The notes below the pieces were generated by a model. The model made no database searches. It saw nothing but the letters and a program-made list of their open reading frames with translations, and was not told where the DNA came from. From positions 1 to 64,000 of IMG/VR virus record IMGVR_UViG_3300047157_000063: a DNA stretch of 64,000 nucleotides, one strand, 5' to 3'. Numbering within the stretch: the first letter of the stretch is position 1; each line of letters begins with the position of its first letter. A program made the translations under genes and the position numbers. Source of the stretch: a virus. Shown here piece by piece: positions 1-64,000 of the stretch.

Positions 1-350
1 GTTGTAATTTTTCATTAGCAGCTTCTGTTTCAGCTAAGCTAGCTTTCTTTCTACCTTCTTTTGCTTGAGCTTTAGTTACGTTAGGTGTTAAATAATTTTC
101 CAACACTTTAGCAAACTTTTTTCTACCAACTGGACTATTTAAATCATATTTACTTCTTTCTGATACTACGAACTTTTTAAATAAACCATTGTCTGTTATT
201 TTAACATGATTAGGGTTAAAATCTAATTTATCTGTATTACCTTTAGAGTCTTTAAATATTTCATTTCGCTCTACAGCAGTCATAACCTTATCACTACCTA
301 AAAACTTAAATTGTCCTTGACCTATACTATTTTGAAATATACTAGCAACT
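1..350 (-). CDS. Continuation of the giant internal virion protein (out of frame, cut by window edge)
   Basis: The minus strand stays open from about 358 to base 1 in a frame shifted by one from the 1725-residue ORF that stops at 351. Its translation starts RVASIFQNSIGQGQ and is rich in Lys, Glu and Ala, like its neighbour. The junction is a run of four C (minus strand). With three C the upstream ORF would read through SLDPRVASIF without a stop. I therefore read this as the C-terminal continuation of the same protein, separated by a one-base homopolymer indel, with its end outside the window. An independent overlapping gene is possible, but I see no good start codon. Confidence 0.6.
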
Positions 351-3300
351 CTAGGGGTCTAGAGACTTAGATATGTCTTGTATTGCTTCTTTGTATTTTT
401 CTACAAAATCAGAATCATTCAACCTGTCTTTATATGTTTTGTTTATATCTAACCTTTTAATATCGTCTTCAGATACACCCTCTTTTCTTAAAAGCTTTAT
501 AATAGCATCGTTTATACCGGCATATTTATTAGAAAAGCTTTTAGGTATAATAGCACCTGTGTTTAATTGGTTTAAAGATCTCAAGGCTTCAGCTCTAGCT
601 GTCATATCCTTTATAGCGTCTCCAGATATTTTATAACCATTAACACCTATTACTTTATCCCATTGTTTGTCTAATATTGCTTTTTCTTTTTCAGTAAACG
701 ATAATCTTATTTCTTCCCACGCTTTAGGTATATTTGCACCAAACCAATTATATTTTCCAACTTTTTCTACAAGTTTATCCCAAACAGCTTCTTCAACTTT
801 TACTTTAGCCTTAAACTCCTTTGACTGCAGGTTAATATCCGTAGCTCCTCTTATAGCTTCTTTAACGTAAGGAATTACATCTTGCTCAAGTTTAAGTTTG
901 TGATATTTGTTAGGGTTTTTAGCCTGTATTAAATCTTGTATTGCCATATTGTTTATAGCTTCTCTACCTATTTGACTAGAGTTAACCTTAGCAACTTGAT
1001 TTAAAAATTCATCAAAGTTTTTCTTGTTTGCTACATTATCACGACCTCCAAAAACCAACCTATATAAATCACCTTTTTTGTAATCTTTCTTTTTCCATTT
1101 TTCTGCTCTAGCATTTGTTTCTTTAGACATCCAATCTGGTAATTCACTAGACTTAAATACTTCACCAGTTTTAGTAAACATATTTTTAAATATAGTTTTA
1201 CCAATCATTGAATTTTCATACATATCAGGGTTGGATGTTCTAGGTATCATCTCATGACCAAGCTGTTCGTTTTTTAATAACCATTCTTTAGCTATATTCA
1301 CGTAGTCTTTTGGTTTAGTAGATTCATTTATACCTATCTTGCTATACATCATCTCTTTCACACTAGGTGCAAGTTCTTTACCTATACCCATAAACGTTAG
1401 ATCCTTAAAACTAAGGTTATCAATAACCTCTTTTGTTTTAACAGGAGCAAAGTCTGGTATGCCCATTGCCTCGTTTATGTTTATTGGGTATTTATATTTT
1501 TTACCGTCAATAGTTATAGATTTCTTAGTTTGATTTTTATCTATCTGACTAGTAAAGTCTGTGTAAGATCTATCAGCACTAGCAGCCTCAGCTCTTTCTA
1601 ATACACCTTCTTGACTAAAGCTTACTGTTTGATAAACATCACCTTGTGACTTACCAGCATCTGTACTACCTTCTTTTATCTCATAAACACGTTTAGCTAA
1701 TTGCTGCATAACATGTTTAGTTAAAGGCATTTCAGCTTCTGTCTTACCATAAGCAGCAGGATCATATGTTTTTATTATAGATTCTAAACCTCTGTTTTTA
1801 CCTCTAGTTAAATCATATACTAACTCCGTAGCAAGCATATATCTATCTGTAGGATCTAACACTTGTTGATCTTCAAGCCCTTTGAAAACTCTACCTTGAT
1901 TATACTTATTTATAACATTGTATATTATAGCATCAAACTCTTTAGATATTGATGTTGGGTTTTTAGGATCTGGAACAAGAAGTTCTCTAATTACCTTATC
2001 TATATTTCCGTCGTGTTTTTCTTTTAACTCATTAAACCTGTTTTGAATTTTTACAGACTCAGCAGCCATAGCTGTAAACTCTTTAGAGTTGGCGGATTCA
2101 AACGCAAAATCTTCTGACTTAGATTCTTTAGTTCTCATGTCAGTATTAATAGGTTCTTTTATCCAAGCTTGTTTATCTATGTTGTTAAAAAGGTCCCATT
2201 GTTTTTGAGTAACGTTTCCTTTAGCTATACCTCTAGATAAACTATAAAAGAAGTTTATTAAATCTTCTTTAGTATTTACTTTATAATCAGTACCTAATTT
2301 AGACATAAAACCTTCACTCCACTTACCCAAGTCATTAAACTTATTACTGCTAACAAATCTACTATAGTTTCTAGGATTAGCTAAAGCTTCAAATACATAA
2401 GCTACATACTCTTCGTTTTGTATTTCTTTTTCTCTTTGCTTTATTTCTTTTTTAGTTAAACCCTCACTCTGTTCTTTTGTTAATTTATAGTTATCTTCTA
2501 TAAAATCTTTTATAAATAACTCTTCACCCGTTTTATAATCAAATATTTTATTCTTATCAAATACTTTAGAAAGCTCATTTCTTAATTGCAAAGCTATTTC
2601 TGGGTTTTTCTTCATCATACCTTTCATACCAAAGTGAACTAACTCGTGAGGTAGCTTACCAGGTTCAGCTTTATTGGTATTGATCCATATTCTATCTCTT
2701 GTAGAATTTATCTCAGCCGTCGCGTTCTTATCACTAACCCACTCAGGAGCTTCTTTAGAAGCAAAAAACTCTACACCTTTTGGATTAATTGTTTTCTTTA
2801 AACCTTCAAATTGTTTGTTTACTTTTTCCGTAGCTTTCTTGTCATCTTGCCAATCCTCCATCATCCAAGCTTGTTGCAAAGATGCTTCAGAGTTTTTATA
2901 TAACGTATACCATTTTTTAAACTCTTCTTTAGCTTTTTCAATACCCGGTTCTCTTGGAGATTTACCAGTTGGATCTACAACGTTTTTAGCTTCTAAGTAT
3001 GATATTTTTTGAGATGCTTTTTGAGCTAAACCATAAGATTCATTTCTTATATCTTCAATACCTTTCCACCAAACTCTACCGTCTTTACCTTTCATTGTTC
3101 TAACAGGCGTTAATGACGCTATTGTTGCAGAAATTGGATTGTTCTTACCCGTAAAACCTTTATAACCTGCTTGTAGTCTAGAACCTTGCTTAGCCATTCC
3201 TCTCATACCTAGTGCTCCAAAAACAAAGTAGTTAACTAAAGCATCTCTACCTACCTTGCTAAAAGCAAACTCACTGTCTATGTCACCACCGTAGTATTCA

Positions 3301-5528
3301 TTTTCTATGTGTGTCATAAAATCTTTGTTCCCTCTAATATCCGAAACTAAAGCTTCTAGGTTTTTAGCACCTTCTACAGAAAGCATACCAGCAACACCAC
3401 CTTTAACTGGATTATTTATTAAGTTGTTTAAAGCTGGGCTGGATGATTTTAGAAATGGCAAAGCTTTACCTATTCCGTAAAATGCAACTCCACCACCCAT
3501 GTGGTAATGCTCGTCAAAAGCGGCTTTCATTTTAGCTTCTTCGTACATAGCATGTCCTAAAAAGTTCATAGTTTTATTTAAATTATGACCTCTTGTTATA
3601 CCAGCTTTTCTAAAAGCAGCAGCTCCTCTTCTTGCTAATTTAGGTATACCAGTTATAATACCTGTTTTCTTAGCCGCCACATCTATTAATGCAAATTCTG
3701 CTAAAGCAGGTACAAACCCAGTAAAACCTTCCCAAATTTCGTAAGGAACTGATCTTTCAAATTTCTTTTTATCTTCGTCAGACACTAAACCACCGTAGGT
3801 ATCTTCTAATCCAGCTATAATATCTAACTCTTTTCTTTTACTAAAAGTACCATGTGTTCCTACATCTTCGTAATCTTTCTCGTCAAACTTTTCAAATATT
3901 TTAGCAGCACCAGTCCATTGAGCTAAATCGCCTTTAAAACCTTCAACAATCATTTCACCTCCTCTTTTTAACCAATCAACACTAGATTCTTCTGTTGTTG
4001 GGTTAACGTTTAATAAGGACATTTTCTTTAATACTTCTTTTTCTAAAAGTATTTGTTTTCTGTCATCTCTATGATCTCTTACTTTATATTTAAAGTTTCT
4101 TGATAAATCTTTATCACCAAATTCATCTTCATCAAAAAATGTTTTTTCAATAAAACTAAAATCTTGTTTCTTATCATTTTCTAATAAACCAAAGTAACCT
4201 AGTGGTGATTTAAAATTATTACCTTCTAAGAAATTACTAAGACTTAAACCGGATCTATTAGCTTTTGCGGCTAATTGTTCTTCAGGTGTTATTAAACTAT
4301 TACCACCAGCGCTATCACCATCAGCGGCTATAACTCTATCGTAATGCTTACTTAACACTTCCATTGGTAAATTATAAACAAAACCATTGTCCGCAGTACC
4401 TGTTTTGTATTCTTTCAATAACTCCCAAGCCTCAGGATCATTTATAACAACATCATATCTTTCTTCTCCTTCAAAATCATTAACAGCTAGTTCGTGTATT
4501 TTTTTATTATAAACATTGTTAACATGCTCTTCATACGTGGGAGCGCTCCAGTCTCCATTTTGAACTTGTTCTCTATATTGTTTTATTTCTTCTTCAGTAA
4601 AAGTAAAACTACTATTAGCTTTTTCAGGTGTTAGTTTTTTAATACTATTACCCTCATAATCTACTAGTATTTCCGTTTCGTCACCATACAGCGATTTAAC
4701 ATCTTCTAATATTTCGTTTTGTAGATTAAATAAGTAAGTGTTTGATTCTAATGTCGGAGGGTTCTCCGAATCATCTCTAAGTGTTTTAAGGGTTTTAACC
4801 TTATCAGCTATTGCTTTTTCTTTTGGACCTAAAGATTCGTAGTCATAACCTTTGTATAATTCTTCAATAGCACTTTCGCTAGCAAAGTTAGGGTTATTAG
4901 CTCTAGCTTTTATTTGTTCTTTAAAATAAGTTTTACGGTTTTCAGCTTTTAATACACTCTGTTCTTTAGCTTTTCTTTCAACTTGATCGTTGATTAATTT
5001 ATCAATATCAGATTCTTCTAAACCTTCAAAACCTTCTTTAGCTGTCCAGCCTCCAAACCAACCTTCTTCACCATACCTAGCTTTAACTAGTTTAGCCATG
5101 TCTTTATAAGAGTCTGAGTCTCCCTTATCAGGGTCGGAATCACCTAAGTATATTTTTTCCCAATCAACAACATTATCGTAATCTTCAAGATCATAATCTT
5201 CACCGTACGTTGTCATTACATCTTCAGGATTATCAAACCAAGAAGCAGCGTCTGCCTCGGCGCTCGCGTATTCTTTAGATGATCTAGCTTTGGTAGCTCT
5301 TTTATCTTCTGCCTCGTCTTTTTTTCTTCTATCCTCAATCATAGCGGCAGCTTGTCTATCAAACTTATCTCCATAAAGCCTAGCAGCTTCAACGTTTACA
5401 GGTTCAATAGGATCATTTATAGCTTCATCTCCAGCTAACTCGCTGTCTAAAATGTCTTGACCAGTATATTCAACTCCTTCAGGCCAATACCAAGGTATTT
5501 CCTGCTTGTGATTCTTGTTATGAGGCAT
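351..5528 (-). CDS. Giant internal virion protein with HELVH metallopeptidase-like motif
   Basis: This 1725-residue protein is the largest in the window and lies last in the late operon, behind two other likely internal virion proteins. That is where podoviruses keep proteins ejected with the DNA (compare T7 gp16). The N-terminal 600 residues are acidic, Lys/Glu-rich and helical. Hydrophobic stretches near residues 620-750 (with a Gly-rich patch) could insert into a membrane. Residues 961-965 are HELVH, followed by FGMKGM, the HExxH signature of zinc metallopeptidases; a third zinc ligand is not assigned. The role could be peptidoglycan or envelope processing during DNA entry, or virion maturation; this is inference. 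The stop at 351 is probably a one-base indel artefact. Confidence 0.6.
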   Translation of the reverse strand: MPHNKNHKQEIPWYWPEGVEYTGQDILDSELAGDEAINDPIEPVNVEAARLYGDKFDRQAAAMIEDRRKKDEAEDKRATKARSSKEYASAEADAASWFDNPEDVMTTYGEDYDLEDYDNVVDWEKIYLGDSDPDKGDSDSYKDMAKLVKARYGEEGWFGGWTAKEGFEGLEESDIDKLINDQVERKAKEQSVLKAENRKTYFKEQIKARANNPNFASESAIEELYKGYDYESLGPKEKAIADKVKTLKTLRDDSENPPTLESNTYLFNLQNEILEDVKSLYGDETEILVDYEGNSIKKLTPEKANSSFTFTEEEIKQYREQVQNGDWSAPTYEEHVNNVYNKKIHELAVNDFEGEERYDVVINDPEAWELLKEYKTGTADNGFVYNLPMEVLSKHYDRVIAADGDSAGGNSLITPEEQLAAKANRSGLSLSNFLEGNNFKSPLGYFGLLENDKKQDFSFIEKTFFDEDEFGDKDLSRNFKYKVRDHRDDRKQILLEKEVLKKMSLLNVNPTTEESSVDWLKRGGEMIVEGFKGDLAQWTGAAKIFEKFDEKDYEDVGTHGTFSKRKELDIIAGLEDTYGGLVSDEDKKKFERSVPYEIWEGFTGFVPALAEFALIDVAAKKTGIITGIPKLARRGAAAFRKAGITRGHNLNKTMNFLGHAMYEEAKMKAAFDEHYHMGGGVAFYGIGKALPFLKSSSPALNNLINNPVKGGVAGMLSVEGAKNLEALVSDIRGNKDFMTHIENEYYGGDIDSEFAFSKVGRDALVNYFVFGALGMRGMAKQGSRLQAGYKGFTGKNNPISATIASLTPVRTMKGKDGRVWWKGIEDIRNESYGLAQKASQKISYLEAKNVVDPTGKSPREPGIEKAKEEFKKWYTLYKNSEASLQQAWMMEDWQDDKKATEKVNKQFEGLKKTINPKGVEFFASKEAPEWVSDKNATAEINSTRDRIWINTNKAEPGKLPHELVHFGMKGMMKKNPEIALQLRNELSKVFDKNKIFDYKTGEELFIKDFIEDNYKLTKEQSEGLTKKEIKQREKEIQNEEYVAYVFEALANPRNYSRFVSSNKFNDLGKWSEGFMSKLGTDYKVNTKEDLINFFYSLSRGIAKGNVTQKQWDLFNNIDKQAWIKEPINTDMRTKESKSEDFAFESANSKEFTAMAAESVKIQNRFNELKEKHDGNIDKVIRELLVPDPKNPTSISKEFDAIIYNVINKYNQGRVFKGLEDQQVLDPTDRYMLATELVYDLTRGKNRGLESIIKTYDPAAYGKTEAEMPLTKHVMQQLAKRVYEIKEGSTDAGKSQGDVYQTVSFSQEGVLERAEAASADRSYTDFTSQIDKNQTKKSITIDGKKYKYPININEAMGIPDFAPVKTKEVIDNLSFKDLTFMGIGKELAPSVKEMMYSKIGINESTKPKDYVNIAKEWLLKNEQLGHEMIPRTSNPDMYENSMIGKTIFKNMFTKTGEVFKSSELPDWMSKETNARAEKWKKKDYKKGDLYRLVFGGRDNVANKKNFDEFLNQVAKVNSSQIGREAINNMAIQDLIQAKNPNKYHKLKLEQDVIPYVKEAIRGATDINLQSKEFKAKVKVEEAVWDKLVEKVGKYNWFGANIPKAWEEIRLSFTEKEKAILDKQWDKVIGVNGYKISGDAIKDMTARAEALRSLNQLNTGAIIPKSFSNKYAGINDAIIKLLRKEGVSEDDIKRLDINKTYKDRLNDSDFVEKYKEAIQDISKSLDP

Positions 5529-5537
5529 ATAATTATT

Positions 5538-6854
5538 TTATTTGATTTTACCGTTCGCAAACAACTGCTCTAGTATCTTAGACATTTGACCGTCTTTTGA
5601 TAAAGAAAGTGACTCTATACCAGATGCTAGATACGTTATTTGTCCGTTTGCAACATATTCGTTTTTCTTTTTAGCTGATGTAGCGTCTCTATAACCTCTG
5701 TTTTCATCTAAATCAAAAATACCAAAAGTTCCACCCATATCTACTATCTTTAAACCAGTACCAGCAAACACATTGTTTTGGAAGTCATTAGTTGTTAGAG
5801 CTGGATTAGCAGCGTTGTTCACCATCCAATTAGAAAAAGTTGGTTTTGTTTTTGGTGGATTGACCTTGTCATCTTTAGGTTTCTTTCTTTTATTATAGTT
5901 TTCTACACTTGCACCTACGCTAGTACCCATAACTTCACCTAAATATTTAGACAACTCTTGTTTTAATAATTCTTCATTAGCACCGTCTCTCCAGTCTATA
6001 TTTGAATCAGGATTATTCTTTTGCCAGTTCTCAACAAAACTATCACCAGTACCACCAATATCATCATAAGCCATAGATAAAACACCTTCTCTACCTATCT
6101 TTTTATATAGTTGAGCTAATTGTATCTGTGTTGTTTGATCGTCATAAGGTACTCCATATCTAGATGCGTTAGCTGTAGCTTTAGACCACATGTCTATATA
6201 AGCAGAACCAGCTTCAGCGTTTTCAATAAAGTAATTAGGTATATCATCTTCATTGGTAACACGTGATTCACCTGTTACAGGATCTGTCCATACATAGTTT
6301 TTCTTACCTCCTTCAAAATAAACACTATCATATTGACCACCTCTTGTGTGAGCTAGTATAGTTCTATCTTCGTCTGAAACAGCTTCTGATATTAAACCAT
6401 TGTCAAAGTCAGCTAAGTAAGCTTCGCTATCTTCTTTATCTTTTACCAAGCTATTGTTTATATTAGTTAAACCTCCCATGGCATTATCCATAGCGATTTT
6501 AGCATTTAAATATGCTTCAGACGTTGGATCAGCTTCAGCTACTACTCTAGCATTAGCAGCATAATCTTGTTTAAGAGCTAAAAGCTCTTTTTGTAACTCA
6601 GGTCTTAACTTATCATTAACTTTACTAATATCAGGAGATGGCATACCATCGATCATAGTTCTAACCCTATTCTCAGCAGCATCTCTTTTACTTCTTTGAT
6701 AACGTCTTTCGTATTCTTGAGACCTAATAGCCATGTCTGTTCTACGACTAGCTTCTTTTAAAAAAGGATCAAATGCTTTACCGTGGTCTACAAAACCACC
6801 ATCAGGACCTTTAATGTCCTTATCAGCATTTACTATGTTCATGTCCATTGCCAT
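5538..6854 (-). CDS. Probable internal virion protein (438 aa)
   Basis: A soluble-looking 438-residue protein, rich in Asp, Asn and Lys, with a long charged helical segment (residues about 30-110) typical of coiled-coil virion proteins. I recognise no enzymatic motif. It lies 9 bases upstream of the giant HELVH protein gene and 19 bases downstream of the Ala/Gln-rich protein, so the three form a likely cassette like the T7 internal core genes 14-15-16. The function is inferred from position only. The start at 6854 (MAMDMNIV) has two further ATG codons within five residues, so the exact start is uncertain. Confidence 0.55.
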   Translation of the reverse strand: MAMDMNIVNADKDIKGPDGGFVDHGKAFDPFLKEASRRTDMAIRSQEYERRYQRSKRDAAENRVRTMIDGMPSPDISKVNDKLRPELQKELLALKQDYAANARVVAEADPTSEAYLNAKIAMDNAMGGLTNINNSLVKDKEDSEAYLADFDNGLISEAVSDEDRTILAHTRGGQYDSVYFEGGKKNYVWTDPVTGESRVTNEDDIPNYFIENAEAGSAYIDMWSKATANASRYGVPYDDQTTQIQLAQLYKKIGREGVLSMAYDDIGGTGDSFVENWQKNNPDSNIDWRDGANEELLKQELSKYLGEVMGTSVGASVENYNKRKKPKDDKVNPPKTKPTFSNWMVNNAANPALTTNDFQNNVFAGTGLKIVDMGGTFGIFDLDENRGYRDATSAKKKNEYVANGQITYLASGIESLSLSKDGQMSKILEQLFANGKIK

Positions 6855-6873
6855 ATCTTATATTTTATTTTTA

Positions 6874-7611
6874 TTAACTTCCACCAAATAAAGGTGTACC
6901 ACCTTGCCCAAATAATTCTGGATTATTTTGCATACCACCACCAAAACCATCTTGACCTCCTCCACCAAACCCACCAGGAGCAGATGATTTACCAAGTATG
7001 TTACCTAGTTGTAAACCAGATCCTAAAGCTTGAGTTGCCCCACCAACTATTGCTTGAGTTGCTTTTGCTCTAGCAGCGTTCGCGGCTTTTAACCTATTAG
7101 AAGCCATACCAAATTCAGTGTCCATTTTATCTTTTTCAGCCTCTCTAGACATCATCTCACCTTTTCTTTCTAGCATGTCTATTTGATTCTGACCTCTTGC
7201 CTTAGCCATTTGATTAGCTTGTTCTTGTTGACCAACGCTAGCCATGTTTTGTTGAATATTCTGAGAGCCTTGATTTGCCATAGCTTGTGCTAATGCTGCA
7301 ATACCAGAACCACCAGCGGCTCCTTGCATTGAATTCATAGTGTTAGCTAGTTGTTGGTTTTGTTGCTCAGCAACCATTTCGTTTTGCTGTGTATTTACAG
7401 TTAAGTCCTCATAAGCGTTTTCCATACCAGCATATATATTACTAGTATCAGCTGTAGCTAACTTATCTTTCATTCTGTTATATTCTCCCTGAGCTTTTCG
7501 TTGCTCGGCTTTTCTTTTCTTACTACCTATTATACCAGATGCTATGCTAGTTAAACCTTTAACTGCACCCATTGCTGCCATAACTGGAAATAATTTCGCT
7601 GGTGAACTCAT
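6874..7611 (-). CDS. Probable internal virion protein, Ala/Gln/Met-rich with Gly-rich tail
   Basis: A 245-residue protein with an N-terminal hydrophobic helix (residues about 8-28, GAVKGLTSIASGIIGSKKRK), a long Gln/Ala/Met-rich helical centre and a low-complexity C-terminus rich in Gly and Phe (residues about 205-245). Proteins built like this, with a short membrane-active N-terminal segment and an Ala/Gln coiled coil, occur as the smallest ejected core protein of podoviruses (T7 gp14-like). That assignment rests on composition and on the position ahead of the two larger internal protein genes; I see no specific motif. Confidence 0.5.
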   Translation of the reverse strand: MSSPAKLFPVMAAMGAVKGLTSIASGIIGSKKRKAEQRKAQGEYNRMKDKLATADTSNIYAGMENAYEDLTVNTQQNEMVAEQQNQQLANTMNSMQGAAGGSGIAALAQAMANQGSQNIQQNMASVGQQEQANQMAKARGQNQIDMLERKGEMMSREAEKDKMDTEFGMASNRLKAANAARAKATQAIVGGATQALGSGLQLGNILGKSSAPGGFGGGGQDGFGGGMQNNPELFGQGGTPLFGGS

Positions 7612-7649
7612 ATTCTTTTATTTATATTAATAATTACACTTTTTCTTGA

Positions 7650-8009
7650 TTATTTACTACTTGGAAAGAACTCTGTTGATACAGAGAACAATTCCGCTGC
7701 GCTTGTTGAGTTGTTTATAAACTCTATTTCTGCATAATAACCTATAACCCCTGACGTTCCTACTTGGGTATCTTTACCAAAAAATATAAAATTACCTAGT
7801 TTAGGTCTAGGTGTTGTCGCGTCTACATCAACGTTTACAAATGGAAAACCATTTGAATCTCTACCTATTGCTATACACGGCCCTAATCTTACAATGTCAC
7901 CATCATTATTAACAAAGTATATAAGGTCCATACCTGTTAAAGATGTAGATGTTTTTCTCTGTAGTGATGTATTTATATTGTTTAAAAATCCTAATGTTAC
8001 TGTTGCCAT
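7650..8009 (-). CDS. Small virion-associated protein (119 aa)
   Basis: A 119-residue, beta-rich protein with Asn, Thr and Ser, of the size and composition of minor tail or decoration proteins. It sits three bases after the Ig/cadherin-like protein gene and ahead of the internal virion cassette, so it is probably co-translated with the former. No family is recognised; a structural role is inferred from context. Confidence 0.5.
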   Translation of the reverse strand: MATVTLGFLNNINTSLQRKTSTSLTGMDLIYFVNNDGDIVRLGPCIAIGRDSNGFPFVNVDVDATTPRPKLGNFIFFGKDTQVGTSGVIGYYAEIEFINNSTSAAELFSVSTEFFPSSK

Positions 8010-8012
8010 ATC

Positions 8013-10163
8013 TTATTGTAAAACGTTATCGTATTCTATTTTCCATTCAAATGTATAACTACCACTAGCTATTAGACCGTTACCACTATTGTGACTATTA
8101 GGTACTGTAACAGTAGATGATGTTACGTTTATAGTACCTGTTCTAGCTGATTGATCAAATTGCGATGTGCCTTGGTTTATATTAACCACATCTGAAGCTA
8201 GTGTTGTACTACCATATTTAAAGGTATATCTTATTGTCATATCACCAAAGTTATCAACATAACTTGGGAAACCAGTATGTGTGCTATCTAAAGACCAACT
8301 TGTGAATATAGCGTTAAAACTAGTAGCACCAACTGAGTTGCTAGTGTATGCTGCTGTACCTTGGAAAGCCGCGGCGCCAATTAAACCGGGAGTCATTTCT
8401 ACCTCCGTGTTGTCCCAACTCCAAACAGAATTAAACGTTGGCGCGTTAGATCCAGAAGAGGCTATAGTAACTGGAACTGAAGCTGTGTTACTATCATCTA
8501 TACCATCGTTTACTTTAAATGTAAATGTATCACCGCCACTAACTAAAGCGCTACTTGGCGTGTATGTACAAGCGCCGGTTGATGAATTTATAACAGCTGT
8601 TCCTTTAGAACCTTGACTAACGATGCTAAACGTAAGAGTATCTCCATCTGCGTCACTACCTGTTAAGGTAAATGTTGTAGCTGTATTGTTTGCTATAGCT
8701 TGGTTCGATGGAGTATTAGCAACTGGAGCTGTATTTAATTCTATAATTTTACTTAGATTTAAAATAGCGTTTGTTGGTATTGATGGAAATCTTCTAACAC
8801 TATAAATACCTGATACGGTTACTTTTTTAGGATTAGATGTATTATTAACGACAGCGCTTAAAGTACCACCTATCACACCACTATTAGCTATATTAACGTC
8901 TGTAGATCCAGATATAGATGAGCTACCGGTTATTTCATTAATCTGAATTGGGGTTTGTGCTGGTTTCCATGACGCGCCACTACTATTTATAACCCATGAA
9001 ACAGGTAGAGGTAGGTATTCATCGTCATATTCAAATGGATCTAATAATGGGAAACCTGTTTGACTATATGTGTTAGTAGGTATTGTCATACCTGTAGTGC
9101 TGTTTCTGCTTACAGAAAATGTTATAGAACTTTGAGCATACTGTGTTAAGGCATAAGTCTTTGGTGAATTACCACTATTAAAAACAAAATCATAAGGACT
9201 AACCTCTGTAAGTTTAACAGTATAATATATAGCTGCGTTTGTTGTGTTTTCAGGAAAAGTTATAGTTTCAATAACTTGATTATTACTACCTACTGTTATT
9301 TCTTTACCCGTGTTGTTGTATTCAGAACCAAGTAAACTAACAGCTGGCGTACTAGTAACATAAGCATCGATTTTTAATTTAGCACCGGAATCTCCTACTA
9401 TAGTTACATTCCTTGACTCTCCAAAATAATTTATTTGTGAAGAAGGTACTATAGCTTTGTATATCTTATCATCTGATACTGTAATATTATCTTTTACCCT
9501 AGCGATGTAGGTTATTTTATTACTTGTTGAATCAACATTTGGAAACTTATATTTAACTGTTAAGGTAAATTGTGTTAAATTGTCCCCAGCAAAAGTACCT
9601 GTGTTTTCAGTAACTTCAACCACATATCTACTAAGAGTAGGTGAATCTATAGTGTAACATGTTGCTGGGTCATTTGCAAACTTCTTGTTTGTTCCAGCGC
9701 TAAATACTTTAGTAAATAAAGTTACCGCTGTAGAACTAGGTACACCTGATTGACTGTAGTTATCAGCTTGAGACGAGTGTGATGTTGTTACTGTTACACT
9801 AGAATCACTTATATGTACATTGCTACCAGACACAGTTGTTTGATTAGTTTCACCTTTATCAGCAACACCGTTAATATCTAGTGTTACAGTTGTATCTGCA
9901 CCAGGCATCGTGTAGCTATCGTTAAGATCTATATTAACACTAACTGTATTAGCAAAAGTCCCAGGCGTTCCAGTATCTGTAAAAGTTACTGCTGATATAG
10001 CACTAGGAAGACTACCTGCTACTGAAAAACTAGAAGCTTTAACACTGTGATATGCTACTGGTGTTATTACTAAATTAGCATCAATATCAGCATTGTTGTC
10101 AACAGCTTGTCCACCCACCTTTGTTAAACTAGTCGAATTTATTGTACAATTTGTTAATCCCAT
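8013..10163 (-). CDS. Tail/surface protein with Ig/cadherin-like domain
   Basis: A 716-residue Thr/Ser/Asn-rich protein made almost entirely of beta-type sequence. Residues about 475-565 carry a recognisable cadherin/VCBS-type repeat: NTAPVANTPSNQAI, then GSDADGDTLTFSI, TYTPSSALVSGGDTFTF and VNDGIDDSN. The DADGD segment would bind calcium in that family. The rest looks like further Ig-like strands. Such domains occur on phage tail appendages that touch glycans. The gene starts right after the stabilization-like protein and stops just before the 119-residue protein gene. The exact position on the virion is unknown. Confidence 0.6.
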   Translation of the reverse strand: MGLTNCTINSTSLTKVGGQAVDNNADIDANLVITPVAYHSVKASSFSVAGSLPSAISAVTFTDTGTPGTFANTVSVNIDLNDSYTMPGADTTVTLDINGVADKGETNQTTVSGSNVHISDSSVTVTTSHSSQADNYSQSGVPSSTAVTLFTKVFSAGTNKKFANDPATCYTIDSPTLSRYVVEVTENTGTFAGDNLTQFTLTVKYKFPNVDSTSNKITYIARVKDNITVSDDKIYKAIVPSSQINYFGESRNVTIVGDSGAKLKIDAYVTSTPAVSLLGSEYNNTGKEITVGSNNQVIETITFPENTTNAAIYYTVKLTEVSPYDFVFNSGNSPKTYALTQYAQSSITFSVSRNSTTGMTIPTNTYSQTGFPLLDPFEYDDEYLPLPVSWVINSSGASWKPAQTPIQINEITGSSSISGSTDVNIANSGVIGGTLSAVVNNTSNPKKVTVSGIYSVRRFPSIPTNAILNLSKIIELNTAPVANTPSNQAIANNTATTFTLTGSDADGDTLTFSIVSQGSKGTAVINSSTGACTYTPSSALVSGGDTFTFKVNDGIDDSNTASVPVTIASSGSNAPTFNSVWSWDNTEVEMTPGLIGAAAFQGTAAYTSNSVGATSFNAIFTSWSLDSTHTGFPSYVDNFGDMTIRYTFKYGSTTLASDVVNINQGTSQFDQSARTGTINVTSSTVTVPNSHNSGNGLIASGSYTFEWKIEYDNVLQ

Positions 10164-10180
10164 TTATATTTTATTTATTG

Positions 10181-13100
10181 TTAATAACAACCTCCAGAGT
10201 TGTAGTTTTGAACAGCTGTAATAATACCATTAGAGTCGGTAGAAATCACTTTCCAATTGTTAGAGATATTGTTGCTATTTGAGTTGTGGTTTAAAGCAAA
10301 TAAACCCCTTGTGTTATTACTCTCGTTCCATATTATAGGGTAACCATTACTCCCGTACTGACTGTCAGAGGTACTAATGTTTGCTACAAATTTTCTAGAA
10401 ACACCTGGATAAAAAGTAGATAAACCATTTATATCACTATAAAGCTGTGTTCCAACTGCATAAGAATCAGTTGATCTCTTATAAAGCATGCCTCCTTTAT
10501 ATTCTATAGGTGGGTATGTTTCCAAACCATTTCCTGAGTTGTAAAGTATACCAGCAGCATATACATGCTTACAGTTAATATTACCAAGACCTAGACTGTC
10601 GTATGTGTATATGTAGTCGTCACCTGAGTTAGTAGGGTAACCAAATGAAATTCCTTGATTAAAATATACCCCATCAAAACCAGTACCACCTTGTATTGTT
10701 AATACGAAAGAAGCAGGATTAACCTCACCACTTATATTTAATAAATTACCTATACCTTGTGAAGAAAATTCAGCTATATCTAAATTACCTCTATTTTGTA
10801 CATTGTTCCACGTTGTGTTTACTCCTTTTATATAATTAAACCATTTACCTTCTTTATTAATAAACTCTGTTATATGTCCAGATTGTTGATCTGTTTCTAA
10901 AGAACCACAGTGCCAACCAACTTTAGCAGTATTATTATCGTATCTAGTATCGTTTACATTAGGTATTATTTGTGATTGAGTACCTTCGTAGTTTACAGTT
11001 TTAAAGTTTTTAACTACAGAAGGAGCTTCGTTAAATATAAACTTAATAGACGAATGGTATTGAGTGCCATAAAAATTGTTTCTTAAAGCGTTAGAATTAT
11101 GCTCCCATAGTTCACCGTTTTTAAATGTATAATACTTACCGTTTAGAGATACTCCATTTTCTTGTAAGAAAGATTTTCTACTTGTCCAACCTTTTGTTAG
11201 TTCAGTAAAACTAACAGTTTCTCTTGAATTTAAAGGACCAAGTGTTAAGTTATAATTGTTTTTATCCATATCATAACTACCAATAATCATATTTCCACTA
11301 CTAGCATTAAGTTTATCTTTGAAATAATCTTTCATGCCATATCTAGTTAACTCTTCAATACCATCACCAGAAAGTCTTAAAATAGCATTCCTGTTTTTAT
11401 CAGCATAATATATTCTAAAAGCAAAATTAGCAAAAGATTCAGGGTTTCTTGATATACCGTATTCACCCTGGAAAGGTATTGTTTGCCCAAGAACTTTGCT
11501 ACTTGCTAGCAGGTTTGAACTACCATCAGCATTAAATAAAGCGTCTTTATTTGATAATACTTTCAATGTTTTATCCTCACAAAAAACAACAACATCTCCT
11601 CTTCTAGTAAACATTTTCTGTATTGAACCATAACTAGGATTTAAATCTTTTGTAATAGCTTCAGCTTGTATAAATTCGTTAGTTCTATTAACACCTGATG
11701 AAGAGTTGTATATACCAGACCATATCATACTATTCTGTTTGTTTTCAGTTTTATATTGTTCTGCTAAAACTGTTGAAACTTTTGGTCCTTTATCTATAGT
11801 GACCGCGTTAAAATCATCTCGTATTCTATTTGATTCAACACCATTACCAAAAGAATAACAATTAAACCAATCTAACTCTCTCCAACCACCATCTGTGTTA
11901 GTGTTAGCTAATTCAGCCACTGTGTATGTTTTCGATGTTTCGTAGTATAAGTTTAAATCAGCTCTTTCTTTAGGTTCAGTTTCAAATATAGCTGGGTTTT
12001 CAGAAGCGTAAGTAACACCATCATTAACCTTTTTTAAGAATTGTAACCTAGTAAATGATTTCTTTGATTGACCTCTATCCGCATCCCAACAAGTTAAAGG
12101 ATATTGATTTTGACCCGAGCTGTTTTCTGATTGTGTGTCACTTGGTGAAACACCTCCAAATTGACCAGCTCTTGTTGGATCCCAGTAACTAGGTTTGTCT
12201 AAAACTAATTTCATTCTAATAGCGTGGTTACTTCCCCATTCGTCATAGTTATCATGCCAGCCATAAGAATCATGGTAGTTTAATATATACTCTGTTCTTG
12301 TTTGTTTTATTTTATAAACAGATTGATCAGGATCATCTGTCCATCTTAAATAAGTACCAGGTTTTCTTAATCTTTGGTAAATATCAAAATAAGTATCAGA
12401 ACCACTTAAGTCACTTCTACTAGGGTACTGCCAAGATGGCCATTCATCATCTCCCCAACCCCATATTGTTAGGTCAAGTTTTTTACTACCTCTTCTTATT
12501 CCCTCTCCAATCCTAGGATTAACGTATGTCATACCAGATCCTTTATCAGCTTCTCTAGTATCTATAGCCCACACTTGTCGGCCGTTATATTCGTCTCTAC
12601 TATTAGCTGATTGATTTAGAAAATACATTTTTTCATTATAAACAATACCATACTCGTTAGCATTGTCATCAGAAAGTATATGCTCATCAAGAAGAGAGTC
12701 TTTATATATTTTTACAAAAAATCTACCAGCATATTCAGAGTTATATAAATCAACATTTTCTTCAGCCCATTCAAACTGTAAACCCGCAAGCTTATTACCT
12801 GGTGTCCCAGTAAAAGTAATATCTTGTCCTAAAGGTGTTTTTGATGTTACAATGTAATAATCATTAGTATCTCCAAAATCATCAGCAGCTCCACTTCTAT
12901 TTTCTCTTGCGACGCTCTCGACAGCATACCATTCACTGACATTTCCAGATTGTGATTTTATTCTAAAAAATTTATTAGCTATTGTATTTAATGCTATTTC
13001 ACCAAGAGATGTGTCTGCTATGTTTGGTCCTGGAATAACTATTCTTAACGCGTCTTCTATAGGAAAACCATCAGTAACATCTTCACCTCTACCAAATTGA

Positions 13101-15277
13101 GTATCTATTCTACCTATACTATTTTTTTGTTCTTTTAAAAAGTCAGGAGCTTCATTTTCTATAGCTAACACTTTGTATTTAACAGTACCTCCGTTATCAC
13201 TAGCAACAGCAATGTCACTAGAGTGTTCTTTTTTAAGTATTAAGAAATCATCAACAGCACATTTATTTCTTTCTGAAGAAGGAAAACTTATCCAAACATT
13301 ACCATCTTCAGCATCATACCATCTATCCATAGCCATATTATAGTATTCTGAAGAAGGTTCTTTTATAAAATACTTAACATGTGTTGCCCAATCAGGAGTA
13401 TTAGATGTTAATCTAACCCTAAGTTTATTTTGTTTAACAGCAAGACTTTGGGGTATTGTTACACTAGCGTTATCGCTTGAAAAAACGGGTGTTTGTCTAC
13501 CATAAGCATCTAAAAATACAGCACCGACTTGATATGTTCTTACTGATTTCATTGACGTTTTAGGTATTCCAGGTGATACATCATTAGATGTTAACTCTAA
13601 TTCAAAAGAAGCGTCTTCAGGTATAGAGTACTGTTGTGTGTAGTTACCATATATTAACCTGTTTGCTGATACTTCTTGAGCTTTTGCGTACCTTGGGACA
13701 TTATCATAAGGTCTTAATATTTGGTTTGAAGGTAGTATACCTTGTGATATTTCGTTTTTAACCTCAAAAGATTGTTCGTTTTCTTTTAACGTTTCTACAA
13801 CGTATATATTTGTACTGTTTGATTCTTTATATAATATATCAACTTCAATAGCATCTGCCGGTTTACTATCAAAACCACTAATTGTTAAATCTCTTAATTG
13901 ATTTAGCATTGCTAAGTTATAACCTTTTTCAGGTTCATAATCAAAACCAACTTCTTTTTCTGGTAAAAAAGCTACAGTAGAAAAAGGAGACATAACTGAA
14001 TACTCTCCATCAACGTATTTCCAACGATAAGCAAATCTAGGGAAAACTAATTCATATAAAGGGTCTTTTCTTTCTAAAACAGCAACCCAATCGATTTCAA
14101 TATTTGGTAATCTAGAAGATATACTTAATACTGAAGCTCTAACAACTGTGTTACTACTAGTGTTTGTAATTCCAGTTATTGAAAGTCTAACCTCATAATC
14201 TACAGTTTCAATCTCTGTAGTTAGTTTTAACTGATCACCAACTGACCATGATAAGTTTGCAGGACTAAATTGAAAACCAGTGCCGTCTAATTGTAAATTG
14301 ACACCAGAACTAGATGATGTATAATCTTTTATAGGATCACCATTATCATCAAGAACATTAGCGCCATGTCTAGTACCACTTGGAACAACTATTACATCAC
14401 CGTTTTGATCACCCTCTCTATAATGAAACATGTTAGCAGGTGTTGTTAAGCTAGAAGATATTTGACCACCCACCTGAGAGTTGGCCATAGTTAAAGTAGG
14501 AGCGTTTAATGGGTATTTTTTAATAACAGTTACATCTCTTTCTCTTATGTAACCATGATCAGTGCCATCTATAATTAACTTAGTATGAGAGGTAGAATCT
14601 AACGTGGCAGAAGCACATCTTTTAATATGAATTTTCTTTGGTTCAGAATAATTATCAGTCCAGTATAAAAAACCATCAATAGCATTTATACCTGTTATAT
14701 ACCTATTCGATGAGAAGTTTAACACTCTTTCAGCGTTAAATATTATTGTAGTGCCATTTGGTATTGCGGCCGTTAAACTTGATGTTAGTGTTATTGTATT
14801 GCCATTAACTGCTCCAACAGTATATGTTACACTTCCAATACTAAAAGTCATGTCTCTTCTAATGTTATAAGTACCTATACTTCCGTCTAACGTAACGGTC
14901 GTGCTTCCTTGAGCAGCACTAGATACAACACCTTTCCATTGGTACACATCTACTAAAACTGGTTTAACCATTTCACCAGCAACATTATACTCAGCTATTA
15001 AATCTATTTTTGTATCAGTTTCTGTCGTACCAGCGACTAACCACAATATTTTATCAGCTCTACCATATTTACAAACACCAACAGTCACATTCCCAACTTG
15101 TCCAAGAGTTGAAACCATGGAGTTACCTAAAGAGTTTTGTGCAGAACCAACATCAGAACCTTCCGATGTTAATATATCAACATTTAAAGCGTCTCTATAT
15201 TCACCATTAGGGACCAACCTCTCATCATGGTCTTTGTTCATTTTACCTGAGGTAAACTGATTTTTAATTTCCGGCAT
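10181..15277 (-). CDS. Large neck/tail stabilization-like protein (1698 aa)
   Basis: The N-terminus contains SGKMNKDHDERLVPNGEYRDALNVDI followed by SEGSDVGSAQNSLGN in separate segments. I recognise this signature from large neck/tail stabilization proteins of marine podoviruses and crAss-like phages. The rest is beta-rich, with many Trp and Tyr, and has repeated strand-turn patterns suggesting a propeller or beta-helix shell. It follows two neck-type proteins and precedes appendage genes, as expected for a protein sealing the portal-tail junction. It is longer than most recognised relatives (about 800-1200 residues from memory), so the C-terminal third may be a species-specific appendage. The start at 15277 is four bases from the upstream stop. 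Confidence 0.6.
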   Translation of the reverse strand: MPEIKNQFTSGKMNKDHDERLVPNGEYRDALNVDILTSEGSDVGSAQNSLGNSMVSTLGQVGNVTVGVCKYGRADKILWLVAGTTETDTKIDLIAEYNVAGEMVKPVLVDVYQWKGVVSSAAQGSTTVTLDGSIGTYNIRRDMTFSIGSVTYTVGAVNGNTITLTSSLTAAIPNGTTIIFNAERVLNFSSNRYITGINAIDGFLYWTDNYSEPKKIHIKRCASATLDSTSHTKLIIDGTDHGYIRERDVTVIKKYPLNAPTLTMANSQVGGQISSSLTTPANMFHYREGDQNGDVIVVPSGTRHGANVLDDNGDPIKDYTSSSSGVNLQLDGTGFQFSPANLSWSVGDQLKLTTEIETVDYEVRLSITGITNTSSNTVVRASVLSISSRLPNIEIDWVAVLERKDPLYELVFPRFAYRWKYVDGEYSVMSPFSTVAFLPEKEVGFDYEPEKGYNLAMLNQLRDLTISGFDSKPADAIEVDILYKESNSTNIYVVETLKENEQSFEVKNEISQGILPSNQILRPYDNVPRYAKAQEVSANRLIYGNYTQQYSIPEDASFELELTSNDVSPGIPKTSMKSVRTYQVGAVFLDAYGRQTPVFSSDNASVTIPQSLAVKQNKLRVRLTSNTPDWATHVKYFIKEPSSEYYNMAMDRWYDAEDGNVWISFPSSERNKCAVDDFLILKKEHSSDIAVASDNGGTVKYKVLAIENEAPDFLKEQKNSIGRIDTQFGRGEDVTDGFPIEDALRIVIPGPNIADTSLGEIALNTIANKFFRIKSQSGNVSEWYAVESVARENRSGAADDFGDTNDYYIVTSKTPLGQDITFTGTPGNKLAGLQFEWAEENVDLYNSEYAGRFFVKIYKDSLLDEHILSDDNANEYGIVYNEKMYFLNQSANSRDEYNGRQVWAIDTREADKGSGMTYVNPRIGEGIRRGSKKLDLTIWGWGDDEWPSWQYPSRSDLSGSDTYFDIYQRLRKPGTYLRWTDDPDQSVYKIKQTRTEYILNYHDSYGWHDNYDEWGSNHAIRMKLVLDKPSYWDPTRAGQFGGVSPSDTQSENSSGQNQYPLTCWDADRGQSKKSFTRLQFLKKVNDGVTYASENPAIFETEPKERADLNLYYETSKTYTVAELANTNTDGGWRELDWFNCYSFGNGVESNRIRDDFNAVTIDKGPKVSTVLAEQYKTENKQNSMIWSGIYNSSSGVNRTNEFIQAEAITKDLNPSYGSIQKMFTRRGDVVVFCEDKTLKVLSNKDALFNADGSSNLLASSKVLGQTIPFQGEYGISRNPESFANFAFRIYYADKNRNAILRLSGDGIEELTRYGMKDYFKDKLNASSGNMIIGSYDMDKNNYNLTLGPLNSRETVSFTELTKGWTSRKSFLQENGVSLNGKYYTFKNGELWEHNSNALRNNFYGTQYHSSIKFIFNEAPSVVKNFKTVNYEGTQSQIIPNVNDTRYDNNTAKVGWHCGSLETDQQSGHITEFINKEGKWFNYIKGVNTTWNNVQNRGNLDIAEFSSQGIGNLLNISGEVNPASFVLTIQGGTGFDGVYFNQGISFGYPTNSGDDYIYTYDSLGLGNINCKHVYAAGILYNSGNGLETYPPIEYKGGMLYKRSTDSYAVGTQLYSDINGLSTFYPGVSRKFVANISTSDSQYGSNGYPIIWNESNNTRGLFALNHNSNSNNISNNWKVISTDSNGIITAVQNYNSGGCY

Positions 15278-15280
15278 AGT

Positions 15281-16393
15281 TTAGTGTTTTATTATCTTAG
15301 ACTTACCTCTCATAACTTGAGTAAGCTCTTCTAATTTTAAATTCGATAATCTTAGTTTAGCTGTTCTAACAGCTGCAAATCTTTCTTTTTTAAATCTAGC
15401 TACTAGATACTCTTGAACCCCTGCTCTTGTTGCTAATATTCCATGAGCAATCCATTTGTACATTGCTTCTTCAGCAAATTTATGTACTATCATTTCTTCT
15501 TCAGTACCTAAACCATCACTTATATACTTAAGTGTAATTGTTTTGCCAGATAAATCTGAGCTAAAGTTTATAGTACCTTGTAATGGGTCTATATAATAAA
15601 CACCGTTACCATGAGCTCTTTCCGGTTCTAATCCATATCTTCTTCCTCCAGCTAAAGTTTCATCTACACCATTAGAATCAGAGTTAGCATCTGTTTGACC
15701 TGTTGCGTCTTGAAAAGATTGCCATGTGTCTGAATCAGAAGCTGTGTTTAAAGATCCATCTGAAGAGTATAGATAATCGTAATTATCATCTTGTAATATA
15801 GCTTGTGGATTACTAGTTTGTCTAGCTGGTAGTATTATTCTTTCAATACCACTAATATCTGTCCATGTTATTTTTACATAGTTAACATAGTCATGTGGTA
15901 GTTTCATTTTTAACGATAATCCTAATTCTATTTCTTGTGATTTTTCAGACCTAAAAGTATCGTAGCTTAATTCTTGTATTGCTCTTTGAGCGTGGAAAGC
16001 TATATCTGCTCTTCTTACTTTAGGAATTATTTTATCTTGACCAACGTAACCAATTATAAAGTTATTTATAATCGTTGTTAGGTTTATAAATTGATAATTA
16101 CCTAAACTTGGACTTAACAATGTTACAACTATAGACGTGTTGTTTGCTGGAAAGTTACCAGAAGTGAATGTTATTTGAAACGTAGTACCGTCGTAGTTAA
16201 AATGATTACCCGCGATTTGATTTGCTCCGTCAACAGTAACATTAAACTCACCAGCACTTGTAGGCATTGTAACATTTGACGTTGATCCAATTTGATTATT
16301 TGGGAACGTAAGTGTAAAAGGACCCGCGCTATTGCTTCCTACAAAACTTTGAGAGCCGTAGTATTGTTGTTGTGTTCCTGTGAATAGTGGCAT
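15281..16393 (-). CDS. Virion neck/tail-tube-like structural protein (370 aa)
   Basis: Residues about 1-100 form a beta-rich, Thr/Asn-rich head with TLTFPNNQIGS and FNVTVDGANQI segments. From about 115 the conserved core begins (KVRRADIAFHAQRAIQELSYD, then LKMKLPHDYVNYVKITW). I recognise this core from conserved marine-phage structural proteins that sit next to the stabilization protein. The C-terminus (IVHKFAEEAMYKWIAHGILA) is helical. The position between the other neck protein and the stabilization protein suggests a head-tail connector or tail-tube ring. The family name is uncertain. Confidence 0.55.
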   Translation of the reverse strand: MPLFTGTQQQYYGSQSFVGSNSAGPFTLTFPNNQIGSTSNVTMPTSAGEFNVTVDGANQIAGNHFNYDGTTFQITFTSGNFPANNTSIVVTLLSPSLGNYQFINLTTIINNFIIGYVGQDKIIPKVRRADIAFHAQRAIQELSYDTFRSEKSQEIELGLSLKMKLPHDYVNYVKITWTDISGIERIILPARQTSNPQAILQDDNYDYLYSSDGSLNTASDSDTWQSFQDATGQTDANSDSNGVDETLAGGRRYGLEPERAHGNGVYYIDPLQGTINFSSDLSGKTITLKYISDGLGTEEEMIVHKFAEEAMYKWIAHGILATRAGVQEYLVARFKKERFAAVRTAKLRLSNLKLEELTQVMRGKSKIIKH

Positions 16394-16396
16394 ATC

Positions 16397-17173
16397 TTAT
16401 TGTTTTTCTTGTTGTTGATTAATTTGATCTTCTTGAGAAGCTAACTGATAAGCGTTAGGATCATTAAGAATAACACCACCTAAAGCAAGTATTTTAATAA
16501 CTAAATCTGTTTCTTCAGATTGATGTAGTTCAAAGTCTTGACTGTTTGATGCGTTATACAAAGGATAACCATTTACTAAAGTATAGTTCCATGATACCTT
16601 TATAGGTCTAGCTATATAGTTACACACTACTCCGCTAGTTATAGTTGTAGGATAAATTTGTATTGCTCTATCTAATGGAAAACCTGTTTCAGTATCAACT
16701 GTTTGAGCTGCACCGCCTGCTCTAGGAGTATAATTAGAAGCTCTAACGTATACAGGTCTTGTTATTGTTGGTGCTGTTAAAGGTGAGTTTTGTATGTGTA
16801 GTATTTGGTTTTGTTGTATTTTTTCTATCTCAACGTGTCCACCTGAACACCCAGTATAATACAACTCACCCATTCTATAATGTTGTGGTAAAGTACCTTG
16901 CCCTGGTTGTGACGCGTGTGTTGACATAACAACCTCAACTCTGTATTTTTCAAAAATATCTATTTTTTCTTGAAGTATATCTAACATATCTGAATATGTT
17001 GTGTCATTACCATCTATTCTACCAAAAGCGTTTAGATCGTAAAAGTATTGCTCAAAAATATCTAATTGAGCTTGATTAGCTAACAGGTTGAACTCTTGAG
17101 GTGTTATATAACCTCTTTGTTCTTTGTTTAAAATACCTAATACTCTTTGATATACCGTGTCTATACTGACCAT
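16397..17173 (-). CDS. Neck/ring-like virion structural protein (258 aa)
   Basis: The protein starts MVSIDTVYQRVLGILNKEQ and carries NLLANQAQLDIFEQYFYDL, a conserved opening in marine podovirus neck proteins. The C-terminal part is beta-rich with a final acidic/Gln helix. I place the start at 17173 because the ATG follows an A-rich leader of the kind used throughout the window. An in-frame upstream TTG at 17200 would run through the hairpin at 17197-17220 and is unlikely. The gene stops four bases before its partner at 16393. The role as adaptor ring is inferred from order. Confidence 0.55.
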   Translation of the reverse strand: MVSIDTVYQRVLGILNKEQRGYITPQEFNLLANQAQLDIFEQYFYDLNAFGRIDGNDTTYSDMLDILQEKIDIFEKYRVEVVMSTHASQPGQGTLPQHYRMGELYYTGCSGGHVEIEKIQQNQILHIQNSPLTAPTITRPVYVRASNYTPRAGGAAQTVDTETGFPLDRAIQIYPTTITSGVVCNYIARPIKVSWNYTLVNGYPLYNASNSQDFELHQSEETDLVIKILALGGVILNDPNAYQLASQEDQINQQQEKQ

Positions 17174-17196
17174 AATTATTTTTTTATTTATAGTAT

Positions 17197-17220
17197 GCAA
17201 TCGCTCCGTAGAGCGACTGC
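17197..17220 (-). promoter_or_regulatory. Intergenic RNA hairpin with UACG tetraloop
   Basis: On the minus strand a 10-bp stem (one G-U pair) closes a UACG tetraloop between the 258-residue head protein gene and the next gene start at 17173. It is followed by A-rich sequence rather than U, so it is not a classical terminator. It may protect the 3' end of the upstream message or mark a processing site. Confidence 0.5.
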
Positions 17221-17233
17221 TACTACAAAGTGA

Positions 17234-18010
17234 TTACTTTTTAATTTTCATCTTTTTTTCGAGATTTTTTACCATCTCTAATCCATCATCAGTCTTAAAC
17301 CAAGCGGCTAAGGCTGAGTAAGGGTGTTCATCAAATGGAACATTCATTAACTTTCTTCCAGATGATTTTAAACTAAATACTCGTCTATCAGTTGATAAGG
17401 CTAGTATTCCAGCTTCTACAGCTTTAATACCTAAGTTTCTTAACTCAACATTCTCATCATTTGCTAGTTCTAAGAATAAACTTGGGTTTCTTTTAGCCAT
17501 TAATAAAACATCTCTTTTAACTTCTTTAGATGTCATATTACTAACTTTGTTACCCATTTCAACTCTTAGTAAAGCTTCAGCGTGATCTATATCTAGTTTT
17601 AAAGCCATTGTTAAAGCTTCAACTTCTACCTCCATGTAATCTAATTGATTCTCTGCTTCTTTAACAACGTTTTTCTCTTTGTATATTCCCTTATTTATAT
17701 ATGGGTGATATACAGATAATAAAAGTTGTAGGTTTTGTTGTGAAGATGGAACCGTTATTGATCCATTTCTCATGACAACATGTCCTAAAGTTGCAGTACC
17801 CTCTTGTTCGTCTACAAACGGAGATGGTTGATTTGTAGCATATCTAAGTTCTCTTTGATAACCTAGCTCTGAATCGAACCAAGTTAAAGGGTTTTTACTA
17901 GTATGCTTTGTTGGTATTGAGAATATAAGTGGTTGTCTTTCACTTGACAGTATGTATGTTCTATCTTTTATTTCCCAATCTTTTGGTTTTGTAATATTTT
18001 TTACTTTCAT
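17234..18010 (-). CDS. Head-associated protein of unknown function (258 aa)
   Basis: A mixed alpha/beta protein with a long helical middle (residues about 105-215: LDYMEVEVEALTMALKLD, LLMAKRNPSLFLELAND). It lies right after the major capsid gene and its terminator hairpin, and before the neck proteins, where head-completion or capsid-accessory proteins are usually encoded. No catalytic motif is visible. Because it follows the terminator, its expression depends on read-through, which would lower it relative to capsid protein. Confidence 0.5.
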   Translation of the reverse strand: MKVKNITKPKDWEIKDRTYILSSERQPLIFSIPTKHTSKNPLTWFDSELGYQRELRYATNQPSPFVDEQEGTATLGHVVMRNGSITVPSSQQNLQLLLSVYHPYINKGIYKEKNVVKEAENQLDYMEVEVEALTMALKLDIDHAEALLRVEMGNKVSNMTSKEVKRDVLLMAKRNPSLFLELANDENVELRNLGIKAVEAGILALSTDRRVFSLKSSGRKLMNVPFDEHPYSALAAWFKTDDGLEMVKNLEKKMKIKK

Positions 18011-18046
18011 GATATAATATAATTAAATAGTTAAAAAAAATAAAGG

Positions 18047-18068
18047 GTCGGGTGCCGAAGCACCCAAC
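18047..18068 (-). terminator. Rho-independent terminator after the major capsid gene
   Basis: On the minus strand a 9-bp stem with GGGTGC and GCACCC arms closes a UUCG tetraloop and is followed by CCTTTATTTTTTTT. It lies 20 bases past the capsid stop codon. Read-through would feed the neck genes at a lower level, while capsid message gets a stable 3' end. Confidence 0.8.
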
Positions 18069-18087
18069 TCTTTAATTGTTGTTATGC

Positions 18088-19515
18088 TTACGCAGCAGTA
18101 TCTTTGAATAATACAAAGTTGTTAGCAGCTTGAACACATAAACATCTTTCAGATAAGAAGTTTACAACCATGATATCTTCGTCAGAAGTATAGTTTCCAC
18201 CAACAGATCCAGTGATCCATGATTTCATTTTTCTATCATCAGCTTCAGAAGCTCTATATCTAATGTGTAAGAACGGTCTTGCGATGTTTTTACCCATGTT
18301 TTGATCGTAAACAGTACTTGTTCCAGCAGGAACTAATACTCCTTCAATATCATCAACAAGTCCTCTAGTAGTACCATCGTTTAGGTATTTCCAGTCAGAT
18401 TTGTAGAAGTCATAAGAACCTCTTCTGAAACCAGAGAAACCTAAATTAAGTGCCATATTCTCCTCGTTGTTGAATACACCGTAAGATGAACCAGCAGCAA
18501 ATGCTCTGTTTTGATCAGATAACATGTTATCTAGGTTAAGAGATAAATCTCTACCACAGAAAATCATATTTTCCTCAATAGAACCTTGCTTATCAAGTTC
18601 TTTTAAGATGTTGTCAAATTCTACGATACCAGTTGCAGTAGCGTCAGTTTGGAAGTTTTGGTCATTGTAAACTAAACCTCTATCTTCGATAGCAGCGAAT
18701 AAACCTTCAGAACCAGTAATCCCAGCACCAGTACCTGATGCAGCAATACCTGAGTTTGCAACTTTCTTTTCCGCTTCAATCATTGCCATTTCCAATTGAT
18801 CTTCAAATCTGATTCTTGCTTCATGCTCAGATTTTAAGTACCATAAGAAACCGTCGCCACCTTCTTCAGTAGTAACTTCAACCCAACCGATTTGAGCAGT
18901 GTCAGATCCATTGATCTCATATCTATCTCTTAAGATGATTGGCTTGTTGCTAAACTGAGTGAATTGCGCGTCGATAGATCCAGAAAGATTTCCAGAACCT
19001 TTTTTCCATTCAGTACCATATACAAACACTTTTACAGCTGGAACGTTAGAACCTGCTGAAGTGTTGATAGTTTGTAGATCTGCAGCTGTATAACAACCAA
19101 CATCAACCGCTGTTCCGTTAACAGCTTCTACAAAACATTTTAAAGAAACTTGTCCTTTAGAAACAACGATCGTGTCACCTACTTTTAATAAGTGGCCAGA
19201 TGGCATTGTTAATCTGTTTGCAGTAGTGTTATGCGCAACGATTATAGCGTCGTCATATGCTACGTGAATTCTACCTTGCTCAGACCATACAACTTCGTCA
19301 GAAGCCATAGGCATTTCTGCTCCAACCATTCCTAAAAATCCAGAGATTGTACGATTTCCGTATCTTTCAACTTCTTTCTCGTAAACTTCTGGTAAGAACT
19401 GAGCAGCAAAAGTTCCACCTGTTCCAGTGAAACTTAAATAATTATCTCCGAATAACCCTTGAATAGGTCTAGGAGTTAGATGCTGTCCTGCAGCACCCGT
19501 ACTAGCTATTGCCAT
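18088..19515 (-). CDS. Major capsid protein
   Basis: A 475-residue protein in the capsid position: after portal, scaffold and a small head protein, and before neck genes. The sequence (N-terminal LTPRPIQGLFGDNYLSF, then EVYEKEVERYGNRTISGFLGM, and helical DGFLWYLKSEHEARIRFEDQ near residue 225) fits an HK97-fold capsid with N-arm, P-domain helix and beta-rich loops. Its base use differs from neighbours: it is GC-richer and codons are more regular, as is common for the most highly expressed phage gene. A strong terminator follows. The assignment rests on context, size and recognised N-terminus, not on a search. Confidence 0.75.
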   Translation of the reverse strand: MAIASTGAAGQHLTPRPIQGLFGDNYLSFTGTGGTFAAQFLPEVYEKEVERYGNRTISGFLGMVGAEMPMASDEVVWSEQGRIHVAYDDAIIVAHNTTANRLTMPSGHLLKVGDTIVVSKGQVSLKCFVEAVNGTAVDVGCYTAADLQTINTSAGSNVPAVKVFVYGTEWKKGSGNLSGSIDAQFTQFSNKPIILRDRYEINGSDTAQIGWVEVTTEEGGDGFLWYLKSEHEARIRFEDQLEMAMIEAEKKVANSGIAASGTGAGITGSEGLFAAIEDRGLVYNDQNFQTDATATGIVEFDNILKELDKQGSIEENMIFCGRDLSLNLDNMLSDQNRAFAAGSSYGVFNNEENMALNLGFSGFRRGSYDFYKSDWKYLNDGTTRGLVDDIEGVLVPAGTSTVYDQNMGKNIARPFLHIRYRASEADDRKMKSWITGSVGGNYTSDEDIMVVNFLSERCLCVQAANNFVLFKDTAA

Positions 19516-19532
19516 AATTTTTAATTTTTAAA

Positions 19533-19781
19533 TTAGTTAAACTTATTTCGATTCATTTTAATTTTGAAATCAGCTGAAGAATTACCAGGAATAGCTCTCA
19601 CTTTTATGCCGGATTTTATCTCATTCGCGTGCGACTGCCTTGGATCCATGCTAACGTTTTTAGATTTTGCAATGCTTTCTTTTAAAGCATCAGCTTTACC
19701 TTGTTCATAAAAATGATTTGCAATAGCATCAGGGTTCATCGCTGTAAACATAGATTTGTGATAACCTTTCGCATCTGACAT
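19533..19781 (-). CDS. Small head protein between scaffold and capsid (82 aa)
   Basis: An 82-residue basic protein with a helical N-terminal half (MNPDAIANHFYEQGKADALKESI) and a C-terminus ending in Lys/Asn/Arg. It sits between the scaffold and capsid genes. A role as head accessory or decoration protein is possible but not shown. A symmetric hairpin (19789-19814) lies in its leader. Confidence 0.5.
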   Translation of the reverse strand: MSDAKGYHKSMFTAMNPDAIANHFYEQGKADALKESIAKSKNVSMDPRQSHANEIKSGIKVRAIPGNSSADFKIKMNRNKFN

Positions 19782-19788
19782 TTATTAT

Positions 19789-19814
19789 TTTTGTCAAGAA
19801 ACTTCTTGACAAAA
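19789..19814 (-). promoter_or_regulatory. Inverted repeat in the leader of the small head protein gene
   Basis: A 10-bp perfect inverted repeat (TTTTGTCAAG and its complement) flanks a 6-base loop, 8 bases upstream of the start at 19781. No U tract follows in the transcribed direction, so termination is doubtful. It could affect message stability or translation. Confidence 0.4.
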
Positions 19815-19838
19815 TTATTAATATCACTTTGATTTCTT

Positions 19839-20751
19839 TTACTTGTTAGCATTTTTCACATTAAACCTAAATTTCTTATCCCCGATGTTATATTCAAAAC
19901 CTTTGAATTTATCGTTAAAAACCTCGTTGGTCTTTTGTTGAAATGTTAGTGCTTGTTTTTCTGCTATTTTGATTTTCTTCTGCTTCCTTGTTGTATCTAT
20001 TAAAAAAGTCAACTGCTTTCTGTTGCTCAGGGAGTAACTTGCTACCAGCTTTAATTTCTTCATAGTATTTGGACTTTAGCCCGTCCAAGTGGCTTTTAGC
20101 GTTGGCAACTTGCTCTTTTAACGCTATTTTTTTTCTTTTAATCTCTCTCTCGTCATCCATATCCTCGTTTGGTATTGACTCTTGTATAAGAAAATCAACT
20201 TCATCCGAGTCTAAATGACCCTTAGTTTTTCTGTAGTATTCTCTAAGTAAAGATATGTCATCATGTTTACTGTAATCAGTATTTAAACTGACATAATCTT
20301 CTAAACTACCACCAGTTTCATTTATAAAAGCAACTGCTTTTTGTATATTTTCTGGTAACTCAACACCTGTTTGTTTAGACTCTTCTATAGCTTCAACTAC
20401 TTCTTCTTTAGTTGGAACCTCTTCTTCTTTTGTTTCTTCAACAACTTCATCAGTTATTTCTTCAACAATAGGTGTTTCAGTATCTTCTTTAACCTCAGCA
20501 ACTTTCTCTTCTTTCACTTCTTCTACAACCTCTTCTTTAGGTTTTTCAGTTAAATCGAGTTTAGCTACATCTTTTGTTTCCTCAACCTTTTCTTTAGGTT
20601 TCTTAGTTAAATCAACCTTAATGACAGCTGGTTCTTCTTCAACAAACTTCTTAGGTTTCTTTTTAATTTTAATTTTAGGTTCAACAACTTTTTCTTGTTG
20701 CTCAACTTTTACCTCAGCTTCTTCAGCTTTAGTGTTTTTTTCATTTTCCAT
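19839..20751 (-). CDS. Probable scaffolding protein (frameshifted near its C-terminus)
   Basis: Residues 1-120 are an extreme Lys/Glu/Val repeat region with motifs such as VDLTKKPKEKVEE repeated as LDLTEKPKEEVVEE. Residues about 125-270 are helical and coiled-coil (YVSLNTDYSKHDDISLLREY, RKKIALKEQVANAKSHLDGL). The charged, helical build and the place directly before capsid fit an assembly scaffold. The frame stops at 19915 after ENQNSRKTST. In the next frame the natural continuation (KIAEKQALTFQQKTNEVF to KNANK, stop at 19839) follows if one A is restored in an A run at about 19978. I therefore read one protein of about 304 residues. Confidence 0.65.
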
Positions 20752-20782
20752 AATATAATATAATAATAATTAATAATTGTTA

Positions 20783-23193
20783 TCTAGGATCAAACGCACC
20801 TAAATCAAATCCGCCTCCTAGTATATCATTACCTGAAGACTCAAAGTTTTTAGGTGGTTTTCCACTATTTCTTTGGTCTATAAGCTCACTTTGTTGTGAA
20901 GCTTGTATTTTAGTTCTTTCGTCTTTACGATCTTCTTTTTATTTTTCTTTTTGTTATTAACCGTTTGATTTTTCATTTGTTTAACTTGCATGTTTAGCTC
21001 AAACTCTGAATTCCATTAATTCTTTTTTCAACTGAGCTTCTTGCATTAGCTTCTTGAGATTCTAATTCAGCTTTTCATTTGTTCCATTTCAGCTTCAACA
21101 GCTTTTTAGCTTGTTCTTTTTGTATTTCAGCTTGAGCAGCTGCTTGTTGAGCTTGTGCATTTGCTTGAGCTTGTGCTTGCATATTTTCTTGTTGCATTTG
21201 CTGATCTCTTTCTGCTTTCTTTTTTCTACGTATTTTTAATAATTGATTAGCTAGTTTTATATTTTTAATTTCTCTAAGATCAATAGCATCTTCTAAATCA
21301 ATTTTTGTTGCTGATAAAGCCATTTGTATATTGTTTTCTAAACAGCTTTTTCTTCTTCATCTGGTGTTAGTTCTATAAATATACCAAAATCATGTATATG
21401 TAATTAGCTATTTCTTCAAGTGTGCAACGTTATGAGCACCTATCATTTGTATAAAAGCTTCTTTTGTTGGTGAATATTCTATAATATCAGATATTCTAAA
21501 TGATAAACACTCTGCAAGTTTCAGCTGTTAAAAATAAACCACCTTGTAATATATGTCTTGTAGCTGTGTTTGAATTAGCAGCAGCTAAGTTTTTGAACAC
21601 CAACTAAAGCTTTTTATCAGGGTGCTACCATCTCTAGCTTCATTTAAACCAGTCACATCTCTTATCATTTGTAGATAATAATTGTATGTTTGTATTAAAG
21701 ATTGCATTTTTGACCACCAGAACCTGATTGTATTTCTTGTACAGGCACTTTACCTGGGTTCATATCACCATCAGAAGTAATTGATCTACCAATTATCAGA
21801 ACCTGTTTGGAAGAACATGTTTAATGCTTCTTGTGGATTATAATTTGTTCCGTTACCTAAATCTATTTCAGCAAACCATCAGCATCTAAATAAACACCAT
21901 CTGGAACCATACGTGACAATACTTGTTGTAGCTTTAAATGTGTAAGCTGTATCATATCAGCAAAACCTGTTATACGCTTTACTAAAGATTCTATTCTACC
22001 TTTATACATTCTGGAGCAACAATACTATAGTTCATTTTAACTTTAGTAAAATCACTTTTAGGTCTCATCATGTTTTTAGCCATCTCCCATTTTAAGAGTT
22101 TATTAGTACCTAATACTAAAGCACCATCATACAAACACTCTACTGATCTTTGCTACTTTTCAAAGTTTTCATCATTTTCAGGTGGGTTAAAAGTATCATC
22201 TTTAATTATAGCTTATCTAGCTCCAGTACCAGTTTCTTTTACTTTGTAAACTTCGTTCATATATGTTTTATAATTAAAATATAAAACTTGAACTTTATTA
22301 TTATCTTATTCTTTTGTTAGTAACCAGATTTGTTATAATTTGATTTTTGACTAACTTTTGTTTTAAACTATATCTTCTAATCTTCTGAGTTAAATGTGGA
22401 AATTGTTTTTAAGCTCATTTATAGGTATTTTTTAACTTCACCAACATAATATATATCATCAAAATACGGTGACTCAGTATAAGAATAAACTAATCAGCTG
22501 GATCAACATAATCTAACTAGTAACAACACCTTCAGATGTGTTAAAAAAGTTTTAACAGCACCAATACCTAAAACTGTTAAATCATAATAAAATCTTTTTT
22601 TATTAACTCGTAGTTATTTTGATCAAACAAAACGTTTAAAGCTTGTTCTTCTGCTAGCTCAACAGCTTGCTTGTAGTTAACTGCATGTGAAATCTAACTC
22701 TTCTTCAGTTTCAGGTAATTTTTCTGGATCATTTTTCATAAGTATCAATACCAAAAGCTTTTGAGAAAATCATTTAATTCTTTTGTTCTCATGTCTCTTA
22801 AGCAGCCTTCCATGTACTCAGTTCTTTTAGCTACACCATAAGGATCTTGTGAATAAGCTTTTATATCATAAGTTCTTTCTGCAATACCATTTACAACTAT
22901 ATCTACAAACTTAGGTATAATAGGTACTGGTTTCCAGTCTAAATTTAGATAAGATAAATCACCATTTATAGATAACTCATCTTTATATTTTTGTATTGAT
23001 TGTTCACCTCTAGCATATAAGTCTTAGTTTGTGAAAATTATTATGATTAGTTTTATATCTATTAGTACCTCTATCAGTATGAAACCACTCAGCTCTCAAT
23101 AGCTTTAGCTACTTTTAAACCATAATCATAGCTCATTTTTTTCAGCATCACTACAACTTGAGAAGGAAAATAACTTTTTTAACAGACTCTGCC
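20783..23193 (-). pseudogene. Portal protein, broken by many one-base indels
   Basis: Reading across all three minus frames from ATG at 23193 gives one continuous protein of about 800 residues. It includes SYDYGLKVAKAIESEW, then RLYARGEQSIQKYKDELSIN, LNLDWKPVPIIPKFVDIVVN and TEYMEGCLRDMRTKELND, later HDFGIFIELTPDEEEKAV, LEDAIDLREIKNIKLANQLL, and a Gln/Ala coiled coil. It ends GGGFDLGAFDPR at about 20783. The length, the place between terminase and scaffold, and the coiled-coil barrel-like end mark it as portal. More than a dozen frame changes occur, many in homopolymers, so I think the breaks are sequence errors rather than gene decay. The longest intact piece is 21075-21323. Confidence 0.65.
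21075..21323 (-). CDS. Portal C-terminal helical/coiled-coil fragment
   Basis: The largest uninterrupted piece of the broken portal gene, 82 codons. It begins LSATKIDLEDAIDLREIKN and continues into a Gln/Ala-rich coiled coil (EIQKEQAKK). Upstream and downstream portions continue in other frames (HDFGIFIELTPDEEEKAV before it, an EMEQMKAELES-like helix after it). The ATG here is an internal Met, not a real start. Confidence 0.5.
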   Translation of the reverse strand: MALSATKIDLEDAIDLREIKNIKLANQLLKIRRKKKAERDQQMQQENMQAQAQANAQAQQAAAQAEIQKEQAKKLLKLKWNK

Positions 23194-23197
23194 ATAT

Positions 23198-23665
23198 TTA
23201 TTTTTTAATTAATTTAGATGTATTACCTTTGTTTTTATACTTAGCAATACTTATGTTTAGTTTTGGTTTTTCTATTTTAGCATTTGGTCTATATAAATGC
23301 CTGTTGTTAGCCATTATAGCTAAACCAGAGCTTATAGAAGCATCATGCTTTGTTCTTTTGTTTATATCAAACTTAGCCCAGTCATTTAGTAATTCATTAA
23401 AATAACAATTACCAAAACTACCATCTTGTTCATACCTACGTGGATCTTGTATATACATTTCAATTGCAGCTGCATGAGCTTGTTTTATATCTTCACTTGA
23501 GTTTGGTATACCACCTACTTCTTTTTCTGCTACAGATAATTTGTTCCATATTTTATCAGGTCTATTCATACTAAAACCTCTATAACCACGTCTTCGTAAA
23601 TAATACAATAGACGAGGTTTATTGTTCTCTGCAAGTATAGGCATCCCGTAAAATACTAATGCCAT
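23198..23665 (-). CDS. Terminase large subunit, C-terminal nuclease part
   Basis: This frame carries the end of TerL (ILAENNKPRLLYYLRRRGYRGFSMNRPD and a basic tail). Just upstream, in the frame before the break at about 23715, the sequence reads AFGCDSYDISGT, the first acidic nuclease motif of the RNase-H-like domain that cuts concatemeric DNA. The two pieces join as one domain with one-base corrections in homopolymer runs at 23670-23730. The gene ends 5 bases before the portal start. The apparent Met start at 23665 is internal. Confidence 0.65.
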   Translation of the reverse strand: MALVFYGMPILAENNKPRLLYYLRRRGYRGFSMNRPDKIWNKLSVAEKEVGGIPNSSEDIKQAHAAAIEMYIQDPRRYEQDGSFGNCYFNELLNDWAKFDINKRTKHDASISSGLAIMANNRHLYRPNAKIEKPKLNISIAKYKNKGNTSKLIKK

Positions 23666-23914
23666 TAGAACGTCTTCAAAGAATATCTCTGCGTTTGTGG
23701 TCTTGCTAAGTACTCTAAAAAAATGTATTAGCTGGCGCGTCTTCCATACTAAACTTAGTTAATCCGTGTAAAGCGCCTTTAGAACCTACACCATCTACTG
23801 TTCCTGATATATCGTAGCTATCACAACCAAAAGCACCCATGTGTTCATTACCAGGATATTTAACACCATTTTTAATTACAACTTTGTTTTGTATGTTTGT
23901 TGGTGGTACCCAGC

Positions 23915-25009
23915 TTACTTTAAATCTACCTTTGGATCTGGATAAAATATTACTGTTGAATCTTTAACACCGTTAACCCATTGAAAATTACCTTTAGTAA
24001 TACCTAGTGTTCTAGACATTTCTTCGTTGTAATCTATTTGCTCGTATATTTTAACTAAGTTAAATATACTGTTTTTAGTTTCATCTCTAAACGCATGCTC
24101 AGTAGTTCTTGGAAACTGTCTGTAAAATTCGTTTAAAGCATCTTGATCGTTTTTTAAACCGTCAGCTTCATTTTGCCAACTGTCTATAACACCTATATCT
24201 ATTAATTCCCCATGTGGATCGAAGACTTCATGATCCGGAGTATTGAAGACTGGGCTTCCGTGCTCATCAATAAATCCTTCGTAGTTCCACTCCATTGGGA
24301 TAAAAAGAGAATATAAGCCAGACGCTGTCTGTCCATTTCTGTTTCGCTTAGTAACGTCTGATGCTCCATATAATTTTTTAAAGTTTTCTCCACCTTTGTC
24401 TAATGCGTTTGATGTTGAGCCCATCATACATTTACCTATAATCCTACTACCTAATCGTAAACATGTTTTTGTAACTCTCCAGTTGTTTAATATATTATCG
24501 GGTCTTTCCCACTTACCACTTTCATCGTGTACTAAAAGCTTTAGTTTTTCACCGTCATAGCTATTGTCACCTGTATTCTTCCAGTCTATAGTTGTATCTA
24601 ATCCTTCTAAATCTTCTAGCTTTTCGTTTGTTGTAATCTTCTTTCTAGTGAACTTAGAAGCTGGAACTCTATATGCAAGCTCGGATTTTGGCCTATCCAT
24701 ACCGTCTTGAATAGGACTAAAAAAGAAAGGATAATTAATCGATATAGGTACAACTTTGTCAGTAAACATTTTCTTAGCATCAGCTCCTGTTTTAGATAAT
24801 ATACCAAACCTTGCATCACTTGATATTGTAGCTTGGTTAACTGTTTCAGCTGATGACATAAAAGAAAAACCAGATCGTCTGTTTTTAAGGTAACACATAC
24901 CATAACATCTTTTATCTGCTTTGCAAGCTTCCCAGAATATATAGAATAATCTATTAGCTTCTCTAAAGTCTGGTGCACCTACGTCAATTTTACTCCACTG
25001 CAAGTACAT
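23915..25009 (-). CDS. Terminase large subunit, ATPase part
   Basis: This is the motor that pumps DNA into the prohead through the portal. The piece contains MCYLKNRRSGFSFMSSAE, a divergent Walker A in terminase style (LKNRRSGFS), then a long ATPase core with KLLVHDESGKWE, which fits Walker B plus the catalytic Glu. It ends with FYPDPKVDLK, where one A missing from an A run (23925-23935) hides the continuation GRFKVSWVPPTN. The full gene runs from ATG 25406 to 23198 (about 735 residues) and is followed directly by portal. The family call is from motifs and order. Confidence 0.75.
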   Translation of the reverse strand: MYLQWSKIDVGAPDFREANRLFYIFWEACKADKRCYGMCYLKNRRSGFSFMSSAETVNQATISSDARFGILSKTGADAKKMFTDKVVPISINYPFFFSPIQDGMDRPKSELAYRVPASKFTRKKITTNEKLEDLEGLDTTIDWKNTGDNSYDGEKLKLLVHDESGKWERPDNILNNWRVTKTCLRLGSRIIGKCMMGSTSNALDKGGENFKKLYGASDVTKRNRNGQTASGLYSLFIPMEWNYEGFIDEHGSPVFNTPDHEVFDPHGELIDIGVIDSWQNEADGLKNDQDALNEFYRQFPRTTEHAFRDETKNSIFNLVKIYEQIDYNEEMSRTLGITKGNFQWVNGVKDSTVIFYPDPKVDLK

Positions 25010-25406
25010 ATAATGTGTACCTGTTATATATGTTGCTTTACCGTTGTTGTTAAACCAAAAACCTTCATCTCTACGTTTAAACTCTTCGTCTATATAATCA
25101 AACCAGTCAGCTTTCTTTTCTTCAGGATATGCTCTCCAGTCAAATATGTTTTTAAGCCTACCTAATTCTTTGGGTATTCAAACTGTTTCCACTTTTTTTC
25201 TTTGTTGCTATACACACTACGCTCTTTTGGCAATGCTATCTGAAAGTTTTGTATCTCGTATATCTCACCTATCTCACCAGTCTTAGATATAACTACAAGA
25301 TCGTGTTCTTTGTTATAACCATACTTCCACTTTTTACCTTTGTTAAGTCTGCTTATAGTAGTTTTTTTATAGGTTCTACTATTTTAAGTAAATTCTGTTC
25401 GTACAT
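25010..25406 (-). CDS. Terminase large subunit, N-terminal part (frameshifted)
   Basis: The ATG at 25406 overlaps the stop of the upstream 90-residue gene in a TAATG. From there the frame changes near 25365 (an A run) and 25165, but the combined reading flows into the ATPase piece: KWKYGYNKEHDLVVISKTGE, SVYSNKEKKWKQFEYPKELGRLKN, then YIDEEFKRRDEGFWFNNN. The N-terminal segment would hold the adenine-binding region ahead of Walker A. Confidence 0.55.
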
Positions 25407-25678
25407 TACTTAGATCTACCTTCTGCAAAACCTTTAAATACTTTAACTTCGGTTTTAGTTTCTTTACCTTCTAGTATGTTCTCTTCTTCTTGTATTCTAT
25501 TCAATATTTCAAACGCATCAAATATAGCTAGTTTCTTTGTTGCTGCAGCATTTTTTAATCTGTCAGCTGATATATCATCGTCAGAATCTACAATAGCTTC
25601 TTTAGCAACTTTAATCAGTTCTTCAACTGCTTTATGCCCAGCTTGGATTATATTCTTCTTCGTCTCCTTGATATTCAT
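25406..25678 (-). CDS. Small protein before TerL, candidate terminase small subunit
   Basis: A 90-residue helical protein (HKAVEELIKVAKEAIVD, RLKNAAATKKLAIFDAFEIL, then an acidic stretch and a basic end). It is translationally coupled to TerL by TAATG and overlaps the upstream gene by four bases. The size, helical build and position suit a small terminase subunit or another packaging cofactor. I see no clear helix-turn-helix, so the call is inference from context. Confidence 0.45.
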   Translation of the reverse strand: MNIKETKKNIIQAGHKAVEELIKVAKEAIVDSDDDISADRLKNAAATKKLAIFDAFEILNRIQEEENILEGKETKTEVKVFKGFAEGRSK

Positions 25679-26211
25679 ATTTGATTGTAATAAAATTTGA
25701 TAAGTACTCTATATAGTTTTTGACCGTCTATAATAAACTCATATTCTGAGCTTGGCCTAAAACCTATTAAATCACCTTTGTTAACTGTACCATCAGTATG
25801 TTTAACAATACCAACTAAAGGCTTTTCTTTATCTACACTTATTTGTCTGTAGATTTTACTGGTGCTACAAAACAATATCCTTTTTGCGCTTGCCATTCGG
25901 TATTTTTGTATAAGAATATTTGATCTGGTTGTACTAAGGTATGTTTCTTCATCAATATAACTTCTACTATTCTTTTCTATACCGTGCTGGTTGTGCCATC
26001 TTCTAAATACATTGTGATGTACTATAACCTTATCACCAACTTTTATATCTGTATCACCAACTGTAGGTATTGCTTTTACTATAGCTTCTCTACTAACATA
26101 CTGGTGGTTGAATATTTCTGTATTAACTATAAGTTCTTTACCTCCTATATTTTTTGTATTGTTGTATCTTGATTTTACTGGTGTTACAACAAAGTTGTAA
26201 ACCGACTTCAT
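25675..26211 (-). CDS. Double GroES-like barrel protein (centre out of frame)
   Basis: The first half reads YNFVVTPVKSRYNNTKNIGG, ELIVNTEIFN, SREAIVKAIP and DIKVGDKVIVHHN. This is the strand order and VGDxV motif of the GroES barrel, with the Gly-Gly-rich segment where GroES has its mobile loop. The second half (VDKEKPLVGIVKHTDG, VNKGDLIGFRPSSEYEF) repeats the pattern. The ORF is open for 178 residues, but residues about 100-122 make poor sense in this frame. In the next frame the same DNA encodes NTEWQAQKGYCFVAPVKSTD, a fitting first strand of the second barrel. Two compensating indels near 25905 and 25842 are therefore likely. It is coupled to both neighbours by start/stop overlaps. The GroES relationship is inference. 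Confidence 0.5.
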   Translation of the reverse strand: MKSVYNFVVTPVKSRYNNTKNIGGKELIVNTEIFNHQYVSREAIVKAIPTVGDTDIKVGDKVIVHHNVFRRWHNQHGIEKNSRSYIDEETYLSTTRSNILIQKYRMASAKRILFCSTSKIYRQISVDKEKPLVGIVKHTDGTVNKGDLIGFRPSSEYEFIIDGQKLYRVLIKFYYNQI

Positions 26212-26428
26212 TAATACTGTAAGTTATATTCTACAGATACAGCCATGTTTTTATTAAAGTCTTTCCAAGGTAAAACATCTTTACCTTTTCTAATATACAC
26301 GCTGTACTTATTTTCTTCTTCTATATGTCACATATAGTATGACCACCATACACTTCTTGCCCAACGGCATAGTGCATGGCGTCATTCTTATAATCTTTAC
26401 CGATACTAATCTTCCTTATCAGCTTCAA
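26211..26428 (-). CDS. Small hypothetical protein (frameshifted, TTG start)
   Basis: From a TTG at 26428 the frame reads KLIRKISIGKDYKNDAMHYA, then GQEVYGGHTICDI. After one frame change at about 26325 it continues EEENKYSVYIRKGKDVLPWK and NMAVSVEYNLQY, stopping at 26211 in a TAATG overlap with the double-barrel gene. The combined protein would have about 72 residues. I recognise the opening from small conserved marine-phage proteins, but no function is known to me. Confidence 0.45.
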
Positions 26429-26540
26429 TTTGCATTTGAACCTGATTGATTGAATTTACTTTACCTTGAACTAATTCGAGTTCTTCATTTTCAATCTTTT
26501 TTACATCTTTAGCGATGTCCTCTACTTTTACGTCTTTCAT
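26406..26540 (-). CDS. Small acidic coiled-coil protein (44 aa)
   Basis: A short ORF from ATG 26540 to TAG 26406, MKDVKVEDIAKDVKKIENEE then LELVQGKVNSINQVQMQI, a heptad-like helix. Its end overlaps the start of the next small gene. A frameshift could have truncated it, since the next frame stays open. The function is unknown. Confidence 0.45.
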   Translation of the reverse strand: MKDVKVEDIAKDVKKIENEELELVQGKVNSINQVQMQIEADKED

Positions 26541-26565
26541 TTTATTTAATTTAAATTATTGAATA

Positions 26566-26937
26566 TTATACGTCTGTATAATTTTTGTAAGCTTCTGTTG
26601 ACTTTAAGTAAACATAAGCTTGTTTTACTGGATTTTTAGCAGTAGCTTTTAAATCTATATCAAAATTACCAAAAACTGTACAAAAACTATTTCCAGGATT
26701 TGAGTCTCTAGCGTCTTTATCTTTATGAATCGCTGCTGTCCAACTTCCAGTAGTAACATCAACCCATCTTATACCCATTACTTCAGGTTCTATAATTGAG
26801 CCATTATTATCTAACACTGCTTCTTTTTTTATATAATTTTCTTTAACATATTTAGTGCTCCACGTTACGCCTGTTATTTTTACGTACGCGTCAGATAAAT
26901 CGATGCCTTTGTAGTTGTATGATCCTTTTAATGCCAT
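26566..26937 (-). CDS. Small conserved phage protein (123 aa)
   Basis: A beta-rich protein starting MALKGSYNYKGIDLSDAYVK, an opening I recognise from small conserved marine-phage structural proteins. It has Trp-containing strands (TGVTWSTKYVKENY, IRWVDVTTGSWTAAIHKD) and no enzymatic motif. It lies at the head of the packaging gene block. It could be a minor virion or head-completion protein; this is uncertain. Confidence 0.5.
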   Translation of the reverse strand: MALKGSYNYKGIDLSDAYVKITGVTWSTKYVKENYIKKEAVLDNNGSIIEPEVMGIRWVDVTTGSWTAAIHKDKDARDSNPGNSFCTVFGNFDIDLKATAKNPVKQAYVYLKSTEAYKNYTDV

Positions 26938-26967
26938 TGTTTTAAAATTAAGTTATTTCTATGTTTA

Positions 26968-27000
26968 TATTATTACACGCTTTATCTTATTATTAAAGCG
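26968..27000 (-). promoter_or_regulatory. Inverted repeat and repeated 14-mer before the packaging block
   Basis: A 7-bp inverted repeat (CGCTTTA/TAAAGCG, 9-base loop) sits between the methyltransferase-like gene and the 123-residue gene. It carries the 14-mer TATTATTACACGCT, which occurs identically at 47951-47964 ahead of the first late gene. Read on the minus strand the element is AGCGTGTAATAATA, which resembles a -10-like box. It may be a late promoter; this is not established. Confidence 0.35.
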
Positions 27001-27006
27001 CTTTTG

Positions 27007-27546
27007 TCATTGTTCAATACTCTTATATATTACAGGTATTAATATCTTACCATTATTCTCTAGATGAGATTTGTAATTATTTTCAATATTATCTATTATT
27101 TCCTGTGTTATATCTTCAGGTCCCCACCACAAATCAACAAGTATAAGATCATATTTTTTACTAGGTTTGTACGTGAAAGCATCTGCTTTTTCAATTGTTA
27201 TTGAATCATCTATGTAGTTTACATAATCAATAAGCTCTTGATTATTATCAACAACATCAACAACACTACACTCTTTCTCTATTTTTAACGTTTCTGCTAA
27301 TAATCCTAAACCTAACCCCAACACTAACACTTTGTCATACGTGAAGTCTTTATATAGCTTATTCATTTTTCCACATTCAGAGCAATCACCTAGCATTATT
27401 TCCGCATAGTACTCTTCGTTTTCAATCTCAGCGCCGTCGCTAAAAACTAATATACTTCTAGAGAATCTAGGTGGAAGCAGAACTTGTTTTACCACTTTAA
27501 AAGAAGTCCCATTGTATTCTTGTATTTTACTCTCCTGTATTCTCAT
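27007..27546 (-). CDS. Class I methyltransferase / spermidine synthase-like protein
   Basis: A 179-residue Rossmann-fold protein. It contains KVLVLGLGLGLLAETL, a glycine-rich SAM-binding loop, followed by VVDVVDNNQELIDYV, where the acidic residues would hold the ribose, and DLILVDLWWGPEDI at strand 4. The order matches spermidine synthases and related methyltransferases. It is much shorter than a full spermidine synthase (about 280 residues) and lacks an obvious N-terminal beta domain, so the substrate is unknown. It overlaps the stop of the small upstream gene and lies in the late strand. Confidence 0.6.
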   Translation of the reverse strand: MRIQESKIQEYNGTSFKVVKQVLLPPRFSRSILVFSDGAEIENEEYYAEIMLGDCSECGKMNKLYKDFTYDKVLVLGLGLGLLAETLKIEKECSVVDVVDNNQELIDYVNYIDDSITIEKADAFTYKPSKKYDLILVDLWWGPEDITQEIIDNIENNYKSHLENNGKILIPVIYKSIEQ

Positions 27547-27682
27547 TATAAGGGAACATTTTATTTAGTTTGTCTTTTCTTTTTTTACACCCACAATTAG
27601 GTGCTACTTTTTCTACAACTTTTTTTATACCAGTTGCTTTAGTAAATTTTTCTATTGAATCTCCTAATCCTTTTGACTTCAT
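27527..27682 (-). CDS. Small Cys-containing basic protein (51 aa)
   Basis: A short ORF from ATG 27682: MKSKGLGDSIEKFTKATGIK, then APNCGCKKRKDKLNKMFPY. The CGCxKRxDxLNKxFPY ending is a pattern I know from many small phage proteins of unknown role. Its stop overlaps the start of the methyltransferase-like gene (ATG at 27546). The two cysteines could bind a metal only as a dimer. Confidence 0.6.
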   Translation of the reverse strand: MKSKGLGDSIEKFTKATGIKKVVEKVAPNCGCKKRKDKLNKMFPYNENTGE

Positions 27683-27683
27683 A

Positions 27684-28334
27684 TTAACATCCTAAAGGTG
27701 TGTAACTTGATACTACTCCATTAGTGCCTATGTAAAAATAACCAGCACTTGTTGCGGAACCTGAACTTGAAGCTGGTGGACCACCATACCATTTACCACC
27801 TCCGTTTGAGCTATTCATTAAATTTAAATTATTATCATAACATGTTGTTCCATTTCCAAACGTTCCTGTAAACTTAACAACTTGATTTATCTGTTGACCA
27901 CAAGCAAAAACATTTTTATTAAATGGACCAGCAATATATCTAGTTGTATAGTTTGTTGTTGTTTGTGCTGATCTAACAGATCCATAAGACGTACCCTGAC
28001 TGTTAGTTGCGTATGCTTTTATATAATAAGTTGTACTCGCAGATAAACTACCTATAGAGGCACCATAAGCTCCTGTGGTGTTTGGGTTTAACACTGTTAC
28101 GTTTGTAACACCCATACCACCTAGAATAGGGTTTGTTAATAAACCTGATGAATAAACAAAGCCTTTAGCTGTTACAGTAGCACCACCATTACTTGACATA
28201 TTACCGTTTAGTCTCATTCCACTACTACTTATTTGAGTCGCATTATCAGTAGTGATACTTGGTGTTGAAACAGGTGTACAGTCTTTATCGTAACCGTACC
28301 AGTCTGAAAATTTATATGGATAACTTATTGACAT
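27684..28334 (-). CDS. Tail adhesin with FN3-like domain (216 aa)
   Basis: The N-terminus is short and Tyr-rich (SYPYKFSDWYGYDKDCTP). Residues about 25-125 form a fibronectin-type-III-like domain (TPSITTDNATQISSSG, AKGFVYSSG, then LSASTTYYIKAYATNSQGTS), the Bacteroidota-style version ending in YYxKAYATNSxG. The C-terminus has Cys residues and a Gly/Ser-rich strand pattern. It is the last of the fibre/adhesin block, 12 bases after the preceding adhesin gene. Receptor binding is likely but inferred. Confidence 0.55.
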   Translation of the reverse strand: MSISYPYKFSDWYGYDKDCTPVSTPSITTDNATQISSSGMRLNGNMSSNGGATVTAKGFVYSSGLLTNPILGGMGVTNVTVLNPNTTGAYGASIGSLSASTTYYIKAYATNSQGTSYGSVRSAQTTTNYTTRYIAGPFNKNVFACGQQINQVVKFTGTFGNGTTCYDNNLNLMNSSNGGGKWYGGPPASSSGSATSAGYFYIGTNGVVSSYTPLGC

Positions 28335-28346
28335 ATATACTGTTTT

Positions 28347-28838
28347 TTATGGGCAAAAATCACACGCTATGAATGTTATTTGACCGCTTGAATTTGTTGT
28401 AATATACGTATCCGCACAAGAGTTAGAAACATAGCAATGGTATTCGTCGTTATTAGCGACCTGGTTGCTTTGTCTCCAACTACCAGCACCAGCACTAGTA
28501 GTTAAACTAGTATTTGTAAACAAGTAATCTCCAACATCCAGGTCTGTCGCATCACCAATGTTACTGTTAAAATATAGGTTATTATTTTGCGCTGTCCATG
28601 TGTTGCCTGATACCCATTTAGATAAGTTAGCTAACTTGTGAGAGTTTCTAGTAATAGGATTAGGTGTACAATTATCATTTACCGTTGGGTAACTAACAGT
28701 TGATCCATTTGCGTTACCACCATTAACCATATCGTATAAAGATATTGTACCCATTACTTGAGTACCATTGTAGTCGCCGTGTTTAGCTTCTCGAGCCATT
28801 TTAAGCATACTTAATGTTCCTGAACTTGGTACTCCCAT
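28347..28838 (-). CDS. Small tail-fibre-associated protein (163 aa)
   Basis: It starts MGVPSSGTLSMLKMAREAKH and continues MGTISLYDMVNGGN, a pattern I recognise from small fibre or adhesin proteins of flavobacterial phages. The rest is Asn/Ser/Thr-rich, with four Cys near the end (NSCADTY, ACDFCP). It overlaps the S74 fibre stop by one base, so the two are coupled. The role is likely at the fibre tip; this is uncertain. Confidence 0.5.
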   Translation of the reverse strand: MGVPSSGTLSMLKMAREAKHGDYNGTQVMGTISLYDMVNGGNANGSTVSYPTVNDNCTPNPITRNSHKLANLSKWVSGNTWTAQNNNLYFNSNIGDATDLDVGDYLFTNTSLTTSAGAGSWRQSNQVANNDEYHCYVSNSCADTYITTNSSGQITFIACDFCP

Positions 28839-29587
28839 TATTTAATTTGTTTTTTAAGTTCTTCTACTTCTGCTTTTAAATCTTTAATAGCTTCAATTAA
28901 ATAACCTGTTATGTTGCCATATGCTACAGCTTTGTATTCATTATCATTGCTAACTAACTCAGGTGCTATTTTTTCTAATTCTTGAGCTATAACACCACTA
29001 CCTTCTCTATCGTCTTTAATAAAACTAACACCTCTCATGTTGTAAACTTTAGAACCATCTAATGTTTTAATGTTTGTTTTTAATCTTTTGTCTGAGTAAG
29101 CTACAACATCCGCGGTTGATGTTATTGTCCCATAAAAAGTTGTAGTATTATCAGCATTAAATCTTGCACACTCACTATTATTAGTACCTGTCAATATTTT
29201 TAAAGGTAGATTACTATCACTATCTGTGCTTATGTACGGGTGATTAGAACTGTCAACACCTATTCGTAGTCTTTCCATAGTACCATCCATCTTGAATGAT
29301 AAAAACGGAACATCTGACTCTGTGGCATTATCTGTGTCAGCATTTATAGTTAAACCTACCGAAGTTACTGCGTTAATCACCACACCACTGTTAGGTGTTA
29401 CTTGCATTGTAGTATACGCAGCATTTGTTTGAAAGTAATACTCATTTGATTGGAATACTAAAGCGCCTGAACCACCTGTTTCTTTTATATATGAATTACT
29501 AGCAGAGTCTGAATATATTTCTAATCCACTACCGCTACTGCCAAAGTTTATTTTATCAGCATAACCGTAAGGTAACGTTTCCATCAA
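28838..29587 (-). CDS. Tail fibre C-terminal part with S74 intramolecular chaperone
   Basis: Residues about 160-249 carry the peptidase S74 / endosialidase chaperone domain: YSDKRLKTNIKTLDG with the Ser-Asp pair where self-cleavage occurs, then GVIAQELEKIAPELV and a final coiled coil (KDLKAEVEELKKQIK). In this family the domain trimerises the fibre and then cuts itself off. Residues 1-40 (KINFGSSGSGLEIYSDSASN) match the module at the other fibre's start. The ORF is probably not a separate gene: in other frames the upstream DNA joins it to the 1215-residue fibre, with about three indels in 29588-29940. Confidence 0.75.
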   Translation of the reverse strand: MMETLPYGYADKINFGSSGSGLEIYSDSASNSYIKETGGSGALVFQSNEYYFQTNAAYTTMQVTPNSGVVINAVTSVGLTINADTDNATESDVPFLSFKMDGTMERLRIGVDSSNHPYISTDSDSNLPLKILTGTNNSECARFNADNTTTFYGTITSTADVVAYSDKRLKTNIKTLDGSKVYNMRGVSFIKDDREGSGVIAQELEKIAPELVSNDNEYKAVAYGNITGYLIEAIKDLKAEVEELKKQIK

Positions 29588-29936
29588 ACGTCAACAGCGC
29601 CACTAGAGTTAACATTTAATATCGGAACACCAGATATATCAGACACAGAAAATAAATCACCAGATAAGACTATCTGTTACCGAAAACAATTGCCCTAACG
29701 TACCTTTAATATCAATACCACCATCTTTATCAATAACCATTCTATCGTTGTTATTAACTTTCCATTTAAAATCACCTGAATTAGCTGATAGGTTAAAACC
29801 ATATCCACTTGAATCCCAGTATTGCTGATGTTTTATAGTTCCGTTAGCTTTATTTATAAGCGCACCTGATAAATCATTTCTTGCTGAATTAACAGATAGA
29901 TTATAGGTATTTGCTGATATACTTGTTGGTAAAACA
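29588..29936 (-). CDS. Out-of-frame link between fibre body and S74 end
   Basis: Translating across frames gives DVLPTSISANTYNLSVNSAR, WDSSGYGFNLSANSGDFKWK, NDRMVIDKDGGIDIKGTLGQ, LFSVTDSL and SVSDISGIPILNVNSSGAV. This connects the 1215-residue fibre to the S74 part. The last segment repeats the fibre's own N-terminal motif. Breaks near 29940, 29670 and 29595 look like one-base indels. Confidence 0.55.
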
Positions 29937-32900
29937 TCACCTATTACCTACATCACCAGCCGCATTTACATTTACACCTTTATTAATACTCCCGTCCATA
30001 CTAAAGTTAACTACATCAGTACTATCGTTATATCCAACAAAACCCTTAAAAGTACCACCTTGTCTAAAATGCAAACCTGCATGGCTACCATCCGCGGGAT
30101 TTATCCAAATAGAACTACTGTTAACATCTAAATGAGCTCCAGGGTCCGATTGGTTAATCCCAACATAACCGTTTCCATCAATTGTAAGTCTTCTTGCAGG
30201 AGCTGCACCGGAGGAACTTGAATTAGTAAAAAATTCCAATCTTCCAGGCATAACTCCTGCTGAAGGTGTTCCATCAACATCAGCACCAATTTCAGCTATT
30301 CTTTTATAATTAGCACCATCATAACCATAAAAACCAACTAAACCTACAGTTTCCTCTGCTTGTACTATTGTTGGTAATGCACCTGTCCCACTAGATTTTC
30401 CAATACCTAAAAATGAGAAGTTTCCTGCAGTACTATTATGAGACATAATTTGAGCAGAAGCAAAAGTATTATTTTCAACATTTAAATCACCTGTTCCGTA
30501 ATTAGTATTAGAAGCGGGAGCTGTTGTACCAATGTTAACTTCACCAGTATCTTTTATAAATACATACCCACTGTTGTTGTCATTTCCTAGTTTTAATCCA
30601 GCTGATGATCTTGCTTGTATATTGTTTATATACAAAGCCTTGTTGTTGGCCCCAAAAACATCACCGAAGAAAGTTGCGTTACCACCAGATGTTATGTTTA
30701 AAACCTCACCCATGCTAGTGCTATTACCAGTGTTAGCTAGTTTTAAAGAAAAGTTACCGTAGCCATGAGCTGAACCACCACCGTCTGTGTTTGGACCAGG
30801 TGTTACTAAATCTATTTTCATGTAGTCTTTATTAAGACCACCATAGTCATTAACGGTTCTACTACTATTTAATGACATTACATTATAAGTAGAATTTGAT
30901 ACTACATTTTTTCTTGACCTTATAATACCATCCGTATGAGTTGCTCCGTTAAAAGCTGCAGTTCCTTCTACTTGAAGTAACTCACCACCATCAGCTGAAC
31001 CACCTACGATTAGGTTTCCACCTTTTATATAGGAAACTCCAGAGGAATTAAGTACTACATTCGCAGTTCCACCAGCAGCAGCCATGTATAACGACATGTG
31101 ATTATTACTATCTTGATAAAATTTAGCAAAACCGCTACCTGTACTCGGTAAAAAGTTTGCGGCATAAGCATTACCAGCTGGTGAATAAGCTGTTATCACG
31201 CTAGAAGATATTGAGCCATCGTAACCTACCTGGAATGGTCTCCAACCAGATGTATTAGATCCAGTACCTGCGGCAAGAGACATAATCTTACCTGTTATAG
31301 TTTTTTCTATTTGTTTACTATCACCGGTTGGTAATGTATTTACGTTTGTGAAGTTTACAAGAGCTGCAGATGTAGAACCAGCTGGAAGTATTGTTACTTC
31401 AACGTAATCTTCACCACCACCTTTTATATCTACAAAAGCTTTACCTGTTGTCGTGTTTCTTACAACTCTTATATCTGTTATGAAGTTTGGATAACTACTA
31501 TGAAGTATTGACAATGTGGCATTAGCATTTGACCAAGCTGTATTAACTATAGCCTCAACTCTAGATGGTGTGCCAGTACCACCACCTGTTTGTATCAAGA
31601 AATGACATTTACCTCTACCAGTACCACCTGTTATTTCAATTATTCTATGCCAACCATTACTTGCATTCCATGATTCTCCTCCGGCGTTACTATTAATAGT
31701 TTCTTTATAAAAATTATTATCAGCTGTGACTTGTAACCCTACAGTATTTAAAGTACCAGCAACTGTTGTGTTTCCCGTACCTCCATCAACACCAAAAGTT
31801 TTTCCACTACCACCAGTTGTTGAATAAATTGCAAAAGCATTAGTTCCACCTGAGTCTATTCTGATTCCATAATCAGCGTTGCTATCTTTTCTAATATAAG
31901 CACCCCAATCATTGCCATCATTCATTATTTTTAATCCAGCATCATTGCCATTTCCGTCATTACCAGTATAATCTATTAATATACTATTTGTTAAAGCGCT
32001 AGTGATATTGATGCTAGGTGTTGATATACTTCCTACAAAAGCAACTGATTTATCGGAACCAGTAACTGTTTGATAAGTTCCTATTGCACCACCATCTCTT
32101 ACTTTAAAATCAACAATTGCATTACTAGAATCAGATTGATCTGCGATTCCAAGTTCTATTACAAAACCTTCTCTACCAGATAATGCTACACTGCTTTCAG
32201 AGATACCCATTGCAAACCTTATTTTCTCGTTTGTACCAGTACCCGCGCCATAGGTTTTCTGGTTCATTAACCTAAGAGCTGTGAAAGGTCCATCAACTAC
32301 GTCAGCAATATGAGTTTCTTTTGTAAAATATCCACTAGTAGCGCTTACTGAACCTGCAAAAGTTGCTGTTGTGCCATTAGTAGTTCCGTCTAATGATAAA
32401 GCATTTAAAACACTACCACCAGTAGATTTTACATTAAAGTTTAATTTTGTTCTTGTAGCACTACTAGTTGTTCTATGTTCTATACCGCCCCACTCTTGAT
32501 GCGTACCACCGTAGTCTACTGTAAATTGAAGATGTTGTAATAAAGTATCAGTGCCGGGATTATTGCCATCACGTAGCATTGTAATAGCAGGTGAACCATT
32601 TTGTTTTGTTAAATTAAAACTTCCCCCATTTACTGCAACGTCTGCTGCAAAAGTTGCATCACCAACCTCTCTATCTAAGGTTAACGCAAACGCACCTAAT
32701 CCGTAAGCATAAAACCTTAAATCACCTGTGGCAGCATGGTTAACTATTTGCCAATCATTTTGCCCAGAACCTCCTGTTGGTTTTGACCTAAAAACAATAC
32801 CACCGTCTTTGCTTTGTCTTTTATGTATCGAAAGATATTCATTGCTATCAGCGTAAGACGGATTAACTAACATTGCTAGAGCTGAAACATCACCTGTAAA

Positions 32901-33584
32901 ATTAGCGTTTTGTGAAGAATCTATTGAAAGAGCTTGTATATGCGCATTTGCACTAGAGCCGCTTGATCCCGTAGGAGAGGTGTAAAATTTAATTGAACCA
33001 CCCGCTGCTGTGCCTGTACTACGACCACCATAGAATTGCATTTCACCACCACCTATATTAGTTCCAGCACCATAAGGAGCGAAAATAATCGCGGTACCAG
33101 GAGATGCTGTACCATGTCCTTCAGCAAACCCTAATTCTGAATCATGAATATTTACACCGTTAGCTGTTGTTTCAAACTTTTTACTTCCGTTATAGTAGAG
33201 TTGTACAGCTCCACCAAGAAGAAATCTAGCAATAGACGAACTAAAATCTGCGTTAGCTATACTCACCCCGTTTTGACTGACAGGTATGTTTAACCAACCT
33301 GTGTTATTGTCTATATAACTATTTGAACCATCATGATATATTTGAAGATCATTAGAGTCACCAAAATTTAATTTATTGTTATCAGGTAAATAACCATCAA
33401 AAGTTATAGCTCCAGTTGAATTTATGTTTAATATAGGTATACCAGATACGTCTGAAACAGAAAACAAGTCTCCTGTGAGACTATCTGTTACAGAAAATAA
33501 CTGTCCTTGAGTTCCTTGAATATCAAGAACCGTGTTTGATCCGTCTACTATGAGACCTTTTTTTACTTTAAATTCATTTGCCAT
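29937..33584 (-). CDS. Large tail fibre, N-terminal and shaft part
   Basis: The start MANEFKVKKGLIVDGSNTVL leads into GTQGQLFSVTDSLTGDLFSV and SGIPILNINSTG, an attachment module I know from marine phage fibres, then LQIYHDGSNSYI. The shaft (about 1100 residues) is made of repeated short beta-strand units (FAGSVSATSG, NVNAAGD, VGINQSDPGAHLDV), typical of trimeric beta-helical fibres. The protein seems to continue past 29937 into the S74 domain at 28838, for a total near 1580 residues. It is one of several fibre genes that vary quickly between related phages. Confidence 0.7.
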   Translation of the reverse strand: MANEFKVKKGLIVDGSNTVLDIQGTQGQLFSVTDSLTGDLFSVSDVSGIPILNINSTGAITFDGYLPDNNKLNFGDSNDLQIYHDGSNSYIDNNTGWLNIPVSQNGVSIANADFSSSIARFLLGGAVQLYYNGSKKFETTANGVNIHDSELGFAEGHGTASPGTAIIFAPYGAGTNIGGGEMQFYGGRSTGTAAGGSIKFYTSPTGSSGSSANAHIQALSIDSSQNANFTGDVSALAMLVNPSYADSNEYLSIHKRQSKDGGIVFRSKPTGGSGQNDWQIVNHAATGDLRFYAYGLGAFALTLDREVGDATFAADVAVNGGSFNLTKQNGSPAITMLRDGNNPGTDTLLQHLQFTVDYGGTHQEWGGIEHRTTSSATRTKLNFNVKSTGGSVLNALSLDGTTNGTTATFAGSVSATSGYFTKETHIADVVDGPFTALRLMNQKTYGAGTGTNEKIRFAMGISESSVALSGREGFVIELGIADQSDSSNAIVDFKVRDGGAIGTYQTVTGSDKSVAFVGSISTPSINITSALTNSILIDYTGNDGNGNDAGLKIMNDGNDWGAYIRKDSNADYGIRIDSGGTNAFAIYSTTGGSGKTFGVDGGTGNTTVAGTLNTVGLQVTADNNFYKETINSNAGGESWNASNGWHRIIEITGGTGRGKCHFLIQTGGGTGTPSRVEAIVNTAWSNANATLSILHSSYPNFITDIRVVRNTTTGKAFVDIKGGGEDYVEVTILPAGSTSAALVNFTNVNTLPTGDSKQIEKTITGKIMSLAAGTGSNTSGWRPFQVGYDGSISSSVITAYSPAGNAYAANFLPSTGSGFAKFYQDSNNHMSLYMAAAGGTANVVLNSSGVSYIKGGNLIVGGSADGGELLQVEGTAAFNGATHTDGIIRSRKNVVSNSTYNVMSLNSSRTVNDYGGLNKDYMKIDLVTPGPNTDGGGSAHGYGNFSLKLANTGNSTSMGEVLNITSGGNATFFGDVFGANNKALYINNIQARSSAGLKLGNDNNSGYVFIKDTGEVNIGTTAPASNTNYGTGDLNVENNTFASAQIMSHNSTAGNFSFLGIGKSSGTGALPTIVQAEETVGLVGFYGYDGANYKRIAEIGADVDGTPSAGVMPGRLEFFTNSSSSGAAPARRLTIDGNGYVGINQSDPGAHLDVNSSSIWINPADGSHAGLHFRQGGTFKGFVGYNDSTDVVNFSMDGSINKGVNVNAAGDVGNR

Positions 33585-33605
33585 AATTACCTTTCATTTT
33601 CCGGG

Positions 33606-34847
33606 TTATATATTAAATCTGTTTTTTAACGAGTTAAAATTTTCTTTTATTTCTGTTGCTGTTAATGTTCTATCATATACTTTTACTACAGGTATGTCGC
33701 CTGGGAATTCATGATTACTAGGGCCTTTACCTATTAAAAAACTAGTTGTATTAGCTTCTGGTTTGTAAAGTTGACTAACTGACGCAACCTCAACTCCATT
33801 TTCATATAATTTAATTGTGCTTGTATCTAAAGTGGCAGCTATATGAACAAAAACATCTTCCGCAACATCATTTCTACTAGCTACTCTAGTTGAACTACCA
33901 TTACGTAGTGCAAAGCCCCAAGACTTATCACTTCCACTAGGCCAACCTCTAAATCCGAATAAAGACCAACCAGCAGTGTCCCAACCAGCAGATCCACCTT
34001 TACTTACTATATTTGGGTATTGATCACCACTAGTCCAACTGTTTGGAAACTTTACAACGGCTTCAACAGTTAGAATACCATCAGTAAAATCAAAATCTTC
34101 ATCATCTCCTAAACTTATATAATCATCCGTGCCATCAAAAGCTAATTGACCAGTTGAGTCAAAAGAAACATTAGATAAGTCTATGTTTTTTGTTCTTTTT
34201 AAATCTATCAAACCAGCTGTAGCTGATCTTGTTCCGTTTACAAAAGGCGTTGCGTGAGATTTTTTCTCTATTTGAACATTTGAAACTTTTATAAAAGAAT
34301 TTGTATTGTTTGTACCGCTATTATACCATACTGTAAAACCAATAATACCGTTAGGCTGGTTAGCTGTACCAGTATTTCCAATAGTACCACTCCAACTTAT
34401 ACGCTCTGTATTTTTTGTGGTTTTATAATATCTTTCACTACTAGCTGAATAACCTAGATAAGTAGCGGTAGTTGTTCCACTGCCCCCACTGTTAGCTTGA
34501 CCCATCATAACCCAAGCTAAATCACCCGGACTATCATCTGGAATTTCTATAGTTGCCGATATAGTTACGGCAGAGCCAGTGTGTGCTCTCATATCCCACA
34601 TAAAAGATCTCCAACCTGCACCATCTGTATGAAAACTATTAACGTTTAGTTGAAACGATTTTGTAGTTGAATCTATTAAACTGAAACTACCAGTCCAACC
34701 GGCTCCTAAAATACTAGAGTCTGTTACGTAATTAGTTGTTGGCTCACCTGGATAAAATCTAGTATTTGTGTGATTGTTAGCCACACCATAACCAGTGTCA
34801 TAGCCATATATTAAACCATAGTTTGTTGTTTTCGGTCCTGTGTACAT
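33606..34847 (-). CDS. LamG-like tail adhesin (413 aa)
   Basis: It begins with GLIYGYDTGYGVANNHTNTR, shared with the 394-residue adhesin at 35891-37075. The C-terminal 200 residues form a concanavalin/LamG-like jelly roll (DGTDDYISLGDDEDFDF, LTVEAVVKFPNS, IKLYENGVEVASVSQL) and end in VKVYDRTLTATEIKENFNSL, the usual last strand and helix. Such domains bind sugars, so host polysaccharide binding is likely. It is coupled by TAATG to the preceding LamG gene. Confidence 0.65.
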   Translation of the reverse strand: MYTGPKTTNYGLIYGYDTGYGVANNHTNTRFYPGEPTTNYVTDSSILGAGWTGSFSLIDSTTKSFQLNVNSFHTDGAGWRSFMWDMRAHTGSAVTISATIEIPDDSPGDLAWVMMGQANSGGSGTTTATYLGYSASSERYYKTTKNTERISWSGTIGNTGTANQPNGIIGFTVWYNSGTNNTNSFIKVSNVQIEKKSHATPFVNGTRSATAGLIDLKRTKNIDLSNVSFDSTGQLAFDGTDDYISLGDDEDFDFTDGILTVEAVVKFPNSWTSGDQYPNIVSKGGSAGWDTAGWSLFGFRGWPSGSDKSWGFALRNGSSTRVASRNDVAEDVFVHIAATLDTSTIKLYENGVEVASVSQLYKPEANTTSFLIGKGPSNHEFPGDIPVVKVYDRTLTATEIKENFNSLKNRFNI

Positions 34848-35554
34848 TATATATTAAATCTATTTTTATAAGCGTTGTAGTTTTGTAAAACTTCAGCCGC
34901 ACTTAATTCTTTATTATAACAACTAACAGCGTATATTTGACCATCAAAATCCATATCAGATCTACTTAGTTGCCAGTTACCAATTCTAAATTTATCAGCA
35001 ACTAAAGCTCCAACGGTATCTACCGAGTATGCTGTTGTTGCTTGAGCCACACCGTTTAAATATATTTTATGAGCAGTTGTTTGGTGGTCGTCCCATGATG
35101 ATATTGTCCATGTTACCATGTGTATTTGATTTGATCCATGTGCTGAAGTTAAGTGGCGACCTCCTGGAGACCAGTGATCAGTTGCAAATTTACCACCATA
35201 TGAAATAAAAGCCATAGAGTCATAACCATCTTGCTCGTGTTGTGTTAGTATTCCTTTATAACTACCTGTTGAGTTTTCGTTAACTATAGCGCTAACACTA
35301 ATAGCGAAGTTATCACCACTAAAAGGGGAAGTTATAACACTCTCCATATAGTGACCCTGACCACTAGTAAAATCCATACAGTTTATACCACTTACACTAA
35401 TGAAATCTGGTGCATCTGATGATGTAAAATTATACCCATTATCCGTTAAATCATAAAGAGTAGTTCCACTTCCTGGATATGATCTTTTAGAGCTCATATC
35501 AACAGCAAAGACTAATCCATCTGTTACGTAATTTGGTCCTAATTTTGTTGCCAT
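34847..35554 (-). CDS. LamG-like tail adhesin, short form (235 aa)
   Basis: A single jelly-roll protein: YVTDGLVFAVDMSSKRSYPG at the start, FAISVSAIVNENSTG and HKIYLNGVAQATTAYSVDT in the middle, and IYAVSCYNKELSAAEVLQNY plus NAYKNRFNI at the end. It shares start and end motifs with its two larger neighbours but lacks the extra N-terminal carbohydrate-binding-type domain. A paralogue produced by tandem duplication and shortening is likely. Confidence 0.65.
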   Translation of the reverse strand: MATKLGPNYVTDGLVFAVDMSSKRSYPGSGTTLYDLTDNGYNFTSSDAPDFISVSGINCMDFTSGQGHYMESVITSPFSGDNFAISVSAIVNENSTGSYKGILTQHEQDGYDSMAFISYGGKFATDHWSPGGRHLTSAHGSNQIHMVTWTISSWDDHQTTAHKIYLNGVAQATTAYSVDTVGALVADKFRIGNWQLSRSDMDFDGQIYAVSCYNKELSAAEVLQNYNAYKNRFNI

Positions 35555-35557
35555 TTA

Positions 35558-35887
35558 TTATTTATTTTCGTTTTTAGTCCATGCTTCTGTAGCTAGTAAA
35601 GCTAAAATATCTTCATGGTTATACTCTGTGTAGTCTGTGCTATACATATCTGGTCTACCATAAGTACCAGCTTTTTGAGTAATTGTTTTTTCCTCACCTG
35701 TATCTAACTCAGAATAAGTCTCAACAATATCTTTCTCTATAATAGTTACTTCATATTTTACAAAAGTTTTAGCTCCATCTACCGACTTTCTTAAAGATTC
35801 TTTATTTGGTTCTAAAACCTGATCAAAGTTTATATCATCTATTTTATCAGTTGGTATTACCAACCACCTTCTGTTTTCAAATCTCAT
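35558..35887 (-). CDS. Small conserved phage protein between adhesin genes (109 aa)
   Basis: It starts MRFENRRWLVIPTDKIDDIN and is an acidic, mixed alpha/beta protein with FVKYEVTIIEKDIVETYSEL and a helical end. I recognise the opening from small phage proteins found among fibre genes; the function is unknown. A role as fibre assembly helper is possible. Spacing to both neighbours is three bases. Confidence 0.5.
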   Translation of the reverse strand: MRFENRRWLVIPTDKIDDINFDQVLEPNKESLRKSVDGAKTFVKYEVTIIEKDIVETYSELDTGEEKTITQKAGTYGRPDMYSTDYTEYNHEDILALLATEAWTKNENK

Positions 35888-35890
35888 AAT

Positions 35891-37075
35891 TTATAAATTA
35901 AATCTGTTTTTGTATGCGTTGTAATTTTGTTTTATTTCGCTAGCAGTTAACACTCTATCATGTATTTTTACTACAGGTATATCACCATACAGTTGCCTAC
36001 CATCTCCCTGTCCTATTGTAACTGTACTTGTATTATTATAAATAGTACCGCTATTGCTTGTACTAGTTTGTGTTGGTGTTCCGTTTTGATAAAATATACT
36101 TTCACCGGGTTTTCTCGTGTAAACTAAGTGGTAGTATTTATTAGAGGTCATCGTATTACCTGTGACTGTATTAACATGCGTGGTTGATGAGGTATTACCC
36201 GTGCTAAAAGTTCCATAAGGTACACTACTATCACTAATACGAATACCGTAAACAGCACCACCGCTGTAAGCTCCGTCTTTTTGAACTACTACATGATAAC
36301 CATTACCATCAATAGGAGCTCCGTTTATCTTAACAACAGCTTCCACAGTTACATCAGCTACTTTGTTCCAACTACTAGCAGGTAGTTGTATTTCATCATT
36401 TGTACCATCAAACGTTGGTTGACCGTTTGAATCAAAAGAAACGTTGGCTAAACTTACGTCTGTTGTTCTTCTTAAATCTATTAAACTAGTAGTGTTTGAT
36501 CTAGATCCGTTTACAAAAGGTGTGTGATCATTTTGTTTTTCTATTTGAGGCATTGTAACATCCCAAGAGCTTGAATCACCATTTGCTTGACTACCACCGT
36601 AAGATATTAGATAAAACATTGTTGATGTAGATGTTACATTAACGGTTTTTGATACACGCTGCCACTCACCTATTATTGACTTGTCTAGCGTAGTAGCTGT
36701 ATCTGAACCCCCATAACTACTTACATAAACCGCCGCGCCATTATTATTGCTTGCTCCACCTCTATATCTAAACCAAGCAGAATAAGTATATGTTCCTGTG
36801 GTACCTACATTAAAAGCAGCATACATTCCGTTCCATGACGTTCTGTTATTTATTTTCATACCGAGAGTTCCAAATTCAGTTGTAAATGCACCGTCATTTC
36901 CATTACTATAACTAGTCCAATTGTTTAGATCACTATTTGCAAAATTTATTAAATTTGTTGTTGGTTTACCTTGGTAAAATCTTGTTGATGTATTTTTGTC
37001 AGCAACACCATAACCAGTATCGTAACCCCACACTAAACCATCTGTTATTATATTTAATCCCCTTGTTATTCCCAT
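35891..37075 (-). CDS. LamG-like tail adhesin (394 aa)
   Basis: The third LamG-like paralogue. The N-terminus is NIITDGLVWGYDTGYGVADK, followed by a beta-sandwich domain with LINFANSDLNNWTSYSNG and TYSAWFRYRGGAS (a carbohydrate-binding-module-like pattern). The C-terminal jelly roll has EIQLPASSWNKVADVTVEA, RKPGESIFYQNGTPTQT and a VVKIHDRVLTASEIKQNY ending. It overlaps the upstream fibre stop in TAATG. Binding to host surface glycans is inferred from the folds. Confidence 0.65.
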   Translation of the reverse strand: MGITRGLNIITDGLVWGYDTGYGVADKNTSTRFYQGKPTTNLINFANSDLNNWTSYSNGNDGAFTTEFGTLGMKINNRTSWNGMYAAFNVGTTGTYTYSAWFRYRGGASNNNGAAVYVSSYGGSDTATTLDKSIIGEWQRVSKTVNVTSTSTMFYLISYGGSQANGDSSSWDVTMPQIEKQNDHTPFVNGSRSNTTSLIDLRRTTDVSLANVSFDSNGQPTFDGTNDEIQLPASSWNKVADVTVEAVVKINGAPIDGNGYHVVVQKDGAYSGGAVYGIRISDSSVPYGTFSTGNTSSTTHVNTVTGNTMTSNKYYHLVYTRKPGESIFYQNGTPTQTSTSNSGTIYNNTSTVTIGQGDGRQLYGDIPVVKIHDRVLTASEIKQNYNAYKNRFNL

Positions 37076-40000
37076 TATATTGCTCTTATTATGGCTTTAA
37101 TATTCCAAGTACTTGACGTTGTAGTTGCTCTTAGTCTAAAATTAGACGATGAATAATCTACAGCTAAAGTTACATCTGATGTATCTCCTAAATCTGTAGT
37201 TGATGTCTCAGTAAAAGATACACTTGTTCCATCACTACAAGCGACTACAGTACCTGCTCTAATATTGCTACTTTTGTAAATAACGTAATCAAAAAATACA
37301 GCTGCGTAAGTAGTTCCACTTACACTAGCAACAGTTGTTGTTGTAGTAGCGGATGTTACAGAAGCGTTATCTATTAAAGCATTTTTTACTTGTACGTTAC
37401 TACCAAAAGTTACTTTACCAGTATTATCTATTTTTATATCTTCATTGTATGCTGAATTATAAGAATTACCAATATATAAATAATCGTTTGTACTATTCCA
37501 TTTTATAAATCCACCATCTCCGCCAGATAAAGTATCTCCTATCCATATTTCCGCCGACGCGTTTATAACTTGTAAATATCCATCTGTTCTTACTGTACCC
37601 CCAAAAGTTGCAGTTCCAGACGCGTTAACAGTTCCTATCGTTGTTAAATCATATACTGCCTCTGAAGCGGATGTGTTAATAGTAGCTAAAGTCAACCAAC
37701 CATCACCTGCTTTATTTAAAAAGCGAATTTTATCTGTTAGATAAATAGAATTAGTGAATACACCACTTGCAACTTTTAAAGAATCTGTTAAATCCCAAGT
37801 GTCATCTGCATCGTCAAATATTAAACTTGCTTGTGTTACACCATCGCCTCTATAAATAGATATACCAGATGTAGCAGCTGTTGCTGTATCTGCGTTACCA
37901 CTTGTTCCCTGTGTTGTGTTAAGTTGTAATATATTATCTTCAACTTCTACTGTTTCAGTGTTTAAAGTTGTTGTTGTACCACCAACAGTTAAATTACCTA
38001 TAACATCTAAATCACCACCAATACGCACACTACCCCCATCAAACCAACTTAATCCAGCTGAATCTATACGAACTTTTTCTACATTGTTATTAGTACCGTC
38101 TGAACTCATTAATGAGAATAGACCTTTATCTAAGTTTGCACCAGTACCTCTAGAAATAATACGAGCTATAGTGTAATCATTTGATCTAACTAAAAACTTA
38201 TCGCCATCATCTGATTGTACCCTCATTGACCCTTTGAAAGTAGCTACATTATTTCGGTTAAATTCTAATACAGTTGTATCAGGTGTATCATCAGCGGCAT
38301 CTGACATTCTTAATTCAAACTTACCATAAGAACCTTGCTCACCTATAAACGACCATGATCTACTAGTGGATTGACCAGATGTATGAGGCCAAAGTAATTG
38401 ATGAACAGAATTATTAAAATAAAGACTTCCAGTTAAAGGTTTTGTAGATCCTGCAGATATAGGTAAAAATGGTCCACCAGTTACAGGTGATCCACCATTA
38501 ATAGTATCTACCCAAAGATTAGCCCATCTTGCATCAGTTTTTCCTATATCTGAAGAACTATCAGTATTAGTAAGTATATCACCCGTAAAAGTTGCATTTC
38601 TAGATGAATCTAAGAAAAGAGCACGAGAGTTATCACTTCCTGTTATAGAACCAGTGAGAAAATCTATTTGTGTAGAAACAATATCTAAATCATGATTTTG
38701 AGCTGTGTTACCATTATGAGCCATGATTCTACTGGTACCACCAACAGTGGCTTGTATTTTTACTTGATGATTACTACTTGCGTCCCTAACAGAGAGCATA
38801 CCTTTAGTTTCTAAATTAGCCGCAAAAGTTGCATTTTGATCTTTGTCTAAAGTTAAAGCCACAGCTGTACTTACACTTCCACTACTATATTTACCAGTGT
38901 GAAAACTTAAATCAATGCCTCTATTACCAGAACCATCCCATAAACCATCTGAAGTAGCAAGTATTTTACCGTAAACACCAGTTACAGCATTATTAGCACT
39001 ATCATCTATTCCTTTAAAATGTATCGCACCAAGTATGTCATTGTTATCAACAGTAGCCGGACTATCTTGATTTGAATCATATTGAAGAGTTAACACAGCA
39101 TTTCCAGGAGCGTGTGAGTCTATCGTTATACTATTACTTTCAATATATCCTGTAAATAAACTACCGGTCATTGTACCACCGGCTAGTGGTAAGAAAGGGC
39201 CACCTGTAAAAACATCAGTGCTTATTTCTCTTTTCTTTATTTGATCACTTGCAGACGTGATTTGTTTTACTGATACATTGTCCACTGTAAACTCAGCGTC
39301 ACCCACCGCGTATAAGTAAAAAACAGTATTAGTTACACTTGATGTTACCGTATAGACATATTTACCATTTGCACTTATTTGGGAAATAACTTGACTACCA
39401 CCAAATTGCGGTTGTAAACTACCCGAAGTATAATCACTAACTTCTAAACTTACTTTATAAACATTTCCGCTTACTACACTAATAGATTGCGTTAATCCTA
39501 CAGTTGAAGCAGTATCAACAGAAGCTTTGCCGCTAGAGATTGTCCAACCACTACCAACACCCCAACCAGTACTAGCACTAAAATCACCATTTGTTATTAA
39601 GTTTGAACCTAAAATTTCATCAGCAACTAATACGGAAACTGAAGTTGAATTAAACGGTATATCAGAGACACTTAAGCTACCAGCAAAACTCGCGTCACTA
39701 TTATCTAAAATATTAAGCGAAGCAGTACCACCGGTATTAATTTGTAAACCACCTAGTGTTGTATTTCTTTCTATAGAATTATAACCAATATTGCTATTTA
39801 TAAAATCAATTGCTTGACCAGACGCCATTCTAAAACCTGTGCCAGCGTTTACATATTTATTAAAAGTTGCGCCTCTAGTTCCAGATACAAAATTAAAACC
39901 ACCAGCACCACTTGAACCTGTAATTACTAAGTCCTTAGCTGTGTCTAATTGAAACTGAAAAGTTTGAGCGCGTGTAGAATTAGTGTTTCTTAAAAAGAAT

Positions 40001-40674
40001 AAATCCGCTGTGCCGTTATCACCACCGTCTTCTGAAATTTCTAGCTTGTAACCTGGATTATCTGTTCCTATACCAACCCTACCTTCGTGGGTAAATCTAA
40101 CTCTTTCAATTAAAGCACCAGAAGCTGTTCCGTTTCCAAAGTCAATAGTAATATCCCCTGATGTACTAGCGGAAACTGAATCCATTACACCGAATATACC
40201 ACCAATTGAATATTCATTATAACCTCCAAATTGCAATCCGTATTTTTCATTAACGGCATTACCGGTACCATTTAAAAATAAACCGGTATGGTTGTCTGTA
40301 GAGCTATTAGTTATTTTTGTGGGTTGATTTGTGTTGCTAGGATCCCCTTTTATTGTTAGTTTTGATTCAGGGTTAACAGTACCGATACCAATTCTACCAT
40401 CAGATTTAATGGTCATTTTTGTACTTGGAGTAGTGGCTGTTGTTACGTGAGTAGTTAAAAATTGTAGATCAGATGAACCATTATCTAACGCAGATCTTAC
40501 ACCTGCTATTTTAGCGTTATAGTTAACTGTGCTTGCTGAAGTAGACGATCCAAAAATAATTTCACTACCACCACCAGGCGTGTTTGATCCACCAGTATAT
40601 AAAAATATAGAATCTGAAGGCGCACTAGCAAAAGCTGTGTTAATTTTTATGCCTGAAAGAAATGGTATCGCCAT
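37075..40674 (-). CDS. Large tail fibre with carbohydrate-binding-like insert (1199 aa)
   Basis: A beta-helical fibre built of repeats such as GRIGIGTVNPESKLTIKG and RVGIGTDNPGYKLEI. Residues about 355-470 form a jelly-roll-like domain (NLITNGDFSASTGWGVGSGW, VYKVSLEVSDYTSG, FTVDNVSVKQI) resembling CBM4/9-type sugar binders. Two GGPFLPL segments flank it, as in known fibre linkers. The end lacks an S74 chaperone and finishes with a small beta domain. A terminator for the preceding gene lies just upstream, so this gene may start a separate transcript. Confidence 0.65.
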   Translation of the reverse strand: MAIPFLSGIKINTAFASAPSDSIFLYTGGSNTPGGGSEIIFGSSTSASTVNYNAKIAGVRSALDNGSSDLQFLTTHVTTATTPSTKMTIKSDGRIGIGTVNPESKLTIKGDPSNTNQPTKITNSSTDNHTGLFLNGTGNAVNEKYGLQFGGYNEYSIGGIFGVMDSVSASTSGDITIDFGNGTASGALIERVRFTHEGRVGIGTDNPGYKLEISEDGGDNGTADLFFLRNTNSTRAQTFQFQLDTAKDLVITGSSGAGGFNFVSGTRGATFNKYVNAGTGFRMASGQAIDFINSNIGYNSIERNTTLGGLQINTGGTASLNILDNSDASFAGSLSVSDIPFNSTSVSVLVADEILGSNLITNGDFSASTGWGVGSGWTISSGKASVDTASTVGLTQSISVVSGNVYKVSLEVSDYTSGSLQPQFGGSQVISQISANGKYVYTVTSSVTNTVFYLYAVGDAEFTVDNVSVKQITSASDQIKKREISTDVFTGGPFLPLAGGTMTGSLFTGYIESNSITIDSHAPGNAVLTLQYDSNQDSPATVDNNDILGAIHFKGIDDSANNAVTGVYGKILATSDGLWDGSGNRGIDLSFHTGKYSSGSVSTAVALTLDKDQNATFAANLETKGMLSVRDASSNHQVKIQATVGGTSRIMAHNGNTAQNHDLDIVSTQIDFLTGSITGSDNSRALFLDSSRNATFTGDILTNTDSSSDIGKTDARWANLWVDTINGGSPVTGGPFLPISAGSTKPLTGSLYFNNSVHQLLWPHTSGQSTSRSWSFIGEQGSYGKFELRMSDAADDTPDTTVLEFNRNNVATFKGSMRVQSDDGDKFLVRSNDYTIARIISRGTGANLDKGLFSLMSSDGTNNNVEKVRIDSAGLSWFDGGSVRIGGDLDVIGNLTVGGTTTTLNTETVEVEDNILQLNTTQGTSGNADTATAATSGISIYRGDGVTQASLIFDDADDTWDLTDSLKVASGVFTNSIYLTDKIRFLNKAGDGWLTLATINTSASEAVYDLTTIGTVNASGTATFGGTVRTDGYLQVINASAEIWIGDTLSGGDGGFIKWNSTNDYLYIGNSYNSAYNEDIKIDNTGKVTFGSNVQVKNALIDNASVTSATTTTTVASVSGTTYAAVFFDYVIYKSSNIRAGTVVACSDGTSVSFTETSTTDLGDTSDVTLAVDYSSSNFRLRATTTSSTWNIKAIIRAI

Positions 40675-40697
40675 ATTAGTTTATTTGAATAGTAAAA

Positions 40698-40719
40698 AGA
40701 CGGTACTCACGCACCGTCT
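40698..40719 (-). terminator. Rho-independent terminator between fibre genes
   Basis: On the minus strand a 7-bp perfect stem (AGACGGT/ACCGTCT) with an 8-base loop is followed by TTTTT. It lies 15 bases past the stop at 40735 and about 20 bases before the next fibre start at 40674. It would separate the lysis/fibre-base messages from the large fibre genes. Confidence 0.7.
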
Positions 40720-40734
40720 ATATTTTTTATTTTA

Positions 40735-42084
40735 TTAACCTATCTTATTGATAAGAACTATTATCTTGTCTGTATCAGGTTTTTGAGCAAATGTTATAGT
40801 AACAAGTCCGTCAGCTCCTCTTACCACATCAGCCATAGCAGTTAACCCAGTGTCAACTTCAATCAACTGAATCATAAATTTAGTACTGTCATTTCCTATT
40901 GAAGCTGGAAGATTTTTATCAGCACCAGTTACAGTTACACCATGTTTTTTTAAGTTTATTGTTGTTGCTGAATTATTACCAATTGTAGTAGAAAATTGTC
41001 TAGCCGTAATGTCAGTTGTTAAAGCAATAGTACCTGATGCATCTGGTAAAGAAACAACTCTAGCAGCAGTTGGATCGCCACCTGTAAGTTTTATTTCATT
41101 AGTATCATCTGTAGTACCTTCAAATTCAATAGTATTGTTTTCTACAACTTTTACAGTTTCATTTAATGTTGTTTGAGTACCTTTTACTGTAAAGTCACCT
41201 TCAACTGTTAGGTTATCACCTATTGTAACTTCTGAACTAGCATTACCAATTGTTACAGGAACATCAGCTGTTGCTGTACCTATTGTAATACCGTTTGTAG
41301 TATTAGAATTATCTATATTTAATGTAGAGGTTGAATCTAAGGATATATTACTACCATCTACAACTAAAGTACCATCTATGTCAGTATCGTCTAAATTAGA
41401 TACACCATCTACGCTTAGATCAGTTGTTACTGTTAAATTGTTACCTATAGTTACATTATTTGGTAAACCAATTTGTACTTTAACATTTGTGCCAGGGACT
41501 TTGCAGGTTTTGTTACTGCTGTTTCTATTTCGTTTGCAGTACCTATTATTTGTAGGTCATCTGTTAATAGATCTACATCTTGAGCACTAGGTATCAGCAT
41601 CTACTGTAAGAGCTGTAGCTACACTTGCTGTAGTAGCGTTTGTTAATCTACCTTGTCTATCTACTGTGATTACTGGAATTGCTGTAGCTGATCCATATAC
41701 ACCACTGTTTGTAGCGGTCATGTCGGTAGATGTGTCGTCAAGATCGATTTTTAAAGTATAAGGTTGGGTTAAAGCAAGTGGATCACCAGATCGTACAAAT
41801 GCAGTTGTTATACCTGTATCACCAGATATAACTAAATCAAAATTACCAGCTGTTACATCGTAAGCAACGCCACCATCGTCTGTTACTTTTACTTGTCTTA
41901 TGTCTCCAGAAAGATCTATCCAAGCCGATCCGTCGAGAAACTTTAGGTGAAACACTTCCTGTGTCGTATATTATTTTACCAGCTATGCGTGACTAGCGTT
42001 GCCTCTTGTTGTCTTGTGAAGGATCGCGTTTTGCAACTCTGATACGCTTCGTAAGTCTAAGTGATTTAAAATAGGTATTGCCAT
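40735..42084 (-). CDS. Fibre/tail protein, frameshifted (about 449 aa)
   Basis: It starts at 42084 (MAIPILNHLDLRSVSELQNA), a common opening for phage fibre adaptors. After a break near 41995 it continues KIIYDTGS and SAWIDLSGDIRQVKVTDDGG (open from 41955 to 41587). After breaks at about 41590 and 41505 it runs through VTIGNNLTV, VEGDFTVKGTQTTLNE and ARQFSTTIGNN to LINKIG, stop 40735. The two later breaks are explained by one extra C and one missing A. The repeated TIGNNLTV units indicate a beta-helical stalk, and the TTTLNxE motif is shared with the next fibre gene. Confidence 0.55.
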
Positions 42085-42090
42085 TGTTTT

Positions 42091-42805
42091 TTAGTTTAAG
42101 TATGCGTAGCCACTTTCAGCAGCTGCTAAGTTTATTGTTAAGTTGTTTGAATCAGTGTATACGACACCAGCAAAAGCGCCGACGTTAGTGTAAACATTCA
42201 TCGGAGCTTGAAAATTTTATACTAACGCTAGGAAATTTACCTAGGTTATGGTTTATTGTCCATGATGTCAGCTCGAACGTTGTTTGGTGATGGTGAGCGT
42301 ATGTTTTATCACCTCCACTTTCAGCGTATATATCTATACCGTATACTTTTTCATTTACAATAGAACCGTTACCTGTTTGAAAGGTTAACGATAAGTTATA
42401 AAAATTAGAGTTACTGTCTACGTTAAAGCTATCTACTTTGTAAACACCAAAGTTGTTTTTATTACTTGTTTCGTAAATGATTATATTTTTACCAGCTAAT
42501 AAAGCTAAAGCATTATTAAGAGGATTGTCAGGTTCGTTGTAGTTGTATTTGCTAACTTTTAGACTAGTTACACTAGTGAATGTATTATCACTAGATAACG
42601 TAAACTTAGCTTGACCACTACCCAACGTGCCATTATTATATTTATATGTAAAGCTACTACTAGAACCAGCAGTATTTGATTCAGCTAGAAATTTTTGGAC
42701 ATCACCTACGATAAAGTTTCTAGTCGCCCCGCTTGAATCAGAGCCAAGCAATTTATCTCCTCTACTAACATTTGTGTCTTTAGTATAGCCACTTATTCTT
42801 GCCAT
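42091..42805 (-). CDS. Tail/fibre-base protein (frameshifted near C-terminus)
   Basis: It starts MARISGYTKDTNVSRGDKLL, then GSDSSGATRNFIVGDVQKFL, an opening I recognise from marine phage proteins at the fibre base. The end contains TSWTINHNLGKFPSVSIKFS, a common C-terminal module. The frame then shifts near 42203 and the natural ending APMNVYTNVGAFAGVVYTD to SGYAYLN stops at 42091. The total is about 237 residues. The spacing of six bases to the next gene supports joint expression. Confidence 0.55.
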
Positions 42806-42810
42806 ATCTT

Positions 42811-43263
42811 TTACTTATTGCTTATTGATTTAAATTTTTCAGCTCCTCGTGAACCAAAATAAGCTACATAAACTGTAACTAGGAGTGTTTGCAGTAAAGA
42901 AACCCAACCTTCAGCTACATTAAATTCAATCTCAAAGCTATCTAATAAAATCAGTATAACCATAGATACAGTTAAGAATATTAAAGACATTGGACGTGTG
43001 TTTTTAGAAAGCCATGAATCAGATTTCATATCGCTATCCCAACGTTTAGATATCTCTTGCATTTCAACCATATCTTGTTCTAATAGTTTTAACGCTTTTT
43101 CTTTATCTTCCGCTGGCAATACATCGTCCTTTTGTATAAGGTTTTTAACCATACCTAAAACACCAGCGTCTGGTAAAATATCACCAGCCACACCTAATAT
43201 ACTAGGTGCAGCTTTAGATAAAAATTTACCTACCTTAGTTTCTGAGAATTTTTTCTTTGGCAT
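42811..43263 (-). CDS. Holin-like membrane protein
   Basis: Residues 1-90 are soluble and charged. From about 85 the order DSWLSKNTRPMSLIFLTVSM, VILILLDS, then WVSLLQTLLVTVYVAYFGSR and GAEK gives two clear membrane segments. The SxxTRP motif before the first segment and YFGSRGxEK at the end are typical of the three-TM GTA/phage holin family (PF11351-like). Holins open the inner membrane at the end of infection. No endolysin is recognised beside it. Confidence 0.7.
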   Translation of the reverse strand: MPKKKFSETKVGKFLSKAAPSILGVAGDILPDAGVLGMVKNLIQKDDVLPAEDKEKALKLLEQDMVEMQEISKRWDSDMKSDSWLSKNTRPMSLIFLTVSMVILILLDSFEIEFNVAEGWVSLLQTLLVTVYVAYFGSRGAEKFKSISNK

Positions 43264-43667
43264 TATGATTTAAATTTCATGCCTTTCATTTTGAAAGACT
43301 TGTTATTACCAATTAAAGATGGTTTGTAATTTGCGGTAGAATCATCCATGTTTTCTGAAGCTTTCTTTTCTACTTTTGGATCTGAAGCCCCTGTGTTATT
43401 AACTGTAAAACTACCAGTTGCTGGATCATAAGTTCCACTTGTTTCAGTACCTTCGTTCCAATCTACTAAACCACTAGAACCTTCAGTAGACTTATTAGTT
43501 GTTGTAGTTGTTTCTGAACCAGGTGTTCCAGGTTGTGATTTACCACCAGTTCCTCTATTGAATAAACCTGTTTTAAATATATTATTTCTAGCTTCGTCTG
43601 GCACACCACCAGCTTCAACGCTTTCAATTTGTGCATCAACTGCTCTGGTTGTAAGCAGATCTTTCAT
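43263..43667 (-). CDS. Low-complexity Thr/Gly/Asp-rich protein (134 aa)
   Basis: A likely disordered protein (GTGGKSQPGTPGSETTTTTN) with a basic, Met/Lys-rich end (KSFKMKGMKFKS). It overlaps the upstream ORF by 32 bases, more than is usual here. The two may therefore be one gene split by an indel near 43650. The function is unknown. Confidence 0.4.
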   Translation of the reverse strand: MKDLLTTRAVDAQIESVEAGGVPDEARNNIFKTGLFNRGTGGKSQPGTPGSETTTTTNKSTEGSSGLVDWNEGTETSGTYDPATGSFTVNNTGASDPKVEKKASENMDDSTANYKPSLIGNNKSFKMKGMKFKS

Positions 43668-43938
43668 CTCCTTCTACACCTGCTTGCTCTGATTTCTTGT
43701 TTAGCAAACCTAAGAAACCTTTACCATCTCTTTTCTTTTCTAACTTCTTTAGTTTTTTAAGTTGTTTTCTATCAGCTATATCAATACCAGCTTGATTAGT
43801 TCTAACAGAATACCTATCATTATTATATAACATAGGTTTTTCTTCTGTTTTAGTTGTTGTTGTCGTAGTTTCGTTTGTACCTGGATTATTTTGTGTATAA
43901 GGTGTAAATTTTGCTTCTTTCTTTTCTTCAACAGCCAT
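43636..43938 (-). CDS. Small Lys-rich protein of unknown function (about 100 aa)
   Basis: The best start is ATG 43938 (MAVEEKKEAKFTPYTQNNPG), overlapping the previous stop by a few bases. It holds a Thr run (TTTTTTKTEEK) and a basic helix (KQLKKLKKLEKKRDGKGF). The Thr-rich linkers resemble those of the next protein, supporting a split gene or paralogues. No motif was found. Confidence 0.4.
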   Translation of the reverse strand: MAVEEKKEAKFTPYTQNNPGTNETTTTTTKTEEKPMLYNNDRYSVRTNQAGIDIADRKQLKKLKKLEKKRDGKGFLGLLNKKSEQAGVEGDERSAYNQSS

Positions 43939-44122
43939 CAACCTTACCAATTTTCTTTAAACCAGTTTTCTCTGTTACAACATCATCAAATTTTTTCTTT
44001 GATTCATCAGTTACGCCTCTCTGTGTTTGCATGTCTTTTAGATAATTCTCAAACTTTCCTCCATAACCACCACCGGTTCTAATACCATCCATATCAGCAT
44101 CCCAAGCTTGTTGCCAGCTCAT
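43928..44122 (-). CDS. Small protein of unknown function (64 aa)
   Basis: MSWQQAWDADMDGIRTGGGY opens a short polar protein with a helical end (DESKKKFDDVVTEKTGLKKI). It sits in a run of small late genes downstream of the chaperonin operon. The gene ends by overlapping the next start. No family is recognised. Confidence 0.4.
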   Translation of the reverse strand: MSWQQAWDADMDGIRTGGGYGGKFENYLKDMQTQRGVTDESKKKFDDVVTEKTGLKKIGKVDGC

Positions 44123-44135
44123 TCTTTGTTTACCT

Positions 44136-44405
44136 TCAACACTCAGGAGTTGTTGTTACTGTTGTAGAACCCATACTTGTTCCATCTGTAGAGTTTTCAA
44201 ACACTTCCGTGTGTGGATGCCCTGGGTCTTCGTCACCCTCGTGTCCTTTGTCTTTTGCTACAGTTGGCTTATATAATGCAGCACCTACAGAAGCGACAAC
44301 ATCGCTAGCTGATTGAGCTTCGTTACCTGAAGCCGCTGCAATAATATCTTTATCCATTTTTTTAGCAACTGCTTTTGCTTTAATTTTTTGATATATTGTA
44401 CCCAT
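44136..44405 (-). CDS. Small protein with His/Asp-rich centre (89 aa)
   Basis: An N-terminal basic helix (IYQKIKAKAVAKKMDKDIIA) is followed by KDKGHEGDEDPGHPHTEVFE, a His/Asp/Glu cluster that could hold a metal. The end is Thr/Ser-rich. It starts two bases after the HEQAH protein gene stops. The function is unknown. Confidence 0.45.
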   Translation of the reverse strand: MGTIYQKIKAKAVAKKMDKDIIAAASGNEAQSASDVVASVGAALYKPTVAKDKGHEGDEDPGHPHTEVFENSTDGTSMGSTTVTTTPEC

Positions 44406-44407
44406 GA

Positions 44408-44848
44408 TTATGTTAGTTTATTTTTGATTTTTTTACCATACTTTGCGGCAACTCGTTCTTCAGCGTCTTTTTCCCACGCTAAATTACCAGCTCCCTCTAT
44501 AATGTCTTTTCTTTTTGTAACTTCACCCTTCCACCAAACGTTTTGAGCATCGTAATCAAACAATGCTACAGTGTTTTCGCTAGGTTCTTTTACTATTTTT
44601 CTGTGTTTTGTGTCCCACAAGGTATTAAACTGATCTATATGAGCTTGCTCATGCGCCAGCATGTGTCTACCTTCCTCACTATTGAGGTCAACGGATTCGT
44701 CCGCAAATATAGTACCGTCTTTATTCGCCTCACCTTTAACACCAGGTTCTAGTTTTTTTCTAAACACTGGTGATGTTGGGGTAAACTTTTTCTCAGTAGA
44801 TTGTTGATTAAATAAAGTTTCAGTAGATTTACTTAACTTAAAACCCAT
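44408..44848 (-). CDS. HEQAH zinc-protease-like protein (146 aa)
   Basis: Residues 66-70 are HEQAH, preceded by EEGRHMLA and followed by IDQF. This matches the HExxH core of DUF4157/eCIS-core-type putative metallopeptidases, whose N-terminal half also has a GTIFADESVDL-like strand before the helix. The C-terminal half is helical. It lies between the chaperonin operon and the holin, so lysis (cell-wall or lipoprotein cleavage) or virion processing are both possible; neither is shown. It overlaps the upstream gene by one base. Confidence 0.5.
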   Translation of the reverse strand: MGFKLSKSTETLFNQQSTEKKFTPTSPVFRKKLEPGVKGEANKDGTIFADESVDLNSEEGRHMLAHEQAHIDQFNTLWDTKHRKIVKEPSENTVALFDYDAQNVWWKGEVTKRKDIIEGAGNLAWEKDAEERVAAKYGKKIKNKLT

Positions 44849-45057
44849 TACTTAGTCATTTTATCAGCTGCTTTACTAGCAACAGCTCCCATAAGAGCTT
44901 TACCAGCTACGGCAGCTAAAGGCGCAAATTTAGATACTGCAGGTTTATACTTGCCTGGAGATCCAATTCCTGGTAACTTAGGATTTACAATACCGTTATT
45001 GTTTGCAATTCCTGGATTTTGAAAAATGTTACTTGCTTTTTTTCCTGATTTTCCCAT
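44848..45057 (-). CDS. Small basic Gly/Pro/Ala-rich protein (69 aa)
   Basis: It starts MGKSGKKASNIFQNPGIANN and ends in an Ala-rich helix (APLAAVAGKALMGAVASKAA) that could touch a membrane. It lies two bases after the winged-helix-like gene and is coupled to the HEQAH gene. The function is unknown. Confidence 0.45.
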   Translation of the reverse strand: MGKSGKKASNIFQNPGIANNNGIVNPKLPGIGSPGKYKPAVSKFAPLAAVAGKALMGAVASKAADKMTK

Positions 45058-45059
45058 GA

Positions 45060-45500
45060 TTATCTGTCTTTATCTTTAATCATATCATCTATAGCTTTAT
45101 TGTAAACTTTATCAGTATATGATTTGTTATTAAAAAATTTATTTCGTTCTGATGTGGGAAGGTCCTCTTCACCTAATAAGATTCTGTATATACGGGATAT
45201 GAGTTGAGAGCATTTAAATGAGGTTTTGTATATACTATATTTAATTGTAGTTCTATTTCTTTGACGCCATACATCTATCCAACCTTCTCTCCTAAGTCGT
45301 TCCCATCGGTTTTTATCCCATGAGTAAGTGTAAACACCATCTATAAAGTCATTACGTGTAAATCGCGATTTGCAATCTAAATAGACTAAAAGTTCTAAAT
45401 CAGCGTCTTTTAAGTCATAAGTTTTACAGGCCCATTTTCTAACAAGCCTGTAATACTTAAATAAATTCATTTCGCGTATATCTTGAGCACTTATCCTCAT
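45060..45500 (-). CDS. Conserved phage protein, MarR-like winged helix candidate (146 aa)
   Basis: Residues about 10-100 (MNLFKYYRLVRKWACKTYDL, ADLELLVYLDCKSRFTRNDF, NRWERLRREGWIDVWRQRNR) read as helix-helix-HTH-wing, the MarR layout. I know close relatives only as conserved proteins of marine phages. The C-terminal helix is basic. The start overlaps the GroES-like stop in ATGA, so the gene is the third member of the chaperonin operon. DNA binding is inferred; a late-gene regulator is one possibility. Confidence 0.5.
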   Translation of the reverse strand: MRISAQDIREMNLFKYYRLVRKWACKTYDLKDADLELLVYLDCKSRFTRNDFIDGVYTYSWDKNRWERLRREGWIDVWRQRNRTTIKYSIYKTSFKCSQLISRIYRILLGEEDLPTSERNKFFNNKSYTDKVYNKAIDDMIKDKDR

Positions 45501-45754
45501 TCTACTAAAACAACGTTACCAATTGATATAACATGATACATATTACCGTTCCAAGTTATACCATGCCCATTGTTTTTGTCATAATAGATAATATCACCAT
45601 CTTGTATGCACTCTACTTTATGTCCAGCACTGATGACTCTAGCTTTTAGATACCTATTGTCACTATCTAACTTTTCTGTTATTTCTAAACCTGCTATTTT
45701 TTGCGGTTTTTCTTTAATTTTTTCTATTACGATGTTATAATTAATTGCTTTCAT
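45497..45754 (-). CDS. groES: GroES-like co-chaperonin
   Basis: An 85-residue single-barrel protein: [20 protein letters not shown] opens with the first strand and a loop in which IAGLEI takes the place of the GroES mobile-loop GGIVL. Then come YLKARVISAGHKV, CIQDGDIIYYDKNNGHGITW and HVISIGNVVLVE. The QDGD turn and final strand match GroES order. It is a little shorter than bacterial GroES (about 95) and overlaps the end of groEL by 14 bases, so the phage makes both partners together. It probably caps the phage GroEL, host GroEL or both. Confidence 0.7.
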   Translation of the reverse strand: MKAINYNIVIEKIKEKPQKIAGLEITEKLDSDNRYLKARVISAGHKVECIQDGDIIYYDKNNGHGITWNGNMYHVISIGNVVLVE

Positions 45755-47312
45755 TGACTCTCACGTTATTAATTACACAATCTGCAGAAATTATTGTAGA
45801 AACCACACTAACTGCGTTCTTTAGTGCCGTTTTTGTTACCAAAACCGGGTCAATTATACCGGTTTCTACCATATTTACGTATTTTCCATTCGTTACATCT
45901 ATTCCGTAACCTTTGGTTATACCTGTTTTCTTAGTATTCTCGAGTCCAGCGTTGTCTAATATAGTATTAAATGGTGATAATATAGATTTTAACAATATTT
46001 CTTCACCTACATTGCTAGGTTCGATGTTTTTTGATGCGTCAAACAACGCAACGCCTCCGCCAGGTACAATTCCTTCTTGTAAAGCTGCTTTTACTGCATA
46101 TATAGAGTCTTCAACTCTGTCTTTCTTCTCTTTTAGCTCTACTTTTGAGTCAGCACCAACCTTTATAACGCCTACAGAGCCAGAAAGCATAGCTAATCTT
46201 TCCTGTAGTTTCTTTTTAAAGTAAGGTTTTGTCTCTTTTTTAATGCTTTTCTTTACGTTTTTTATCCTTTCCTGTAAATCCTCGTTTACAAAACCAGTTG
46301 TAAGGACTGTAGTTCTGCTATCTGTCACAGATTTGACTACTTCACCCAAACAATCTGGCTGGATCAGATCTAAATCGTCTCCAAGCTCTTCATTTACTAC
46401 TTTAGCACCAGTTAAAAAGGCTAAATCATCAATAGCATCTTTCTTACTAGTTGCAAAACCAGGTGTGTCAATAATATTTACCTTAATATTACCTTTAACC
46501 TTGTTCATTAATAGTGCTGATTTGACCTGCTCGTCTACTTCAGCTACAATAAGTAGTGATCTTTTATTTTTAAGTACATGTTCTAATATACTTTGTATCT
46601 TTCTTATGTTAGGTATAGGTGAAGATACGATCAAAACTAGCGGGTTTTCTAAAACACATCGCTGTTTGTCTTTGTCAGTTATAAAATATTGTGATGTTAT
46701 ACCTGAATCTATTTGAACTCCATCTACTATTTCTGCATAAGTTCTGTCATCTTCTGATTCTTCCATCAAAACTACACCATCTTTACCTACTTTATCATAA
46801 GCATCAGCAATTATATCGCCTAACTCCTTGTCATTGTTACAGCTTATTGATGAAACACTCTGTAACATATTGCCAGATACTGGCGTGGCGTGTTCTGAAA
46901 GGTATTTATTAACCTTTTCACTTGCTGATTTAATTCCATTTTTAATATCTCTTGTAGAATGATCTTTATATTCTGGATCATTAACTAGTTTTAAAAGTGA
47001 TTGAGCAAGGACGGTAGCTGTAGTAGTACCGTCACCTGCTTCTTTCACCGTATTGCTGGCCGCTTCCTTTATTAAAGTTGCACCTATGTTTTCAACCGGA
47101 TCGTGTAAGACTACAGATTCTGCTACTGTAACACCGTCTTTTGTGATAATCGGTTTACCCATTGCATCTTCGTAAATAACACATTTACCAGACGCGCCTA
47201 ATGTAGACTTAACAGCTTTCGCTAATTTATCTACACCAGCAATGATTTGACTCTTTGCGTCGTTACCAAAATGTAATTCTTTTACATAACGACTAGGATT
47301 ATTGTATTCCAT
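45741..47312 (-). CDS. groEL: Phage chaperonin GroEL
   Basis: A 523-residue chaperonin. ATP-site motifs are present: TLGASG (37-42, TLGPKG in most GroELs), TKDG (57-60), [11 protein letters not shown] (93-103), [20 protein letters not shown] and GGGVAL (about 390-420) and GIIDP near residue 485. The apical domain is strongly diverged, and the C-terminal Gly-Gly-Met tail of bacterial GroEL is missing. So the ring is probably active as an ATPase but tuned to phage proteins. The gene is followed in overlap by a groES-like gene, an order opposite to the bacterial groES-groEL operon. It is likely needed for folding capsid or fibre proteins; that role is inference. Confidence 0.9.
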
Positions 47313-47342
47313 TTGATTTGATTAAATTTAATTAAATTGATT

Positions 47343-47663
47343 TTACTTAAATGTCTTAACTACTTTTGGTCCTTTTAAGAAGTCGACTTTCTTAGAGTAG
47401 TGCTCGATGCTACCATCAATAGCAGCTTCAGCACCTTCTATAGTTTCTCTTCTTGTGACGTCATGCCATTTTTCACAGCATGTATCTTCTTTAGGATCAC
47501 ATGGACAATCGATGTCTTTGTATTCCGTTTGGAAGAAACCGTTAGGTAGTTGTACAATCCTCCAGTTTTTCTTTTCTGAAAGGTGTTTCCAAAGGTTTAT
47601 AGTTTCTTCGGAGATTTGTGGTTGACTATTCCACGTATTAGTCTTGTAATAAAAATACGTCAT
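47343..47663 (-). CDS. Conserved phage protein of unknown function (106 aa)
   Basis: I choose ATG 47663 (MTYFYYKTNTWNSQPQISEE) over an upstream in-frame start at 47690. The protein contains WRIVQLPNGFFQTEYKD, a Cys cluster (DCPCDPKEDTCCEKW) and DVTRRETIEGAEAAIDGSIE, a pattern I know from conserved marine-phage proteins. The four Cys could bind zinc. It is the second gene of the late strand, just ahead of groEL. Confidence 0.5.
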   Translation of the reverse strand: MTYFYYKTNTWNSQPQISEETINLWKHLSEKKNWRIVQLPNGFFQTEYKDIDCPCDPKEDTCCEKWHDVTRRETIEGAEAAIDGSIEHYSKKVDFLKGPKVVKTFK

Positions 47664-47711
47664 TGTATTGGTATTTAGGTTAAGAGACACTTTGGTTATA
47701 GCGGGTCTCTG

Positions 47712-47945
47712 TTACGCTACTTCACCTCTACTGTGTGTAGCTCGATTATAAGCTATTGAGGTTCTTCTTACCGCTCCGCTTGGTGTGTGGTGTAAATCAC
47801 TATCTGAGCGCTGGCCTATCCTTTGGTTCTCCGCACGTTTCTCTTCTCTGTCTTTAGTATTAGCCGCAGCTAAGTCTCTAGCACGCTTTGCAGCTAATGC
47901 TTCTCTTGATAATCCTTGGGAGTTACCCGGTCTTTTCTTTGCCAT
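47712..47945 (-). CDS. Small basic protein, first gene of the late strand (77 aa)
   Basis: An Arg/Lys/Ala-rich protein (MAKKRPGNSQGLSREALAAK, then RARDLAAANTKDREEKRAEN) with a polar end. It is likely a helical nucleic-acid-binding or unfolded protein. It is the first leftward gene, about 190 bases from the leftward copy of the phage promoter motif. The function is unknown. Confidence 0.5.
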   Translation of the reverse strand: MAKKRPGNSQGLSREALAAKRARDLAAANTKDREEKRAENQRIGQRSDSDLHHTPSGAVRRTSIAYNRATHSRGEVA

Positions 47946-47950
47946 ACTAC

Positions 47951-47964
47951 TATTATTACACGCT
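47951..47964 (-). repeat. 14-mer repeated ahead of two late gene blocks
   Basis: TATTATTACACGCT here, five bases upstream of the first late gene start, is identical to 26968-26981 ahead of the packaging block. It may be a late promoter element. Confidence 0.35.
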
Positions 47965-48134
47965 CTGTTTTAAATTTAATAGAAAGTGTGACACAAGCTC
48001 CTTACTAGATATACTTATATAGGCTACTGTCACATATTTCAAAAGTTGTTAAATATTTAGAGATACTGTGTTGCTCCCTCTCTTTCCCGCCACCGTCGCC
48101 AGAGGAAAACCGCTTTCTTTTGCCCAGCCCCACC

Positions 48135-48159
48135 TTATTATCCACGTTTCATCGTATAT
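48135..48159 (-). promoter_or_regulatory. Candidate leftward phage promoter
   Basis: Read on the minus strand it is ATATACGAT, six bases (GAAACG), TGGATAATAA. It has the same spacing and the same TACGA and TGGATAATA cores as the six rightward copies. It faces the late strand, about 190 bases ahead of its first gene. Confidence 0.55.
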
Positions 48160-48354
48160 ACTCCGTGTATAGCATCTCCTCCTCCCATCATATTCACCTG
48201 TGCTAATTCGTTCACACCATCACATATCTATGCTGTCATCTGATCATCACCATGTATAGCATTTCGCCTCGCCCTCCCATCCATGCCATATTGTCATGAC
48301 TATCTGACACTGACATAATGACATGACACATTGACATTCAACTAATTACATAGC

Positions 48355-48379
48355 AAATACGAAGTCATATGGATAATAT
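48355..48379 (+). promoter_or_regulatory. Candidate phage promoter P1
   Basis: AAATACGAA, six bases, TGGATAATAT. This is the first copy in the control region and faces the early strand. It lies about 130 bases ahead of P2, with only a 14-codon ORF between. Confidence 0.6.
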
Positions 48380-48483
48380 ATATGTAACTAATAACAAAGA
48401 TAATAGTTAGACAATGAGAGACAGTGCGGAATACTACACAGCTAATATAACTCACTAAACAAAGTATATACTTTACACAATGT

Positions 48484-48508
48484 AAATACGAACTCGAATG
48501 GATAATAA
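48484..48508 (+). promoter_or_regulatory. Candidate phage promoter P2
   Basis: AAATACGAA, six bases, TGGATAATAA, 26 bases ahead of the ATG at 48535. The intervening leader is A/T-only. Confidence 0.65.
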
Positions 48509-48534
48509 TAATGTAACAAATAAATAAATATAAT

Positions 48535-48762
48535 ATGAGTAATTTAATTTCAAAAAGATTTGTCATCAGACAGTCGCTAGTAGGTAAAAATCAAAACATC
48601 ACTGTTAACTTTAAAAATGGTAAAACAGTAACTTACAATCACGATAAAGTGTTTGAAGTAATGAAAAGTAAACTAACTACTATGCCATGTTTCATAAAGT
48701 ACAAATCTTACACTTCTTCAACAAGTGTTCCAGTAATCGCTAGAGAAGTAGTTGAACAATAG
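48535..48762 (+). CDS. First early protein (75 aa), unknown
   Basis: A basic 75-residue protein with alternating strand pattern (MSNLISKRFVIRQSLVGKNQ, NITVNFKNGKTVTYNHDKVF) and a Ser/Thr-rich end. It is the first rightward gene after two promoter copies, so it is probably made very early; such proteins often take over host functions. No family is recognised. Confidence 0.5.
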   Translation: MSNLISKRFVIRQSLVGKNQNITVNFKNGKTVTYNHDKVFEVMKSKLTTMPCFIKYKSYTSSTSVPVIAREVVEQ

Positions 48763-48787
48763 TAAACTACTAGCAACTTTAAGTTCC

Positions 48788-48864
48788 ACTTGTTTCTATA
48801 AGTATAAAAATGCGAACAAGTAATTGAGTAAATGGTTTCTGTGAGTTCGATTCTCACCTACTCA
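48788..48864 (+). ncRNA. tRNA-like RNA element: hairpin plus T-arm/acceptor minihelix
   Basis: Bases 48841-48857 form a perfect tRNA T-arm (GTGAG, loop TTCGATT, CTCAC). One base later TACTCA (48859-48864) pairs with TGAGTA (48825-48830), making an acceptor-like stem. D and anticodon arms are absent: only ten bases lie between. Upstream, ACTTGTT (48788-48794) pairs with AACAAGT (48815-48821). No 5' acceptor partner is seen at normal tRNA distance. It could be a tRNA relic or a tRNA-mimicking RNA. Confidence 0.45.
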
Positions 48865-48886
48865 TCTAACAATTAAAATAATTAAA

Positions 48887-49021
48887 ATGAAAAGAAAGTT
48901 TCAACACTTTGCAATCAATGCAATATTGGTTTCGCTTGCAACACTAGCATTCACAGGAATAATAACTATTATATTCCACCTAGCATTCTCTAACCCAACT
49001 ATAACTTTTGGCGGATGGTAA
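48887..49021 (+). CDS. Small membrane protein (44 aa)
   Basis: MKRKFQHFAINAILVSLATL is followed by AFTGIITIIFHLAF and ends FGGW: one strongly hydrophobic segment behind a basic N-terminus, so inner-membrane insertion is likely. It overlaps the next ORF by seven bases. The function is unknown. Confidence 0.5.
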   Translation: MKRKFQHFAINAILVSLATLAFTGIITIIFHLAFSNPTITFGGW

Positions 49022-49125
49022 ACAAGAATAAAAATAACAAAACAGATATAATAATAAACTTTTTGTTTGTAGCACTAGTATTTTATATCTTATACATATC
49101 ACTGTGGATATTCTGTCCATGTTAA
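49015..49125 (+). CDS. Small membrane protein (36 aa)
   Basis: MVNKNKNNKTD precedes one membrane segment (IIINFLFVALVFYILYISLW) and a short Cys-containing end. It overlaps the preceding small membrane protein gene; the pair may act together. Confidence 0.45.
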   Translation: MVNKNKNNKTDIIINFLFVALVFYILYISLWIFCPC

Positions 49126-49135
49126 AATAAAGATT

Positions 49136-49249
49136 ATGCAAGAATTATTAGATAAAATAGCACAAGAAACATATGGTGAATTCGGCTTCGCTACGTGTAC
49201 TGACGAGCAACAACTAGAAATAATAACTAACAATTTAAAAATTAAATAA
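49136..49249 (+). CDS. Small early protein (37 aa)
   Basis: MQELLDKIAQETYGEFGFAT is an acidic helix, followed by TCTDEQQLEIITNN. It is part of a packed run of six tiny ORFs with one to ten bases between them or overlaps. The function is unknown. Confidence 0.4.
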   Translation: MQELLDKIAQETYGEFGFATCTDEQQLEIITNNLKIK

Positions 49250-49250
49250 T

Positions 49251-49388
49251 ATGCAGTGGATTTTAAAGTGCGAAAATGGTAAGCAAATAGATATGACTTA
49301 CTATATAGGTCAACAAATGGAAAGAAAAATAACAAGACAAGATGTTCTTGAAAGAATTGAGTTTTATAAATCAACTAATAAAAAATAA
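49251..49388 (+). CDS. Small early protein (45 aa)
   Basis: MQWILKCENGKQIDMTYYIG, then RQDVLERIEFYKSTN: a short strand-strand-helix protein. It begins one base after the preceding stop. No function is known to me. Confidence 0.4.
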   Translation: MQWILKCENGKQIDMTYYIGQQMERKITRQDVLERIEFYKSTNKK

Positions 49389-49393
49389 TAATT

Positions 49394-49513
49394 ATGGCAC
49401 ATAGAAATACTTACTTACTCAAAATATCATTTAGAGTATACGGAAAACATTGGAATTTACTAACTTATGACGAACGCGCTCATGTAACAGACATATACTA
49501 TGACTTCTACTAG
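49394..49513 (+). CDS. Small early protein (39 aa)
   Basis: MAHRNTYLLKISFRVYGKHW, then AHVTDIYYDFY, rich in Tyr. Its last codons overlap the next start by 14 bases. The function is unknown. Confidence 0.4.
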   Translation: MAHRNTYLLKISFRVYGKHWNLLTYDERAHVTDIYYDFY

Positions 49514-49640
49514 AAAACACTCACACAAAGAATTGTGGTCATTCAGTGACGAGCACGTAATAGATAATATGATTTACTCTAATGAGTTAGGTAAATATAT
49601 AACTGTAGAAGAATATACTGACTTACATTATACAAACTAA
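49500..49640 (+). CDS. Small early protein (46 aa)
   Basis: MTSTRKHSHKELWSFSDEHV, then YITVEEYTDLHYTN. Its stop codon overlaps the first bases of promoter copy P3. The function is unknown. Confidence 0.4.
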   Translation: MTSTRKHSHKELWSFSDEHVIDNMIYSNELGKYITVEEYTDLHYTN

Positions 49641-49663
49641 ATACGAAAAGAGTTGGATAATAA
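49639..49663 (+). promoter_or_regulatory. Candidate phage promoter P3
   Basis: AAATACGAA, six bases, TGGATAATAA, preceded by ACAAACT. The ATG of the next gene is nine bases downstream, leaving almost no leader. Confidence 0.65.
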
Positions 49664-49672
49664 TATAAAATA

Positions 49673-49861
49673 ATGAATATGAATAAATTTAAGTTTACTA
49701 ACTACAATGCACTTGGCAAACCTCAAAATGTTATACTAACAACAGATGAAGGTAATGAAGTGCTACAATGGTGGCCTCACACTATGTACTATGATAAAGG
49801 AGACAAAAAATATGTCTCATTTAAGAAGTTTTACAAAATAAATAATGAAATCTATGTCTAA
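49673..49861 (+). CDS. Small early protein (62 aa)
   Basis: MNMNKFKFTNYNALGKPQNV, then VLQWWPHTMYYDKGDKKYV: a compact beta-type protein with several aromatics. It follows promoter P3 directly and overlaps the next ORF by 17 bases. The function is unknown. Confidence 0.5.
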   Translation: MNMNKFKFTNYNALGKPQNVILTTDEGNEVLQWWPHTMYYDKGDKKYVSFKKFYKINNEIYV

Positions 49862-50102
49862 TAAAAAATACTTTGATGACTTAACATTAGAAGAAATGTT
49901 TAAAGCGCACGACTGGACTTATATGTACTCAGATGATAATAGATATTATACATCAGGCAGAAGACAGAAAGAATTAATTGATAATAAAATAAAAGAATCA
50001 GGTGGTTGGTCACAAGATATTCTTAAAATACACAACAAGCATTGCCCAAAACCAATGCAGATGAGTGAAGAATGGCTAGAAAACTACTTACTAAAACAAT
50101 AA
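49845..50102 (+). CDS. Early protein (85 aa), unknown
   Basis: MKSMSNKKYFDDLTLEEMFK, HDWTYMYSDDNRYYTSGRRQ, then helical KELIDNKIKESGGWSQDILK. It is rich in Tyr/Asp/Lys. A second possible start, four codons in (MSNKKYF), would reduce the overlap with the preceding gene. No family is recognised. Confidence 0.5.
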   Translation: MKSMSNKKYFDDLTLEEMFKAHDWTYMYSDDNRYYTSGRRQKELIDNKIKESGGWSQDILKIHNKHCPKPMQMSEEWLENYLLKQ

Positions 50103-50107
50103 ATAAT

Positions 50108-50494
50108 ATGACATGATTATCCTTACACGTGGAGACAAGAACAGACAAATGCTTTGAAGACTCGTTTCGCAAGAGCTCTACTAGTCGAGCACAATATAAA
50201 AGAAGTTACCACACAAAGACAAGCTATAAACGGCACAAGTGAGTTCGAGTTTCCTGTATCTGCTAGAAATTACTCATGCAAATGGTGCTAAGTTCATTGC
50301 TTCACCTGATAGAAGACTAAGATTAGCTTGTTTCAAGTCGGGTTATGTAAGAAATCAAAACTCTTGCTCATCTAACTATCAACTTAAATAAACACTTACA
50401 AGCAAGAATGTTAGGTACCACGTTCTTCGACAATGACAAAGGTGGCTTGTATACTAGCACAAAAGAATATATTTCTACACGCAAGACTAATTAA
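50108..50494 (+). pseudogene. Early gene broken by indels (about 129 aa)
   Basis: Reading over three frames gives HDYPYTWRQEQTNALKTRFA, LLVEHNIKEVTTQRQAINGT, then LLEITHANGAKFIASPDRRL and CSSNYQL. It continues NKHLQARMLGTTFFDNDKGG to STRKTN, stop at 50494. Joins near 50270 and 50387 (an A run) each need one base. It is probably intact in the real phage. The function is unknown. Confidence 0.45.
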
Positions 50495-50623
50495 TTACAG
50501 TGAGCTTGACAAGATTAAACTACATGTTAGAACTTTTACTTAAAGAAACTATTTAAACAGATAATGGAAAATAAATTATAAGAAATTGTACTTAGATCAC
50601 CACGATTGTACATTAGAATCTGA

Positions 50624-50839
50624 ATGGACACAGGTGGTTATGATTTTGAAATGAGTACTGAGTATGCACCGCTGATAGTTATGATGTATACTTATGCAGA
50701 TACGCAGGTGAATCAACTAGATATATGCGAGAACATATACTACTATTCTCATGATTTAGAAGATATACTCATGGAAAAAATAGAAGAATGCGACAAAGTA
50801 TATTGTGACGAGGGTATTGAAGATGAACTTACACATTGA
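50624..50839 (+). CDS. Acidic early protein (71 aa)
   Basis: MDTGGYDFEMSTEYAPLIVM, MYTYADTQVNQLDICENIYY, and an acidic helix (EDILMEKIEECDKV). Upstream, 50564-50623 encodes YKKLYLDHHDCTLESEW in another frame. The true protein could thus be longer by about 20 residues with an indel in between. The function is unknown. Confidence 0.45.
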   Translation: MDTGGYDFEMSTEYAPLIVMMYTYADTQVNQLDICENIYYYSHDLEDILMEKIEECDKVYCDEGIEDELTH

Positions 50840-50927
50840 GTGGGAACAAATATGTGAAGAAAATGGTTTAATCGAGTGGGATGATGACAACGAAGAATAT
50901 CAAGTAGTCGGTGAAGATGAAGAATAA
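50823..50927 (+). CDS. Very acidic small protein (34 aa)
   Basis: MNLHIEWEQICEENGLIEWD, then DDNEEYQVVGEDEE. Nearly half its residues are Asp or Glu, so DNA mimicry is conceivable but not shown. It overlaps the preceding gene by 17 bases. Confidence 0.4.
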   Translation: MNLHIEWEQICEENGLIEWDDDNEEYQVVGEDEE

Positions 50928-50935
50928 CACAAACC

Positions 50936-50960
50936 AAATACGAATTAATTTGGATAATAT
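50936..50960 (+). promoter_or_regulatory. Candidate phage promoter P4
   Basis: AAATACGAA, six bases, TGGATAATAT, preceded by ACAAACC. The next ATG (50967) is six bases away. If GATAAT acts as the -10 box, the message would start at or next to the ATG. Confidence 0.7.
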
Positions 50961-50966
50961 AATTGT

Positions 50967-51188
50967 ATGACAACAAAATGTAAATGTAAAAATATAATAC
51001 CTCCGCAGCGGTTGGCACTAGGCTATACCTCTTGCGTCGAATGCAGTACCGTACAAGCTTACGGTTGTATTAACATCACCTACCACAAAACCGGTAATAC
51101 TATCCAGATTATGCCGAAGGATCAGGCGAAACGTATACGCAAGCTAACCGCTAGACGAGGCTATGGAACAATGTTAAGAAATATATAA
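50967..51188 (+). CDS. Small zinc-ribbon-like protein (73 aa)
   Basis: MTTKCKCKNIIPPQRLALGY, then CVECSTVQAYGCINITYHKT and MPKDQAKRIRKLTARRGYGT. Two Cys pairs (CxC and CxxC) 20 residues apart suggest a zinc site of the DksA/TraR-like or short-ribbon kind. I recognise the arrangement from small conserved marine-phage proteins. It follows promoter P4 directly and may be translated from a leaderless message. Nucleic-acid or RNA-polymerase contact is possible but unproven. Confidence 0.55.
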   Translation: MTTKCKCKNIIPPQRLALGYTSCVECSTVQAYGCINITYHKTGNTIQIMPKDQAKRIRKLTARRGYGTMLRNI

Positions 51189-51190
51189 CT

Positions 51191-51403
51191 ATGAGTGATT
51201 CAGTAAAAGCATGGCACGAAATGCAAGAAGAAAATAAAATATCTATATCCGTAGATAAAGATTTAATACTAGTAAACAAACTACTAGCATTGAGTAATGA
51301 GCAAAAATTACTAGACATAGATCAAGCTTTAAAAGAGTATGAAGGTAATGTTATAGATAAATGGCAAGTTATTAATAGAATAGAAGAAATAATGTCACGT
51401 TGA
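51191..51403 (+). CDS. Early helical protein (70 aa)
   Basis: MSDSVKAWHEMQEENKISIS, LVNKLLALSNEQKLLDIDQA, then a helical end. It starts two bases after the zinc-ribbon-like gene, so the two share a message. The function is unknown. Confidence 0.5.
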   Translation: MSDSVKAWHEMQEENKISISVDKDLILVNKLLALSNEQKLLDIDQALKEYEGNVIDKWQVINRIEEIMSR

Positions 51404-51524
51404 GGCGTGATAATGGTGGCGGCATACTGGTCACGTTAGCGGTAAATCCTACTATGGTACGCAAAACAGAAAGAGCGGATAAATGATAATACTAGTTAGC
51501 TACCAGTCCGCAACTGCTACCTAT
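51404..51524 (+). ncRNA. Non-coding stretch with partial copy of tRNA-like 5' half
   Basis: No credible gene is seen. GGCGTGATAATGG and TGGTCACGTTAGC near 51404-51440 resemble GGGCGTGAAATGG and TGGTCACCTAAC in the element at 51525, in the same order with an extra block in between. This suggests a duplicated, decayed copy. Confidence 0.4.
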
Positions 51525-51645
51525 GGGCGTGAAATGGTATGGTCACCTAACATTAAATCGAGGTCTTGGCTTCAAGCTTGTATCAGTTGTACAAAGCCAC
51601 TCGTAGTGACAGTGATAAACGCAGGTTCGATTCCTGCCACGTCCA
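51525..51645 (+). ncRNA. tRNA-like RNA, oversized (121 nt)
   Basis: GGGCGTG (51525-51531) pairs with CACGTCC (51638-51644; one G-U) as a 7-bp acceptor stem with discriminator A. GCAGG, loop TTCGATT, CCTGC (51621-51637) is a perfect T-arm. The 89 bases between acceptor and T-arm are about 35-40 too many for a normal tRNA. They hold a hairpin with TTGTA/TACAA arms and a 7-base loop, and CACT/AGTG. No clear anticodon loop with U33 is seen. It may be a tRNA with an insertion or a tRNA mimic. Confidence 0.5.
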
Positions 51646-51656
51646 CAATACAAACC

Positions 51657-51681
51657 AAATACGAATGTAGTTGGATAATAT
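51657..51681 (+). promoter_or_regulatory. Candidate phage promoter P5
   Basis: AAATACGAA, six bases, TGGATAATAT, preceded by ACAAACC. It lies 12 bases after the tRNA-like element and 15 bases ahead of ATG 51697. Confidence 0.7.
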
Positions 51682-51696
51682 AATTAAATAATAAAT

Positions 51697-51933
51697 ATGA
51701 CAAAAATCAAGACCGTCTACGACAGATTACTGCCCGACGTTAAAACAAGTTTGCAGGCTAGTGCTAGAAAGTATGACTCTGCTAAAAGACTTAAGTATAC
51801 TCTTATGTCTAAAATGATGTGGAATGAATTAACTATTGACGAGATGAAAGACTTGTTTACTTACGGTGATATAACAAGCTATAAACTAGAATGCTGGAGC
51901 TTTATGTATGGTGATAATATACTTACGAAATGA
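51697..51933 (+). CDS. Early protein (78 aa), unknown
   Basis: MTKIKTVYDRLLPDVKTSLQ, KYDSAKRLKYTLMSKMMWNE, LTIDEMKDLFTYGDI: a helical, basic protein. It is the first gene after promoter P5. Its stop overlaps the next ATG in ATGA. The function is unknown. Confidence 0.5.
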   Translation: MTKIKTVYDRLLPDVKTSLQASARKYDSAKRLKYTLMSKMMWNELTIDEMKDLFTYGDITSYKLECWSFMYGDNILTK

Positions 51934-52196
51934 GCAAGCAAAAATTACCCGAATGGTTTAGAGGACAATTGTATACTACGGGAGATACAGTAACAAATCC
52001 TTTTAGTGGAGAAAGTTATAAACTAACAGCAAAAGAATTAAGCATGTATGATTTTATAATGGGTTCTCAAATGGTAATTGAAATGAAAGGTGGACCTTTC
52101 AGTAGAGCTTCGTTTGAAGTACAAAAAGATATGGCTAAGGCATTAGATTGGTTCAGACATAATAATGCTAAAGCTTATATGGTATTACTTGATTAA
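51930..52196 (+). CDS. Early protein (88 aa), unknown
   Basis: MSKQKLPEWFRGQLYTTGDT, NPFSGESYKLTAKELSMYDF, then two helices (VQKDMAKALDWFRHNNAKAY). It is coupled to the gene before it. The NPFSGExYxLTxxExSMYDF pattern recurs, from memory, in other marine phages without a known function. It ends 10 bases before the tRNA-Met gene. Confidence 0.5.
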   Translation: MSKQKLPEWFRGQLYTTGDTVTNPFSGESYKLTAKELSMYDFIMGSQMVIEMKGGPFSRASFEVQKDMAKALDWFRHNNAKAYMVLLD

Positions 52197-52206
52197 TGCT
52201 ATACAC

Positions 52207-52280
52207 GGCGGGATAGAGCAGCTGGTCAGCTCGCAAGGCTCATAACCTTGAGGTCGATGGTTCGAATCCATCTCCCGCAA
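52207..52280 (+). tRNA. tRNA-Met (CAT anticodon)
   Basis: A full cloverleaf is visible: acceptor GGCGGGA/TCCCGCA with positions 2-7 paired and a G-A mismatch at the first pair. The D-arm is GAGC/GCTC, the anticodon arm CAAGG, loop CTCATAA, CCTTG, the variable loop AGGTC, and the T-arm GATGG, loop TTCGAAT, CCATC. CCA is not encoded. The open first pair is an initiator trait, but the anticodon stem lacks three G-C pairs, so initiator versus elongator is undecided. Confidence 0.9.
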
Positions 52281-52297
52281 CTAAAAATAATAATAAT

Positions 52298-52639
52298 ATG
52301 ACTAACGTAGAATTTGACGTACTAACTGCTAAATTGGCCGAGGTAGCTAGAGAAACGATGAATAAAAAAGGCCCAGAATATACTAATCAAAACGCTGATG
52401 TTTTAAATAACTTTAAATCAACAGGTAAAAGATTAAATGTATCTCCCATAAAAGTATGGAGTATATTCATGGATAAGCAGATACAAAGTGTAATGGCTCA
52501 TGTCAATAATCCGCATCTTGACAAAGCTGAGAGCATAGAATCTAGATTTGCAGACATAATTAACTACTGCTTCTTAGGTCATGCTTTATTTACAGAAAGA
52601 GATAGCGGTAAAATTAAAGAAATATTTAACAATGAGTAA
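52298..52639 (+). CDS. Nucleotide-modification-associated domain 1 (Nmad1)-like protein
   Basis: A 113-residue helical protein: KKGPEYTNQNADVLNNFKST, then LNVSPIKVWSIFMDKQIQSV and IESRFADIINYCFLGHALFT. The GxEYT...DVLxNFK...SPxxVW...K...ES..R..DIINY pattern is that of the Nmad1/MazG-related family found in phages with modified DNA. The role in those phages is not well established; it may act on modified or unmodified dNTPs. A TS/dCMP hydroxymethylase-family enzyme is encoded at 60.1 kb. The gene overlaps the next one by eight bases. Confidence 0.6.
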   Translation: MTNVEFDVLTAKLAEVARETMNKKGPEYTNQNADVLNNFKSTGKRLNVSPIKVWSIFMDKQIQSVMAHVNNPHLDKAESIESRFADIINYCFLGHALFTERDSGKIKEIFNNE

Positions 52640-52802
52640 TATAACACAAGAAGATTTTAATGCATACGTAGATGTGCAAGAGTCAGGAGTAACAAACATG
52701 TTTAACGTAAGCGTAGTATCAGACTATTCAGGTCTAAGAAAAGATCAGATTATAGAAATTATGACTAACTACTCTGATTTAAAAGAGAAATATGGCGACT
52801 AG
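52632..52802 (+). CDS. Early protein (56 aa), unknown
   Basis: I place the start at ATG 52632 (MSNITQEDFNAYVDVQESGV) rather than an earlier in-frame ATG lying inside the preceding gene. The rest is helical (LRKDQIIEIMTNYSDLKEKY). It overlaps both neighbours, so all three are co-translated. The function is unknown. Confidence 0.55.
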   Translation: MSNITQEDFNAYVDVQESGVTNMFNVSVVSDYSGLRKDQIIEIMTNYSDLKEKYGD

Positions 52803-53253
52803 AAACTTAACAATGGTAGTAGATAGGAAACACGCAGAGGACCATGAACTTGGTTTTGCTGCTCCTCCTAGTTTTTTCAGTGACAAAAGCTATGTAAATA
52901 TGTATTTACACCATGATGGTTATCCTCAATGGCAAGGTATACAGATCGCTAATTGGTTACACGCTAACCCAACTAGTGACGGTAGCCGTTTAGCTGCTAA
53001 ATTAGTTCATGATATGTATTATGACAGTTGCTATTTATACCAAGATGTAAACAGAATAGATCATCAGTATACTTATATTATATTCTCAGGTAAACAAGAC
53101 AGGTGGGTTAGTTGTTATGACAACTATTCAAGCGAAACTGTATTTGTACTAAAACCAGAGAAGATTATATCTAGGTATATGCAAGATATGGAATACACTG
53201 ATTTTGCAAATGGTGAAACTAGATACAAACTAAATACGAACGTGATTGGATAA
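52792..53253 (+). CDS. Conserved early protein (153 aa), unknown
   Basis: It starts MATRNLTMVVDRKHAEDHEL and contains YVNMYLHHDGYPQWQGIQIA and YTYIIFSGKQDRWVSCYDNY. I recognise the HHDGYPxxQG segment from conserved phage proteins of unknown role. The last codons encode promoter motif P6, so the 3' end does double duty. No catalytic motif is seen. Confidence 0.5.
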   Translation: MATRNLTMVVDRKHAEDHELGFAAPPSFFSDKSYVNMYLHHDGYPQWQGIQIANWLHANPTSDGSRLAAKLVHDMYYDSCYLYQDVNRIDHQYTYIIFSGKQDRWVSCYDNYSSETVFVLKPEKIISRYMQDMEYTDFANGETRYKLNTNVIG

Positions 53254-53256
53254 TAT
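53232..53256 (+). promoter_or_regulatory. Candidate phage promoter P6, inside a gene end
   Basis: AAATACGAA, six bases, TGGATAATAT, preceded by ACAAACT. It overlaps the last codons of the preceding gene and lies four bases ahead of ATG 53261, so a normal start site would give a leaderless message. Confidence 0.7.
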
Positions 53257-53260
53257 ATAT

Positions 53261-53551
53261 ATGACAGACGACGAATTAAACAAACTTGCATCTATGATAG
53301 CCGACAAGCTTATCACTCATCGTAATGATAAAGATATAGCTTGGCATGACAAAAGCCCTATAACTATAGAGCACTTGCTAGAAGATATGCCTTTAAGTTT
53401 CAAAGAAACTCCTGAAGAACATATCATAGGTGAAATTGCACGTCTTACTACTCTTCTAATGATGTATCAAGAGCAAGAAGAATACAGGAAAATGCAGATA
53501 ATACAAAATAAAATTAACAGATTACAAAACAAATTAGATAATGATAATTAA
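53261..53551 (+). CDS. Early helical protein (96 aa), unknown
   Basis: I choose ATG 53261 (MTDDELNKLASMIADKLITH). An in-frame ATG at 53246 lies within the promoter box and is unlikely. The protein has an Asp/Glu-rich N-terminal helix, a middle with SPITIEHLLEDMPLSFKETP, and a coiled-coil end (EEYRKMQIIQNKINRLQNKL). It overlaps the ligase start by 11 bases. The function is unknown. Confidence 0.5.
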   Translation: MTDDELNKLASMIADKLITHRNDKDIAWHDKSPITIEHLLEDMPLSFKETPEEHIIGEIARLTTLLMMYQEQEEYRKMQIIQNKINRLQNKLDNDN

Positions 53552-54380
53552 CAAACCAATGTTAGCACACAAGTATGACGACAAGCGAGTAGACTGGTCT
53601 CAACCTGTGTATATACAACCTAAACTTGACGGCGTCCGCTGCTTGTTTACTAAAGACGGTGCATACTCTCGTACCGGTAAACAATTTAAAAACGTAGCTC
53701 ATATAGAGCTCGCATTACTATCGTTCTTCAAGCATAGCCCAGACGTTGTACTTGACGGCGAATTATACAATCATAAACTAAAACATGATTTCGAAAAAAT
53801 TATATCATTAGTTCGTAAGCAAAAGCCTACTGCTGATGACAGACTAGATGCTCAACACCTCGTGCAATTTCACGTGTACGACTACATTTCAACACCTGTA
53901 TACGATAGTTACAAAAGACGTATGCACAATCTAGTAACAACAGATCTATATTGTCCAAGCATACAATACGTACCAGCTAAACTTGTTGACAGTTATAATT
54001 ATGCTAGAGATATACACGCTGACTTCCTTGATCAAGGTTACGAAGGCTCTATTATCAGGCTAGATGGTCTATACAAACACGGTAGGTCTTACGACTTAAT
54101 GAAATTCAAAGACTTCAGCGATACTGAAGCAACCATCATAGGTTATGAATTAGGTAAGGGTAAGCGACAAGGCACGCTCGGAAAGTTCCTGATGCAAGAT
54201 GACGAAGGTATAAAGTTCGGTTGTCCGCCGGGCAAAGGTTATACCTACAAGGATCTCGCAAATATGTTACTGAAAGTTAATGACTATATAGGTCAGCGTG
54301 CTACCTTTACTTATTTTCAACGAACTAAAGCAGGTTCATACAGACACCCGCTATTTAAATGTATACGTAATTATGAGTAA
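53541..54380 (+). CDS. ATP-dependent DNA ligase
   Basis: A 279-residue ligase that would seal nicks in replicating phage DNA. Motif I is KLDGVR (28-33), where Lys28 takes the AMP. Motif III follows as VVLDGELYNH, IIIa as FHVYDYI, IV as YEGSIIRLDG and V as DLMKFKDF. A C-terminal OB-type domain follows (EATIIGYELGKGKRQGTLG to FTYFQRTKAGSYRHPLFK). The small two-domain layout is that of T7-type ligases (T7: 359 residues), here shorter. It is the first replication gene after promoter P6. Confidence 0.9.
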   Translation: MIINKPMLAHKYDDKRVDWSQPVYIQPKLDGVRCLFTKDGAYSRTGKQFKNVAHIELALLSFFKHSPDVVLDGELYNHKLKHDFEKIISLVRKQKPTADDRLDAQHLVQFHVYDYISTPVYDSYKRRMHNLVTTDLYCPSIQYVPAKLVDSYNYARDIHADFLDQGYEGSIIRLDGLYKHGRSYDLMKFKDFSDTEATIIGYELGKGKRQGTLGKFLMQDDEGIKFGCPPGKGYTYKDLANMLLKVNDYIGQRATFTYFQRTKAGSYRHPLFKCIRNYE

Positions 54381-54412
54381 GACAATATGGAAACTATATA
54401 ATGATAATAACA

Positions 54413-55483
54413 ATGAATATATTTTATTTAGCTAAATGCCCATACAAAGCGGCGGAGTTACAATATAATAAACATGTGGTAAAGATGATACTTGAGTCAG
54501 CTCAAATGTTATGTACTGCTCACCATCATTATGCTGAGAAGCATGAGATCAACGCTGACTACATACCATACAAAAAGGCTCATTACAATCACCCATCAAC
54601 TATATGGTGTAGACAAAACAAAAACCATTACAGATGGTTATATAACCACATGAAAGCATTAGGCAGAGAATATACTGCTAGGTATGGTAAAGAACATTTA
54701 TCAATAACTAAATGTAAATCTAAACTTAGTTTATATCCTCATGATATACCTGAAGGAGCGTTTGAGCAACCTCCTCAGTGTATGCCTGATGAATACAAAG
54801 ACAAATGTAGTATACAAGCTTACTGGAATTATTACATTATAAATAGTAACAGGCTTATGTCACAAGAAAGAAGATTGAAATGGCTAAATGATAGACGCAT
54901 CGTTTATAGGAGAGATCCTGATACTGATACACCTACTATTGAAACCAAACAATATAAATACTACGCTGATGGTACATACCAATGTTATCACTTGTTTAAT
55001 AGCAAGGCTAAGATAACCACGTATAAATCATTAAAGTGGCATATGCTTGTATTATATTACCTGAATGATGATATACCACATGGTAATCCATTATTAATGG
55101 AACACTTGTTTAGGTTTATAGCTAATAAGGAAAATGGATTTGTCACCTTCTTTATTAAAAGTAGAATACTAGATGAAATGATAGATAACGTTATGACAAT
55201 AGGTGGTGAACCACCAGCAAATAAAATGCGTAAAGTAGTATTTAAACCTTATAATTGTTTAACTTTAAGTGAAAAGTTAAGCATTGTAGGTAAATTAATA
55301 GGTAGATCTTCACATGTAGATGAAGAAATAATCTACCAAACAATGTTAGATTTAAATGAATTTGGAAAAAAGATTACAATAAGTAGAATAGCTGGTTTGC
55401 TCGACTGTTCTACTAGAACAATACATAGAAACATGAGCAAGCAATTAAAAAACGAAAAAAAAATATTAAATGAAGAAATATAA
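54413..55483 (+). CDS. Two-module phage protein with C-terminal helix-turn-helix
   Basis: The start is taken at 54413 (MNIFYLAKCPYKAAELQYNK), as the motif MNIFYL begins this family; an ATG lies four codons earlier. Residues 1-150 (HVVKMILESAQMLCTAHHHY, HPSTIWCRQNKNHYRWLYNH) match a conserved phage family of unconfirmed activity. Residues about 270-356 hold LTLSEKLSIVGKLIGRSSHV and ITISRIAGLLDCSTRTIHRN, a clear helix-turn-helix. Such modules are usually separate, so this may be a fusion. The stop overlaps the sigma factor start by 14 bases, pointing to a joint regulatory role. Confidence 0.55.
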   Translation: MNIFYLAKCPYKAAELQYNKHVVKMILESAQMLCTAHHHYAEKHEINADYIPYKKAHYNHPSTIWCRQNKNHYRWLYNHMKALGREYTARYGKEHLSITKCKSKLSLYPHDIPEGAFEQPPQCMPDEYKDKCSIQAYWNYYIINSNRLMSQERRLKWLNDRRIVYRRDPDTDTPTIETKQYKYYADGTYQCYHLFNSKAKITTYKSLKWHMLVLYYLNDDIPHGNPLLMEHLFRFIANKENGFVTFFIKSRILDEMIDNVMTIGGEPPANKMRKVVFKPYNCLTLSEKLSIVGKLIGRSSHVDEEIIYQTMLDLNEFGKKITISRIAGLLDCSTRTIHRNMSKQLKNEKKILNEEI

Positions 55484-56234
55484 TATACCCGGCTATATAA
55501 TCGACAAAGAAGATTTAAAGCAAGCATTGCTTAGGTTACCTGAACACGGTGAGAACTATCAATTATATACTCGTGAAGAATTAATAATTAAGTTCTGTCC
55601 ATTAGCAGAGAATATAGCTAGAAAATTTTCAACAAGCCAACAAGCTTCTGGTGTTATGACTATAAGAGATTTAATACAAGAAGGTAGAGCTGGCTTAACG
55701 AAAGCTGTTGATAGAATTGATTGGGAACTATTTAATGAATCTGAAGATAGAGAAAAAACAATGAAAAGTTTTTTATCAAAGAGAATTAGAGGTGCAATTA
55801 GAAGGTCAATTGATATTAACAGGGGTGACATACGTATACCTGAGCACAAGCTAAACGAAATACGTAGAAACTTTGGTAAAGATAAAAAGATGGTTGCTAT
55901 GTTTTTTAACTCTATATTTTTAAGCATAGATGAAAAACCAAACAACGATGAAAATATGGTTTACCAAATACCAGATAAGTCAGAACCTTATAATATGAAC
56001 TTACTAAATATTTATTTAACTGGTTTGTTAAAGAAGCATTTAGACGAAAGAGAATATCATGTGTTAAGACTTAGTTATGGGTTAGACTGCGATAAGCATT
56101 CAGCTAAAGAAATTGCTGCTGAATTAAAAATCGAAGGATCGAGCTCTTATGTAAGAGTCTCTCAATTAAAAAAGCAAGCGGTAGACAAGTTAATAGAAAA
56201 TGTAGACCACTCGCAAGTGCTTGATTACCTGTAA
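55470..56234 (+). CDS. Phage RNA polymerase sigma factor
   Basis: A 254-residue sigma-70-family protein. Region 2 is FCPLAENIARKFS, then DLIQEGRAGLTKAVDRID and FLSKRIRGAIRRSIDINRG (residues about 42-115). Region 4 is LDEREYHVLRLSYGLDCDKH, AKEIAAELKI and YVRVSQLKKQAVDKLI (residues about 195-245), giving the -35-binding helix-turn-helix. It likely redirects host RNA polymerase to phage promoters, perhaps late ones on the other strand. No anti-sigma partner is seen. It overlaps the HTH fusion gene. Confidence 0.85.
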   Translation: MKKYNIPGYIIDKEDLKQALLRLPEHGENYQLYTREELIIKFCPLAENIARKFSTSQQASGVMTIRDLIQEGRAGLTKAVDRIDWELFNESEDREKTMKSFLSKRIRGAIRRSIDINRGDIRIPEHKLNEIRRNFGKDKKMVAMFFNSIFLSIDEKPNNDENMVYQIPDKSEPYNMNLLNIYLTGLLKKHLDEREYHVLRLSYGLDCDKHSAKEIAAELKIEGSSSYVRVSQLKKQAVDKLIENVDHSQVLDYL

Positions 56235-56306
56235 GTTAGGTGACCAGGTTAATTTAAATTTACAAATCTATATGTAATTATATATATAGACCAAAAACCT
56301 TTTGAT

Positions 56307-56861
56307 ATGAAAGAATTAAACCAAAAACTAGCGATAGTTCAGACTAAGCTAAAAACCAAGAAGACAAGCTATAACAGCTTCGGTAAATACTATTTCCGAA
56401 AAGCTGAAGACATTCTTGAAGCTGTCAAACCATTTCTAATTGAACAAGGCATTACGGTTAAAATAACCGAGGAGATGATCTCCGCAGATCCTGTTCCAAT
56501 CATTCAATCAACAGCAACAATATCAGATGGCGAAAGTGCTATACACGCAACTGCAGTAGTAGGAGTAGACCTTAATCAAAAAGGTATGCAAACAGCTCAG
56601 CAGTTTGGTGCAGCCTCGTCTTATGGTAAGAAGTATGCATTAGGTAATTTATTTTTAATAGATGACACAGCAGATGCTGACAGTACTAACAAGCATGATT
56701 CAAAAGCTGTTAGCAAAATTAAACAAGCATCTAAACCAAACATAACGGGTGATCAGCTTTCAAAAGCCGTAGAATACGTTAAAGCAGGTGGTAAGATAGA
56801 AGCTATTACAAATAAATATAATGTTACTAAAACACAGTTGACTGAACTAACAACATTATAA
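56307..56861 (+). CDS. ERF-family single-strand annealing protein
   Basis: A 184-residue recombinase: LNQKLAIVQTKLKTKKTSYN, YYFRKAEDILEAVKPFLIEQ, then the ERF signature QFGAASSYGKKYALGNLFLI and DDTADADS. The C-terminal helical tail probably binds partners. ERF proteins pair complementary strands in phage recombination. The next gene is its exonuclease partner, starting directly after the stop. A 72-base A/T-rich gap precedes it, the largest between replication genes, and could hold a promoter that does not match the main motif. Confidence 0.85.
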   Translation: MKELNQKLAIVQTKLKTKKTSYNSFGKYYFRKAEDILEAVKPFLIEQGITVKITEEMISADPVPIIQSTATISDGESAIHATAVVGVDLNQKGMQTAQQFGAASSYGKKYALGNLFLIDDTADADSTNKHDSKAVSKIKQASKPNITGDQLSKAVEYVKAGGKIEAITNKYNVTKTQLTELTTL

Positions 56862-57602
56862 ATGAAGAAAACAGAAATTATTGAAAGACTAAGAAATGAC
56901 GAAGATTACTATGGTAAGTTTGGAAAACAATACTTAAGTAATTCAGACATATACACTCTTTTAAACAATCCTTTAGCATATGGTACTCCAATGAAACCAT
57001 CTGCTGCTTTTTTAGTAGGAGGCTATTTTCACACTGCAATACTTGAACCAGATAAACTGAAAAAGTATAAAGTAATAGAATCTAGTACACGTAATACAAA
57101 AGCATACAAGGAGATGTCAGGTGGTGAACTATGTTTACTACAACATGAGGTTGATAAGATAGAGTTAATGCAAGAAAAGCTTATGAATTTAGATATTGCC
57201 GCAGATCTTATAAGAGGAACTGATGGTAAGCTTAACGACTACGAAGTGCCCGCTGTAAAAGAAATAGCAGGTATGATGTGGAAAGGTAAAGCAGATATTA
57301 TAAATCATAATGAAAAACTTGTCATTGATCTTAAAACCACAGGCGACATCAAAAAATTTCAATGGTCTGCTTCTAAATTTAATTACGACAGTCAAGCATA
57401 TATATACAGTAAATTATTTGGTTACGAAATGTTATTCATAGTAATAGACAAAGAAACCTTAGAAATAAATATATGTGATTGCTCTCCGCAGTTTTACGAA
57501 AGAGGCAAGGAAAAGGTAGAAAAAGCAGTTGAAGCTTACAAGCTGTTTTATGACACCGAGGGTTTTGACCCTAAACAATATTTTGTAAGTAAAACCCTTT
57601 AA
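56862..57602 (+). CDS. PD-(D/E)XK exonuclease (RecE/YqaJ-like)
   Basis: A 246-residue nuclease with LSNSDIYTLLNNPLAYGTPM, FLVGGYFHTAILEPDKLKKY, the core WKGKADIINHNEKLVIDLKT and QAYIYSKLFGYEM. The GKAD and DLKTT pieces are the acidic and Glu/Asp-x-Lys motifs of PD-(D/E)XK enzymes, and the Gln-Tyr-like QAYIY fits lambda-type/YqaJ exonucleases. It resects ends so the ERF protein can anneal single strands; the two genes abut. Confidence 0.8.
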   Translation: MKKTEIIERLRNDEDYYGKFGKQYLSNSDIYTLLNNPLAYGTPMKPSAAFLVGGYFHTAILEPDKLKKYKVIESSTRNTKAYKEMSGGELCLLQHEVDKIELMQEKLMNLDIAADLIRGTDGKLNDYEVPAVKEIAGMMWKGKADIINHNEKLVIDLKTTGDIKKFQWSASKFNYDSQAYIYSKLFGYEMLFIVIDKETLEINICDCSPQFYERGKEKVEKAVEAYKLFYDTEGFDPKQYFVSKTL

Positions 57603-57612
57603 TATTAATAAT

Positions 57613-57783
57613 ATGGCAAGAACTAAAAAAAGAGTATGCAGTGTAACTGGAATTAACACTAGTGTAAATAATTTTTACACAAACCAGAGTCACGTTAAAG
57701 CAGTAGATAATCTACGAAGAACAACTGGTGCAACTAAAGATCAGTTGTCTAGAATGTTTAATCAAATTAATCAATACGCATAA
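57613..57783 (+). CDS. Small basic protein (56 aa)
   Basis: MARTKKRVCSVTGINTSVNN, FYTNQSHVKAVDNLRRTTGA, then KDQLSRMFNQINQY. Too small for an enzyme; a single Cys and many Lys/Arg suggest nucleic-acid contact. It lies between the exonuclease and the SSB-like gene, within the replication/recombination cassette. Confidence 0.5.
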   Translation: MARTKKRVCSVTGINTSVNNFYTNQSHVKAVDNLRRTTGATKDQLSRMFNQINQYA

Positions 57784-57784
57784 T

Positions 57785-58105
57785 ATGGCAAGTATAATTA
57801 AAACAAGTATAAACTTGAACAACATACCCAAAGATAAGATCTATGTGGGTAAGAAGGGTAAGTATTTACCCATCACGATTACACTAAATGATGAGTTAGA
57901 TCAGTTCGGAAATCAAGGTCCTGTTGTAGTTGAACAAACTAAAGAGGAAAGAGAGACTAAGACTGAAAAGACTTACTTAGGAAATGTAAAAGTAGTATGG
58001 ACAAATGGTACAAACGTAGAAGTAGCTCCACGAGATGAAGCTCAATCCGCTCCAGCTATGCCACAAGCACAAGCTGCACCGGTAGAAGATGATTTACCAT
58101 TTTAA
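57785..58105 (+). CDS. Single-strand DNA-binding-like protein
   Basis: The start is ATG 57785 (MASIIKTSINLNNIPKDKIY), one base after the preceding stop. The body reads as an OB-like barrel (KYLPITITLNDELDQFGNQG, YLGNVKVVWTNGTNV), then an Ala/Pro/Gln linker and the acidic tip VEDDLPF. That tip is the partner-binding tail of SSB proteins (DDxPF). The 106-residue size is at the small end. The position before primase-helicase supports the role. The SSB fold is inferred. Confidence 0.65.
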   Translation: MASIIKTSINLNNIPKDKIYVGKKGKYLPITITLNDELDQFGNQGPVVVEQTKEERETKTEKTYLGNVKVVWTNGTNVEVAPRDEAQSAPAMPQAQAAPVEDDLPF

Positions 58106-58118
58106 TAATAGTTAAAGA

Positions 58119-59849
58119 ATGACAGTAGAAGATAAAGAGATTAATGGATTCTTGATTGATAATTTCAATCAGCACAACCTAGAAGTTGGGAAGACTCAGG
58201 GTATTTGCCCTAACTGCTCACACGCTAGGAAACCTAAGAATCAGAAGCTTAAATGTGCTTCTTATGATTGGGAACGTGGTCTCGGAACATGTCATAACTG
58301 TAACACCTCGTTTCAACTACACACCTACCAAAGAAAAGGTAGTTCTGAGAAAACGTATGTTAAACCTGTTGAAAGACTAGAAGATTATAACATAGTTGGA
58401 GACCCAGAACAGAAAGTTGTTAAATGGTTTCAGGGTAGAGGAATATCGGCTCAGACTCTTATCGACCTACAAGTCGGTGAGGGTACTGAGTGGATGCCTC
58501 AAACTCAGAAAGAAGAAAATACAATTAAGTTTAATTATTTTATGGGCGGAAAGCTTATTAATATAAAATACCGTGATGGTAGAAAAAACTTCAAATTGTA
58601 TAAGGGTGCTGAAAAGATATTTTATAATATTGACAGCACAGTTGGATATGATTCATGTATAATTGTTGAGGGTGAGATGGATGTTTTAGCTTTACACGAG
58701 GCTGGTATTAAAAATGTAATATCAGTTCCTAACGGTGCGACGTTAAACCATAATAATCTAGATTACTTAGATAATTGTATAGACTACTTCGAAGACAAAG
58801 AGAAAGTTATCTTAGCGGTTGACAATGATGAGGCAGGTAATGCCTTGAAACAAGAGTTAATACGTAGGCTTGGTGCTGAAGTGTGTTATCTTGTAGATTT
58901 TGCCGACTGTAAAGATTCAAACGAGTATCTAACCAAACACGGTGCTGACGCCTTAAAAAGTGCTATACACGCATGTAAGCCTGTACCACTAGAAGGTGTT
59001 AGTACATTGTATGATATAGAAGATGAACTTAAAGACTTTGTACAAAACGGTTTCAAACCTGGTTATCAGGTTGGCCTCGAGAATTTCGACAAAATATTCA
59101 GTACTTATACTGGACAGTTTATTACTGTTACTGGTATTCCTAGTAGTGGGAAGTCTGATTTTGTTGATCAAATGGTTGTAGGTTATAATCAGAACTATGG
59201 TTGGAAAACAGCTTATGCTAGTCCTGAAAATCAACCCACATACCTACACGCTCACAAGCTAATGAGGAAGGTTTGGCAAGATATGCCTAGACCTTCTGAT
59301 ATTGGTAGTGACTCATGGAACAGAGTTGCAGATCATGTTAATGATAATTTCTTTTTTATTGATATGGACAGATATACCCTAGACGCTGTGCTTAAAAAAG
59401 GTGCTGAGCTGGTCAAAAGAAAAGGTATAAAATGTTTAGTACTTGATCCTTTCAATAAAATTAGAGATATTAATTGTAAAACAGAAGATGTTAATAGGTA
59501 TACTATGGAATATCTAACTAAGATCGAAACGTTTGCAAAAAAATATGATGTATTGGTTTTTGTAGTTGCTCACCCAACTAAAATGTACAAGGACAAAGAT
59601 GGCAAGATTGAAGAGCCAACAATGTACAGTATTAAGGGTGGTGGAGAATGGTATGATGCTAGTTATCATGGTATACTAGTTCACAGAGACTATGAAGCTA
59701 AAACCGTTAAAGCTAAAGTACTTAAAGTAAAATTCCAAAACTTAGGTGAGAACCAAGCCGAAGCTCATTTTAAATGGGAGCCTAGGTCGGGTTGTTTTAT
59801 ACCTGAGATAACTGATACAGTTGTAGAAGATGCCTTACCCTGGGAGTAA
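58119..59849 (+). CDS. Primase-helicase (T7 gp4 / Twinkle type)
   Basis: A 576-residue bifunctional replication protein. A zinc-ribbon primase head has CPNC (30-33) and CHNC (58-61). The TOPRIM core has VEGEMDVLAL (183-192) and VDNDEAGNAL (234-243). The DnaB-like helicase has Walker A GIPSSGKSD (339-347), Walker B CLVLDPFNKI and a VVAHPTKM motif, with a Gln/Arg-finger region after. It unwinds and primes the phage fork. The C-terminal EDALPWE resembles an acidic SSB-type tail, as the T7 protein also has an acidic tail for polymerase contact. It is intact, unlike the genes that follow. Confidence 0.9.
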   Translation: MTVEDKEINGFLIDNFNQHNLEVGKTQGICPNCSHARKPKNQKLKCASYDWERGLGTCHNCNTSFQLHTYQRKGSSEKTYVKPVERLEDYNIVGDPEQKVVKWFQGRGISAQTLIDLQVGEGTEWMPQTQKEENTIKFNYFMGGKLINIKYRDGRKNFKLYKGAEKIFYNIDSTVGYDSCIIVEGEMDVLALHEAGIKNVISVPNGATLNHNNLDYLDNCIDYFEDKEKVILAVDNDEAGNALKQELIRRLGAEVCYLVDFADCKDSNEYLTKHGADALKSAIHACKPVPLEGVSTLYDIEDELKDFVQNGFKPGYQVGLENFDKIFSTYTGQFITVTGIPSSGKSDFVDQMVVGYNQNYGWKTAYASPENQPTYLHAHKLMRKVWQDMPRPSDIGSDSWNRVADHVNDNFFFIDMDRYTLDAVLKKGAELVKRKGIKCLVLDPFNKIRDINCKTEDVNRYTMEYLTKIETFAKKYDVLVFVVAHPTKMYKDKDGKIEEPTMYSIKGGGEWYDASYHGILVHRDYEAKTVKAKVLKVKFQNLGENQAEAHFKWEPRSGCFIPEITDTVVEDALPWE

Positions 59850-59862
59850 AAAGAATAAGTAT

Positions 59863-60102
59863 ATGGGTGAAAACCCATTTGCAACTATGCCTGAAAACAC
59901 AAAGGCTCATATGTGGTGTTTTAAAAATAACATTTTTATTACACCTGTAGAAGCTGGTTACAAGGCTAGAATGTGGTATTTAGAGATACGACTAGGAAAT
60001 AAGACATTTAAAAGTCCTGAGAAATATGGACCAACGGATGTTTGGGAAAAAATGTACGAATTTTATAACTATTATTATAAAAAATATGAGAAAAAGATTT
60101 AA
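59863..60102 (+). CDS. Small protein after the helicase (79 aa), unknown
   Basis: The best start is ATG 59863 (MGENPFATMPENTKAHMWCF) behind an A-rich leader. An earlier in-frame ATG at 59830 overlaps the helicase end. It is a basic, aromatic-rich protein (VEAGYKARMWYLEIRLGNKT) ending in YYYKKYEKKI. It overlaps the next gene by 17 bases. The function is unknown. Confidence 0.5.
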   Translation: MGENPFATMPENTKAHMWCFKNNIFITPVEAGYKARMWYLEIRLGNKTFKSPEKYGPTDVWEKMYEFYNYYYKKYEKKI

Positions 60103-60728
60103 TAATGCAAACGAAGCTTATGAGGCTGTTCTTGATGAAATAATACAAGAGGGTGTAGATTTTGATAACACAAAAGCTATATTCAATTGTGGGTTTTATA
60201 TAGACAACCCAAGCGACAAGCATATAACAAACGCTGAGCGTGATTGGAGCCAAAAATACGCGGCTGCAGAGTGGGCTTGGTATTTGTCTGGTGATCCTAG
60301 TATAAGCAAACTAGGTGAGCTATATGGTAAGATACCGCCTATATGGGAACGTATGGCTAATAGTGATGGAAATGTTAATAGTAATTATGGTTATCAATGG
60401 AAACGTAACAATCAAATAGATTATGTGGTTGGTAAGTTAAGAGATAACCCTAGTACTAGACATGCAGCTATAAGTATATATGACTGTAAAGAGTATGAAA
60501 AGTATCGTAAAGATACTCCTTGTACATATGCGGTACAATTTACAATAATTAATAACAAACTATGTATGTCTGTTTATATGCGTTCTAATGACATCTGGTA
60601 CGGCTTTCTGTAACGATCAATATCAATTTGCATCATTACAGGAAATGATTGCAGATAGACTGTCTATTGAGACCGGATGGTATTACCATCATGCACACAA
60701 CATGCATTTATATAACGATAAATTATGA
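60086..60728 (+). CDS. Thymidylate synthase / dCMP hydroxymethylase-family enzyme (one frameshift)
   Basis: The start is ATG 60086 (MRKRFNNANEAYEAVLDEII). Family marks are AERDWSQKYAAAEWAWYLSG, NVNSNYGYQWK, DNPSTRHAAISIYD, the catalytic Cys in DTPCTYAVQF, YMRSNDIWYGF and GWYYHHAHNMHLY. After an extra base at about 60607 the frame continues CNDQYQFASLQEMIADRL and stops at 60728. At the base-selecting site, where thymidylate synthases have Asn (PFN), this protein has GFCND. T4 dCMP hydroxymethylase has GFRND with Asp. This points to dCMP rather than dUMP as substrate. At about 213 residues it is shorter than T4 gp42 (246). Confidence 0.75.
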
Positions 60729-61225
60729 CGTATTATATTTATCATATTCCAGGTAAAAAGATCGGTGTTACCTGTGATCTTAATAACCGGGTCACAGTTC
60801 AACAAGGATATGATTCAACGGAGTATGATGTATCTAGAAAGCTCTGAGGATATAGATTATATATCTTCTAAAGAGATAGAATTACAAAGAGAATATGGTT
60901 ACAAAGTAGACATGGTACCATATAAAAACCTTAAACCAAAAAAGAATATGAATATAAATGTGACTGAACAAACCACAACATTCCCTGTACCAGTTAATAA
61001 ACTGAAAGGAAGATTGATGGATAATATAGGTATGAGCTGGAATACCGAGCATGGAGAGCTAAATATAACACCAGCAACGGTTGATTGGATAATGAAAATG
61101 TTAAAACTTCTATGTTTAACAACGAGAGATGTTATATTTACAATAAAGCATTTGTTAGGTTTTACGATAACAATGATGTTTTTGCTAAACCCACTAAAAA
61201 ACACAAAACCCTTAAAAATGTTTGA
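60725..61225 (+). CDS. GIY-YIG-like protein, frameshifted
   Basis: It starts MTYYIYHIPGKKIGVTCDLN in ATGA overlap with the previous stop, then NRVTVQQGYDSTEYDV. After a break near 60832 it continues LESSEDIDYISSKEIELQRE, YGYKVDMVPYKNL and KPKKNMNINVTEQ. The YxYHIPGKKIGVT...RV order resembles the first strands of GIY-YIG nucleases, and EIELQREYGYKVD matches a phage family I recall. A second break near 61110 precedes CYIYNKAFVRFYDNN. Endonuclease activity is inference; a typical catalytic Arg/Glu pair is not certain. Confidence 0.45.
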
Positions 61226-61507
61226 CAACATTAGAGACTGGGCTCAGACAAAGAGGTTTATATGATAAGGGTAATCCACACACACAATATGTTAAACTAC
61301 AAGAAGAAGCTGGCGAGCTAGCAAAAGCATTACTTAAAAATGATCAACCAGAAGTAATAGATGCTATTGGTGATATGGTTGTTGTATTAACTAACTCTAG
61401 CACATTTAGAGGAGTTAATATAGAAACTTGTATTGATGAGCTTACAAGTAATAGCGGCTAGAACAGGTAAAATGGTTAACGGAACATTTGTAAAAGATGC
61501 AGATTAA
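61218..61507 (+). CDS. MazG-like nucleotide pyrophosphohydrolase (frameshifted)
   Basis: From ATG 61218: FDNIRDWAQT, then after one base GLYDKGNPHTQYVKLQEEAG, ELAKALLKND, EVIDAIGDMVVVLTNSS. After a break near 61450 it ends VIAARTGKMVNGTFVKDAD. The EEAGE and EVIDAIGD motifs are the metal-binding Glu/Asp sites of the MazG fold. Phage MazG-like enzymes hydrolyse noncanonical NTPs or alarmone-like nucleotides. The length of about 96 residues fits a single MazG unit. Most of it is intact from 61222 to 61461. Confidence 0.75.
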
Positions 61508-61752
61508 AACTAAAGACAAGATAGTACAAAACGTACTAAGGAAGATGGATGAACGATCAGTAGCTTACGTGGGTCAAAAGAAATATGGAGCCAACTATGA
61601 TGCACGATTGAAGGTCAAAAGAAAGATCTAAATAGGTTTATTGTTGATGTACAAGAAGAGTTAATGGATGCAATATTGTATATATTGAAGCAGCTAAACA
61701 TTGTTTGAGAGATGATAGAAGAAGCTATGTTGAACCGTATAAAGCATTATAA
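61497..61752 (+). CDS. Second MazG/dNTP-pyrophosphatase-like protein (frameshifted)
   Basis: It begins MQIKTKDKIVQNVLRKMDER, then SVAYVGQKKYGANYDARL. After breaks at about 61610 and 61683 it continues GQKKDLNRFIVDVQEELMDA, ILYIEAAKHCLRDDRRSYVE and ends at 61752. The QEELMDAILYIEA helix is like the EExxD helix of all-alpha NTP pyrophosphatases encoded by phages. It overlaps the end of the first MazG-like gene. The substrate is unknown. Confidence 0.45.
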
Positions 61753-61780
61753 AAACGGTAACGATGGACAGCATTATAAT

Positions 61781-62234
61781 ATGAGGAAGAAGAAATCTTA
61801 TAAAAGAAGTAAAAAACGAGGTCCTGTCGTTAGTAAAAAAGTTACAATCGACGGGATTAAGTTCGCTAGTCAGGTCTAGAAGCTTATATGTATAAAGCTT
61901 TAAAAAAGCTAAAATACCAGTCGCATATGAAGGTAGTACGTACACAATATTTCAAGGTTTTGATTTAAATGTTACTTGTTATGAAAGATGTGGTAATGGT
62001 AAGGGTGATTATAAAGATAGAGGTAATAAAAAGATTTTACCAATAAAGTACACACCAGATTTTATCGGTAAAGGTTTTATAATTGAAACTAAAGGTAGAG
62101 CTAATGAGGCTTTTCCTATGAGATGGAAGTTATTTAAGCATTACGCAGAACACAATTTAAACTCAACATTGTATAAGCCTCAAAACCAAAAAGAATGTGA
62201 TGAAACAGTTAGATTAATATTAGAAAATGGCTAA
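61781..62234 (+). CDS. DUF1064-like PD-(D/E)XK endonuclease (frameshifted)
   Basis: From ATG 61781: MRKKKSYKRSKKRGPVVSKK, VTIDGIKFAS, then after breaks at 61875 and 61905 GLEAYMYKALKKAKIPVAYE. The rest is intact: YTIFQGFDLNVTCYE, IKYTPDFIGKGFIIETKGRA, MRWKLFKHYAEHNLNSTLYK and ETVRLILENG. The SGLEA helix Glu, TPDF and the ETKG motif are the catalytic set of DUF1064 and related recombination nucleases. It may resolve junctions or trim branches before packaging. The protein is about 150 residues. Confidence 0.6.
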
Positions 62235-62369
62235 ATTAATATTAACAACACACGCCCGGAAAATTAGAAACTAGGAAAAAGACCAGGCGTACATAGTAAA
62301 AATAAAAACACAAAACAAGTTAAAGGTAAGTATTACTCAGGTAAACCTTATCGAGGACAAGGAAGATAA
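62227..62369 (+). CDS. Small basic protein (about 47 aa, frameshifted)
   Basis: MAKLILTT starts in overlap with the nuclease end. After one or two lost bases near 62260-62275 the frame reads GKRPGVHSKNKNTKQVKGKY, YSGKPYRGQGR. The KRPGVHSKxK...YRGQGR ending is a pattern of small basic proteins found widely in phages. It is probably nucleic-acid binding; the role is unknown. Confidence 0.45.
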
Positions 62370-62370
62370 T

Positions 62371-62513
62371 ATGACAAGATGGGAATTAAGTTTCGGTTTA
62401 TTTAACGGAATATTGTTTGGGTACAGAAGCTATCCAGACGACGACAAATCAAGAGTAGATCATGTATTTATATGTTCTTTTTCGATATTTGTTTAACACT
62501 TTATTACGATTAA
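62371..62513 (+). CDS. Small membrane-type protein (about 47 aa)
   Basis: MTRWELSFGLFNGILFGYRS, then YPDDDKSRVDHVF. The unbroken frame ends at 62496 (IFV). With one indel near 62470 it would read YMFFFDICLTLYYD to 62513, just before nrdB. I recognise the FGLFNGILFGYR segment from small phage proteins next to nrd genes. The function is unknown. Confidence 0.45.
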
Positions 62514-62514
62514 T

Positions 62515-63483
62515 ATGGGATTGTTTGACGAGAGAATACCGTATAAACCTTTTGAATATCCTGACTATTATACAGAAGGTTGGTTAAAACAAGCTCAGGC
62601 ATTTTGGTTACACACTGAAATACCTATGTCAGGAGATGTTAAAGACTGGAATGAGAAATTAACAAAGAAAGAGAAAAACCTAGTAGGAAATATCCTACTA
62701 GGCTTTGCTCAGACTGAATGTGCAGTAAGTGATTACTGGACACAGAAAGTAGTTTCGTGGTTTCCAAAACACGAAATACAACAAATGGCTATGATGTTTG
62801 GCTCACAGGAAACTGTACACGCTGTAGCATATAGTTATTTAAATGAAACTTAAAATTAGAAGATTATGAAGCGTTTTTACATGAACCAGCTACGGCTGAG
62901 CGTTTTGATAACCTCGTTGCATATGATGGCAATGATACCACTGGTATTGCAAAGTCATTGGCTGTTTTTTCTGCTTTCGCAGAAGGAGTTTCTTTATACT
63001 CTGCTTTTGCAGTACTTTATAGCTTTCAGCTACGTAATTTACTTAAGGGTATTGGGCAACAAATGAAATGGTCTGTAAGAGATGAATCATTACATAGTAG
63101 AATGGGTTGTCAATTATTCAGACATATGTGTGAAGAAGATAAAAAACTATTAGAAAATGCAGAGAAGATATTGTAAGATGCTGCTAAAATAATGGTTGAG
63201 CTTGAAGAGAAGTATATAGATAAAATGTTTGAGATGGGTGACATTGAAGGTATGAAATCTTATGACTTAAAACAATTTATAAGAAAAGAGAGCTAATGAA
63301 AAACTTGTTGAACTTGGTTACTTCGATCTTGGGATCGTATTTGCTTATGACGAAAAAGCAGCGGATAATTTGGATTGGTTCTATCATCTTACTGGCGGTC
63401 ATACCCATACTGATTTTTTCGCTATTAGGTCTACTGATTATTCTAAAGCAAATGAAGGTGAAGACTTTGAAGACGTTTGGTAA
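62515..63483 (+). CDS. nrdB: Ribonucleotide reductase beta subunit (NrdB), frameshifted
   Basis: This is the radical-generating subunit of class I ribonucleotide reductase, which makes dNTPs for phage DNA. MGLFDERIPYKPFEYPDYYT, FWLHTEIPMSGDVKDWNEKL and GSQETVHAVAYSYL (ExxH iron site) are intact to 62853. One T lost there hides LKLEDYEAFLHEP. Then come SLAVFSAFAEGVSLYSAFAV, the second iron site KWSVRDESLHSRMG, and after further breaks AADNLDWFYHLTG to EDFEDVW, stop 63483. The sum is about 320 residues, usual for phage NrdB. It is followed by a small membrane protein gene and nrdA. Confidence 0.85.
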
Positions 63484-63737
63484 TGGGAAAGATAAACTTA
63501 TTAAAATTTTTGTAGAAAGAAGACGACAGCTAAGGCAAGTAGAAAGAATGGCTACAAGTATTGGTTACATGGGTGCGGGCTTTTTGGTAGCCGCACAATG
63601 GACACTAGAACCAGTGCTATACATACTTGGCTTTGTTTGCGTTATGATTCAAGTTAGGAACAAGAAAACAATGGAATTTAGTAGCTTTAAACCTTAATGG
63701 TTTAATTGCTTGGATAAAACACTTAATAACAATATAA
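63483..63737 (+). CDS. Small membrane protein between nrdB and nrdA (frameshifted)
   Basis: The ATG overlaps the nrdB stop (TAATG): MGKINLLKF, then (one T restored) FVERRRQLRQVERMATSIGY, MGAGFLVAAQWTLEPVLYIL and GFVCVMIQV. After a break at about 63655 it ends LGTRKQWNLVALNLNGLIAW. Two membrane segments separated by a short turn fit a PnuC-like or orphan membrane protein of about 83 residues. The function is unknown. Confidence 0.45.
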
Positions 63738-64000
63738 ATGTGGAGTAACAGATGGAAAAAAGGAGTTGACTACCCTAGTTGGGCAGACTCTGATGTCTAT
63801 AAAAAGACAATACAAGGTGGTTATTTATTACCTAATGAAACACCTAAGGAAGCTTATCAACGTGTGTAAAACTGTTGCGCGTAGATTAGACCGTCCTGAG
63901 ATGGCGGATAAATTTTTTGAATACATATGGAATGGTTGGTTGTGTTTAGCCTCTCCAGTACTGTCTAACACCGGTACAGACAGAGGTTTACCAATAGTTG
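63738..64000 (+). CDS. nrdA: Ribonucleotide reductase alpha subunit (NrdA), N-terminus, cut by window edge
   Basis: It starts directly after the preceding stop: MWSNRWKKGVDYPSWADSDV, GGYLLPNETPKEAYQRV. After one indel at about 63868 it continues KTVARRLDRPEMADKFFEYI and WNGWLCLASPVLSNTGTDRG. The LxSPVLSNxGT segment is the conserved start of the catalytic barrel, including the Ser/Thr phosphate-site region, of class I alpha subunits. Only about 87 residues are in the window. The order nrdB then nrdA is the reverse of the common bacterial nrdAB. Confidence 0.8.

Follow-up and report, generated by a model that had tools for sequence, protein, structure and literature searches.

A probable phage-specific promoter class and its candidate sigma factor in a flavobacterial phage and its uncultured relatives

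The window, a stretch of 64,000 nucleotides from the IMG/VR virus record IMGVR_UViG_3300047157_000063, contains a short two-part motif that recurs ahead of rightward genes. This raises the question of whether the copies are promoters and, if so, which factor reads them. An earlier note, made from the letters alone, had described six rightward copies and proposed a motif search of the whole genome and of its relatives.

Six copies of the motif and the genes behind them

The pattern AAATACGAA-N6-TGGATAATAW has six exact matches, all on the plus strand (48355, 48484, 49639, 50936, 51657 and 53232), as the earlier note had it; none arose in dinucleotide shuffles, and the chance expectation for six exact copies is 0. 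The search of the whole record (71,675 bases, 71.7 kb) found no copy beyond these six, and a reversed control pattern had no match anywhere in it. The longer left flank ACAAACY is indeed shared by four copies (49639, 50936, 51657 and 53232). The TG ahead of GATAAT is fixed in the phage under study, but not across the promoter family.

We take the purine 7 nt after GATAAT as the putative start point (+1), and give each site from -37 to +1; all six combine an exact core with a profile match. P1 (48347..48384, +1 at 48384, profile score 37.6) precedes only an ATG-TAA and a 14-codon frame, with no long gene before P2. It is thus a tandem upstream copy, and the "six early genes" of the earlier note are really five genes plus this copy; the distance of 4-26 bases from motif to next ATG holds for P2 to P6 and fails for P1. 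P2 (48476..48513, +1 at 48513) would give a leader of 22 nt to the gene at 48535-48762, P3 (49631..49668, +1 at 49668) one of 5 nt to 49673-49861, P4 (50928..50965, +1 at 50965) one of 2 nt to 50967-51188, and P5 (51649..51686, +1 at 51686) one of 11 nt to 51697-51933. At P6 (53224..53261) the putative start, 53261, is the A of the ATG, which would make the message leaderless; together with P4 it bears out the near-leaderless starts noticed before. In relatives, the motif stands ahead of orthologues of the P2, P4 and P5 genes at 21, 42 and 36 sites, respectively. For the orthologue of the P6 gene the count is 42 sites, and 20 of these are leaderless.

The divergent region also holds one weak copy that faces left, P0 (48130..48167, minus strand, putative +1 at 48130), which is tentative. 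Its core (48135-48159) has 2 mismatches, and its profile score of 13.6 is at noise level (the best match in ten random genomes reached 15.0). Single opposite-strand copies lie beside the first rightward site in the relatives G010, G005, G018, G022, G023 and G035.

A larger putative promoter that varies in concert

This putative promoter was found in over 100 IMG/VR contigs from uncultured relatives, and the two-box motif forms the central part of a longer element: T(-37)ACAAACT-AAATACGAA-N6-TG-GATAAT(-7)AW, with a purine at +1. The earlier note thus saw only part of it, as conservation extends from -37 to about +2. A -35-like element, TACAAACT, occupies -37..-30 and is followed by an extra element, AAATACGAA, at -29..-21; the AAATACGA block (-29..-22) is almost invariant across sites, GATAAT is present in nearly all of them, and +1 is a purine in 274 of 276. 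Since CAAACT is the -35-like element and lies 17 bp from the -10 element, the earlier objection that the boxes are too close for a -35/-10 pair falls.

The base at -13 differs among genomes but agrees within each (z 17.9); it is usually G or A, with C in a few lineages only. Concerted within-genome change is also seen at -31, -37, -30 and -14, and there is little of it at most spacer positions. Joint change of -13/-14 and -37..-30 is what co-evolution of the promoters with a single reader, at sigma-like contacts, should produce.

An ATG lies exactly at the putative +1 in 73 of 309 sites, compared to 0 and 6 one base to either side, and the leader length of the same gene varies between genomes. 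Judged by this alignment, the sites with ATG at +1 are probably leaderless starts. For comparison, leaderless messages make up 5.5% of the mRNAs of F. psychrophilum.

Three known promoter types were compared with this consensus. The T7 promoter is 23 bp long and spans -17 to +6, whereas conservation here runs from -37 to about +2; this span is not that of a T7 promoter, and the likeness noticed before looks accidental. Flavobacterial promoters comprise TAnnTTTG, TAnnTTGY, a sigma54 class and the ECF CGT box (PMC9723704), and principal-sigma promoters of Bacteroidota have the form TTTG / TAnnTTTG (PMC6847099, PMC9723704). The phage shares with the latter a likely host phylum and A-rich leaders without Shine-Dalgarno sequences, but its consensus contains no TAnnTTTG element, so that this type stays excluded, as the earlier note had judged. 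Host-type promoters (TTG-N18-24-TAnnTTTG) have 18 matches on both strands of the record, none of them rightward upstream of P1, and from 47.6 kb to P6 a single TAnnTTTG faces right, at 52543, where it is within a coding region. The sigma28/FliA consensus is TAAAGTTT-n11-GCCGATAA, with GATAA read at the same place (PMC2859248). Here the likeness is a GATAA -10 core with G at -12; the phage class differs in its -35 element (TACAAACT, not TAAAGTTT), in the additional AAATACGA block and at -13, where C is confined to those few lineages.

When late promoters were sought by 8-mer enrichment, only AT-rich words on the leftward strand emerged. A further sequence, AAGCGTGTAATAATA, was spotted by eye; the window and the relative G001 each have it twice, and it is not general.

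The candidate reader and its rivals

A gene 2.2 kb downstream of P6 (55470..56234, plus strand) encodes a sigma-70-family factor of 254 aa (phrog_351, E 1.5e-20), which we propose as the reader of P1-P6. The protein scores 53.3 bits against TIGR02937 (NCBIfam sigma-70 superfamily, cut-off 42.9) and, for the region 4 HTH, 27.8 bits against PF04545 (Sigma70_r4, cut-off 24.1). Region 2 (PF04542) reaches 20.2 bits (cut-off 24, E 5e-4), with residues 33-133 aligning to region 2 of FliA and SigA. The predicted fold matches SigA, SigmaS and FliA chains with a Foldseek probability of 1.00; its global TM is low because the placement of the domains is uncertain. FliA/sigma28 is the closest relative of solved structure, and the phage protein has a G at the position equivalent to Q437, but with 42.8 bits it is far under the FliA/WhiG cut-off (TIGR02479, 189.6). 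The gene order behind P6 is the 53261 gene, an ATP-dependent DNA ligase (53541..54380, plus strand, phrog_114, E 1.6e-78), a DNA-binding protein with a weak C-terminal HTH (54401..55483, plus strand, phrog_624, E 3e-44), and the sigma gene.

Motif and sigma gene occur together. Among contigs picked by the DNA motif alone, 34 of 40 encode a homologue of the 254-aa sigma, and the six that do not are partial records of 49.7-53.8 kb; the motif is present in 36 of the 38 records that carry the sigma. Across 86 loci, 320 sites are on the strand of the sigma gene and 0 on the opposite strand, and two relatives have the motif immediately ahead of the sigma gene. Part of this co-occurrence reflects shared ancestry, because these genomes also have most of the right arm in common, including the HTH protein in 83 of 85. 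Covariation between sigma residues and the -13 base was suggestive at 127 and 120, but did not reach significance once phylogeny and the number of tests were corrected for. The virion proteins are 30-40% identical to their phi38:1 and elemo counterparts (Pervagoviridae/Elemovirus-related); the parts read of the cultured relatives phi38:1, Calle and elemoA contain neither the motif nor the sigma. When the whole region was compared at the nucleotide level with cultured phages, the matches listed were to the tRNA-Met. Our literature search, which covered few subscription journals, found nothing on the motif or on a sigma in this group of phages, and a prior description is possible.

We consider it likely that P1-P6 form a phage-specific promoter class that is read by the phage sigma on the host core polymerase. 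The earlier suggestion of a promoter-like, phage-specific motif is thus supported, and that of a phage factor as its reader appears probable, the window itself encoding a candidate. Domain 4 of the sigma would contact TACAAACT (-37..-30) and domains 2/3 the extended -10 element, that is GATAATA and the lineage-specific -13 base, with the AAATACGA block (-29..-22) as an added determinant. Initiation at the purine 7 nt past GATAAT would, at roughly one site in four, fall on the A of an ATG and yield leaderless mRNA, and would leave a short A-rich leader in the remainder. By this means the phage sigma would direct the polymerase of the host to the early/replication genes of the rightward arm, the sigma operon included; as P6 would drive that operon, positive feedback is expected.

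Two features fit this model less well. A sigma factor alone does not readily account for the invariant -29..-22 block, and the operon of the sigma seems to need the sigma, which makes its supply at the onset of infection hard to explain. T4 middle promoters combine a MotA box near -30 with a -10 element, and resemble the present class in that a long conserved box around -30 keeps a constant spacing to the -10. By analogy, the -37..-21 block could be bound by an activator of the phage, with the HTH protein encoded at 54401-55483 as one candidate co-activator, while a phage or host sigma reads only the -10 GATAATA. The near-invariance of the block, unusual for a sigma contact, speaks for such an activator, as does the phrog_624/HTH protein itself, which adjoins the sigma and is nearly as widespread (83 of 85 other loci). 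However, the concerted changes affect -37..-30 and -14/-13 jointly, as with one sigma spanning both, conservation reaches to -37 with CAAACT at normal -35 spacing, the box sequence differs from that of T4, the HTH matches of this protein are under the Pfam cut-off, and no MotA-like protein was identified among the proteins scanned. We therefore regard an activator of this kind as unlikely.

The problem of the first round would be settled by a host sigma, principal or of the ECF/sigma54 type, and one Flavobacteriales MAG has a perfect copy of the motif ahead of a TerB-domain gene. Against this, the known flavobacterial promoters are of other types (PMC9723704), the relaxed pattern occurs in only 4 of 396 Flavobacteriales genomes, one of them with phage DNA, and switching of -13 by phage lineage is not expected unless the hosts differ alike; reading by a host sigma is quite improbable. 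An RNA polymerase encoded by the phage or carried in its virion, on the pattern of N4 or the crAss-like phages, would account for the first round as well. The virion proteins are distantly crAss-related (crAss_MUZ_C scores above its cut-off, in line with crAss-like muzzle and virion genes), and some crAss-like phages bring a virion polymerase. None was found in the proteins scanned, with no family match among the large ones and no convincing catalytic DxDxD in ORFs >250 aa, and the geometry is that of a sigma-type promoter, which makes this reading very improbable. A translation signal, an operator or a replication/packaging element might also be repeated, strand-oriented and near start codons, but would hardly show a fixed -35/-10 geometry, the purine at +1, an ATG exactly at that purine in 73 sites, and leaders that vary for one gene; we give such a role next to no credence.

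Implications for phage transcription

SPO1 gp28 and gp33/34 and T4 gp55 are phage sigmas for temporal gene classes. The protein described here resembles them as a sigma-family protein that is proposed to redirect host core polymerase to a class of phage promoters; it differs in promoter sequence and sigma subfamily, in its many leaderless sites, and in a class that takes in both the opening genes of the early arm and the sigma's own operon. A more far-reaching view, which we put forward as speculation, is that a widespread clade of uncultured flavophages uses a private sigma and a promoter of three parts (a -35, a required -29..-22 block and a G-12-type -10) for its first transcription class, that starts are set on the start codon to give leaderless early messages, and that specificity drifts between lineages as all copies change in concert with the sigma. 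If so, the sigma or a sigma-loaded polymerase would have to enter with the DNA at time zero, and the early messages would be an exception in a host phylum where leaderless mRNA is rare.

For these apparently common Bacteroidota phages, the motif may provide a promoter code that can be read directly, and transcription units would therefore become predictable from sequence. The sharp class of sites with ATG at +1 allows a direct test of leaderless translation in Bacteroidota, and the lineages in which all copies change -13 together represent a natural experiment in promoter co-evolution. Genetic tools for this phylum are poor, and the sigma with its promoters is a candidate orthogonal pair for it.

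Proposed promoter architecture in the window and in relatives

Judged by its proteins, the record comes from a relative of the Cellulophaga phages phi38:1 and Calle (Pervagoviridae) and of the Flavobacterium elemo phages. A 1698-aa virion protein, which includes a crAss muzzle C-terminal domain, matches these relatives, and a phage-encoded GroEL (45741-47312, − strand; E 5e-137) is also present in phi38:1 and the elemo phages. GroEL and the remaining virion proteins are mostly 30-40% identical to their counterparts, the terminase pieces 36-64%. The virion genes extend leftward from roughly 48 kb. The early and replication genes run rightward to about 65 kb and encode a ligase, an HTH protein, a sigma factor, ERF, a PD-(D/E)XK-like protein, a primase-helicase and a thymidylate synthase. 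At 21323-26211 (− strand) the terminase and portal homologues are fragmentary, with no 60-aa ORF within 21323-23198; assembly frameshift errors are the likely cause.

The six rightward motif copies P1 to P6 were found exactly where the earlier note had placed them (48355, 48484, 49639, 50936, 51657 and 53232). None was expected by chance, and a search of the complete 71,675-base virus record returned no further exact copy. ORFs follow P2 to P6 at 48535, 49673, 50967, 51697 and 53261, respectively; there is no real gene between P1 and P2.

IMG/VR was scanned for the exact motif, which yielded at least 118 stretches, and 151 distinct sites were aligned on the fixed core. Conservation extended beyond the query, with TTACAAACT directly upstream of the core and a T-purine step downstream. 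The alignment reads TACAAACT at -37 to -30, AAATACGAA at -29 to -21 (the AAATACGA block occupying -29 to -22), six free bases at -20 to -15, TG at -14/-13, GATAAT at -12 to -7 and a purine at the putative start, +1, which is positioned by this purine and a sigma-type distance. The objection that the two boxes are too close for a -35/-10 pair falls, because CAAACT is separated from GATAAT by 17 bp, the normal distance.

A phage sigma factor as candidate reader

The proposed reader is the 254-aa sigma-70-family protein encoded at 55470-56234 (+), which scores over the superfamily cut-off and under all subfamily cut-offs shown. Its AlphaFold model (pLDDT 77, pTM 0.49) matched sigmaA, sigmaS and FliA chains at low global TM, which is to be expected when domain placement is uncertain. 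The nearest solved relative is sigma28, which reads the same GATAA as occurs in the phage motif (PMC2859248).

In 56 loci encoding relatives of this sigma (62-92% identity), scoring against the motif consensus gave 140 sites, all on the sigma strand, and none in shuffled sequence; an enlarged set of 86 loci gave 320 sites on the same strand as the sigma and 0 on the opposite one. The strict motif was present in 17 of 38 sigma-carrying records and a relaxed form in 19 of the other 21, the two without it being 57-kb partial records. Conversely, 34 of 40 contigs picked by the DNA motif alone carried the sigma; the six without it were all 49.7-53.8 kb long. Among 17 contigs picked by a capsid-region protein, the three with the sigma all had the motif; the other 14 were fragments of 30-56 kb, with a motif-like cluster in only one (G075). 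Cultured phage records gave no match to the sigma, and the motif was absent from phi38:1, covered whole, and from the stretches read of Calle and elemoA. One relative's genome (G045, the record of locus L020) has two intact sigma homologues (64909-65658 and 3695-4444), both about 55% identical to that of the window.

Most genomes have G at -13 and the others A, C or T, and copies within a genome tend to match (G in 6/6 in the window, A in 9/9 in G017, C in G018 and G072). In a shuffle test of this agreement over 276 sites from 55 genomes, z was 17.9 at -13, 8.4 at -31, 7.1 at -37 and 6.4 at both -30 and -14. It stayed below 1.5 over -5 to -1 and at spacer positions -20, -19, -18 and -15, with -17 (3.6) and -16 (1.9) as mild exceptions. 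Such agreement is what co-evolution with a single trans-acting reader predicts, and the concerted positions are those that a sigma would touch, with region 4 at -37 to -30 and regions 2.4/3.0 at -14/-13. Residue 127, which adjoins the equivalent of sigma70 H455, ranked top for both A and G at -13 in a phylogeny-corrected regression; this association was lost after correction for 534 tests, which leaves a residue-level tie between -13 and this one sigma no more than suggestive. At every site in the set -12 is G, and glycine (G108) always occupies the position that aligns with sigma70 Q437. Comparative evidence strongly supports the inference that the motif is a promoter and that this sigma reads it.

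Host promoters and bacterial genomes

From the phage's relatives we infer a flavobacterial host. A host promoter was considered and rejected: the known flavobacterial classes (TAnnTTTG, TAnnTTGY, the sigma54 class and the ECF CGT box; PMC9723704) differ from the motif, in which the earlier note did not recognise the Bacteroidota TTG/TAnnTTTG promoter either, and the relaxed pattern, with one mismatch allowed, occurred in only 4 of 396 Flavobacteriales genomes. Two of these had isolated one-mismatch matches. The third, Flavobacteriales MAG AC_MB403, has one perfect copy on a 1.39-Mb bacterial contig (CALSQD010000002.1; L317:324-354), upstream of a TerB-domain gene and with the sigma absent; it is perhaps a captured phage promoter, which would fire upon infection. 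The fourth, Flavobacteriales bin G455, has several copies on contigs C16 and C67 (L321-L324), in a variant with AACACGA at -28 to -22 and often C at -13. Since the early genes behind them are homologous to those of the window, we take these contigs to be phage DNA within the genome bin, which gives a possible host link.

Neighbouring elements and putative transcription starts

A short tmRNA-like RNA (51525-51648, +) ends at the upstream edge of P5. It scores 33.7 against the Rfam tmRNA gathering threshold of 47, and has both ends of the tRNA-like domain. With a total of just 77-124 nt, it cannot accommodate the tag domain and pseudoknots that tmRNAs usually have. An RNA of this type lies immediately 5' of a motif copy in several relatives (L133, L137, L145 and L162), and similar ones were seen in L148, L149 and L294. 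The divergent control region (47985-48037 and 48282-48340) holds a repeat array of TGACA/TGTCA together with spaced arms, GTGTGACA...TGTCACA, kept in G001, G071, L298 and others; the region is perhaps an operator or origin. AAGCGTGTAATAATA, found at 47964 and 26981 (−) a short distance upstream of leftward genes, and again as a pair in the related genome G001 (38219 and 17874), is a possible leftward promoter.

Of 309 sites, 73 have an open ATG precisely at the putative +1; it lies one base upstream in 0, one base downstream in 6 and two bases downstream in 13. For orthologues of the P6 gene, 20 of 42 sites are leaderless, other leaders being, for example, 6, 9 or 15 nt. Leaderless mRNAs make up only 5.5% in F. 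psychrophilum (PMC9723704), and 87% of leaders in F. johnsoniae exceed 10 nt (PMC6847099). Two relatives have the motif directly in front of the sigma gene, with no leader, an arrangement that fits direct self-activation of the sigma. Several relatives also have one leftward copy each within the divergent region, and the window has a weak one (48135, −); on the strength of these single copies, the same factor may start both the rightward and the leftward arm.
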